Assembly: GCA_020426925.1 (NCBI GenBank)
Contig: JAGQPC010000003.1
Span: forward strand, 1-39,187
DNA: 39,187 nucleotides
Direction: 5' to 3'
Source: Planctomycetales bacterium
GTDB lineage: Bacteria > Planctomycetota > Planctomycetia > Pirellulales > Pirellulaceae
Numbering within the stretch: the stretch's first letter is position 1; each line of letters starts with the position of its first letter. A program made the translations under genes and the position numbers. The notes under the pieces were generated by a model, which did no database searches, was not told the origin of the DNA, and saw nothing but the letters and a program-made list of their open reading frames with translations. Of this stretch, positions 1 through 39,187 are shown piece after piece.

Positions 1-1
1 C

Positions 2-1537
2 TCGGGCATCGTCGAAAACGAAATCCGCGTTCTTTCGGTCAATGATGGAGTCACTTTCGAAGAGTTTCCAGTGGACGGCGGAGTCGTCGAAGTCGAATGT
101 GATCATCCCATCATCGCGAGACTCTATTGGACAGACGATTCGGGACAAACAATCGAACTCCATACGATTAACACGTCGCTGCGAATGGTTCGGCTAGACG
201 GCCAAACAGTTGCGTACCGAATCTTTCATGCAAATAGAATGGCGACTCCATTTCGTGTCGACTTTCGCACGGTCAGCGAAGACATCGAAACGCCTGTCAC
301 AGCACACTGGTCATTCGTGAATGCGAACGGTGAGACCATCCGCGACGGCAACATTACCCTAAGCCCGACTGTTTCCGTGTTTGATTCGGCGACGATGCGG
401 TCGGTTTCTTATCAGGTCAGCGATCCACTGCGCTATTATTGGGTGATTCCAGAAGAAGTCTGTGAGTTTCGCATCGATGCGGATCGAGAAATCCTGGTGG
501 CCGCGTTTACTCGGCCGGCGGACATCACTCGAGTTTTCGCAGCGACAACCCTAGCGGAATCGACCGCGAACGCTGTAACGGAAACCCAAGACTCTGACCG
601 CAGCTGGTTCGTCATTCGCCCAAACCAGTACGAAGAACTTCAAACCAATCATCATACGTGCGTTGTGACCTATCAGCCGCGACCTCCCGAAAAAAACGAA
701 CTGGTTCAAACCGGAGACTACTCTTGGATCAGTTATCAGCCGCACGGGTTGTGGCGTGCGAGGAGAATTCTTTCGCCACGCGATCCAACGTTTCCGGTTC
801 GGGATCAGTCGAGAGCAATGGTTTACGTACGGCTTGAACCGAATCACGAATATGAGGTCGAGTTTGACGATCAGGGCCAGCCGCCAACCATCATTTACGA
901 TCAGCAAGACGTCGGGTCCGAAATTTCCGTCGTCGTTGACGGCAGAGTCGTCGCTGTTCATCGCTGTCGATCTCATCGCGGCGAATTCGCGTTAGATGAG
1001 ATTCCGGACGACGGCAGAATGCTCGAGCTGCGATCGAGTGTCGCGACGCCGCTGTACATGAACTTCGTTTCGACAACCGATGGCTCACTATACCAGCGGC
1101 GTATAGCGTACCGCATGGATAACGGGAAACTAGAGTTTGAATATGAAAAGCACAGCACAGATGAAGAGATTGTGTCAGTGCGTGTTTTTCGTTCCGATTC
1201 GCTCAATCAATCGACGCAACTCGAAATTGCGATCCCAGAACTGGACTTGCAAGACGTCGGGCCGAGAACGCAGTGGACATGGAATGCTAAACGTTACGAA
1301 TGTCGATTAGCGGACGACAGCGAAAGCCTGCTGCTGGACGGATCGGCACAAAACGCTAACAGTGGCGATCTTGCATTCGTGCGTTTTGGCGAGGACGTCC
1401 CTCCTGGAATCTATCGAATTCAGATTTCGCGTTTAGACAAAGGCGATGGGTACGCCGTTCTCTACCGCACCGTCCCACAAATAGAAACTAGAAATGTACG
1501 GATCATGCACCGACGAGAGCTGGAGGATGTTCAATGA
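2..1537 (+). CDS. Beta-rich hypothetical protein, 5'-truncated by window edge
   Basis: The reading frame is open from the first in-frame codon of the window with no stop upstream of the GTG at 71, so the gene begins outside the window and at least 511 residues are visible. I do not recognise the family. The sequence is rich in short alternating hydrophobic/polar stretches, aromatic residues and glycine turns, which suggests beta-sandwich modules of a secreted or envelope protein. Its texture resembles the beta-modules of the very large protein starting at 2625. It ends with an ATGA overlap (1534-1537) with the following gene, so the two are translationally coupled and probably work together. 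The context of a CapB-like synthetase and a putative exporter suggests a role in handling a surface polymer. That role is inference only. Confidence 0.75.
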   Translation, partial: SGIVENEIRVLSVNDGVTFEEFPVDGGVVEVECDHPIIARLYWTDDSGQTIELHTINTSLRMVRLDGQTVAYRIFHANRMATPFRVDFRTVSEDIETPVTAHWSFVNANGETIRDGNITLSPTVSVFDSATMRSVSYQVSDPLRYYWVIPEEVCEFRIDADREILVAAFTRPADITRVFAATTLAESTANAVTETQDSDRSWFVIRPNQYEELQTNHHTCVVTYQPRPPEKNELVQTGDYSWISYQPHGLWRARRILSPRDPTFPVRDQSRAMVYVRLEPNHEYEVEFDDQGQPPTIIYDQQDVGSEISVVVDGRVVAVHRCRSHRGEFALDEIPDDGRMLELRSSVATPLYMNFVSTTDGSLYQRRIAYRMDNGKLEFEYEKHSTDEEIVSVRVFRSDSLNQSTQLEIAIPELDLQDVGPRTQWTWNAKRYECRLADDSESLLLDGSAQNANSGDLAFVRFGEDVPPGIYRIQISRLDKGDGYAVLYRTVPQIETRNVRIMHRRELEDVQ

Positions 1538-2493
1538 ATCACGCTAATGCAAATCGAAAGATCGAGAACGCTGCGCAGCGGACTCGCTGCCACATGAAAC
1601 GGCTGCACGATGCGCGACTAGTCATGCTGATCGCCACTTGCATCCTGTTCTTATTTGATTGTAGTTCGCACGCTGCAAACATTTCCTTGGCAAAAGTGCT
1701 CGAGCAAGCGAGCCATCGCGCCGATTTTGTAAAGCCGACCGATGATGAACTGAACAAGTTCTATGAGACCGCAGTCGACACGATCGCCGCTCGCTCGCCC
1801 TTCGAAGTGCTTCACGAGCGGTGGCAAAACATCGGCTGGGAACTGTCGGAAACAACGCTCAACGACTCGCGAGTTTGGATCATTCATCATCAATCGATGA
1901 ATCGCCGAGGAGCCGGGATCTTCGCCGTTCGTCCAGATGCTGAGGCGAGAATATTGCTGCAATCGCCTCATTCGTTTTACGATAAGTTCACGCGGCCGAT
2001 CGTCGTCCGAGCGTTTGAGCGTTCTACAGTTCGTGCTGCGGCATGGAATTCGGTTCATCGGAAAGTGCAAGATGTGGCTCACGACGAACGCTGTTTCTTC
2101 CACGAATTTACGCGTGCATTTTTGACAGAATCGCAACGGCAACAACAGAATACGTTCGTGATCCAAGTGCATGGATTCTCGCAAGATTCGCGGAAGACGA
2201 CTGTGGGCTCCACGGCAGAAATCATCGTCAGCAACGGAACTCGTTTTCCACCCAACTGGCTACGCATGACGGCGGTGAATTTGCAGTCAGTTACGAGCGG
2301 CGTCAAGCTCTTTCCGACAGAAGTCAGCGAACTCGGTGCCACCACGAACGTGCAAGCACAGCTGGTAAACGGCCACGATGCTGCATTCATGCACGTGGAG
2401 CTATCCGAACCTGCGAGACGGAAACTACGACGTCGCAGTGACACGGTCGACGAATTCCTCAAGTGCGTTTTGGACGCTTACCGAACCATGTGA
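1534..2493 (+). CDS. Secreted putative zinc amidohydrolase (possible polymer hydrolase)
   Basis: A 319-residue protein whose ATG overlaps the preceding stop (ATGA). Residues ~27-47 form a hydrophobic export segment (VMLIATCILFLF), so it is probably secreted or anchored facing the periplasm; an internal Met near residue 22 may be the true start. Spaced motifs PHSFYDKFTR (H146, D150), DVAHDERCFFHEF (D180, H183) and IQVHGF (H213), then LGATTNVQ, look like the metal-binding framework of the N-formylglutamate amidohydrolase/metallocarboxypeptidase-like fold. I recognise this pattern only in general, not a named gene. Beside a CapB-like amide ligase, a hydrolase that trims or releases a gamma-linked peptide polymer is plausible, as PgdS or CapD do in Bacillus with unrelated folds. 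Enzyme class is moderately likely; substrate is inferred. Confidence 0.6.
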   Translation: MNHANANRKIENAAQRTRCHMKRLHDARLVMLIATCILFLFDCSSHAANISLAKVLEQASHRADFVKPTDDELNKFYETAVDTIAARSPFEVLHERWQNIGWELSETTLNDSRVWIIHHQSMNRRGAGIFAVRPDAEARILLQSPHSFYDKFTRPIVVRAFERSTVRAAAWNSVHRKVQDVAHDERCFFHEFTRAFLTESQRQQQNTFVIQVHGFSQDSRKTTVGSTAEIIVSNGTRFPPNWLRMTAVNLQSVTSGVKLFPTEVSELGATTNVQAQLVNGHDAAFMHVELSEPARRKLRRRSDTVDEFLKCVLDAYRTM

Positions 2494-2500
2494 AAGGTTA

Positions 2501-2584
2501 ACGGCTGCGCGAAATGTATGGATTGAGTAGAGCTTGCGGCTTGGCGTAGCGGTGTCGCCGCGGTCCTACTCAAAACGCAGCCGT
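2501..2584 (+). other. Nested inverted repeats forming an extended intergenic hairpin
   Basis: Three complementary arm pairs nest inside each other in the 131-bp gap between the hydrolase and the giant envelope protein: ACGGCTGCG (2501-2509) with CGCAGCCGT (2576-2584), GAGTAG (2525-2530) with CTACTC (2566-2571), and GCGGC (2536-2540) with GCCGC (2557-2561). The mRNA can fold into one long interrupted hairpin with a 16-nt loop. There is no T-tract, so it is not a standard terminator. It could be an RNA-stability or processing element that sets the downstream gene's expression apart from the upstream pair, or a mobile palindromic repeat. Confidence 0.5.
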
Positions 2585-2624
2585 TTCCCGGGCAAAACGG
2601 CCTTCTGCAAGTTCGGAACGCGCG

Positions 2625-5600
2625 GTGTCTTTTTTCTCTGGCCTAGAATTAAAACGGAAACACTGTTTCCAAATCGAAGCATGTCCATCGGACAGGAGAG
2701 GTCTTCAGCCAGACGCTAGCTTGCTGTCGGCTGCAAGGAATGCGTATTTAAGACTGTCACTGTCCGCTTTCCTCGTTTTTGTTACGGCAATCATTTTCGT
2801 GGTCAGACTTGATGGCAGCGAACTCGATCCCATTGCGCTCGCTCGACGAGGTTCTGAGTGTACGCCGGTTGTCTGGGAAAACATCGAGGACAATGAGCAA
2901 TGGATTTGCGGCTGCCGCCCGATTTACGATCGGCAATCGCGGACCCATTGGGTGACTCTCCAGCCAGGACAATTCTCTGAATTCATCATCCCACCCCGTG
3001 CAATGGTGCGCATCGTTGCCGGCAATGGCGAAGACCTGTCCTCGCAAGACGTCTGCGTCTGGATTTCGGAGGGCTCGTTTGCCTATAAAGAATTGAAAAC
3101 GGCAAACAGCGTCGACGGAAAATCGGTCGTTGCTATTCCCGATTCGTTTTCTACTGCGATTGGCCGAGTCACTTGCCCCTTATATCGAACCGCTTGCCTG
3201 AAAGTCGCGATCTACACTTCGCGGCACATTGCACTTGAAGACGTCGACACGTGGCAGTGCCCTTTACCCGGCTGCGGATATGAAGTCACGATCGACTACC
3301 AAGATGGATCAACGCCGAGTCGCTGGTCAACACTTGCAGAAAACGATGCCATTGCAATCGATGTCGTCGGTCCAACCTGGGTACGAACACAGGCACGCCA
3401 TAACTACAGACCAACCGACACGTATGCTGATCAGCCGTTTAAATTGTATGCTTCGATCGATGGGCAGCTGACTCGTGTCATCGACTGCGAGCCGTCTTTG
3501 GAACAATACCGGCGTGCGTACGTCGACGGCGTTGACCAAACTGTGTCGACCATCGAAAGCGGTTACGTTCTTGTTCCGGCTGGCCACCATCGGCTGACGA
3601 TCGAATCGACGGCTTGTTGTCTGTTTCGAGCGCACTGTTGCGACCAGAACTTGTGTCGACGCATTAATCGCTCCGGATGGAGCCTTCAGCCTCGGTCGCT
3701 AGAACAATTCGCGAGCGTGTGGGAGATCCAGGACGACGTTGTCACGAACCAGTTCGCAATCGAACGCAACGAGCCTTCATTGCTGCGACTTGCGTTACGA
3801 TCAGCTCGTGACAATCGCTATCGACATGGAGGAGTCCGCGGTTACGAATTGTTGCGGGCAGCGGCGGCGAATCGGCCAGACCAACCGCAAATCGCGAGTG
3901 AGGCTCAAAAGCTGCGGTCATCGTATACATATTATCGCAATATTTTGCCGCTGTCCGGCGCGCAACCGTTGCAACACGAGACCGCTTACTTCATCCGTCG
4001 ACGGCTTCGCAATTCGTCCGCCGACTATGCTGACGTGCATATTTCCGAGTCGATGATAGATGAAGGTTTACGGCATGTATCCGAGGCGAAGTTCTCACTG
4101 CTATCTTCAGACGCGACGAATCCGAATCGTTACTATTTTCCGCCGGACGCTGCGCCAACTCACCTCCGACTGGTAGTGCGGCACAATCCGACGCTCGATT
4201 CAAATAGCACTGTGTGGGTTCAGCTGGGCGAATCGCCGCCGCAGCGAGTCCTCATCAAACCGGTGTGTTCGCTAGGTCAAGAGCACTTCATCCTGTCGAT
4301 CGCCGATGCGGCGATCACCGCATTGCAGTGGCAGCATCGAGAGACCGATCTTGGCACGATCAGCGGCCCATTTGCGCTGCACAAAGATCCGGGAGTCCTG
4401 TGCGACGTCGGCACCGTGGAGTTTCGGCTGCAAGAGAGCGAGCGGCACGTTTCTGTCTGGTGCGACAATCCCGATACGCAGGTCGCAGTTCAGTTACGAG
4501 TCTCCAAGCCGTATCAACTCACGGAACAATCGTATCGAAATTCAGTCGGCCGATTGAAGATCGATGAGCACGGTTTACTCGATCTTTTCGCAGAAGGACA
4601 GAATTCAAACTACGTTGCGCCAGTCGCCGATCCAATTGCATTAGTCGATTTGCAAAACCATTGGCTCCCACTTCGGCGCCGGCTCGAGTCGCTTGTGAAG
4701 TCGCTTGAACGTGGCAAACGCAGTAAGACGCCAGACACAACTCCGTGGTCGGCAGCAGATTCAGGAACGCTCGAAGTAGCACGCAGTTTGATCAACAAGC
4801 GCGAGTGGTTGCCCGCGCTGGAGGCATGGTCTCGAATCGTTGATCGACTGCCGGAGGATGTTCGCGCCGAAGGAGTCAACGCGAAGACTCGGTGTCTGTG
4901 GGAATTGAACGAACGATACTTGTGGATGACTGAACTGACGGGGTATTTTCTGTTCAACGACGATCCCGCCGTCCGAGAGTTCGCCGCTGAAACGCTGATT
5001 CAAAATGCCCGCTACGATCGAGACGCCGAACAGACTGCGATGCGAGTCCTCGCCACGCAAATCATGCGAGACAAAAGTTTCGTGGCGGCCACGCGACTGG
5101 CTGCGATGTTTTTTGAAAACGGTGAGATTTGGCAAGCTCTGCAATTGCTGCTGCTTGTGCCGCGCGACCAACGCCCTCACGAGCTCGTGTGCAAACTTGC
5201 GTTGAAAGAACGTTGGTGGCGCAGCTATTCGGATGCCGTTGATGCTCTGCCGAGCGAGCCACTCAAGCATTTTTACACTGCGCTGTACTCACTCCGCTCT
5301 GGTTGCTACCAACAGGCCGAATCGCAGTTTGCGCAATCAGGCGATGCAGGTTCCCAGTTTCTTGCTCATTGGAATTGGGGTAAGGAGATCCTACGCGGGC
5401 TGCGCTCGGCCGATTTACATAATAGGCTTCGAGCAATCGAAGCCTGGGAGCATTACTCGGATCAGTATCCGGGATCTCGAGTTTGGAGTTCCGCGGACAC
5501 GCGTGTTGCCAGTACGGCAGGAAACGTAACCGTCGAGTCGCAGGAAAGCGGCGCACTGTCGGACTACCATCTCGCATCGCCTGAACGCCCTCTGGAGGTG

Positions 5601-8384
5601 GAAGTGCAGGGACCAACACGCCTGCGAGTACAAGCCCGCCCGCTGTTTGCGTCGATGGAGTCGCCTGAACTTGATGGCTGGATTTCGGTCGACGTTTCTG
5701 GACGCAAACACGTAATCGCCGTCCAAAATTCGTATCCGCGAGACAACACAAAACTGCTGGGGTTGCAAGGCATGGCAGCTGGCGTGACGGTCGAAAAAGT
5801 CATCGCTCTCGGCCCAGGACGCCATCGGCTAAAAGTCAAAGGCGACGGATTCTCGCTGATCGCGCGAGTCGAACTTGAACGTCCGGAATTTCTGTTGCCC
5901 GTGTTGCCGCCGCTGTCTCCTGCTGTCGTCGATCTGGCGGTCGCTGGAAATCTTGAACCGACCAAAACAATCCTGAACACGCGGCCTGCAACGAAGAAAC
6001 GGCGATTGCGTCCTCCGATGCAAGTCAGGATTTTGCCGAGCGATTGTAATCGCCCGCCCGTTTACACGTGCGCTACGCGACACTGTTTCGCGAAGAGTCA
6101 TCTGAAAGACCTTCCTCCACTCGCTGCATTCCGCGTGCGTGAAATGCGTCTTGATGGAGCGCAACAGCTGCTGTCAATGAACGCCAGTCTAGTCTCAGAA
6201 ACAGTCGCCCGCGAACTCCTGTCACGATTCGGCACGATAAACGACCTGCTCGGAAAACTCGAATCGTACGAGCTGGACGTTGTCGATGTGGTCGCGGGCT
6301 TAATGGCGCGAGGTGCGAACGCGACAGCGGCCGAGTTGTGCGAAAAGCACTTCTTGGCGAACAGCGAAGTCTCGCGACACACGAACGTCGCGTTGGCATT
6401 TCTGATCAGCCAAATGCCAGACGCAAATCTGCGAATGACAGCACGAATGTTCGAAGTCGATCGCGCCACCCCCGAAGCCGATTTGCTTCGGTCGATAACG
6501 CAAAGTGGATTTGAGTGGCGTTCGTTGCGCGAGTTCCAACAATCGGCAGGTATCCATCAAGTTCCGATTGATGGCTGGTCCCCCGAGTCGCATCAATTGC
6601 GAGTCCGGTCTGCATTGTCGTCTCGAGCTGGTGATATCGATTTCAGCCTTACCGCTTCAAACGAAGCACACATCGATGTCGTGAACACTCGCACGCAGCC
6701 GGTCGAGATCGCATTTTCGCGAGCTCAACTGTCGTACCTCCAACAGAACGAATTCGTTGAAGTCCGCTGGCGAGTTGACGATGGTCCGCCGGAATCTATC
6801 CATTTGCCGGATTCGCCGCAGCCACAGACTATTCGAATTCCGGTCGACGATGGGCGACATCAACTTGTCCTGTGGACCGTCGACTCGAATGCCAATCACT
6901 TTGTTCACGCAAAGATGACGCACATCGAGCCGGCTGTCACTCCGAATGGCCAGCAACTAGGAATAACTCGCCAACGTCTCTATCACGTCGCGACGCGAGA
7001 TGAGCCGGTTCGGTTTACGGTGTTCGGTCCAACAGTGGTACGCATTGACGAATTTGATCCTGGTCAGGCGATCTCAAGATCTCGGCATGTTGCCGTCAAG
7101 GAATCGCAACGCGAAATCACGTTGCACGCTGGCCACGGTGCAGACCGCCTTTACCGCGTTTCCGAATTGGTGCGTGCAGATCGCGAGTCTCCGCCGGTAT
7201 TTCGCGTTCCGGAAGTCACGCAGCCGCTTCCGACCGCGTGGATTGATACAAACGTCCAGGTTACGTCTATCGCGAATCATTCTTCGGCTGTGTACACATC
7301 TGATTGGATCACGGCCAACTTTATCCAACGTGGTGATCGCTTGACGAGTTTTCATAACGTGGGCGATGTAAATTCAACGCACCTAAATGTAACCGGCCTT
7401 GATCGCTGGCTACCGCTCGGATCACACGAGGACGGAACGTGGGAGATTGGAACAGAGCTAACTTACCGGCAAGCCGTCGAGGAAAGTGATTTTGGCAACG
7501 CCGCCGATCGATATGCGGAGGCTTTCGCGACTCGCTACTTCTTTGATCGCTGGCAAGACAAACACTACCGCGATAAATACTTGGCTCGATATCGCGACGA
7601 CGCAGGTGCATCGTTCGGCTGGGTCCACGACGAATGGTGGACAGCCAGTTCTGCGAAAGAGCGACCTTTCGGTTTGCATTGGAATACGACAGCATATGCT
7701 CAAGTTCCTGGCGGACCTGTTTCTTCGGCAGACTCCGATCTGGAATGGTCGCTGGGAACCAAAGTCGAATGGCGTCAACGTTTTACGATTACCGAGACGT
7801 TTCATCACGACTTTACGGCGACTGCATTCGGTCGAATCATTAGCTTGGACGAAAACAAGTACAAACCGGGCCGCGTCGACCAAGATGTGTTCACTCCGTA
7901 CAAGCGGAACCATCCGGCCGGCTTTCGCTTCGTCGATCGCTATGTGTACGAACGATGCGAAGACTCGAAATGGTGGGTCTCGCCAGCGGTAGCGACGAAC
8001 ACCGACTTCAATCCGCTGCGACCAGATTATGTTACGGTTCGCACCGGCTGGTCGCAGATGCTGGGCGACGTCAAGTTAGAAGTCGCCTACCGCTGGGGAC
8101 GTTTTTTTGCGGACGAAGATCGGCGCAGCAGCACGACTCAGCACTTGATTTTTGCGGACGTGACACTGGAGCGATGGAGGTCACTTGGTCGGCGGTGGGA
8201 GATCGGACTGCGTGTTCGGCAAGACCTAGAAGACGAAGGCGGGAGCGCCTTCGTTACGATTTCTGATTTTCGAAGCCATGGACGGGAGTATCGCGACTTT
8301 CACTCGTCGCAATTGCCGTTTGGTTCTCTGCGAAGGCAGCGAGCCATCGATGATTGGTTGAGTGGAACGGCACAAACGAATTAG
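2625..8384 (+). CDS. Giant envelope protein: beta-modules, TPR-like region, C-terminal barrel-like domain
   Basis: About 1,900 residues. A hydrophobic signal or anchor lies at residues ~43-62 counted from the GTG at 2625; the in-frame TTG at 2721 would place it near the N-terminus and is a likely alternative start (1,887 residues). A beta-module opening with GPT then V/L-V/R-R recurs near residues 249, 996 and 1468. Residues ~706-949 are helical and TPR-like, with more helices at ~1190-1390. From ~1576 to the end the sequence alternates aromatic and polar residues with many Trp/Tyr/Arg, like strands of an outer-membrane barrel. TPR plus barrel is the layout of polysaccharide exporters such as PgaA and BcsC, though no homology to these is visible. 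It lies 12 bp before the CapB-like gene, so it may export that enzyme's product. Domain order is seen; export is inferred. Confidence 0.65.
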   Translation: MSFFSGLELKRKHCFQIEACPSDRRGLQPDASLLSAARNAYLRLSLSAFLVFVTAIIFVVRLDGSELDPIALARRGSECTPVVWENIEDNEQWICGCRPIYDRQSRTHWVTLQPGQFSEFIIPPRAMVRIVAGNGEDLSSQDVCVWISEGSFAYKELKTANSVDGKSVVAIPDSFSTAIGRVTCPLYRTACLKVAIYTSRHIALEDVDTWQCPLPGCGYEVTIDYQDGSTPSRWSTLAENDAIAIDVVGPTWVRTQARHNYRPTDTYADQPFKLYASIDGQLTRVIDCEPSLEQYRRAYVDGVDQTVSTIESGYVLVPAGHHRLTIESTACCLFRAHCCDQNLCRRINRSGWSLQPRSLEQFASVWEIQDDVVTNQFAIERNEPSLLRLALRSARDNRYRHGGVRGYELLRAAAANRPDQPQIASEAQKLRSSYTYYRNILPLSGAQPLQHETAYFIRRRLRNSSADYADVHISESMIDEGLRHVSEAKFSLLSSDATNPNRYYFPPDAAPTHLRLVVRHNPTLDSNSTVWVQLGESPPQRVLIKPVCSLGQEHFILSIADAAITALQWQHRETDLGTISGPFALHKDPGVLCDVGTVEFRLQESERHVSVWCDNPDTQVAVQLRVSKPYQLTEQSYRNSVGRLKIDEHGLLDLFAEGQNSNYVAPVADPIALVDLQNHWLPLRRRLESLVKSLERGKRSKTPDTTPWSAADSGTLEVARSLINKREWLPALEAWSRIVDRLPEDVRAEGVNAKTRCLWELNERYLWMTELTGYFLFNDDPAVREFAAETLIQNARYDRDAEQTAMRVLATQIMRDKSFVAATRLAAMFFENGEIWQALQLLLLVPRDQRPHELVCKLALKERWWRSYSDAVDALPSEPLKHFYTALYSLRSGCYQQAESQFAQSGDAGSQFLAHWNWGKEILRGLRSADLHNRLRAIEAWEHYSDQYPGSRVWSSADTRVASTAGNVTVESQESGALSDYHLASPERPLEVEVQGPTRLRVQARPLFASMESPELDGWISVDVSGRKHVIAVQNSYPRDNTKLLGLQGMAAGVTVEKVIALGPGRHRLKVKGDGFSLIARVELERPEFLLPVLPPLSPAVVDLAVAGNLEPTKTILNTRPATKKRRLRPPMQVRILPSDCNRPPVYTCATRHCFAKSHLKDLPPLAAFRVREMRLDGAQQLLSMNASLVSETVARELLSRFGTINDLLGKLESYELDVVDVVAGLMARGANATAAELCEKHFLANSEVSRHTNVALAFLISQMPDANLRMTARMFEVDRATPEADLLRSITQSGFEWRSLREFQQSAGIHQVPIDGWSPESHQLRVRSALSSRAGDIDFSLTASNEAHIDVVNTRTQPVEIAFSRAQLSYLQQNEFVEVRWRVDDGPPESIHLPDSPQPQTIRIPVDDGRHQLVLWTVDSNANHFVHAKMTHIEPAVTPNGQQLGITRQRLYHVATRDEPVRFTVFGPTVVRIDEFDPGQAISRSRHVAVKESQREITLHAGHGADRLYRVSELVRADRESPPVFRVPEVTQPLPTAWIDTNVQVTSIANHSSAVYTSDWITANFIQRGDRLTSFHNVGDVNSTHLNVTGLDRWLPLGSHEDGTWEIGTELTYRQAVEESDFGNAADRYAEAFATRYFFDRWQDKHYRDKYLARYRDDAGASFGWVHDEWWTASSAKERPFGLHWNTTAYAQVPGGPVSSADSDLEWSLGTKVEWRQRFTITETFHHDFTATAFGRIISLDENKYKPGRVDQDVFTPYKRNHPAGFRFVDRYVYERCEDSKWWVSPAVATNTDFNPLRPDYVTVRTGWSQMLGDVKLEVAYRWGRFFADEDRRSSTTQHLIFADVTLERWRSLGRRWEIGLRVRQDLEDEGGSAFVTISDFRSHGREYRDFHSSQLPFGSLRRQRAIDDWLSGTAQTN

Positions 8385-8396
8385 GCGAGGCGATCT

Positions 8397-11300
8397 ATGT
8401 TCAAGCGATCGTGCTCGACCGTGCCATCCGTCAAGGCGTCGCGGATACGTGAAGTGTTCTTGCGTGACATGCCAAAGTACCAGGCACGGCTTTGCTCCCA
8501 GATGATTTCCGATTCGTTGAGCGAATTCTGGAATTGGCACAACGCGTTAATCGACGAGCAGCTGCGACTGGAAGCTCAGGTTCCGAAAGCTGTCCGCAAA
8601 CGGTGGGCGGAAGAAGCTGGAAAACGATTCGACCGTCGCGATCCGGAAAACGTTCCTCTACGGCTGCTAGTTGATTTCTGTTTGCACTACTGTCGCCAGC
8701 TGGTCAACGAGACGAACTCGCTCCGCCAACAGCACGCCGAATTTCGCAGGCAATTTAGCATCGCTGAAACCGAAACCGAAAAACGAACTGTTTTGCTCAA
8801 CGCGGCCGCGATTCTAGGGCGCTCGTGGTGGCAACTGCAAGGTGATCGCCGCGCGACAAAACGCTGGCTGTCCGAAGACGCGCTCCACGACCGCTTCGTG
8901 CGCCGGATTGGCAAAACAGAATTGCAACTGGCGTTCGCGTTGGAGCGGTTAGGAACGTTCGTATGCCAAGTGCTCTTTGTCGCCAAGCAAAATAAGACAG
9001 ACTTGCTTGGCGTATGGAACGCGCTGAACATGGACGGACTTTTCCAACGCGTCTGCGCATTAGAAGCCGACCCTCGTGTCCACGCGGCTCTAGTGCGAAG
9101 TTTCAATCGGGCGGTCGGGCCGGTCGAAATCATCGACTGTCGATCGTTTCTTCGCGAGGCGAATCTATTGTGGCTCGGCAAAGCCGCAACCAGTGAAACG
9201 CTCGACGTTTGGGTCCAGGTAGAATCACTGACGTTACTGCGCAAGACTGCACCCAGCTCTTTTGAAACCGTTATCGACTGGCGACTAAAGCAGATCAGCG
9301 GCGGGGACGATATGTTTCTGCGGCGGCGGGCGGTGCAGTTGGCGTTTGAAGCGATGGACGAATCGAGTCTCGCGAGCTTGATCCCGCACATGAAAAATGA
9401 CCCGAGCGTTTTTGTGCGGCAAAAGTACGCAGAAATGTTGTGGACGCTACCCGCCGAAATGGGAGGCCCGGCGATTCGCGATCTGTTTAGAACAGATGCG
9501 TCTCATCAGGTGAGAGCGGCTTGCCTGGTTGCGATTCCGGCAAATGTTGACCGAATTCGAATTCGCGAAACTGTTCAAGATATCTTGTCGCGAACGCTTG
9601 CAGCAGACGAGCACGAGTTTGTTCTGCGAACGGCAATTCATGTTTGTGTCACATGGGTGCAGCTTCACGTGGAGTTGGCTCGCTCGGGCGATGCCTCGGC
9701 CAACGATTACGTAGATTGTTTGATTCAACAATGCAAGCCTCACCTCCGCCAGCTCGCGGAGTTCTCCGATTCCACGCCAATGCGTCGTTGGGCAACCGCG
9801 GCACTCGAACGCGTGCGGCTCGCGCGTGACGGCCGTTTGTCAGAGCTCCACGACCGGCTTCACGCGATGGTTCACTCAATACCTTTAGGCAAAAGTCGCA
9901 CATACAGCAGACTACGACTACGAGGATACTCGGACGAAGAAATCGGGCGAACGTTGGCCTTGTTGGCTCAGGACGATTTCGGGTTCGACGTGAGCCGAGG
10001 TTGGTTCTTTGATCGAATCACGCGAGGCCCGGTCTTTGGGTTGCGGCTGTGGCGAGTGTGGTTCGAGTTTCGCAACGCGGCAACCGACAAACGACAAGCG
10101 TTTCGACACACGATCGGTCGCATTGGACAAGGGCGACTTCGCGTGCCGTCCAGAATCATGGCCGAGTTGAGTCCAACGAAAGTCCCAGGCGAGCCGCTAT
10201 TTGTGTCGTCTGAAGAAACTTGGCGGCCGTACGTGCCGCTTGTGGACGATTTCGTGTCGGTACTAAACCAGAGCTTCTTCACGCGTGCGCCGTTTCGGTT
10301 CTACACGAACGAAGGAGTCACGACGGTCCTGTGTCCACGAAAGCTACGGGAACGTATTCGAGCAACAGTGAGCTTGACGTTCGCGTTTGCCAAGCTCGCG
10401 AGATTGCGAAACTGGAACGAGAATTCATCTCACAATCCGGGCGACTATCTTTCTGCAATCCGGAAACTCGGATTCAGTGTCGAGTTCCAACCTTATGGAT
10501 TTGGCGAATCGCGACCAGACGCGCCGGTATTGCAAGATTTTTCTGTTTTGCGATTCTTTGGTGCCATCGGTTTCTTCTTGACGCCAAAGCAACAAGAAGA
10601 ATTCAAATCGTTACTCTACGATTACGCGTTCTACTTCAATTCTTCGTTTGAAAACTCACTCGAACATCTATTCCTATTTGCAATCGTGTTTTTGGCGGTC
10701 GTGCTTGTGAAACATCTTTACTCAAATGCTACTCTGGCACTCGCACGACGACGAATTCCCATTTCGATTGGCGGCTGGGGAACGCGAGGAAAATCGGGCA
10801 CCGAACGCCTCAAGGCGGCGCTGCTCGGAGGCATGGGCTATGGACTCGTTTCGAAAACGACCGGTTGCGAAGCGATGTTCATCCATGCCGATCCACACGG
10901 GCAGCCGCTCGAGATTCCGCTGTTCCGGCCGTACGACAAAGCAACCATTTGGGAGCAGCGTAATCTTCTGATCATGTCTGCCAAGATGCGCCCGTCCGTG
11001 TTTCTATGGGAATGCATGGGGCTGACCCCGTCATACGTAGACGTGTTGCAACGCCAATGGACTCGCGACGACCTTGGCACCATTACCAACACGTATCCCG
11101 ATCACGAAGATCTGCAAGGGCCGGCTGGCTACGACGTTGCGACAACGATTTCCGGCTTTGCTCCGCGCCGCTCGCACATCATCACAACGGAACAACAGAT
11201 GCGGCCGCTGGTTCGAGAAAGCTGCCATCGCGTGAAGTCTTCGTGCGAAGGAGTCGGTTGGCTGGAATCCGGACTGGTCGCAGAGGACATTCAGAGTCGC

Positions 11301-12758
11301 TTCCCCTACGCAGAACACCCCGACAACATCGCACTTGTTGCCGCGATGGCGCAGCATCTTGGTTGCGATTACGATTACGCCATGAAAGCAATGGCCGACT
11401 ATTTGGTTGCCGATCTTGGTGTACTGAAAACGTATCCCGTGTCTCGGATCTCTCACCGAGATCTAGAATTCACTAACGGAATGTCTGCCAACGAACGATT
11501 TGGTTGCCTCGGCAATTGGAAACGAACGGGCTACGCAACACAGGATCCTCATGCTGAACGAGGCGTTTGGATTTCCACGGTGGTGAACAACCGAGCTGAT
11601 CGCGTGGCTCGCTCGCGCGTATTCGCGAACATTCTGGTAGATGACATTTCTGCTGATCGTCATTTCTTGATTGGTAACAACTTAAAAGGCCTGATCGGAT
11701 TTATCGGCGACGCGTGGGAAACTCGTGCTAGCAAAATGACGCTTTGTCACGAAGACGAATACGACGCCGCAGTTGCTCTGCGCGAACTGGAGCGAGCCGC
11801 CAAAGAATTCCGCCAACCGTTCACTGCAGACCATGTTGCAACGTTCATGCGAATCATGGTGTCTGCCGTGGTCGAATCGGAGCCGACCGTTGAACGCATT
11901 GTAGACGAATGTGCCAATTCGCCAGAACGATTGTGTGCTGCTTTGGGCGCAGAAAACGTGGACTCTGGCACAACCAACGCGATTGTCGCTCGCTATCAAG
12001 AGCAGCTGGCTGGTCTCGCGGAAGTCGAAGAACTCAAACATTTGATCGAGTCGGAAGCGAAGCTAGAAGCTCTGGACAAAGCATACCGCGCTTCCGCGAA
12101 AAAATGGTTCGATCGCAAAATCGTGGTCATTGAGAATTACACTGCCACGGGCGAACAAGTCATTCGGCGAATCGTTGACGAGACTCCACCCGGTATCAAG
12201 AACCGCGTGATGGGAGTGCAGAACATCAAAGGAACGGGGCTCGATTTCGTTTACCGCTTCCAGGCGTGGGCCGCATGTTACGAAGCGTGTGACCTTGTTC
12301 GCAGTAGAGACATTCAAGACGTGCACAAGGGTTTGCAAGCTCTATCACTGATGCCGCAAATTGGCCAACTGTGTGACGCCTATGTTGCCGCAACTTTGCA
12401 GCAGCTGGAAAGTTCGGTCTTCGCGAGTGATCCCGAAGTCACTTCGCTGTCGCAAAACGTGTCCAATCGTTTGGAAGAATCGCGGCAGGAACTGGCTGAA
12501 TCACTTTCGGCGGGCGACGAGCAGTCGTCTGGATCCGGGCGGTTCGATTGGTTACTCGACACGTTGGAGCAGTACTTCGAAATCAACGACGCCGTCCGTC
12601 GCCGAAACGCTGCTGATCAAGTCTACGCAGATCTCGCAACCGAGCGGATCAGCCGCCACCAAGCAGTTGAGCAAATTCGCAAAATCAACAAGCGTCAAAA
12701 AGGCGGCTGGCTCGGCGACAGCGTCAAGGACTTCTTCGCAAGATTCAGCCGCTCGTAG
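8397..12758 (+). CDS. CapB/PgsB-like Mur-ligase synthetase with large N-terminal extension
   Basis: A 1,453-residue protein with a purine-rich stretch (GCGAGG) just upstream of its ATG. The C-terminal half carries a Mur-ligase-type ATPase domain of the poly-gamma-glutamate synthetase CapB/PgsB kind: P-loop GTRGKSGT (residues 795-802), SKTTG, WEQRNLLIMSA, LWECMGL, TNTYPDHEDLQGP and VNNRADRVARS. CapB uses ATP to activate a carboxylate for gamma-amide bond formation. A transmembrane helix (~753-776) precedes it, placing the ATPase on the cytoplasmic side. CapB is normally ~400 residues; here ~750 residues of helical, HEAT-like sequence lie in front and ~250 behind. No CapC or CapA partner is visible, so the extension may replace or recruit one. 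The superfamily is well supported; the polymer made is unknown. Confidence 0.85.
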   Translation: MFKRSCSTVPSVKASRIREVFLRDMPKYQARLCSQMISDSLSEFWNWHNALIDEQLRLEAQVPKAVRKRWAEEAGKRFDRRDPENVPLRLLVDFCLHYCRQLVNETNSLRQQHAEFRRQFSIAETETEKRTVLLNAAAILGRSWWQLQGDRRATKRWLSEDALHDRFVRRIGKTELQLAFALERLGTFVCQVLFVAKQNKTDLLGVWNALNMDGLFQRVCALEADPRVHAALVRSFNRAVGPVEIIDCRSFLREANLLWLGKAATSETLDVWVQVESLTLLRKTAPSSFETVIDWRLKQISGGDDMFLRRRAVQLAFEAMDESSLASLIPHMKNDPSVFVRQKYAEMLWTLPAEMGGPAIRDLFRTDASHQVRAACLVAIPANVDRIRIRETVQDILSRTLAADEHEFVLRTAIHVCVTWVQLHVELARSGDASANDYVDCLIQQCKPHLRQLAEFSDSTPMRRWATAALERVRLARDGRLSELHDRLHAMVHSIPLGKSRTYSRLRLRGYSDEEIGRTLALLAQDDFGFDVSRGWFFDRITRGPVFGLRLWRVWFEFRNAATDKRQAFRHTIGRIGQGRLRVPSRIMAELSPTKVPGEPLFVSSEETWRPYVPLVDDFVSVLNQSFFTRAPFRFYTNEGVTTVLCPRKLRERIRATVSLTFAFAKLARLRNWNENSSHNPGDYLSAIRKLGFSVEFQPYGFGESRPDAPVLQDFSVLRFFGAIGFFLTPKQQEEFKSLLYDYAFYFNSSFENSLEHLFLFAIVFLAVVLVKHLYSNATLALARRRIPISIGGWGTRGKSGTERLKAALLGGMGYGLVSKTTGCEAMFIHADPHGQPLEIPLFRPYDKATIWEQRNLLIMSAKMRPSVFLWECMGLTPSYVDVLQRQWTRDDLGTITNTYPDHEDLQGPAGYDVATTISGFAPRRSHIITTEQQMRPLVRESCHRVKSSCEGVGWLESGLVAEDIQSRFPYAEHPDNIALVAAMAQHLGCDYDYAMKAMADYLVADLGVLKTYPVSRISHRDLEFTNGMSANERFGCLGNWKRTGYATQDPHAERGVWISTVVNNRADRVARSRVFANILVDDISADRHFLIGNNLKGLIGFIGDAWETRASKMTLCHEDEYDAAVALRELERAAKEFRQPFTADHVATFMRIMVSAVVESEPTVERIVDECANSPERLCAALGAENVDSGTTNAIVARYQEQLAGLAEVEELKHLIESEAKLEALDKAYRASAKKWFDRKIVVIENYTATGEQVIRRIVDETPPGIKNRVMGVQNIKGTGLDFVYRFQAWAACYEACDLVRSRDIQDVHKGLQALSLMPQIGQLCDAYVAATLQQLESSVFASDPEVTSLSQNVSNRLEESRQELAESLSAGDEQSSGSGRFDWLLDTLEQYFEINDAVRRRNAADQVYADLATERISRHQAVEQIRKINKRQKGGWLGDSVKDFFARFSRS

Positions 12759-12763
12759 TCGAA

Positions 12764-12778
12764 GGGAATGATCTTCCC
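12764..12778 (+). terminator. Small hairpin after the CapB-like gene
   Basis: GGGAA (12764-12768) and TTCCC (12774-12778) form a 5-bp stem six bases after the stop codon of the CapB-like gene. No T-run follows, so intrinsic termination is doubtful. It may only protect the 3' end of the transcript. Confidence 0.25.
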
Positions 12779-12878
12779 GCATCTACAACTGGTCATGCGC
12801 TGGGAACAAACCATAGCGATCTACTTTTCTGTGAGCACCGAATAGATCTTTGAGCACAGATTAGTAGTCTGTACCAGC

Positions 12879-13055
12879 TTAATCTTCGGGTTTGTGGAAG
12901 TTGCTAACTCCCTGACGGACGGGATCTTTAGCAAGATCCACTACGAGCTGCCCGAACACCAAGATGGGTTGGACTACTAGCACCGCGTGGGCTTCCTGTT
13001 CGACATGAGTCGCTTTCGCGCCGAATTGCAAAAGCCGCTTGGTCGCCTTACTCAT
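12879..13055 (-). CDS. Small hypothetical protein coupled to the upstream TPR/thioredoxin gene
   Basis: A 58-residue ORF whose ATG (13053-13055) lies inside the last codons of the preceding minus-strand gene, giving an 8-bp overlap (GATGAGTAA). It starts MSKATKRLLQFGAKATHVEQ and has a central hydrophobic stretch (AVLVVQPILVFGQLVVDLA), then ends HKPED. The segment is probably an amphipathic or membrane-associated helix. The tight overlap suggests translational coupling. Longer readings of this frame that extend upstream into the neighbouring gene are artefacts. I do not recognise the family, and it could be a chance ORF. Confidence 0.45.
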   Translation of the reverse strand: MSKATKRLLQFGAKATHVEQEAHAVLVVQPILVFGQLVVDLAKDPVRQGVSNFHKPED

Positions 13056-15108
13056 CGCGGTACGGCATTTTCTTCCGGAAGAGCTCCAATCGAGCCTGGA
13101 TCGAGGCAGCCTGATCGGACTGCCCATTTGTTGTGAGGATCTTGATCGCTTTCGATGCGGCAGCGGTGGCTTTCTTGAAGTCGCCAGTTTCCGCGTAGGC
13201 ACAGGCCAGCGTGTCGAGAAACGCGGGCGAGCCATACTTTGTTTGCTTGCACACATGGTCAGCCCATTTGACTGCCTCGGTGCCATTACGATTTTCGGCC
13301 TGCGGATGAGTGGCCAAGATCCAGGCCAAGTTATTCGCAGCGAGCGTCATACCAGGCTGAAGTTCAACCGTGTGACGGTAAGTTTGAATTGCCTTATCGA
13401 GCTGCCCGTTAACTCGGTACGCGTTCGCCAGGTTATACCAGCACGCGACGTCTTTTGGCTGAGCCTTCACGACCTTATTGAATCGCTCGATCGCGGCTGA
13501 CGCATTTCCTTGAGCCATCCGAATGAACGCCAACTTCCGCTCGGTAGAAACATCGCTGGGGTTAATCCTCGCAGCTTCCTGAAGTTGTTCCGCGGCCTGA
13601 TCCAATTGACCGATCTTTGCCAGCAGACTTGCGTAGTCGGACCGAAATCGAAAATCGTCAGGTCGATACCCGATCGCTCTGCGAAACGCTTCCTGCGATT
13701 CATCGATCTGTTCTTGATCGCGAAGTAGCACGGCCAGCACGTAATACAAATCACCCGGCTCTTGGCCATCTGCATTTGTCGGTGATTGGGAACCAAGCTG
13801 AGTGTGGCGTTCCAGGTAATCGGTTCCGCTATTCACCATTGCTTCGTCGATGAAATGCGAAGTAACAGGCAGAGGGTCTGCAGCAAGCGGCGGCATGACC
13901 CATTTGCCAGGAAATGGAGATGTGTACGTCCGCAGTTCGCTATCGGGAACATTTAATAGCTTCACATCAGTCAGCAGTCGGCTGATTTCGACCGGCCCTT
14001 GATATAGAACGCAGACGAATCCGCGTTCATCGACAAGAAAACTGGCCGGGACCGTTGACGTTTGCCAGCGGTCAAAGATCGCTCGCTTGAGCACATCCAG
14101 ACTGCGAACAAGTTCAACCGTTCCAGACACATTCGTAAACGGAAACCCGGTGCTTGCCAACACTTGTTCTGCACCGCTCGAATCGCCTTCAATGTTGTCC
14201 AGGTTTACGGCAAGGACATTCAAGCCCGCCTGACGAATTTGGTCGGCCTGATCGGCGTAGTCTTTCAATTCCTGTGCACAAGTATTGCAGGTTGCAGACC
14301 AGATCGTGATGACTGTTGGCCTGTCGATCATCGTGTTGAGTGGTTGTTCCATCCCGTCGGCGCGCAGAGACGGAAGCAGTCGCCTCGCCGGGAGTACGGT
14401 TCTGGCAACACTGGTTGACGCAAGCGTTTCTTGTTGCGACTCCTTCAGTTGTTTTCGATTTGTCGGCGGGGTCCATGAATTCACGCTGTTGCTTTGCTGG
14501 TCGATAATGTATCGGTGATCTACTTCAAGCCCGTCGTATTGCCGTTGCTCGTCACCAGGCCAATGAACAACAACGTGGCGAATCTGTTTCGAATTGCCCA
14601 ATCCGAAATGCAGCCAGCTGCTGGACTGTGACAAGAACGCGTCTCCGGCGGACAGTGTTTTAATCAACGGCAGCGAGTTGTCGCCATCAAGGACAACTTC
14701 GACTCGCGCACCAACGGCATCTCGATTCGTAGTTTTGCCGTCACCGTGCAGTTTGATCGAGATGAAGTGGTTTTCACGTGCACTGTTGTTCCGCAGGAAG
14801 CGGATCCGAGGAGCGGTACGATTAGTCACCCAAATATCGAGATCGCCGTCGAAATCCCAATCGGACAGGGCGACTGCTCGACCATCGTCGGCGAAGTCTA
14901 AACCGCTGGCCGCCGAGATGTCAGCAAATCGCTCGTTGCCGGTATTGCTGTGTGTATTGAGAAACACACAATTCCGTTCGTGACCACTAAACGAGCGATC
15001 TTCGTGCAACAAGCGATTGAGCGCCTTCCATCCTTGGCGATAACGCATCATCGCACGCTCGGAAAAATCATCGATCGGTGACTGCGACACGACCTGTCGC
15101 CAATACAC
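13048..15108 (-). CDS. VCBS/ASPIC-UnbV, TlpA-like thioredoxin and TPR protein (3' half of a TGA-split ORF)
   Basis: As a separate ORF it starts at a GTG (15108) and encodes 686 residues. It opens inside the propeller region: a further FG-GAP/VCBS repeat (DWDFDGDLDIWV), then the ASPIC/UnbV domain (~110-190, with NRDAVGARV and LHFGLG), a TlpA/ResA-like thioredoxin domain with a CNTC active site near 273-276 and a VPASFLVDERG cis-Pro loop, and TPR repeats from ~450 to the end. It has no signal peptide or membrane anchor of its own. It is in the same frame as the gene ending at 15112, separated by a single TGA. That argues for one ~1,353-residue polypeptide made by readthrough or selenocysteine insertion. 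A GGAG at 15120-15123 would alternatively permit reinitiation at the GTG. Confidence 0.85.
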   Translation of the reverse strand: MYWRQVVSQSPIDDFSERAMMRYRQGWKALNRLLHEDRSFSGHERNCVFLNTHSNTGNERFADISAASGLDFADDGRAVALSDWDFDGDLDIWVTNRTAPRIRFLRNNSARENHFISIKLHGDGKTTNRDAVGARVEVVLDGDNSLPLIKTLSAGDAFLSQSSSWLHFGLGNSKQIRHVVVHWPGDEQRQYDGLEVDHRYIIDQQSNSVNSWTPPTNRKQLKESQQETLASTSVARTVLPARRLLPSLRADGMEQPLNTMIDRPTVITIWSATCNTCAQELKDYADQADQIRQAGLNVLAVNLDNIEGDSSGAEQVLASTGFPFTNVSGTVELVRSLDVLKRAIFDRWQTSTVPASFLVDERGFVCVLYQGPVEISRLLTDVKLLNVPDSELRTYTSPFPGKWVMPPLAADPLPVTSHFIDEAMVNSGTDYLERHTQLGSQSPTNADGQEPGDLYYVLAVLLRDQEQIDESQEAFRRAIGYRPDDFRFRSDYASLLAKIGQLDQAAEQLQEAARINPSDVSTERKLAFIRMAQGNASAAIERFNKVVKAQPKDVACWYNLANAYRVNGQLDKAIQTYRHTVELQPGMTLAANNLAWILATHPQAENRNGTEAVKWADHVCKQTKYGSPAFLDTLACAYAETGDFKKATAAASKAIKILTTNGQSDQAASIQARLELFRKKMPYRDE

Positions 15109-15114
15109 ACTTCA
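15084..15114 (-). promoter_or_regulatory. In-frame TGA followed by a bSECIS-like hairpin
   Basis: On the minus strand the codons around the TGA (15114-15112) read T-G-D-L-stop-S-V-Y-W-R-Q-V-V, open on both sides. Eleven bases after the TGA a stem GCGACA (15100-15095) pairs perfectly with TGTCGC (15089-15084), enclosing the loop GGTCG. The loop starts 17 nt after the TGA. The general bacterial SECIS model calls for a stem-loop roughly 16-37 nt downstream with a G in the first two loop positions. The E. coli fdhF element has a GGUCU loop at nearly the same distance. All of this is seen in the sequence; selenocysteine incorporation is inferred, because selA, selB, selC and selD are not in this window. 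Confidence 0.5.
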
Positions 15115-17109
15115 CAAGTCTCCGGTGTCTTCCGCCGTGATGAATCCGTTCGCGACAATCAGATCATCCCAGCCGTCACCGTTGAGATCCGCGAATCGAG
15201 AGCCCCAGGCCCATCGGCCCATGGTGACTCCTGCCTGAACACTGACGTCGCGGAACCCTTCTTTCGCGTTAATGAACAATGTGTTTCCCCGAGCGTGGCG
15301 CTGAAACTGTTCTCGCACATTTGAATCGACCGAGGTTTTGAACTGCCGTTGATAAGTGATGCGATTACCCGCAGCCGAAAACATGTTGGAAACGTACAAG
15401 TCCATGCGGCCATCACGATTTACATCTGCCCAGTTCGCAGACATGCCGGCCGACATGTCTTCGACATTCAGTTCTGGAGCGACATCGGTAAAGCGGCCGT
15501 TGTCGTTGCGATAGAGATTGTTGCGACCGTAATCGTTGGCAACATATAAATCGGGGTCGCCATCGTTGTCGTAGTCTTCCCAAGCGGCAGCGAAACTGTA
15601 GCGAGAATTGTTTTGGTCCAATCCAACTTCGGATGTCACGTCCGTGAACAGCCAATTGCCGTCATTCCGCAACAGCATATTCTTACCGCCGTTGTTAGCG
15701 TCGTGGTACGGAACCGGTTCGCCCATTGCACCTTGTCGAACGCTCGAAGCAGGAGGATTGTAGCCGCACGCGTAGACGTCAACGTCGCCGTCGAGATCGT
15801 AGTCGGAGGCCGAAATCGAAAACGATTGTGCTTCGCTGCTCGTTCCGAATTCGATCTGAAAATGACCTTGCCCGTCGTTCGACATCAAGAGGATTCGCCA
15901 TTCCTGCGCGATGACAAGATCACGGTCACCGTCGTTGTCGAAGTCAACAAACAACGCACTTGCACAATAATCCAGCCAATCGGCACCACTTTCGCTAGTT
16001 GCGTCGCGTAACGTTCCATCGGCGTTTTGAATGAACAAGCGGTTTGGAAGGCCGCCTTGTTGGCAGACGTACAAGTCTTCTAGTTGGTCACCATTCACAT
16101 CGCCGATCGCAAGCCCATGATTTGCAACTGGGTCCAGCCCCAAATCACGCGCCAGTCGAGCTCGCCAATAATCGGTTGAACGCAAGAACTGTTGGTTGTA
16201 TGCAAACGTGTTGCCGAGTACCGACGCCGTACAATCCGAAAACATTTTCCCATCGTGGCCGCGATGCACCACGCGCTCGTAGTCGGTGACCTTAAGCGAC
16301 AAAAGTTTTGGCACTGCAGTGGCAGTTGACCAATCGAGAGTCCACTTTGCGTTAACCTGCAACGTTCCTGATTCGGATTCGCCTACCGATTGAAAGTAAA
16401 TCGTAGTCGTTGCTTTGTCGCCTTCGGTCGAAATTGTGACAGGCTTGAGCTTCGTTCGTTCGACAACACCATTGCGATAGAGTCGTCGAAATTCTCCAAT
16501 CGCTGACTGAAGAGCGTGTGGCCCGCGTAAGTTGCCGGCTGTCGAATTGACGGCGCCAAGCGACTCAGCACGTTCGACTTGAAGAGTCGCGTCTTCAAAA
16601 ACTTTGGTGATCATAGCGGGATGCAGCGGCGAACAAACGAATTCATCAGTGACAAGTTTATCGGGCAGTGCTTTCGACTTGTCCGGTGATTCTTCAAACA
16701 GCTTTCCTAGATTTTTGAGCTGCTGGTTCGACGCTTCATTGAACGCTTCGGTCTCCCAGCCATCAGCGGCCGGATCAATTCGACGATAAGCATCGGCGAG
16801 TGGCGCAACGTAAGATTGCTGCGTTGCCCCTGGAGCCTGAACGCTGACCTCGTTTGTTGGAACTCGATCGGTGGTGGCGTCGCTCGTCGTAGTTGTTTCA
16901 GAAACAGTTTCTTTGCTGTCGTCGGCGTTTGTGTTGTCGGCACTAGCTTCGGTTTGCTTAACCTCGGCCGGGCCACGAAAGAGATGCCAGCCTCCGTAGA
17001 GCACTAGCGGGGCGACCACTAGGCCAATGGCCCACACCGGAAATCGCCGAGGCTCAGCGTGGGCTGGATGTTCGGGTTTTGCTTTGTTCTGATTGCGTTT
17101 TCTCGACAT
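15112..17109 (-). CDS. Membrane-anchored FG-GAP/VCBS propeller protein (5' half of a TGA-split ORF)
   Basis: 665 residues up to the TGA. A Lys/Arg-rich N-terminus is followed by one transmembrane helix (~25-45, VWAIGLVVAPLVLYGGW), then a Thr/Asp/Glu-rich linker. An alpha/beta region (~110-310) comes next. From ~340 onward come repeated calcium-binding-type VCBS/FG-GAP motifs: DVNGDQLEDLYV, DFDNDGDRDLVI, DYDLDGDVDVYA, DYDNDGDPDLYV, DVNRDGRMDLYV and DLNGDGWDDLIV. This is the CRTAC1/ASPIC-UnbV type of extracytoplasmic propeller common in Planctomycetes. The frame ends TAEDTGDL then TGA, and the same frame resumes at once with further propeller sequence, so this half looks incomplete alone. Start is the ATG at 17109, with a TATAAT box 36 bp upstream. 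Confidence 0.88.
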   Translation of the reverse strand: MSRKRNQNKAKPEHPAHAEPRRFPVWAIGLVVAPLVLYGGWHLFRGPAEVKQTEASADNTNADDSKETVSETTTTSDATTDRVPTNEVSVQAPGATQQSYVAPLADAYRRIDPAADGWETEAFNEASNQQLKNLGKLFEESPDKSKALPDKLVTDEFVCSPLHPAMITKVFEDATLQVERAESLGAVNSTAGNLRGPHALQSAIGEFRRLYRNGVVERTKLKPVTISTEGDKATTTIYFQSVGESESGTLQVNAKWTLDWSTATAVPKLLSLKVTDYERVVHRGHDGKMFSDCTASVLGNTFAYNQQFLRSTDYWRARLARDLGLDPVANHGLAIGDVNGDQLEDLYVCQQGGLPNRLFIQNADGTLRDATSESGADWLDYCASALFVDFDNDGDRDLVIAQEWRILLMSNDGQGHFQIEFGTSSEAQSFSISASDYDLDGDVDVYACGYNPPASSVRQGAMGEPVPYHDANNGGKNMLLRNDGNWLFTDVTSEVGLDQNNSRYSFAAAWEDYDNDGDPDLYVANDYGRNNLYRNDNGRFTDVAPELNVEDMSAGMSANWADVNRDGRMDLYVSNMFSAAGNRITYQRQFKTSVDSNVREQFQRHARGNTLFINAKEGFRDVSVQAGVTMGRWAWGSRFADLNGDGWDDLIVANGFITAEDTGDL

Positions 17110-17144
17110 TGGGCATCACCACATCGCGGACTCGAAGACTCTGC

Positions 17145-17150
17145 ATTATA
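17145..17150 (-). promoter_or_regulatory. Consensus -10 box for the FG-GAP gene
   Basis: The minus strand reads TATAAT, 35-40 bp upstream of the ATG at 17109. No convincing -35 hexamer is present; the best is GTGAGA at 19-nt spacing. The expected 5' UTR would be about 28 nt. Confidence 0.45.
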
Positions 17151-17188
17151 GCTTTGAATCGGTGGGCGTTCTCACCCGAGCGAGCCTA

Positions 17189-17261
17189 CCGTACGACGGA
17201 CTTCTAGTCTTTCGATCAAGTCAGCAACGCTGCTTCGACGGGCTAGAACTCCGTCGTACGG
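17189..17261. repeat. 73-bp palindromic intergenic repeat
   Basis: The left arm (17189-17207, CCGTACGACGGACTTCTAG) is complementary to the right arm (17243-17261) at 18 of 19 positions. The interior keeps pairing: TTCGA with TCGA, and CAGC-aac-GCTG at the tip. Almost the whole element can fold into one hairpin. It lies upstream of the FG-GAP gene, outside any believable ORF. It looks like a REP/MITE-type palindromic unit. I believe similar ACGACGGACTTCTAG-type palindromes are frequent in Rhodopirellula-like genomes, but that is memory, not a search. Confidence 0.65.
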
Positions 17262-17716
17262 GTTTGCAGGACGCAGTTGTAGCTGGGCCCCGGCCCGACT
17301 ACATGGGATCCAGCAAAGCGACCTGCTCACCGACCTCTACAAATCGACAGCCTTGGAACGTCGGCCATGCTGCATTTCTCTCTATCCGAGACGTGACAGT
17401 GCACGCCGAATCGCCAACCTTAATCAGTCGCAGCAAGAAGCAAGTCCCCCTGCTGAAAAGCCTTGTGTTTTTCCTTTACTATCAAGCGGCTGTCAACTCG
17501 TCTATCAAGACGGACCGATGCGATTGGTCAAGGCTAGGGGGGCTGATGAAGATTTACCAGCAATCGCACACGGCCGTCGCGGAACCTCAGCTACCGATCG
17601 GCCACGACGACCACTCGCTTTAAAACGGCAGTTTCGCCGGCTGACATAAAGTTTGATTTTTTTTCAAGAATGTCACACTGAATCTGAGGAATGTGCAACA
17701 AATACCGGTTGGGAAT
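17262..17716. other. Intergenic region without a convincing gene
   Basis: This stretch sits between the palindromic repeat and the cold-shock promoter. A + strand frame is open across most of it (from 17093) but runs through the palindrome and the complement of the neighbouring gene's start, lacks an RBS and resembles nothing known. No tRNA or clear terminator is visible. It may hold further regulatory sequence for the FG-GAP gene. Confidence 0.4.
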
Positions 17717-17725
17717 TGTTATAAA
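17717..17725 (+). promoter_or_regulatory. Extended -10 promoter of the cold-shock gene
   Basis: TGTTATAAA matches an extended -10 (TGnTATAAT) without a recognisable -35. It would give a 5' leader of roughly 37 nt containing an unusual pyrimidine run (17742-17751) before the GGGAG ribosome binding site at 17756-17760. Confidence 0.4.
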
Positions 17726-17768
17726 CATGGCTCGTTAGTCCGTTTTTTTTTCGTCGGGAGTTTGCGAC

Positions 17769-17966
17769 ATGCCGCAAGGTAAAATCAAGAAACTAGTGTC
17801 AGATAAGGGATTCGGCTTTATTCAGGGTGATGGCGGAGACGTTTTCTTTCACCACTCCGCATTAGTCGACACAACGATTGAAGCGCTGCAAGAAGGACAA
17901 GCAGTCGAGTACGAAGAAGGAAGCGGCCCTAAAGGACCTCGGGCCGACAACGTACGCGTTGTGTAA
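17769..17966 (+). CDS. csp: Cold-shock domain protein (CspA family)
   Basis: A 65-residue single OB-fold protein covering the full family length. RNP1 is KGFGFI (residues 14-19) and RNP2 is VFFHHSAL (~25-32), the aromatic surface that binds single-stranded RNA/DNA. Such proteins act as RNA chaperones that melt mRNA structure at low temperature or during growth changes. It differs from the E. coli proteins in starting MPQGKIKKLVSDKGFGFI and having HH in RNP2, as in other small Csp proteins of non-enteric bacteria. It is monocistronic, with its own promoter, an RBS (GGGAG) 8 nt before the ATG and a strong terminator. Which paralogue this is cannot be told. Confidence 0.95.
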   Translation: MPQGKIKKLVSDKGFGFIQGDGGDVFFHHSALVDTTIEALQEGQAVEYEEGSGPKGPRADNVRVV

Positions 17967-17995
17967 CTTAAGTCAGCATTGCTGGATACAGAGCA

Positions 17996-18029
17996 CGAGC
18001 CTTTCGTTTGAAAGGCTCGTTTGCGTTTT
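17996..18029 (+). terminator. Rho-independent terminator of the cold-shock gene
   Basis: CGAGCCTTTC (17996-18005), loop GTTT, GAAAGGCTCG (18010-18019): a perfect 10-bp stem followed by TTTGCGTTTT. Lying between convergent genes, it may also serve the tRNA nucleotidyltransferase gene on the other strand. Confidence 0.85.
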
Positions 18030-18048
18030 GGGCGAACGTTTTCTTGCG

Positions 18049-19299
18049 CTACGACTTTTGCGCGATCGAAACAGCCAGTTTCATGGCTTCTGCTTTCGTT
18101 TCTATTTGTTCATTTAGTTGCTGATCGCGAATCTCATTCAGAATCGTCTTGAAGATTGGTCCGGGTGAAATACCGGCTGCGGTCAGATCATCGCCCGTTA
18201 GCAGCGGCAGCGGATTAAGCCGGTTAGATGGCAACGCTAGTTTTTTTCGACAGAACTCGATTCCGAAAAGTGATTCCTTGCGATATGTGGCAACAGCCTC
18301 TGCAAAAGAAACTAAATCATCGGCATCTTGTTCGATAAGAATCCGCTGGATTTTGGGCCAGGGCTCGCTGTGCGCCACACGAATTGACGATTCGTGTTGG
18401 ACTAGGCTCGCAATCTTGGCACGCTCTGTGTTCGATAGCTTCCATCGTGCTGACACTCGGTTGACCAAATCGATTGCGGTGTTCGCCAACAACAAAGCTG
18501 CGCAGCTCGATTCAAAAGTCGGCGGACTGCACGCCGCAATAATCCGTGCTCCTTGAGTCCACTGGTTGTCCGAAAGTTCAGGAAGCAATTCTTGCCGAAG
18601 CCCGCTTTCGCTTAGTAGTTCAGTTGCGATGGCAACGTTTTCGTGGGAAAACATTCGGCGCAGTTCGCTGGCAATTCGCTCAGCACTGACAACATGAATG
18701 TGCCGGGCATTCGATTGAATTGCGCGTAATGTTTCGCCTTCCAGCTGGAACTTGAATATTGTCGCGAACCGAACCGCTCGCAACATTCTTAAGCGATCTT
18801 CCGAAAAGCGTTGCTGCGAATCCCCAATACAGCGAATCACACCGTCTTTCAGATCGCGTTGGCCGCCGACGTAGTCAATTACCCGGCGATCGATCGGATC
18901 GTAAAACATTCCGTTGATCGTGAAGTCTCGACGCTTGGCATCTTCTTCGGCTGAACTGAACGAGACGCTGTCGGGATGCCTTCCATCCGAATAGGTGGCG
19001 TCCTTGCGAAACGTTGCCACTTCGACCGGCGGCTGATTTCGCCCATGAAAAACCGCTACAACGCCAAACGCTTCTCCAATCGCCAACGTTTTCCTACTTC
19101 CAAAAACAGCGCGTACTTGTTGTGGAGTTGCGTTTGTCGCGACATCGAAGTCTTTGGGCGGTCGGCCGAGTAGTCGGTCTCGAACGCACCCACCCGCCCA
19201 AAGTGCATAAAATCCAGCACTTCGCAGACGTTTCACGATTGAAACCGCGAATTCTTCGGCGTCGGCGCTACTTTCGTACATTTTGGGCGTTAACGACAA
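18049..19299 (-). CDS. tRNA nucleotidyltransferase / poly(A) polymerase family
   Basis: A class II nucleotidyltransferase of 416 residues (TTG start at 19299) or 410 (ATG at 19281, the more usual codon; neither has a clear RBS). The head domain shows GGCVRDRLLGRPPKDFDVAT with the catalytic DFD, then RRDFTINGM, RVIDYVGGQRDLKDG and RFSEDRLRMLRAVRFA, the nucleotide-selection and neck motifs. These enzymes add CCA to tRNA 3' ends or add poly(A) to RNA; sequence alone does not separate the activities, and some lineages split them between paralogues. The C-terminal ~200 residues form the helical body and tail. No HD domain is evident. It converges on the cold-shock gene. Confidence 0.9.
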   Translation of the reverse strand: MSLTPKMYESSADAEEFAVSIVKRLRSAGFYALWAGGCVRDRLLGRPPKDFDVATNATPQQVRAVFGSRKTLAIGEAFGVVAVFHGRNQPPVEVATFRKDATYSDGRHPDSVSFSSAEEDAKRRDFTINGMFYDPIDRRVIDYVGGQRDLKDGVIRCIGDSQQRFSEDRLRMLRAVRFATIFKFQLEGETLRAIQSNARHIHVVSAERIASELRRMFSHENVAIATELLSESGLRQELLPELSDNQWTQGARIIAACSPPTFESSCAALLLANTAIDLVNRVSARWKLSNTERAKIASLVQHESSIRVAHSEPWPKIQRILIEQDADDLVSFAEAVATYRKESLFGIEFCRKKLALPSNRLNPLPLLTGDDLTAAGISPGPIFKTILNEIRDQQLNEQIETKAEAMKLAVSIAQKS

Positions 19300-19373
19300 C
19301 TAGCAGATTTACCGTAAGTCGTGTTTCAAAAAAGAGTTATTACAATTGGTTTGCGTTCGTTTGTTGATAAACA

Positions 19374-19404
19374 CTTGACTAGGAGTGTCAAGGCGGCTTA
19401 CATT
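19374..19404 (+). promoter_or_regulatory. Promoter with overlapping inverted repeat upstream of the DUF1559 gene
   Basis: TTGACT (19375-19380) lies 18 nt from TACATT (19399-19404), a fair sigma-70-like pair. CTTGAC (19374-19379) and GTCAAG (19387-19392) form an inverted repeat on top of the -35, possibly an operator. A second AT-rich box, TATATA, lies near 19430. Confidence 0.4.
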
Positions 19405-19514
19405 ATCGGTCGCGAGGTGCTGTACCGACTATATAGGTATAGGCCTCATCCGAAGAGGCACTAAGGTCGCTTGGCCTTTGCATCATTATTCTTTTTTCTG
19501 TTTGGAGGTGTTCT

Positions 19515-20684
19515 ATGTTAAACCGTTCGAGAAGACAGGGTTTTACCCTGGTCGAACTGTTGGTGGTCATTGCCATCATCGCCATCCTAGTCTTGCTGCT
19601 ACTGCCAGCGGTGAATGCCGCACGTGAAGCAGCTCGACGCAACGGTTGTATCAACCAAGTTCGCCAACTGGCAATCGCTGTTGTGAACCACGAATCGGCT
19701 ACTCAGTCGTTCCCGTTGGTCAACACAGCTCCGCCGCTTGGAAATGAGCAGCCGTATACCGAAACGCTTGGTCGATACGCACCAGGTGAATACAAAGACC
19801 CGTCGTACGAACGTCGTGGCTATCGTAATGACGGCTACAGCTGGATTGTTCAAGCTCTGCCGTACATGGAAGAAACCACATTGTACGAGGATCTTTCTCG
19901 GGTTACGCAACAGTTCAAGTTGACCGCTTTCAATCCAGCTCTCAACATTTCGCTTGTTGATCAAGGTTCGGGTGCGGATGATGCGGAAGTTGTTGTAAAG
20001 CACCCCGCTGAACAAAACATCGACTTCTTGCACTGCCCATCGTTTGCGGGTGAGCACTTCGCTCAGTACTCGTATGGCGGATTCTTTGAAGGCGGTAGCG
20101 GTGGTGAGCACCCAGTTGCCGGTACGAACTATGTCGCAGTTTCCGCGTGTATTACACGAACGTCCAGAGGGACCGTACAGGACTGGGACGGTCAGTTCGG
20201 TGGTTCAATCATTTCAAAGCGTAAGCCAAACTCGTCTGGTCTGAAAATTCGAGACCTGATCGACGGTACTTCGAAGACGATCATCATCGCTGAATCGAAG
20301 CGAGAAGGTTACAGCTCGTGGTACTCAGGTCAGTCTTCATTCGTCACTGCAATGCGTCCTGATCAAACCGATCTTGAGATCGTTTATAAGGAAGACGGAG
20401 CCAACGGAGTTGGTGACACCGTTCTTTCTGGCCTGAACTGGGGCCGCGATATCCTGTTGGATACCGTTGCTAACCCCAACCAGGCAAACGATTGGTACTG
20501 CACCGTTTGGAAAGGGGATCAGCCTCGTGACTGGGGCCCGAGTAGCGATCACGCTGGTGGCGTAATCGTCCATGCTTTCGCTGATGGTCACACTCGAGGT
20601 TTGCCAGAATCGACCGACTCAACTGCTTACTTCCGGTTGATTTCGCGAGGCGGTAACGAAACGGTTAATCAAGAAGACCTGTAA
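19515..20684 (+). CDS. DUF1559 (SBP_bac_10) prepilin-like secreted protein
   Basis: 389 residues with an RBS (GGAGGTG, 19503-19509) before the ATG. The N-terminus has a class III prepilin signal: [11 protein letters not shown] followed by a hydrophobic helix ([17 protein letters not shown]), then AREAARR. A prepilin peptidase would cleave after the Gly and methylate the new N-terminal Phe, and the helix packs into a pseudopilus or membrane. The rest is the DUF1559 domain, a family strongly expanded in Planctomycetes, often with dozens of copies per genome. It ends in the typical H-x-G-G-V...[11 protein letters not shown] region. The gene is monocistronic, with a terminator after it. Its exact role is unknown in the family; a type II secretion pseudopilin-like or surface role is assumed. 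Confidence 0.93.
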
Positions 20685-20708
20685 ACGACTAGATAACTGA
20701 TAACAAAA

Positions 20709-20739
20709 AGCCGTATCCTTTTGGGGATGCGGCTTTTTT
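20709..20739 (+). terminator. Rho-independent terminator after the DUF1559 gene
   Basis: AGCCGTATCC (20709-20718) pairs with GGATGCGGCT (20725-20734) with one U-G pair, followed by a run of six T. Confidence 0.85.
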
Positions 20740-20782
20740 CGTGCGCGGCACAAGAGACTGTCAAGTCGGTGGAGTGATTCGA

Positions 20783-22585
20783 ATGATTGCAGTTCTGCTG
20801 CTTGACGACTTCGATGAAGTCAAGCTCGTCAGGTGGAGCGTTTGGTTTGCCAAGGCTTGGAAGCTCGATCTGTGCTTATTGGATGTTTTGCGGCGAACGA
20901 AACCTTGTCGAAGTGAGTCGGATGATTTAGGTGACGCGCCTATTGACGTTCGAAATGAAATACATCGCAGTGTCGCTGATGGCGAACTGAAGGTTCGATA
21001 CATTTCAATGTCGACGAACGATCTTGTTGCAGGAATCGTCTCCGAAATAAGAGAGCTGAATCCAGAGCTAGTAGTTGTACCGAGGAACAGCACGACTCGG
21101 TCTGCGTCTCCGGATTTTTTGCTGCAGCGAAAATTGCTCAGTGGATTAGAGTGCAGTGTTTTGCTTCTCTGCCCTGACGGAAACGCAGATGCAACGAAGC
21201 TCAAGAAAATACTCACGGCCGGTGGCGAAGGGAATCATTCGTATAACGCGATCGCTCACGCCAAACAACTTGCCGAAGCAGCCGACGCAAAACTCACTGC
21301 CGTTTACGTCGAGTCCAACATAGGCACCGACTCTGAATCGGTGGGGCTCCAAATTCTCAATCGCACGTTGAGCCGGTCGGTCGGTGTCTCGCGACATTCG
21401 GTCGAGACCAAAGTGGTTGTCGATGACAATATTTTGGACGGGCTCCGCCAGTGCGTCGACGACGATGTTGATTTGATATTCTTGGGAATGCAACATCACG
21501 GAGTTGTGCACCGTTTCTTCTTTCGTTCGCTATCGGACGAAGTAACACTAGCGAGATTGGGGCCGGCCACAGCTGTACTGCGAGAAGAGCTGCCGCTAGT
21601 TGGAAAACTTCTTCGGCTGTGCGATCGCACGGTGCGGTCCAACGTGCCGCAGATCGAGCGTGATGAGCGATTGGCTTTGGTCGAGCGAATTCAATCGAGC
21701 TCAAAGTGGAACTTTGATTTTGTCGCATTGATCAGTCTGTCGACGCTGATTGCTGGCGGAGGCTTGATCCAGAATTCAGCAGCGGTTGTGATCGGCGCCA
21801 TGCTAGTCGCCCCGCTGATGACTCCGCTCCTGGGAACCGGACTTGCATTGATCCAGACAAACCGAGTTCTGTTTTTTGGCTCGCTCGCAACGGTCGTTCG
21901 AGGTTTCCTTTTAGCGTTCGCACTAGGAACTGTGTTGGGACTGGCTGTTCCTGGTCTCACCGACGAAATGCTGGCTCGCGGATCGCCTGGCGTTTTAGAT
22001 CTAGCCGTTGCGTTCGTTAGTGGAGTGGCCGCCGCATACGCAACCGGTCGACCGAATCTGGTTTCTGCATTACCGGGTGTCGCAATCGCTGCGTCGTTGG
22101 TTCCGCCGATCGCAACGTCAGGCATCGCAACGGCTAACGGCGATTTGCGATTGGCGGCGGGAGCGGCGCTTTTGTTTCTCACTAATATTTTGGCAATCGT
22201 GCTAGGTACGGCTGTCAGTTTTTGGGCTGTCGGAATACGCGGTAGTCACGAGCACGGCTATTTTGAGCGATGGGCCATCTCGGCTGGTGGCATGCTTTTG
22301 GTTCTGGCCATTGTAGTGGGAGCGTACGAAGCAACGGCTGGCAATAGCGTACCACCTGTTATTAGCGCACTGGTTACTCGCGATCTAGCGGATGTCAGTG
22401 CACACTGCGACCACATCGGCGTGGAGTTAGTAGACAATCAAGAAGCGGTCATTGTGCACATTCGTTCGTCCAAGCCCCTGGATGATTCGAGAGTCACTCG
22501 GATTGTTGAATTGGTTCGCCGCGAGCTTCACCAACCGATGCCAATCGAAGTCCACACCGAACTTCGCGTGCGTTTCAGCCCGTAG
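20783..22585 (+). CDS. Universal-stress-domain / DUF389 membrane fusion protein
   Basis: 600 residues from the ATG at 20783, chosen because GGTGGAG (20768-20774) lies 8 nt upstream; a frame opening at 20741 or GTG 20774 is less likely. The first ~280 residues look like two Usp-type alpha/beta domains (MIAVLLLDDFDEV start; a second unit from ~KKILTAGGEGNHSYNAIAHA). The middle (~305-500) is a multi-helix DUF389 domain (TIGR00341-like) with GGGLIQNSAAVVIGAMLVAP, LPGVAIAASLVPPIATSGIA and a C-terminal helix pair. The last ~90 residues are a soluble alpha/beta domain. DUF389 function is not established; a Usp sensor regulating a membrane protein or transporter is a guess. An adjacent terminator separates it from the DUF1559 gene. 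Confidence 0.85.
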   Translation: MIAVLLLDDFDEVKLVRWSVWFAKAWKLDLCLLDVLRRTKPCRSESDDLGDAPIDVRNEIHRSVADGELKVRYISMSTNDLVAGIVSEIRELNPELVVVPRNSTTRSASPDFLLQRKLLSGLECSVLLLCPDGNADATKLKKILTAGGEGNHSYNAIAHAKQLAEAADAKLTAVYVESNIGTDSESVGLQILNRTLSRSVGVSRHSVETKVVVDDNILDGLRQCVDDDVDLIFLGMQHHGVVHRFFFRSLSDEVTLARLGPATAVLREELPLVGKLLRLCDRTVRSNVPQIERDERLALVERIQSSSKWNFDFVALISLSTLIAGGGLIQNSAAVVIGAMLVAPLMTPLLGTGLALIQTNRVLFFGSLATVVRGFLLAFALGTVLGLAVPGLTDEMLARGSPGVLDLAVAFVSGVAAAYATGRPNLVSALPGVAIAASLVPPIATSGIATANGDLRLAAGAALLFLTNILAIVLGTAVSFWAVGIRGSHEHGYFERWAISAGGMLLVLAIVVGAYEATAGNSVPPVISALVTRDLADVSAHCDHIGVELVDNQEAVIVHIRSSKPLDDSRVTRIVELVRRELHQPMPIEVHTELRVRFSP

Positions 22586-22854
22586 CGTCCATGACCGCGC
22601 GGCTCATCGATAACGCACCGAACTCGTTAACTACCGGCAAGCCGAACCTATTGATACGAGCCGCGGTGACAGTTTGTGCGGATTATTCTGGTTATATTTT
22701 CTTCGGGATTTTTAATGCAAAGCGTTCCGCTCGGATGATGGAAAGTGTTGGCGTTTAGAACTATATTCAGAACTAGGCCTTGTCGGTCCGCTGATCGGCG
22801 ACACCTCAAAAATGGCCAATTCTTACCCCCCGCTTACAAAGAAGGCAAGTCCTC

Positions 22855-24231
22855 ATGGTTCTTCGAAATTGCTTTACCGCATTCTTAGCATCGTTGCTAA
22901 TGTGCGCCTGTGCGACGGCGCAGGATGCACCACAACCGTTCACGGCCGAAACGCTGCTGAGTCCGGTAATCGATAGCTACAGTCCGAAATACGACGACGT
23001 ACAGGCTGCTCTCGACAGCCTTCGCTCAGGCAACGTCGAGCAAGCTCGCCAGTCGCTGGACGCGGCATATAGCAAAAACCCCGATTTACCGCCGCCTAAC
23101 ACGATGCTTGCTCAAATCATGTTTCAAGCTCGAAAGCCAGACGCGGGCAAGCAGGCGTTAAACGAAGCGACTCGAACCAATCCGGACGATCCAGGAGCGT
23201 TTATTTACTTGGGCGATCTCTCGCTTCAGGAACGGCAGCTCGGCGTTGCAGAAAGCATGTACACCAAAGGCGTCGAACTCTGCAACAAATACAGCGCAAA
23301 CACGAAACGCCGTTCACGCCTGTTGGCCAAGGGCTATGGCGGGCTCGCACTTCTGAAAGAAAGTTCAAAGGATTGGGCAGGTGCGCAAGATTTACTTGAG
23401 AAAGTAATCCAAAACGATCCAGACAACGCAGTCGCGATGACCCGGCTTGGACGAGTCGTATTTCTTGGTGCGAAAAACGAAGAGGACGAAAAGAAGGCGT
23501 ACAAAATCTTCACCGACGTTTACCAACTGGATCCGGAACATACCGCTCGTCACGAAATAAATATGGCGTTGCTTTATGAGCAAGGTGGACGATCGGCCCG
23601 AGCTGAAAGCTTGATGAACCTGGCGATTAAGCGAGACGGAAAAAATGCGAAAACGCGACTCGCTGTCACCAAGTGGGCTATCGACGCGGGCAAGCTCGAC
23701 ATGGCAAGCGAAAACGTTCAAGCTGCTGATGCAATCGAACCGGACTCATTGGAAGTCCTCGTCTACAAAGGGCTCATTGATCGATTCAAAGGCAACTACG
23801 CAGCCGGGGAAGCGGCATTCCGAGAAGCTCATTTCAGATCGCCGAAGCACTTGGGCGCGATGACGCAACTCGCGCTTTGCTTGACTTCACAGGACGACGA
23901 CCAGAAGAAACAACTAGGGCTTCAGTTCGCCGACCTGTGCGTTCGAGTCTATCCCGATCTGAAGCAATCGTCAGGACGCGAATCGGCTGTGGTGCTCGCG
24001 TGGTGCTTAGCGCAAGTCGGTCAGTCAAACGCCGCTGCCCAAGCAGTTGCACGAGTGGTTCGGGAAGGATCGATCAGCGCAGACAGCGCGTACTACGCTG
24101 CACAGATCATTTTCGACGCAGGTCAATCGACTGCCGCCGAACGCATTCTAGAGTCCGCTCTTAAGAACGAGCGTGCTTTTCCAAACCGCTCAAAAGCGGA
24201 ACAGCTGATGAACCGAATCAAGCAAGGTTAA
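22855..24231 (+). CDS. Secreted TPR-repeat protein
   Basis: 458 residues with a Sec signal peptide (LRNCFTAFLASLLMCACATAQ, probable cleavage after ATA-Q). The mature part is almost entirely TPR units, each with the usual A/G-Y/L-A pattern, for example AQDLLEKVIQNDPDNAVAMT, AYKIFTDVYQLDPEHTA and AEAAFREAHFRSPKHLGAM. TPRs form a superhelical scaffold for protein-protein contacts, here in the periplasm or outside. No enzymatic domain is visible. A weak AAGAAGG lies ~13 nt before the ATG. It is monocistronic with its own terminator. The partner cannot be named. Confidence 0.9.
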   Translation: MVLRNCFTAFLASLLMCACATAQDAPQPFTAETLLSPVIDSYSPKYDDVQAALDSLRSGNVEQARQSLDAAYSKNPDLPPPNTMLAQIMFQARKPDAGKQALNEATRTNPDDPGAFIYLGDLSLQERQLGVAESMYTKGVELCNKYSANTKRRSRLLAKGYGGLALLKESSKDWAGAQDLLEKVIQNDPDNAVAMTRLGRVVFLGAKNEEDEKKAYKIFTDVYQLDPEHTARHEINMALLYEQGGRSARAESLMNLAIKRDGKNAKTRLAVTKWAIDAGKLDMASENVQAADAIEPDSLEVLVYKGLIDRFKGNYAAGEAAFREAHFRSPKHLGAMTQLALCLTSQDDDQKKQLGLQFADLCVRVYPDLKQSSGRESAVVLAWCLAQVGQSNAAAQAVARVVREGSISADSAYYAAQIIFDAGQSTAAERILESALKNERAFPNRSKAEQLMNRIKQG

Positions 24232-24268
24232 GCTCAGCTCTCGCGATCGAACTAACCGTTTTCAACGC

Positions 24269-24304
24269 ACGGCCTCCCATTCAGTTGGTGAGGCCGTTTT
24301 TTTT
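24269..24304 (+). terminator. Rho-independent terminator after the TPR gene
   Basis: ACGGCCTC (24269-24276) pairs with GAGGCCGT (24290-24297), followed by an 8-T run to 24304. Confidence 0.85.
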
Positions 24305-24357
24305 GTGGACGCCAACCTGGCTGTGCCACCTCTTACAAGCTGAATGTTGTTCAAGCC

Positions 24358-24510
24358 GAGCGGCAAAGTCAGTCACTGCCGCTCATGTCTCGCGTGCGGT
24401 CTATCAACAAGCCAAAGCGCGTTCTTCGTTTAGCAATCTTAGTGCCAAGTAACCCGTCAACTCTGCGGGGCACGCGGTCGTCGCGCGTGGGGTAATTGAC
24501 GCGTTTTTTT
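24358..24510 (+). ncRNA. Candidate small RNA with hairpin and own terminator
   Basis: In the 376-bp gap before the patatin gene, a perfect 8-bp stem GAGCGGCA (24358-24365) / TGCCGCTC (24377-24384) is followed ~100 nt later by CGCGT (24484-24488) / ACGCG (24499-24503) and seven T (24504-24510), an intrinsic terminator. No protein gene on this strand precedes it after the TPR terminator, so the terminator needs another client. It could be an independent sRNA or a leader with attenuation for the patatin gene. A 78-codon minus-strand frame (24404-24640) overlaps but has no RBS or recognisable content. No known RNA family is recognised. Confidence 0.3.
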
Positions 24511-24680
24511 GTTGAAATGACGCTCGCCAGTGCTTACAACGTGTAACTGCGAGGGTTAGTGTTCCCCTCGTTCTGTCGGTGATCCAACAGGTTTGTCGCA
24601 ACAGCACAGAAGATCTTCCGTTTCTTGCAGTAGGTTCCACTGCGTTTTCAGTAGTCCGGGAGCTTTAAAGGTGATCAATC

Positions 24681-27600
24681 ATGCCAACCGCAGCGAAGAC
24701 GATTCGTGATGTTAAAGATCAGGAACTTTTGGCGATCAGAGAACGGCGAGCCGTTCATGTGGCCACGGAGGCTGCATCTGATGCTCCACAAGTGGCACCC
24801 GACGATTCCGTTTCACGACGAAGCGACGCACCGGAACCGCAGGATCTAACAGGCCTAGCATTGTCAGGCGGCGGCATACGAGCGGCTGCTTTTTCATTGG
24901 GCTTTATCCAGGCAATGTGTCGCACTGGTCGGATGAAAGCGTTCGATTACATGTCGACCGTTTCCGGTGGAGGCTATGCGGGCTGTTTGTTTTCGTCGAC
25001 CGTCGCGCGTCGCAAGAACCGTATCAATTGGGAACGGAACGGCAAATACAATCGACTAGATTTCGAGCAAAACGAAGATGGCAGTCAACCTGACACGGTC
25101 AAACGGCTGTCGCTGCACGGTCGCATGATGGGAAACTTCTTGCGATTGCTAAGCCGGCATCTCTGGGGCTTCTTGGTCAACGCAACATTCACGATAAGCG
25201 GCATCGTCGCGATCGCCGCGATTCTGGCTTACATCATGAGGATCCCGTGGGACCACAACATGCTTCCAGTGCTGAGCGAGTTGGGGTTTAACAACGATCT
25301 CGCGGTCGCGTTCTTTTTCACGTTTCTCATGTTCCAACTGTGGATCGCGAGCCACGCGTTCATGTATGTGGCGAAGTTGTTGGGACGCAAGGTGGCACCG
25401 GTTACTCAGCTCACCTACTTACTGCTAATCGCAAGTGTTGCTCTGGGCATCATCAATGTGCTCGCGATTGGTGATATCGATATCGGCGGGTTATTTGCCG
25501 GTCGCGGAGGCAACGCCAAATTACAGGCAGCACTCAATAATCTCGTCAGCTGGATTGGCCTGGCAATTAGCGGAGCATTCGCGACGTCGCTGCTTCCCTA
25601 CTTGTCACCGAAACGGCTCATGGAAAGTGGCAACCCGGATGCTGGCCGAATTCAATCTCTTATTTTCCGCGCTGCAAGCAACGGATTAGTTATTGGAGCA
25701 CCGCTCGTTATCTATTTCTTCTTGGTCCACGAAGACATTTCTGGTTGGAATCACAACCGTCCGGATTCAGATCTGCTGACCGCGTCGCACTTCAGCCCGG
25801 TTGATTTCGCTGCGAAGCTGGAGTCGCAAACTACGAGCGACAATCCAATGCAGGCAGAGCTTGCGCGAGTTATGTACGAAGGAATCAACGGTAAGGACTT
25901 TGAGGACAAAGAATTCGTAGAGTCAAGTGTCGAGTTTGGCGAGTTGCTGAAGGAAATTCGAAGTGCTGGTGAGCAGAAGAGAATCGATGACAAGGAATAT
26001 GGCCTCATCAGTCGTTGTTGCCTCTGGCTTGCCAACGCGATCCGGCTCAATGAACGCTTCAGTGAACGTGTCAAGGCAATGAAAGAAATGCGTGCGAAAA
26101 GTGAAGAAGTCACCAGACGTTTCAACGAACGCATTGTGTCGAGTCCGCACCTTTTCGTTGACTTGCTAGGCGACCAGGCTGAAGCCGATAGACGGCATCC
26201 ACTCCTAGATCTTTTCAAGTCAACGGAAAGTTCCGGAGTGGTGCAAAACCTCTTGGGTACGTTAGGGCTGCCAGCTGGGAGGCCCACACTATCTGCAGAC
26301 AACAGTCTGGAAATCGCTATTGAAGCGATCCAGAGCGGCACCAAGCAATTGAACGTCCGCTACCGGCTTGGCGAGCAAGAGTTCGACGTCGTTCCAAACG
26401 CAGACGAAGTTCGACCAGACAGGAAGCAACAGCTGGCAGTGCTTGTGTTGCTGGCAAGACAAGCTGCCAATGAACGATCGATCGTGGAGCCTGCCGCGCC
26501 AACCATCGATCCTCCTCCTGAGACTCAAAGCGAATCTACCGAAAATCCCGTTTCGTATCCCAAGGTAAAATTCTACGCCGTCGAATCATTAAGCGGACAG
26601 TTTGTTTCGAAACTGCAAGAGCTGCTGCACGACGACGGATTAAGAAACCAAATTGAGAAGAAGCTGAAACTCTTGAATCTCCCGTCGAGTTTTGAGGGTG
26701 AAGAACAAAAGCGAACGTTTGCCGAGTGGCAGTCAAAACATGCGCTGGTTGTCGACGAATTAAGTCGTCAGATTCGAACCAACAACTGGAAGATTCTCAA
26801 TTCCATGTATCCGCAAGAAATCCGTTCGAGCGACACGGTATTTGCGTACACGGTTAATGCTCAAGATCAAGCTTATCGACTGAAGATTGCGTTGTGGGCT
26901 GCCATGATCTTCGTCGGCATCGGTTTTATAACAAACTTGAACAACACGTCTCTGCATGGCGTCTATCGCGATCAGCTGGCCGAAATTTGGTTGTCAGACC
27001 CTCAGATCCAAGTGCACGAACTGGAAAACGCCTGTAAGAACGGCGCTCCATTTCATCTGGTAAATGGCACCGTTAATCGAATGGGCCATCGACTTGATCC
27101 CGATACTGAGGGTAAGTCGCGGTTTACTTTCAGTCACCGCTACTGTGGCACGAATAAAGTCGGCTTTCGCGAAACGAAACAATACAACGGCGGGGACATG
27201 CGGTTGGCCGATGTCATGGCGATTTCCGGTGGTGCCGTCACGTCGGTGAATTCACCAACTCTGCTGCACCAACTGATTCTGTTTCTTACAAATTGCCGAC
27301 TGGGTCAGTGGCTGCCCAACCCGCAAACTTACAAAGAAGACTTCTACTGGCCTTCGCCCATACGTGCGTTGGCTGGCATGCTGTCTCGCCCAGAACAGCG
27401 GAGTCATTTTTTCGTGAGCGACGGAGGGCATATCGACAATACCGGACTTGCGCCATTACTGGAGCGTCGGTGCCGCCTGATGATGTTTGTCGATTCAAGC
27501 TACGACCCAAAATACGAATTCTCAAATTTGCTTAGCGTGATGCACGACGCCCGTGCGAAATATGGCGTTACGTTTGAGCCGTATGATGGCAAAAGCAGTT

Positions 27601-28472
27601 TGCCAGTAGACAAAGTCCTGGACCGATTGCGCCCGTCGGAGGAGGAACACGGTCAAAGCGAATCGCACTTCGTCGCGTTCACAGTTCACTATCCGGAATG
27701 CGATGCAAAAGGGGGTCCCGTCGCGAAGGGCATCTTGATTTGCTGCAAACTTACAGTGACCGGTGACGAACCGATCGAGATCGTTGAGGAAACCAGAGGG
27801 AAGGGAGCTTTTCCTCACCATCCAACGACAGATCAGCTTTTGCCACCCGAGATCTTCGAAGCGTACCTAATGCTCGGCCGTCACGTCGGCGAGCAAGTTG
27901 ATACTTACGTCGCAGACGGGAATTTGGATTGCTTCGATGTTCCACGTGCCTGGCACGGAGACCAGGCAAGCGATCCTGATCCGGAACCAGCTTCTTCGTC
28001 GGTTGCAAGAAAAGAAGCGGCGCATTCGGAATCGTTTCGAGAAGTTGAACAGGAGCTTCGATCGCTTCCATTTGACAAGCCGGGGATTGCAAGAGTAACT
28101 GAAATTCTGAACCATTGGTGTCGCGACCATCTCGAACCGGTCGCACGATCGATGAGACAATCACATGCGAACTGCTCCGAGTCGGACCAGCCAGAAAACA
28201 GCATACGAATTGACACATCGATCTTTGAGATGGTTTCGAATTGGGCGCGTGACGATGATCGAGGGATCGACGCTCCTCGTGGACTGCGGGCAGAGTTTTG
28301 CGCGCCCTTGCTGGAACAAATCGAAAAACATCGGGACGCGATCGTTCGCGATGTCGCAGCGAAGAAAGAGTATCGCGTTTTGCTGAGCGTGGTCGGCCAC
28401 GGAGTTCGAAACGTCCGCGCTGCCATCCGACGGCTGTCCGCATCTCAAGACCCCGAACAGCCCGTTAGCTGA
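24681..28472 (+). CDS. Large multi-pass membrane patatin-like phospholipase
   Basis: 1,263 residues; AAAGGTGA sits 7 nt before the ATG. The patatin oxyanion motif SGGGIR is at residues 62-67 and the nucleophile elbow TVSGG has Ser95 (the first Gly of GxSxG is Thr, as in other long bacterial patatin-like proteins). The catalytic Asp is in SDGGHIDNTG (D914). Patatins hydrolyse acyl esters of phospholipids with a Ser-Asp dyad. About 820 residues separate the two, including some five transmembrane helices (residues ~155-350) and another near 735-755, plus helical cytosolic stretches. Normal patatin cores are ~250-300 residues, so this is an insertion-rich form. Residues after ~1,080 are helical with no recognised domain. 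It converges on the sugar-kinase operon with 10 bp between stops. Substrate unknown. Confidence 0.85.
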   Translation: MPTAAKTIRDVKDQELLAIRERRAVHVATEAASDAPQVAPDDSVSRRSDAPEPQDLTGLALSGGGIRAAAFSLGFIQAMCRTGRMKAFDYMSTVSGGGYAGCLFSSTVARRKNRINWERNGKYNRLDFEQNEDGSQPDTVKRLSLHGRMMGNFLRLLSRHLWGFLVNATFTISGIVAIAAILAYIMRIPWDHNMLPVLSELGFNNDLAVAFFFTFLMFQLWIASHAFMYVAKLLGRKVAPVTQLTYLLLIASVALGIINVLAIGDIDIGGLFAGRGGNAKLQAALNNLVSWIGLAISGAFATSLLPYLSPKRLMESGNPDAGRIQSLIFRAASNGLVIGAPLVIYFFLVHEDISGWNHNRPDSDLLTASHFSPVDFAAKLESQTTSDNPMQAELARVMYEGINGKDFEDKEFVESSVEFGELLKEIRSAGEQKRIDDKEYGLISRCCLWLANAIRLNERFSERVKAMKEMRAKSEEVTRRFNERIVSSPHLFVDLLGDQAEADRRHPLLDLFKSTESSGVVQNLLGTLGLPAGRPTLSADNSLEIAIEAIQSGTKQLNVRYRLGEQEFDVVPNADEVRPDRKQQLAVLVLLARQAANERSIVEPAAPTIDPPPETQSESTENPVSYPKVKFYAVESLSGQFVSKLQELLHDDGLRNQIEKKLKLLNLPSSFEGEEQKRTFAEWQSKHALVVDELSRQIRTNNWKILNSMYPQEIRSSDTVFAYTVNAQDQAYRLKIALWAAMIFVGIGFITNLNNTSLHGVYRDQLAEIWLSDPQIQVHELENACKNGAPFHLVNGTVNRMGHRLDPDTEGKSRFTFSHRYCGTNKVGFRETKQYNGGDMRLADVMAISGGAVTSVNSPTLLHQLILFLTNCRLGQWLPNPQTYKEDFYWPSPIRALAGMLSRPEQRSHFFVSDGGHIDNTGLAPLLERRCRLMMFVDSSYDPKYEFSNLLSVMHDARAKYGVTFEPYDGKSSLPVDKVLDRLRPSEEEHGQSESHFVAFTVHYPECDAKGGPVAKGILICCKLTVTGDEPIEIVEETRGKGAFPHHPTTDQLLPPEIFEAYLMLGRHVGEQVDTYVADGNLDCFDVPRAWHGDQASDPDPEPASSSVARKEAAHSESFREVEQELRSLPFDKPGIARVTEILNHWCRDHLEPVARSMRQSHANCSESDQPENSIRIDTSIFEMVSNWARDDDRGIDAPRGLRAEFCAPLLEQIEKHRDAIVRDVAAKKEYRVLLSVVGHGVRNVRAAIRRLSASQDPEQPVS

Positions 28473-28482
28473 ACGTTGGCAT

Positions 28483-29538
28483 CTAAGCTAAGCGGTTTTG
28501 TTGTTGCCACATTGCCAGTCGCGGCGCAAGCTGGTCTGGTGATGCGGTACCGGTCGTGTTGATCTGTTGGACAGTAATTGAAGCGACCAAGTTTCCAACG
28601 AGCGCCGCTTCGGCAAGCGTTGCGCCGGCGCAGAGTGCCAAAACGGCTCCAGCGGTTGCGCTGTCGCCAGCGCCGGTTGGATCGACGGGGCTGTCCACGT
28701 GAATGCCCGGAACAGCAGTCCATTCTGGATCGCTGACGACCATGCCGTGAGTTCCTCGAGTCATAACGACTGGCGCCTCGTTCTTCGCTCGAAGTTCTGC
28801 AGCTGCTTCCAGCAACTCTTCGAATTTGATCTCATCATCGGGAAGTGGGTTGTCGACGTTCATCACTTCGAATTGATTCGGCTTGATCGTCAGTCCAGGA
28901 AAATCATGGATGCGTCTTCGACTATCTGCCCAAAACAGAACGTTTGCATTTGCCTTGGCTCTTTGCGAAAGTGATTCGCGAACGGTCGTCGTAACGACTC
29001 CTGAATCAGGAATGTCGACCTGGTCAAGCACAATCACTGCGTCGACGTTGGGTAGCAAAGAGTCCAATGACGCGACGATTCGTTCCTCCAATCCGGTTGA
29101 AGTGGCAGTACGATTTTTTGTGTCCAGCCGCGAATGCTCTGCATCCAGGCTAACTACGTCAGCATCGCGGGGCTTGAGATAGGTTGGCGTAAATCGATCG
29201 TCTGCTATGTGCAGGTGCTCCGTGCTGCAGCCGAGATTAGCGAGCTGCTTTCGCAGATCGTACGATTCACCGTCGTCGCCAGTAAAGCCAATCGAATGCA
29301 AAGTGCCGGCACCCAACGCCGCCAAGTTGCAGACGACAGTACCAGCGGCTCCTGGGCTACAACGCACGCCGATTACTTGGTGTGCGGTCTTCCCGGTTTC
29401 CACACTCCGCTCGCCAAGTGCTGGATCGATGTCGAGGTACTTATCCAGAAAGAAGTCGCCAAGTATTGCAATTCGCGCGTCGCCAAAACGACTGACGAGT
29501 TCGGCAAGTCGCTCCCGTGATAAATCGATGGTTTTCAT
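28483..29538 (-). CDS. PfkB-family sugar kinase (HldE/RfaE N-domain-like)
   Basis: 351 residues from the ATG at 29536-29538, which overlaps the stop of the upstream gene (ATGA) and has GGAGG upstream; a longer frame starting in the neighbour is an artefact. The N-terminal ILGDFFLDKY and the region CSPGAAGTVVCNLAALGAG resemble the sugar-binding start of HldE/RfaE-type heptose-7-phosphate kinases, and DPTGAGDSATAGAVLA is the catalytic PfkB signature with Asp as base. It probably phosphorylates a sugar or sugar phosphate. The substrate is not fixed by the sequence. It is the last gene of a three-gene operon with a HAD phosphatase, a kinase/phosphatase combination also found in ADP- or GDP-heptose synthesis. 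No nucleotidyltransferase domain is fused. Confidence 0.85.
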   Translation of the reverse strand: MKTIDLSRERLAELVSRFGDARIAILGDFFLDKYLDIDPALGERSVETGKTAHQVIGVRCSPGAAGTVVCNLAALGAGTLHSIGFTGDDGESYDLRKQLANLGCSTEHLHIADDRFTPTYLKPRDADVVSLDAEHSRLDTKNRTATSTGLEERIVASLDSLLPNVDAVIVLDQVDIPDSGVVTTTVRESLSQRAKANANVLFWADSRRRIHDFPGLTIKPNQFEVMNVDNPLPDDEIKFEELLEAAAELRAKNEAPVVMTRGTHGMVVSDPEWTAVPGIHVDSPVDPTGAGDSATAGAVLALCAGATLAEAALVGNLVASITVQQINTTGTASPDQLAPRLAMWQQQNRLA

Positions 29539-30647
29539 GCCTTGCGTTCCTCCAACGAACGTGTCAGTGCCAACAGGAAGTCGCGATTGTCGGCCTGCAT
29601 GTACCGCATGGTTCCACCCATTCGGTTGAACGATTTGTTGTATCGCAGATAGTAGGCTGGATTGTCTTCCGGAGGCTCGCCCTTGGACCAATCCCAAGTC
29701 GACTCAGCGAGATCGTTGATGAATATGAAATGATTGTCGATATGCTCGCCGCGCTGAATCGCTAGGTTTTGCGAGATGGACAACGATTTTTCAAACACCA
29801 TCGGACTCATCACCGCTGAACCGATCGAGATGTAGACGCCGCCCTCTAGACGACTTACGCTTTCGGCAAATGTCAGGAAGTCTCGCTCGGCGACTCGTCC
29901 CAAGCATGAACCATTGTTCATTGGATGATTGTAAATAATGTCATGGCCGATCATTGGGTGACCTGTGAAGGGGACTCCCAGTGCGTACGCGCCAGCTTGC
30001 ACGCTGAACTTCTTCCACGGATGAGCGACTTCCAGTTTTCCGTCCGCTAAGTTGAACGTTCGTTTGATCGCTAAGAGTTCAGCAGCCGATGATGCGAGTC
30101 TGGGATTCGAATCCAAATTGTCGTGAACGGCATCCCTCAGTTCACTCTCGGCTGGAATCGTCAGGCATTCGTTCTGGATCATGGAGCCGACCGCTTCGCC
30201 GTATCCAAGCCCTTCAAACGCACCTACGTTCAACGCCAAATTGATGTAGAAACCGGTTTCTTCCCAGTTGCCGAAACGCCCTTCGTTGACCATCGCCTGA
30301 ACGTCTTCACAGCTTCGCCCCTGAAAAGCGAACTCCCAATCGTGAATCACTCCCGCTCCATTTGTTGCGAGATGCGTGACCTGATTTGTCTCAATCAAAC
30401 GCAGCAGCACTGGGCCTAACCCGTTTTTGATCGCGTGAGCTCCAAACGTGATCATCACGGGGCGATTGTTCTTCCTGGCTGCGACGACTCGGTCAGACAG
30501 CTCGTTGACGAGCGTTTCGTTCGAATCGCTAAGAGGACGCGGCTGAGCGTCTGGCGAAATATGGTCCGCTTCAATTTGTTTTTTGTTTTTCCGAGCGGAA
30601 AGCGGATCCATTGTGACCAGCGAACGGTCGAATTGCGGGTATGGCAT
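29535..30647 (-). CDS. Conserved protein of unknown function in sugar-kinase operon
   Basis: 370 residues, middle gene of the operon; its TGA overlaps the kinase ATG. I do not recognise a named family. The N-terminal half looks like a nucleotide-binding alpha/beta fold: MITFGAHAIKNGLGPVLLRL, LATNGAGVIHDWEFAFQG and RFGNWEETGFY. The ATNGAG-IHDWE stretch faintly recalls deoxyhypusine-synthase-like proteins that bind NAD, but eukaryotic-type motifs are not convincing. The C-terminal half has GHPMIGHDIIYNHP and GGVYISIGSAVMSPMVFEKS. No signal peptide, so cytoplasmic. Coupling to the kinase suggests a shared sugar or sugar-phosphate pathway, for instance as isomerase or dehydrogenase. An alternative start is the Met 12 codons in. 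Confidence 0.75.
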   Translation of the reverse strand: MPYPQFDRSLVTMDPLSARKNKKQIEADHISPDAQPRPLSDSNETLVNELSDRVVAARKNNRPVMITFGAHAIKNGLGPVLLRLIETNQVTHLATNGAGVIHDWEFAFQGRSCEDVQAMVNEGRFGNWEETGFYINLALNVGAFEGLGYGEAVGSMIQNECLTIPAESELRDAVHDNLDSNPRLASSAAELLAIKRTFNLADGKLEVAHPWKKFSVQAGAYALGVPFTGHPMIGHDIIYNHPMNNGSCLGRVAERDFLTFAESVSRLEGGVYISIGSAVMSPMVFEKSLSISQNLAIQRGEHIDNHFIFINDLAESTWDWSKGEPPEDNPAYYLRYNKSFNRMGGTMRYMQADNRDFLLALTRSLEERKA

Positions 30648-30712
30648 TTTTGAGCTTGAGCTGCGTGTGAGTTCGAAACTGCGGACGGAACGCGAAGTGC
30701 GATTGCTACTTT

Positions 30713-31597
30713 TTATCCTTCAAACAAATAGGCCAACAACCGGTCACATTCTGCGTAATCGGGGATGACAAGATCAGCACCGACGCCGATCAGGCGATTT
30801 CGCTTCCACTCATCAGGTTTACCGCTGCGCCCGCTTTCATCGCTGGCTACGGCGACGGCCGTACCTCCGACCGCTTTGATGTTTTGGATTTCGACGTAGC
30901 CGTCGCCAAAACCCAACAGCTCCGCTCCGTCCACGTTGTTCGTTTCGAGAATCCGCTGAATCACTTGCGCTTTCGAGAACGACTTGTAATCGTCTACTGC
31001 ACCGTGAACATGTTCACCAAAGAAAAGCGACAACTGCAATAACTCGACTTCTTCTTTCACGTAATTCTCGTCAGTGCCACTCGCGAGATAGAGTACCGCG
31101 CCGCGGGCCATCAGATTCGTGAGCAGTTCCATGGTTCCTGGCACCAGCATTTCTGTGGGCTCAACACGCCCGGTGCGCAAGTCGTCACGTCGTGATTCAA
31201 TGCGGTCCATCAGACGCTGATGGTAGATTTCTTTGTATTCCAGTGCTGGCCGAGCGGTTCCGCCACGTTTCTCGATCTCTTCGACAAGCCGAAACATTTG
31301 GTAGATCGTTTGCTTGCCGTTTAGCTCCATCACGAAATCGTGGGAAAGTTTATAGAGTTCGTCTTGCGATTCCGATGTGCCCGTCTCGGTCAGGAATTCG
31401 ACCATCATCGGCACCATAATCTCCGGCCAGCCTTCCCGGACGAGACTGAGCGTTCCGTCGAAATCGAATAGTACCTGTCTAGGTACACGTTTCGCCTGCA
31501 AACCGCGAACGATTTCAATCGACGTGCCGGGAAGAAACGATGTGCCGACGCTAGTGTCGACGACTCGCCTGTAATCCTGTTCGATGTTGTCCGACAT
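30713..31597 (-). CDS. HAD-superfamily phosphatase
   Basis: 294 residues from the ATG at 31595-31597 (MSDNIEQDYRR); a longer frame to 31708 is possible but has no better start. Motif I is FDFDGTLS (nucleophile and acid Asp), motif II is SGT in LYLASGTDENYV, the Lys is in FSKAQVIQRI, and motif IV is GFGDGYVEIQNIK, where the usual second acidic residue is shifted (GDG-x-x-E). A helical cap lies between motifs I and II. HAD phosphatases hydrolyse phosphomonoesters, here likely a sugar phosphate, given the operon with a PfkB kinase ~65 bp plus one gene downstream. It is the first gene of the operon. No clear RBS. Confidence 0.85.
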   Translation of the reverse strand: MSDNIEQDYRRVVDTSVGTSFLPGTSIEIVRGLQAKRVPRQVLFDFDGTLSLVREGWPEIMVPMMVEFLTETGTSESQDELYKLSHDFVMELNGKQTIYQMFRLVEEIEKRGGTARPALEYKEIYHQRLMDRIESRRDDLRTGRVEPTEMLVPGTMELLTNLMARGAVLYLASGTDENYVKEEVELLQLSLFFGEHVHGAVDDYKSFSKAQVIQRILETNNVDGAELLGFGDGYVEIQNIKAVGGTAVAVASDESGRSGKPDEWKRNRLIGVGADLVIPDYAECDRLLAYLFEG

Positions 31598-31779
31598 TTC
31601 TAACTTTCGTGTAACGAGCTCGATTCGTAAGCCGCAAGATTCTGCTGGTTCACTGATTTTGTGTGTCTTGTATTGCCAACACACTTTTTTGTGCGAAGGA
31701 ACCGGCAATCAGGTCATGAATCTAACGAATCGATCAAACCAATGTAAGGTTTCGCCACAACGTTCTCCATGAAAATCAA
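31598..31779. other. Divergent intergenic region, HAD operon side
   Basis: Together with 31927-32020 this holds the promoters of the minus-strand HAD operon and the plus-strand PQQ gene. No convincing -35/-10 pair, RNA or repeat was found by eye. Confidence 0.4.
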
Positions 31780-31926
31780 ATGGAGTTACGCGACTTCGGG
31801 AGGTCTTTGGTGGAGATCGAAACGTACAGGCCAATGCTTGAGTACTTGAAAGAATGGACCGGCGGTTTAACGAATCGCAGTGGGCGGATTCTCTACCGGC
31901 AGATGGAAAACCTGTACAATGCCTAA
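31780..31926 (+). CDS. Possible 48-residue small protein or gene remnant
   Basis: An ATG at 31780 opens a 48-codon frame, MELRDFGRSLVEIETYRPML onward, ending ENLYNA-stop. The same frame is open back to 31726 (stop at 31723-31725). The composition is protein-like: charged, helical, with a Trp and several Tyr. There is no ribosome binding site. It may be a real short protein, or the 3' remnant of a decayed gene, or chance. No family recognised. Confidence 0.25.
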   Translation: MELRDFGRSLVEIETYRPMLEYLKEWTGGLTNRSGRILYRQMENLYNA

Positions 31927-32020
31927 CGCAGGAACTCTAATTTGCGCGAGCAGTGAAATCGCGTGAATATCATCTCGGGCTGTCTGCTCTGGACAAAACT
32001 AAACTGAATGAGGCTGAACG

Positions 32021-33499
32021 ATGGAACGGTACATTTTGCTGGCGACGATTTTGCTGAGCGTTTTGAATACGAATCTCGTTGCACAAACCGAAACTCCAGC
32101 GACGCAATGGCCTCAGTTTCGTGGGGTGGACGGACAGAATCGATACAGCGATCAGGTCCCGATCGAGTTTGGTCCTGGGATCAACGAACTGTGGAGCACC
32201 GAGATTGCTGCCGGACATTCTTCTCCGATCATTTGGGGCGGTCAGATATTCTTGACAGGAGCGGACGATGCTCGACTGTATGTCGTTTGTCTTTCCAGAG
32301 ATTCCGGCAAGCTGCAGTGGCAGCGCGACTTCAAAGTGGAATTCGAAACGGACTACTTCCACAATGATTGCTCGCCAGCATCTCCAACATGCTGCACGGA
32401 CGGCGAACGTGTTTACTCCTACTTTGGCGACTACGGAGTAATTGCTCACGATTTGAGTGGCAATGAAATCTGGCAGAAAAGGTTTGCTCATGTTCCACAG
32501 CCGTTCGGTTTCGGCAGTTCGCCGATCCTGCATGACGGAAAGCTGATTGTCGCGCGCGACGTGCCGCAGTTCGGTGGGGTCTTTTGTTTTGACGCGGCCT
32601 CGGGCGAAGAAAAGTGGATGATTCCGCGGCCCGGTGGTCGAGGTAGCTTCAGCACACCAGTTGTGTGGAAGAATGATACAGGAGCTGAGCTAGTTGTTGG
32701 CGGGTCCGGGACGCTCAATGGTTACGACCTCGATTCGGGGAAATCGCTGTGGGTTGTAAATAACTTGCCGGCATTAGCTTGCACATCGCCAGTCGCGACG
32801 AAGCAATTGCTTGTTTACGGTGCGTGGACTACGGCGCACGTGACAGGTGTGGAACGTACTGAATCGGGCTTCGACGACGACATCAAGTTCACCGAACAAG
32901 AGCTTGTCGACCCGGTGGCGCTCGCGACACGATTTGACGAGAACGGTGATGGCAAAATCGCTCGTGAAGAACTGCCCGCAAGCCGGATGAAGGAAGCGTT
33001 TCGCTTTCTCGATGCGAACAATGATGGCTTCTTGGCCGGCCAAGAAATCACTGGTTTTTTCAACTCGCCAGCCGCTCCTGGACGAAACGTAATTGTCGGG
33101 ATTCGTCCTGGAGGCCGAGGCGACATCACAGAGACTCATGTGGAATGGGAGGCCTTCAAGCAGCTGCCGTACGTCGCGTCTCCGGTTGTTCACGACGATA
33201 GCGTTTTCTATGTCAAGAAAGGCGGATTCTTGACTCGAGTCAACCTGTCAGATGGCCAGAATGTGTACACGAAACGACTGGGAGTTGGCGGAGAGTACTA
33301 CGCAACACCGATTGCTGCGGGTGACAAGTTGATCGTTTGTGCTGAGCGCGGCACTGTGTTTGTCGTCGATCCTAAGGGAAAAATGGAAGTACTGTCGACC
33401 AATGCGATTGGCGGAGACATTGCCGCGACACCTGCCATTGTCGATAACACGCTTTACTTGCGGACAACCAACCGTTTATCTGCGTTTCGCAGCAAGTAG
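32021..33499 (+). CDS. Secreted PQQ-type beta-propeller protein with EF-hand pair
   Basis: 492 residues with a signal peptide (YILLATILLSVLNTNLVAQ). The mature start TQWPQFRGVDGQNRYSD is the hallmark of planctomycete PQQ-like propellers. Repeats such as LYVVCLSRDSGKLQWQRDF, VFCFDAASGEEKWMIPRP and TLNGYDLDSGKSLWVVN are PQQ blades. An EF-hand-like pair interrupts the propeller near residues 305-345: DENGDGKIAREE and DANNDGFLAGQE, each a full 12-residue calcium loop. Such proteins lie outside the cytoplasm and usually do not bind PQQ, acting as scaffolds or with unknown ligands. Start supported by GAGG upstream. It converges on the PDZ gene. Function beyond the fold is unknown. Confidence 0.9.
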   Translation: MERYILLATILLSVLNTNLVAQTETPATQWPQFRGVDGQNRYSDQVPIEFGPGINELWSTEIAAGHSSPIIWGGQIFLTGADDARLYVVCLSRDSGKLQWQRDFKVEFETDYFHNDCSPASPTCCTDGERVYSYFGDYGVIAHDLSGNEIWQKRFAHVPQPFGFGSSPILHDGKLIVARDVPQFGGVFCFDAASGEEKWMIPRPGGRGSFSTPVVWKNDTGAELVVGGSGTLNGYDLDSGKSLWVVNNLPALACTSPVATKQLLVYGAWTTAHVTGVERTESGFDDDIKFTEQELVDPVALATRFDENGDGKIAREELPASRMKEAFRFLDANNDGFLAGQEITGFFNSPAAPGRNVIVGIRPGGRGDITETHVEWEAFKQLPYVASPVVHDDSVFYVKKGGFLTRVNLSDGQNVYTKRLGVGGEYYATPIAAGDKLIVCAERGTVFVVDPKGKMEVLSTNAIGGDIAATPAIVDNTLYLRTTNRLSAFRSK

Positions 33500-33538
33500 G
33501 TCTGGCTACAGCATATTTACTTGTGAGGTCCTGGCGAC

Positions 33539-34417
33539 CTAGAATCCGAATCGCCGTCGCATCATTCGCGGTGGTCCGATCGGCGGTCGAGGCCCGATGG
33601 GTGGCCGAACTGCTGGAACCGGAATGGGCGGTCCGACTGGAACCGCAATACGAACTGAAGTGCGGCTTGGCACGGGCGGAAGTGGCGGTGCGATGACGCG
33701 AATTCGCGTTCCACTGTTGTTCACTGATACACGACCTTCCGAGCGAATGCTGATTCCTGGCGCATTCACGGTGACTCGGCGTCGATACGTTCGAGTCGTT
33801 GGAGCAGGTGTGGGCGTGCGACTTGCAACTGTGTTCAGGGAATTCACCGTGGCGGCCATTGGCTGCTCGTCACGAAGCAAGTGAACCTTTAACGGAACTT
33901 GCGAGGTCTTCACTACCTCGATCAACTCGCTGGCAGAGAAAACGTGTTTGTCGTTGATCGATTCAACTACGTCACCAAGTTTCAAACCCGATTGTGCAGC
34001 TGGACCATCAACGACAAGGCCGACTATTTTCACACCGGTCTCAACGCCAGCAACAGAAACGCCAAGTTCTTGCGAACGTCCTTCGCGACGGTCGAGGGCA
34101 CCTTGCCGATTTGGTCGAGGCACTTCTGCCAACTCTTGAGTTTCGTCAGTGGCGGGTGGAGTTGGCACCGCCAACCTAGCTTCTGGAAGTTCTTCAAATG
34201 TTTCTTCGGCGGTCAGCTCTGCCGCAGAGTCCGGAGTAGGCTCTGCCGGAGGCGAGTCGACAGGTTCTTCGTAGGCAACAGGAGAAACTTTTTCTGGTTC
34301 CGTTGGGACCAAGATCGACTGCAAGCCATCGTCATCGGTTTGCCCAAAACTGACGGTTCCCCAACCTGCCATACATACTGTTAACGTGGCGAACCATACA
34401 TTGATTTGTTTAGTCAT
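33539..34417 (-). CDS. Secreted PDZ-domain protein with Pro/Arg-rich tail
   Basis: 292 residues from the ATG at 34415-34417 (CGGAG upstream); the frame extends to 34534 but that part lacks a signal. Signal peptide: INVWFATLTVCMAGWGTVSFGQ. A Glu/Pro-rich low-complexity linker (~45-120) leads to one PDZ domain (~140-225) with VDGPAAQSGLKLGDVVESIND. There is no protease domain, so it is not HtrA/DegP; it likely binds protein C-termini in the periplasm. The last ~80 residues are Thr/Arg-, then Pro-rich (PPIGPRPPIGPPRMMRRRFGF) and disordered. It converges on the PQQ gene with only 39 bp between them and no clear terminator. Confidence 0.85.
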   Translation of the reverse strand: MTKQINVWFATLTVCMAGWGTVSFGQTDDDGLQSILVPTEPEKVSPVAYEEPVDSPPAEPTPDSAAELTAEETFEELPEARLAVPTPPATDETQELAEVPRPNRQGALDRREGRSQELGVSVAGVETGVKIVGLVVDGPAAQSGLKLGDVVESINDKHVFSASELIEVVKTSQVPLKVHLLRDEQPMAATVNSLNTVASRTPTPAPTTRTYRRRVTVNAPGISIRSEGRVSVNNSGTRIRVIAPPLPPVPSRTSVRIAVPVGPPIPVPAVRPPIGPRPPIGPPRMMRRRFGF

Positions 34418-34777
34418 TTGAAACTCCGCTTCTGCGAATTTCGCACTGCGATGCGAGTTGCTGTGGTGCTGTGTGTCGCCGCATTCTACGCGCGTCAAAG
34501 TCTTTTGACCACGTGTAATTGAAATTACTGACAAGCAAGTTAGTGACCGTGTTTCAATAGTTGATGCTTTTCGGAATCGAAAATAGTTGAACTTTCTTGC
34601 GGGCGCCTGTAACTTGGCGGCACCTACTAGTTCTGAGAACGCTAATGAACTGATCTCTCTGCGATAGTTTACTCCCTGTATTCGCTCGTATTGATGCCGA
34701 GCGGTTTTCAGCTCTTTTTGGCGGATTCACCGCCTACAGCGTTTTGATTTTGCCTCATGGCAAAGGAGAGTGTCCTA
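34418..34777. other. Divergent intergenic region, PDZ / PEP-CTERM genes
   Basis: 360 bp holding the promoters of the minus-strand PDZ gene and the plus-strand PEP-CTERM gene. TTGATG (34560-34565) with TAGTTG about 17 nt later is the best plus-strand candidate and is weak. Nothing else recognised. Confidence 0.35.
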
Positions 34778-35290
34778 ATGTTCCGCACAACTAGTGCCGT
34801 GCTAACCGCACTGTCAATATTCTTGCTACCGGCGTCTGCACTGTTCGCAGTACCGACCAATCCGCGTCTCGCTAGCGAAGCGACTCTTCCGGGGACCACG
34901 ATCTTTGAGTACTCGCCTGACACCGGCGATCTTCACGTATATCAAGACGAAAACGCCGAGTTCGAAATTACGGCTCTTGAGATAACGTCGACCAGCCACT
35001 CGTTTCTGTATGACGGTTGTCCGTTTGCTCCGGTCAACTGTTTCCTGTTTGATGTTTACCGCCACGACAAAGTGTTCCGTCTGGATCAGGGCGGCTATGG
35101 CGATGTGACGTTTCCTGCGGCGTTGCCGCCAGGGTTGTCGCAGTCATTCGTGGCGAGCGATCTGAATGTGGACGGCGCTATATTCCTGGGAGGCACGTTC
35201 AGTGATGTGATTTTGCTTGTACCCGAACCCTCAAGTTTCGGGATTGTCAGTTTGTCATTAATAGGGCTCCTGTTTCGGCGCCGCAATTGA
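34778..35290 (+). CDS. PEP-CTERM-type secreted protein
   Basis: 170 residues from the ATG at 34778, chosen because AAGGAG lies 10 nt upstream; a start at 34757 would have no RBS. Signal peptide: FRTTSAVLTALSIFLLPASALFA. The C-terminus has VPEPSSFGIVSLSLIGLLFRRRN, the tripartite PEP-CTERM signal (PEP motif, hydrophobic helix, Arg cluster) recognised by exosortase for surface sorting. In between is a short beta-rich domain with two Cys (DGCPFAPVNCFLFD) that could form a disulphide. No known enzymatic domain. Exosortase is not in this window. Such proteins often coat the cell surface or accompany extracellular polysaccharide. Confidence 0.88.
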   Translation: MFRTTSAVLTALSIFLLPASALFAVPTNPRLASEATLPGTTIFEYSPDTGDLHVYQDENAEFEITALEITSTSHSFLYDGCPFAPVNCFLFDVYRHDKVFRLDQGGYGDVTFPAALPPGLSQSFVASDLNVDGAIFLGGTFSDVILLVPEPSSFGIVSLSLIGLLFRRRN

Positions 35291-35492
35291 CAGAATCGGC
35301 CCGCAAATCTATGCTTTTTGGCTTGATCGGCGTTTGTTCATGCCGAATATATGGTTTTCTCATGCACGAGTTTGACGGTCATTGTGAATTTTCTCGGCGC
35401 GGCGAGGTATTCGTCGCTGTTATTCCGATGATTATTAGCATCTACAGTGCGGGCGTGCCGACGCCTTGGGCATGAGAGCATTGAACAACTTC

Positions 35493-35528
35493 AAGCCTCA
35501 GAGCCTGACCGGCTTTGAGGCTTTTTTT
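35493..35528 (+). terminator. Rho-independent terminator before cimA
   Basis: AAGCCTCA (35493-35500) pairs with TGAGGCTT (35516-35523), followed by a T-run to 35528. It lies ~200 bp after the PEP-CTERM stop; the space between has a GGCGT/ACGCC small hairpin but no convincing gene. Confidence 0.8.
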
Positions 35529-35583
35529 GTTGCGATCATCAGGTTTGGCTGATTTGATCATCTAGACAGTAGTGAACGAAAAC

Positions 35584-37170
35584 ATGCGACGAATTCAGAT
35601 TTACGACACAACTCTCCGCGATGGCTCTCAGGGCGAAGGCGTCAGCTTCTCGCTGCATGACAAAATTGCAATCGCGAGGAAGCTGGACGATCTTGGATTC
35701 GATTACATCGAAGGTGGCTATCCGTTGTCGAACGAGAAGGACGTCGAGTTCTTCGCGGCTCTGCGAAACGATCCGCTAAGAAATGCTCGTGCGACAGCGT
35801 TCGGGATGACTCGGCGGCGCGATGCCGATGCAGCGTCCGATCCGGGCATGCAGGCGCTCGTCGCAGCGGAATCTCCTGCGGTCACGATTGTTGGCAAAAC
35901 ATCCGAATTTCACGTCACCGACGTCCTGCGAGTTTCGCTTGAAGAAAACCTGGCGATGATCAGCGAATCGGTTGGGTTTGTTCACAATTCCGGCCGAGAA
36001 GTGATCTACGATGCTGAGCATTTCTTTGATGGCTGGAAACTGAATCCGGAGTACGCCGCGAAAACGATCAAAGCAGCCGCCGAAGCCGGCGCATCGATTA
36101 TCGTTTTGTGCGATACGAACGGTGGAAGCATGCCAGAAGAAATCGCGGAGCTGACTCGAGCGGCTGAAAAAGCTGTTGGCATTCCGATCGGAATCCACTG
36201 CCACAACGACTGCGAAGTCGCGGTCGCGAATACCTTGGCGGCCGTCGATGCTGGTGCGGTTCAAGTACAGGGAACGATCAACGGCATTGGAGAACGCTGC
36301 GGCAACGCGGACCTAATCTCCGTGATCGCGAATTTGGCGTTAAAGAAGCACGGCTATGAAGTGTTATCGCCTGCGGCGGTCGAGCGTTTGACAGAACTGT
36401 CACGCTACGTCTACGAAACGGCAAACATGCACTATCGAAATGGCCAGCCGTTCGTCGGGCCAAGTGCGTTCGCGCACAAAGGCGGCATGCACGTCCATGC
36501 AGTTAACCGAGCAGCGTCCAGTTACGAACACGTTCCGCCCGAATCGGTTGGCAACGAACGTCGCATTCTGGTCAGTGAACTTTCGGGCCGGTCCAACATC
36601 ATCAGCAAAATGACGCAAGACGAGATGAAAAACGATCGAGTGTTAATGGACTCGATATTGGCCAAAGTCGTTTCGATGGAAAACGAAGGTTACCAATTCG
36701 AAGCAGCGGAAGCCTCGTTCGACTTGCTTGTTCAGAAATGTGCGAAAACGTACGAAGCTCAATTCGAACGCATCAAATACCACGTCGAAGTCGCCTGCGA
36801 CCCCGACGGCGAACACGTCACAGAAGCAACCGTAAAACTCCGCGTTGGCGACGAGATCCGTCATGAAGTGGGCGAAGGCGACGGACCTGTGAACGCCTTG
36901 GATGCGGCGCTGCGAAAAGCACTCGCCGAAACATATCCGCACCTCGCCGAAATGCAGCTGGTCGACTACCGAGTTCGCGTTGTTAACTCGGAAGCGGGCA
37001 CCGCCGCTCGCATTCGCGTAACTATCGAAAGCAAAGATGATCACGCCGTTTGGGGAACGGTTGGCGTCAGCGAAAACATCATCGAGGCCAGCTGGATCGC
37101 GCTAGTCGATGCCATCGAGTACAAGCTTTTAAAAGACAACGCAGCGTCGCCCGTCGGCGCGTCCACCTAA
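35584..37170 (+). CDS. cimA: (R)-citramalate synthase
   Basis: 528 residues from the ATG at 35584; a GTG 12 bp upstream is possible, but the family normally begins with x-RIQIYDTTLRDGSQ, as here, and neither start has a clear RBS. The N-terminal DRE-TIM metallolyase barrel carries YDTTLRDGSQGEG (Asp metal ligand) and HCHNDCEVAVANTLAAVDAGA with the metal-binding His pair, plus GTINGIGERCGNADL. A linker and a C-terminal regulatory LeuA_dimer domain (~400-528) follow. CimA condenses pyruvate with acetyl-CoA to citramalate, the entry to the threonine-independent isoleucine route; isopropylmalate synthase (leuA) is a related alternative, but DGSQGEGVSFS is CimA-like. It precedes valS. Confidence 0.9.
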   Translation: MRRIQIYDTTLRDGSQGEGVSFSLHDKIAIARKLDDLGFDYIEGGYPLSNEKDVEFFAALRNDPLRNARATAFGMTRRRDADAASDPGMQALVAAESPAVTIVGKTSEFHVTDVLRVSLEENLAMISESVGFVHNSGREVIYDAEHFFDGWKLNPEYAAKTIKAAAEAGASIIVLCDTNGGSMPEEIAELTRAAEKAVGIPIGIHCHNDCEVAVANTLAAVDAGAVQVQGTINGIGERCGNADLISVIANLALKKHGYEVLSPAAVERLTELSRYVYETANMHYRNGQPFVGPSAFAHKGGMHVHAVNRAASSYEHVPPESVGNERRILVSELSGRSNIISKMTQDEMKNDRVLMDSILAKVVSMENEGYQFEAAEASFDLLVQKCAKTYEAQFERIKYHVEVACDPDGEHVTEATVKLRVGDEIRHEVGEGDGPVNALDAALRKALAETYPHLAEMQLVDYRVRVVNSEAGTAARIRVTIESKDDHAVWGTVGVSENIIEASWIALVDAIEYKLLKDNAASPVGAST

Positions 37171-37266
37171 TAAATCAGATCACACTGCCACGGCAGCACA
37201 AGGCGTTTGTTCGCCTAACACTGAAAACACTGAGACTCCAGACCGACCGTCAAGACGGATAACGAA

Positions 37267-39187
37267 ATGACCACGACCTTCGCCGCGAAAGATCTTCCGA
37301 CTCGCTTCGATTTTAAGGACGCTCAAGCTCGATGGTATCAATGTTGGGAAGACAACAAGTACTTCCACAGCGAGCCCGATCCGAACAAGAAACCGTTCAC
37401 GATCGTCATTCCTCCTCCAAACGTTACCGGAGCGTTGCATCTTGGTCACGCGCTGAACAATTCGCTACAGGATATTCTCATTCGGATGAAGCGAATGCAG
37501 GGCTTCAATACATTGTGGATGCCGGGAACCGATCACGCCGGAATCGCAACGCAAGCGGTTGTTGAACGCCGTCTTCACGAAGAAGAAGGAAAAACGCGTC
37601 ATGACCTTGGTCGAGAGGCGCTCGTCCAACGGATTTGGAACTGGAAGGAATCGTATGAAAAGCGAATTCTCGGCCAGCTGAAAAGTATGGGGTGTAGCTG
37701 CGATTGGGATCGTGTTCGGTTCACGTTGGACGACGTTTGTGCTACCGCAGTTCGCCAGACGTTTTACGATCTGTTCAGCAAGCAACTGATCTATCGCGGG
37801 AAGCGGCTCGTCAACTGGGACACGTTCCTGCAGACCGCTGTTAGCGATGACGAAGTATTTCACGAAACGATTAAGGGCCATTTCTGGCACATTCGTTACC
37901 CGGTCATCGATCCAAAACCGGGCGAGCCTGAATTCGTTACGATCGCGACGACTCGACCTGAAACGATGTTGGGCGACACGGCCGTTGCGGTTCATCCTGA
38001 TCCAGCGAAGGCGTTCGATAAACTTGAAGCCGAACTGGCCGAAAAACTGGCGGCTGCTCCAACAAAAGAAAAGGCCGACATCCAAGCCGAAATTGAAAGG
38101 ATTGCAGAACGCCGCAAGACGAAGCTCGCCGCCTTGGAGCAACTTCGCGACATGGCGATCGACGGTCGGATGCTTAACCTGCCGCTGCTAGATCGTCCTA
38201 TTCCGTTGGTTGCGGACGAATGGGCGAAGCCGGAAATGGGAAGCGGCTGTGTCAAGATCACGCCTGCACACGATGCAAACGACTACGAAGTCGGCGGCCG
38301 TTGCAATCTTCCGAAAATCAACATTCTCAATCCCGATGGCACGATGAATTCGAATGCCGGGCCGTACCAAGGATTGGCGATTAAGCAATGTCGATCGCAA
38401 CTTGTTGATGACCTCGACGCAAAAGACTTGTTGGTCGAAGTTGAGGATCGAGAAATTGAGTTGGCACATTCCGATCGCAGCAAGACACCGATCGAACCGT
38501 ATCTCGCCGATCAATGGTTCGTCAAAATGGCCGACTTGGCACAGTCAGCGATGGACGCTGTCACTGACGGCCGAGTCACCATTCATCCTCCGCGCTATCA
38601 AAAAGGTTATCTCGATTGGCTGGGCGAAAAACGAGATTGGCCGGTCAGCCGACAACTGTGGTGGGGGCATCGCATTCCAGTTTGGGCTGTTACGGGAACG
38701 CCTGAACACCTCACCGCTTTGACGCTGCCGCATGTCGAATCGCTCGATCTTGCGTCGGACCGGCAAACAACAAAATCGGGCTTGGAGGATAAAGTAACAA
38801 CGTTCGTTGCTGCCGGGCCCAAGGAGGGCGAGTACACGATTTTCTCGTGCGTCGCTCCTGGTAATGAATCGCTCGAGCAACAATTAAACGACGCCGGGAT
38901 GACGCAAGAGGATGACGTGCTGGACACGTGGTTCAGTAGTGCGTTGTGGCCTCATTCGACACTCGGTTGGCCCAGGAAGACTCCGGAACTCGAATACTAT
39001 TATCCGACCAGCGTTCTCATCACAAGCCGCGACATTATTACTTTGTGGGTTGCACGCATGGTGCTGACGGGGCTGAACAATATGGGCGAGATCCCATTCA
39101 GCGATGTCTTCATCCATCCAAAGATCCTGGACGGCTACGGCGAAACGATGTCGAAGTCGAAAGGCAACGGAGTCGATCCGCTGGAAC
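37267..39187 (+). CDS. valS: Valyl-tRNA synthetase, 3'-truncated by window edge
   Basis: 640 codons visible of a ~900-residue class Ia enzyme that charges tRNA-Val. The HIGH-type motif is PPPNVTGALHLGH (HLGH at 58-61) and WMPGTDHAGIATQ is typical of ValRS. The editing domain has TTRPETMLGDTAVAVHPD and KITPAHDANDYEVG. Within it, residues ~248-298 are an Ala/Glu/Lys-rich helical insertion absent from the compact E. coli form. The second signature is TMSKSKGNGVDP (627-638), with Thr replacing the usual first Lys of KMSKS. The gene starts 96 bp after cimA; the gap contains a small AGGCG/CGCCT hairpin. The frame is open to the window edge. Confidence 0.95.
   Translation, partial: MTTTFAAKDLPTRFDFKDAQARWYQCWEDNKYFHSEPDPNKKPFTIVIPPPNVTGALHLGHALNNSLQDILIRMKRMQGFNTLWMPGTDHAGIATQAVVERRLHEEEGKTRHDLGREALVQRIWNWKESYEKRILGQLKSMGCSCDWDRVRFTLDDVCATAVRQTFYDLFSKQLIYRGKRLVNWDTFLQTAVSDDEVFHETIKGHFWHIRYPVIDPKPGEPEFVTIATTRPETMLGDTAVAVHPDPAKAFDKLEAELAEKLAAAPTKEKADIQAEIERIAERRKTKLAALEQLRDMAIDGRMLNLPLLDRPIPLVADEWAKPEMGSGCVKITPAHDANDYEVGGRCNLPKINILNPDGTMNSNAGPYQGLAIKQCRSQLVDDLDAKDLLVEVEDREIELAHSDRSKTPIEPYLADQWFVKMADLAQSAMDAVTDGRVTIHPPRYQKGYLDWLGEKRDWPVSRQLWWGHRIPVWAVTGTPEHLTALTLPHVESLDLASDRQTTKSGLEDKVTTFVAAGPKEGEYTIFSCVAPGNESLEQQLNDAGMTQEDDVLDTWFSSALWPHSTLGWPRKTPELEYYYPTSVLITSRDIITLWVARMVLTGLNNMGEIPFSDVFIHPKILDGYGETMSKSKGNGVDPLE

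Follow-up and report, generated by a model that had tools for sequence, protein, structure and literature searches.

Bacteria with two membranes that make polyglutamate, such as Fusobacterium, must carry the polymer across the outer membrane. In the open literature, we found no paper naming an outer-membrane channel for polyglutamate. Among the closest described systems are the CapBC(A)/PgsBC(A) systems. In B. subtilis, PgsB and PgsC make poly-gamma-glutamate (PGA) without PgsA (PMC6029982). CapsuleFinder takes CapB and CapC as the mandatory pair and CapA as accessory, and the text of its PGA model gives no outer-membrane component (PMC5542703). CapBC capsule systems have already been noted as abundant in Planctomycetes (PMC5542703), and thus their presence in a planctomycete is not in itself new. 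The operon described here does not encode a new enzyme class; it is a CapBC system expanded by a candidate exporter for the outer membrane and a dedicated hydrolase. It probably encodes a dedicated machine for the synthesis and secretion of a polyamide, in which the synthase has its own trans-envelope channel and a periplasmic hydrolase.

Organization of the operon

The window, i.e., the whole stretch of DNA analysed (39,187 nucleotides), is an entire contig (C1228) of a fragmented genome that is 82.7% complete and 6.2% contaminated. The operon occupies four open reading frames on its + strand, at 2-1537, 1534-2493, 2625-8384, and 8397-12758. The first is open at the 5' end of the contig and has 511 codons, and the next three encode proteins of 319, 1,919, and 1,453 amino acids. 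We refer to these genes as beta, hyd, giant, and capB, and their features are as follows.

2..1537, + strand: C-terminal 511 residues of beta (open reading frame; the rest is on contig C310; homologues at the same position)
1534..2493, + strand: hyd, secreted zinc-hydrolase-like protein (AlphaFold2 model, fold matches, invariant columns)
1966..1983, + strand: hyd motif PHSFYD, whose invariant H and D are candidates for the zinc site (alignment)
2170..2178, + strand: hyd motif HGF with invariant H, candidate zinc ligand (alignment)
2392..2406, + strand: hyd motif HVELS with invariant H and E, the E a candidate catalytic base (alignment)
2625..8384, + strand: giant, secreted envelope protein of 1,919 amino acids (open reading frame, family, hydrophobic segment near the N-terminus)
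4722..5654, + strand: TPR-like helical region of giant (TPR_16 in relatives)
7431..8273, + strand: predicted 14-strand outer-membrane beta-barrel of giant (residues 323-601 of the AlphaFold2 model, fold matches)
8397..12758, + strand: enlarged CapB/PgsB (TIGR04012, HEAT_2 in the family, motif alignment)
10668..10724, + strand: sole hydrophobic segment of CapB, directly before the ligase domain as in canonical PgsB (hydrophobicity)
10770..10796, + strand: CapB P-loop GGWGTRGKS (aligned with HVNGTRGKS of canonical PgsB)
12210..12248, + strand: C-terminal PgsB motif of CapB, MGVQNIKGTGLDF (canonical MGMANIAGIGLDLV; motif alignment)

A preliminary description of this DNA had reported four tightly spaced co-directional genes. 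All four reading frames, the ATGA overlap between beta and hyd (1534-1537), and the 12-base gap between giant and capB (8384/8397) agree with this, but the gap between hyd and giant is 131 bases, counted to the GTG start of giant, and therefore the spacing is not tight at every junction. Since the gene that follows (13048-15108) lies on the opposite strand, the operon ends at 12758. A DUF1559/N-methylation protein is encoded next to it; such proteins are typical of planctomycetes, in keeping with a planctomycete origin of the genome.

The same description had held that neither CapC nor CapA was a partner, and had proposed that both be looked for to the left of the window. A search of the genome with a CapC relative located contig C310, whose last 16 bases are identical to the first 16 bases of the window, with the reading frame kept. 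C310 ends with a CapC-like gene and, after it, the part of beta that encodes its first 324 residues. The overlap is short, but when compared with full-length beta proteins the two halves of beta also line up one behind the other. Since C310 holds capC and the start of beta, the complete operon is capC-beta-hyd-giant-capB. The absence of CapC is thus ruled out, capC (PF14102, E 4.5e-38) being the missing upstream member on the abutting contig. The beta-rich partner gene is likewise real, but the window carries only a fragment of it. CapA, in line with that description, was not found: PF09587 had no match in the whole genome (~83% complete), and control searches were positive in 7 of 14. On C310, a gene for a CHASE2-domain sensor stops roughly 14 bases ahead of the capC reading frame, and in two other genomes (G130 and G204) capC also has a similar CHASE2 gene in front of it.

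Enlarged CapB, CapC, and beta

The enlarged CapB consists, in order, of a HEAT-like N-terminal domain of about 700 residues, the hydrophobic segment, the PgsB ligase domain, and an extended C-terminus. HEAT_2 was found in all eight family members (best 1.9e-11). TIGR04012 (PgsB) matched residues 762-1099 with an E value of 1.5e-55 and a score of 188.5 bits, which is under the equivalog cut-off of 222.7. When 15 enlarged and 4 canonical sequences were aligned, all the ligase motifs were kept in PgsB order (GTRGKS, KTTG, FRP, ECMAL, DH.D..GP, NG..AN, N.RADR, and MG..NI.G.GLD), and the earlier assignment as a Mur-ligase CapB-like ATPase was upheld. The residues after KTTG are unlike those of canonical PgsB. 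In several families, the HEAT part and the ligase of CapB are separate proteins. The one hydrophobic segment would set the HEAT-like part and the ligase across the membrane from each other; the split HEAT proteins have no clear signal peptide. A PDB sequence search with CapB gave nothing useful, and plasmid records gave canonical PgsB only, aligned over 21-22% of the query.

The CapC on C310 matches PF14102 in two stretches, which are followed by a long C-terminal tail. Against TIGR04011 it scored 68.8 bits, under the cut-off of 96.45. The tail contains two weak copies of the hyd domain (whole-protein E values down to about 1e-12), and both have lost the PH and HGF motifs. These degenerate copies may bind polymer, and their occurrence within CapC ties hyd to the synthase. 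A paper on Lipocone (PMC12419801) was rejected as a source on CapC, as it shares only the word CapCone. The whole beta protein has about 835 amino acids and is beta-rich, with a single N-terminal hydrophobic segment on the C310 part. Its homologues occupy the same position in four other genomes (G034, G191, G140, and G130) and in Verrucomicrobiota.

The same genome also has a canonical pgsB-pgsC-gamma_Glu_sys cassette on contig C170, with proteins of 405 and 210 amino acids. This cassette exceeds the cut-offs of TIGR04012, TIGR04011, and TIGR04332, and its PgsB scores 474 bits.

The hydrolase-like protein

The AlphaFold2 model of hyd (pLDDT 77, pTM 0.80) has a predicted fold of the N-formylglutamate amidohydrolase or poly-gamma-glutamate hydrolase type. 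Its best match was 2odf (Z 15.2, 191 residues, 3.2 A), followed by the N-formylglutamate amidohydrolase 2q7s (Z 13.4), YndL with PGA (5onj, Z 13.0), and PghP (3a9l, Z 13.0); the matches span 171-191 residues with Z scores of 13-15. Structure prediction thus backs the putative zinc amidohydrolase of the preliminary description. H132, D136, H199, and E275 (A1 numbering) are invariant in six hyd sequences, and the PH...D, HG, and H.E motifs follow or end predicted strands, as the fold would have it. The zinc site they may form is a candidate suggested by conservation alone. The window hyd gave no sequence-family match to PF05908, a PDB sequence search with the hyd profile gave nothing useful, and PHROGs had nothing for hyd; the protein was placed by fold comparison only.

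The distribution of hyd is looser. It is present in 5 of the 15 genomes with an enlarged CapB and in three genomes where CapB was not detected (G132, G161, and G242), while it is not detectable in several genomes that have giant. G130, which gave no match for hyd, encodes a different protein of 259 amino acids with a partial match to PF05908 (Gamma_PGA_hydro, E 0.0046) and an N-terminal signal-like segment. Its gene shares the strand of capC and lies two genes upstream of it, with the CHASE2 sensor gene in between.

These results bear on the identity of the polymer. The architecture might be as we propose while the polymer is not PGA but one with another residue or linkage, or a side-chain-bearing polyamide, to which the hydrolase is matched. 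As the canonical cassette in the same genome is above all cut-offs, the enlarged set may differ in task; the substrate region of CapB also differs (TGCEAMF versus TGTLPRM), and the missing PF05908 match of hyd points the same way. However, among the solved structures nearest to hyd in fold are three poly-gamma-glutamate hydrolases as well as N-formylglutamate amidohydrolases, which act on glutamate-type substrates, and we consider a different polymer rather unlikely.

The giant barrel protein

The giant protein has a TPR-like middle, beta-sandwich domains, and a C-terminal barrel. Residues 1283-1919 were folded by AlphaFold2 with 15 sequences. The 14 strands lie within the last ~280 residues of the barrel part, with pLDDT mostly 85-97, and are preceded by beta domains of lower confidence and a disordered linker. 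What had been described as a barrel-like C-terminus is therefore confidently predicted as a 14-strand barrel. The TPR part fared less evenly: TPR_16 was found in three of the eight family members, but the window copy has no Pfam TPR match. Among solved structures, the barrel was closest to CymA (Z 20.0, 262 residues) and OmpG (Z 19.1), and the next matches were the exopolysaccharide porins PelB (Z 15.1), BcsC (Z 14.7), and PgaA (Z 14.2). Among viral proteins, a fold search with the barrel turned up nothing beyond generic barrels with poor alignments. It is the operon context that suggests an export role for giant, likeness of a barrel fold being no proof of function.

The TPR-like and beta-sandwich parts would also suit a scaffold. 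In that case, CapB and CapC might attach a short chain of gamma-glutamyl residues to a component of the envelope, with giant as an adhesin-like protein or scaffold rather than a channel, and some relatives do keep CapB without giant. This is very improbable in view of the high-confidence 14-strand barrel with PelB, BcsC, and PgaA among its structural neighbours, and of giant being a constant partner within Planctomycetota.

Conservation and co-occurrence

The five genes are in the same order in another planctomycete (G191, locus L063), with capC at 128-3397, beta at 3394-5877, hyd at 5874-6758, giant at 6755-11884, and capB at 11881-16098, and all four junctions are 4-base overlaps. The set was also found, whole or in contig pieces, in G034, G140, G103, G115, and G130. 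A Verrucomicrobiales MAG (L019) has the set as well, with hyd missing from its operon. The gene set thus recurs across families of Planctomycetota and in Verrucomicrobiota, and an ad hoc neighbourhood is ruled out by the conserved synteny. Two small genomes from the phylum of L019 (G488 and G500) encode a beta-hyd fusion beside capB, and G488 also has capC. Since giant was not found within the fetched flanks of either, it is not universal. The genome of the window has a second, diverged set on contigs C890, C375, and C765, with a CapB identity of ~40%. Either set may come from contamination.

Among 392 genomes of the phylum, 15 have an enlarged CapB (G000, G103, G115, G130, G140, G174, G177, G191, G204, G222, G268, G290, G346, G371, and G377); the remaining matches of this search were canonical PgsB or weak and were left out. 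The C-terminal profile of giant was found in 14 genomes, all among these 15, and was absent from all the other 377 (hypergeometric 8e-25, a value inflated by the relatedness of the genomes). As loci of the same genomes went into the profile, recovering them is partly circular. Across seven gene sets, the pairwise identities of CapB and giant were correlated with an r of 0.95, compared with 0.68-0.85 for other gene pairs. The preliminary description had named independent homologues, or the lack of a barrel and of a CapB-like active site, as contrary outcomes; the genes co-occur and the barrel is predicted to fold.

From the window alone, with its contig end and single copy, the genes could be taken for unrelated chance neighbours, and hyd has relatives in G132, G161, and G242 with no enlarged CapB found (although fragments of capC and beta occur in G161). 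The gene order and 4-base overlaps conserved across two phyla, the second set in the same genome, the co-occurrence, and the correlated divergence make this explanation almost negligible.

A proposed secretion machine

In the proposed polyamide machine, the ATP-dependent Mur-type ligase CapB and the membrane protein CapC would polymerise an amino acid, most likely gamma-linked glutamate, and pass the chain across the inner membrane, as their families suggest. Beta, anchored in the inner membrane and periplasmic, could guide the chain in the periplasm together with the CapC tail. Giant would span the periplasm and the outer membrane, with its TPR-like and beta-sandwich parts docking the polymer and its predicted barrel letting it out, and the secreted hyd might trim or clear it. 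We infer the making of a polymer, its identity as gamma-polyglutamate, and its exit through the barrel from the adjacent CapC, the conserved gene order, the co-occurrence, the correlated identities, the PgsB motifs, and the predicted barrel and hydrolase folds; the hydrolase-like copies within CapC, the PF05908-like neighbour of capC in G130, and the sufficiency of PgsB and PgsC in B. subtilis were also counted in favour of this machine. Counted against it were the scores of CapB and CapC under the NCBIfam cut-offs, the deviating residues after KTTG, the absence of giant from some relatives, that of hyd from several genomes with giant, the conservation-based zinc site of hyd, and the ambiguous topology of CapB. 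The core of the preliminary hypothesis, a synthetase, an exporter-like barrel, and a hydrolase in one operon, was largely right, given the gene co-occurrence and the predicted barrel; its error was the absence of CapC.

Comparison with known systems

The window set shares the CapB ligase motifs and the CapC membrane protein with the CapBC(A)/PgsBC(A) systems of Bacillus and others. In contrast to these, its CapB has the additional HEAT-like part, its CapC combines two CapC-domain matches with a large tail of degenerate hydrolase-like copies, and no CapA was found, whereas beta, hyd, and the giant barrel are extra. The canonical planctomycete cassette on C170 has a homologous ligase and CapC, but no barrel gene was seen alongside. 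PghP/YndL (PF05908) and the N-formylglutamate amidohydrolases are similar to hyd in predicted fold, and hyd has the invariant H..D, H, and H.E; unlike PghP/YndL, it has no sequence-family match and is linked to a producing operon, not to phage.

The plan of the operon is similar to that of exopolysaccharide secretion, where an inner-membrane synthase, a TPR-bearing barrel (BcsC, PgaA, and PelB), and a periplasmic hydrolase (BcsZ, PgaB, and PelA) are encoded in one operon. BcsZ, PgaB, PelA, and AlgL are hydrolases in such operons with the role proposed here for hyd, and PgaB-dependent polymer processing with the TPR domain of PgaA is reportedly the subject of one study (PMC9384988). However, the synthase of the window set is a Mur-type amide ligase and not a glycosyltransferase, and none of the five operon genes matched a glycosyltransferase family. 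Giant, with 14 predicted strands and extra beta-sandwich domains, is similar to the exopolysaccharide porins in fold and plan only. The chances are about even that this is the first dedicated outer-membrane export route for a ribosome-independent polyamide, with a PGA-type polymer from CapB and CapC threaded through the giant barrel, convergent with the secretion of cellulose, PNAG, and Pel, and spread through Planctomycetota and Verrucomicrobiota. The operon offers a concrete candidate for the channel, encoded together with a synthase and a matching hydrolase, and makes the question open to gene deletion. It further suggests that the plan of synthase, channel, and hydrolase known from exopolysaccharide secretion has a second origin in systems for amino-acid polymers.

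Genes upstream of capC

L062 (contig C310 of G000, the genome of the window), 4138-6831: CHASE2-domain sensor protein (CHASE2 match, E 1.5e-13), directly upstream of capC

In the genomes G130 and G204, capC is likewise preceded by CHASE2 genes similar to that of L062, and thus an envelope sensor may control the capC-beta-hyd-giant-capB operon.

Second gene set and hydrolase-like domains

On G000 contigs C890, C375, and C765 (L027, L025, and L026), capC-beta and giant-capB are present a second time, as a diverged set that is about as distant from the first as from those of other phyla. The C-terminal tails of this system's CapC proteins (L027, 6336-9728, and relatives) each contain two degenerate hydrolase-like domains that are homologous to hyd but have lost the histidines of its candidate zinc site. 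G130 encodes a different small protein, which is a possible replacement of hyd.

L065 (G130), 13060-13836: this small protein, which partially matches Gamma_PGA_hydro; its gene lies two genes ahead of capC

Other genes in the window

24681-28472: protein of 1,263 aa, bearing a patatin-like phospholipase domain at its N-terminus
13048-17109, minus strand: FG-GAP protein adjoining a UnbV/ASPIC-thioredoxin-like-TPR protein, a CRTAC1-like pair

Canonical pgs genes

G000 also encodes a canonical cassette, which scores above all NCBIfam cut-offs.

L030 (G000, contig C170), 4648-7528: pgsB-pgsC-gamma_Glu_sys
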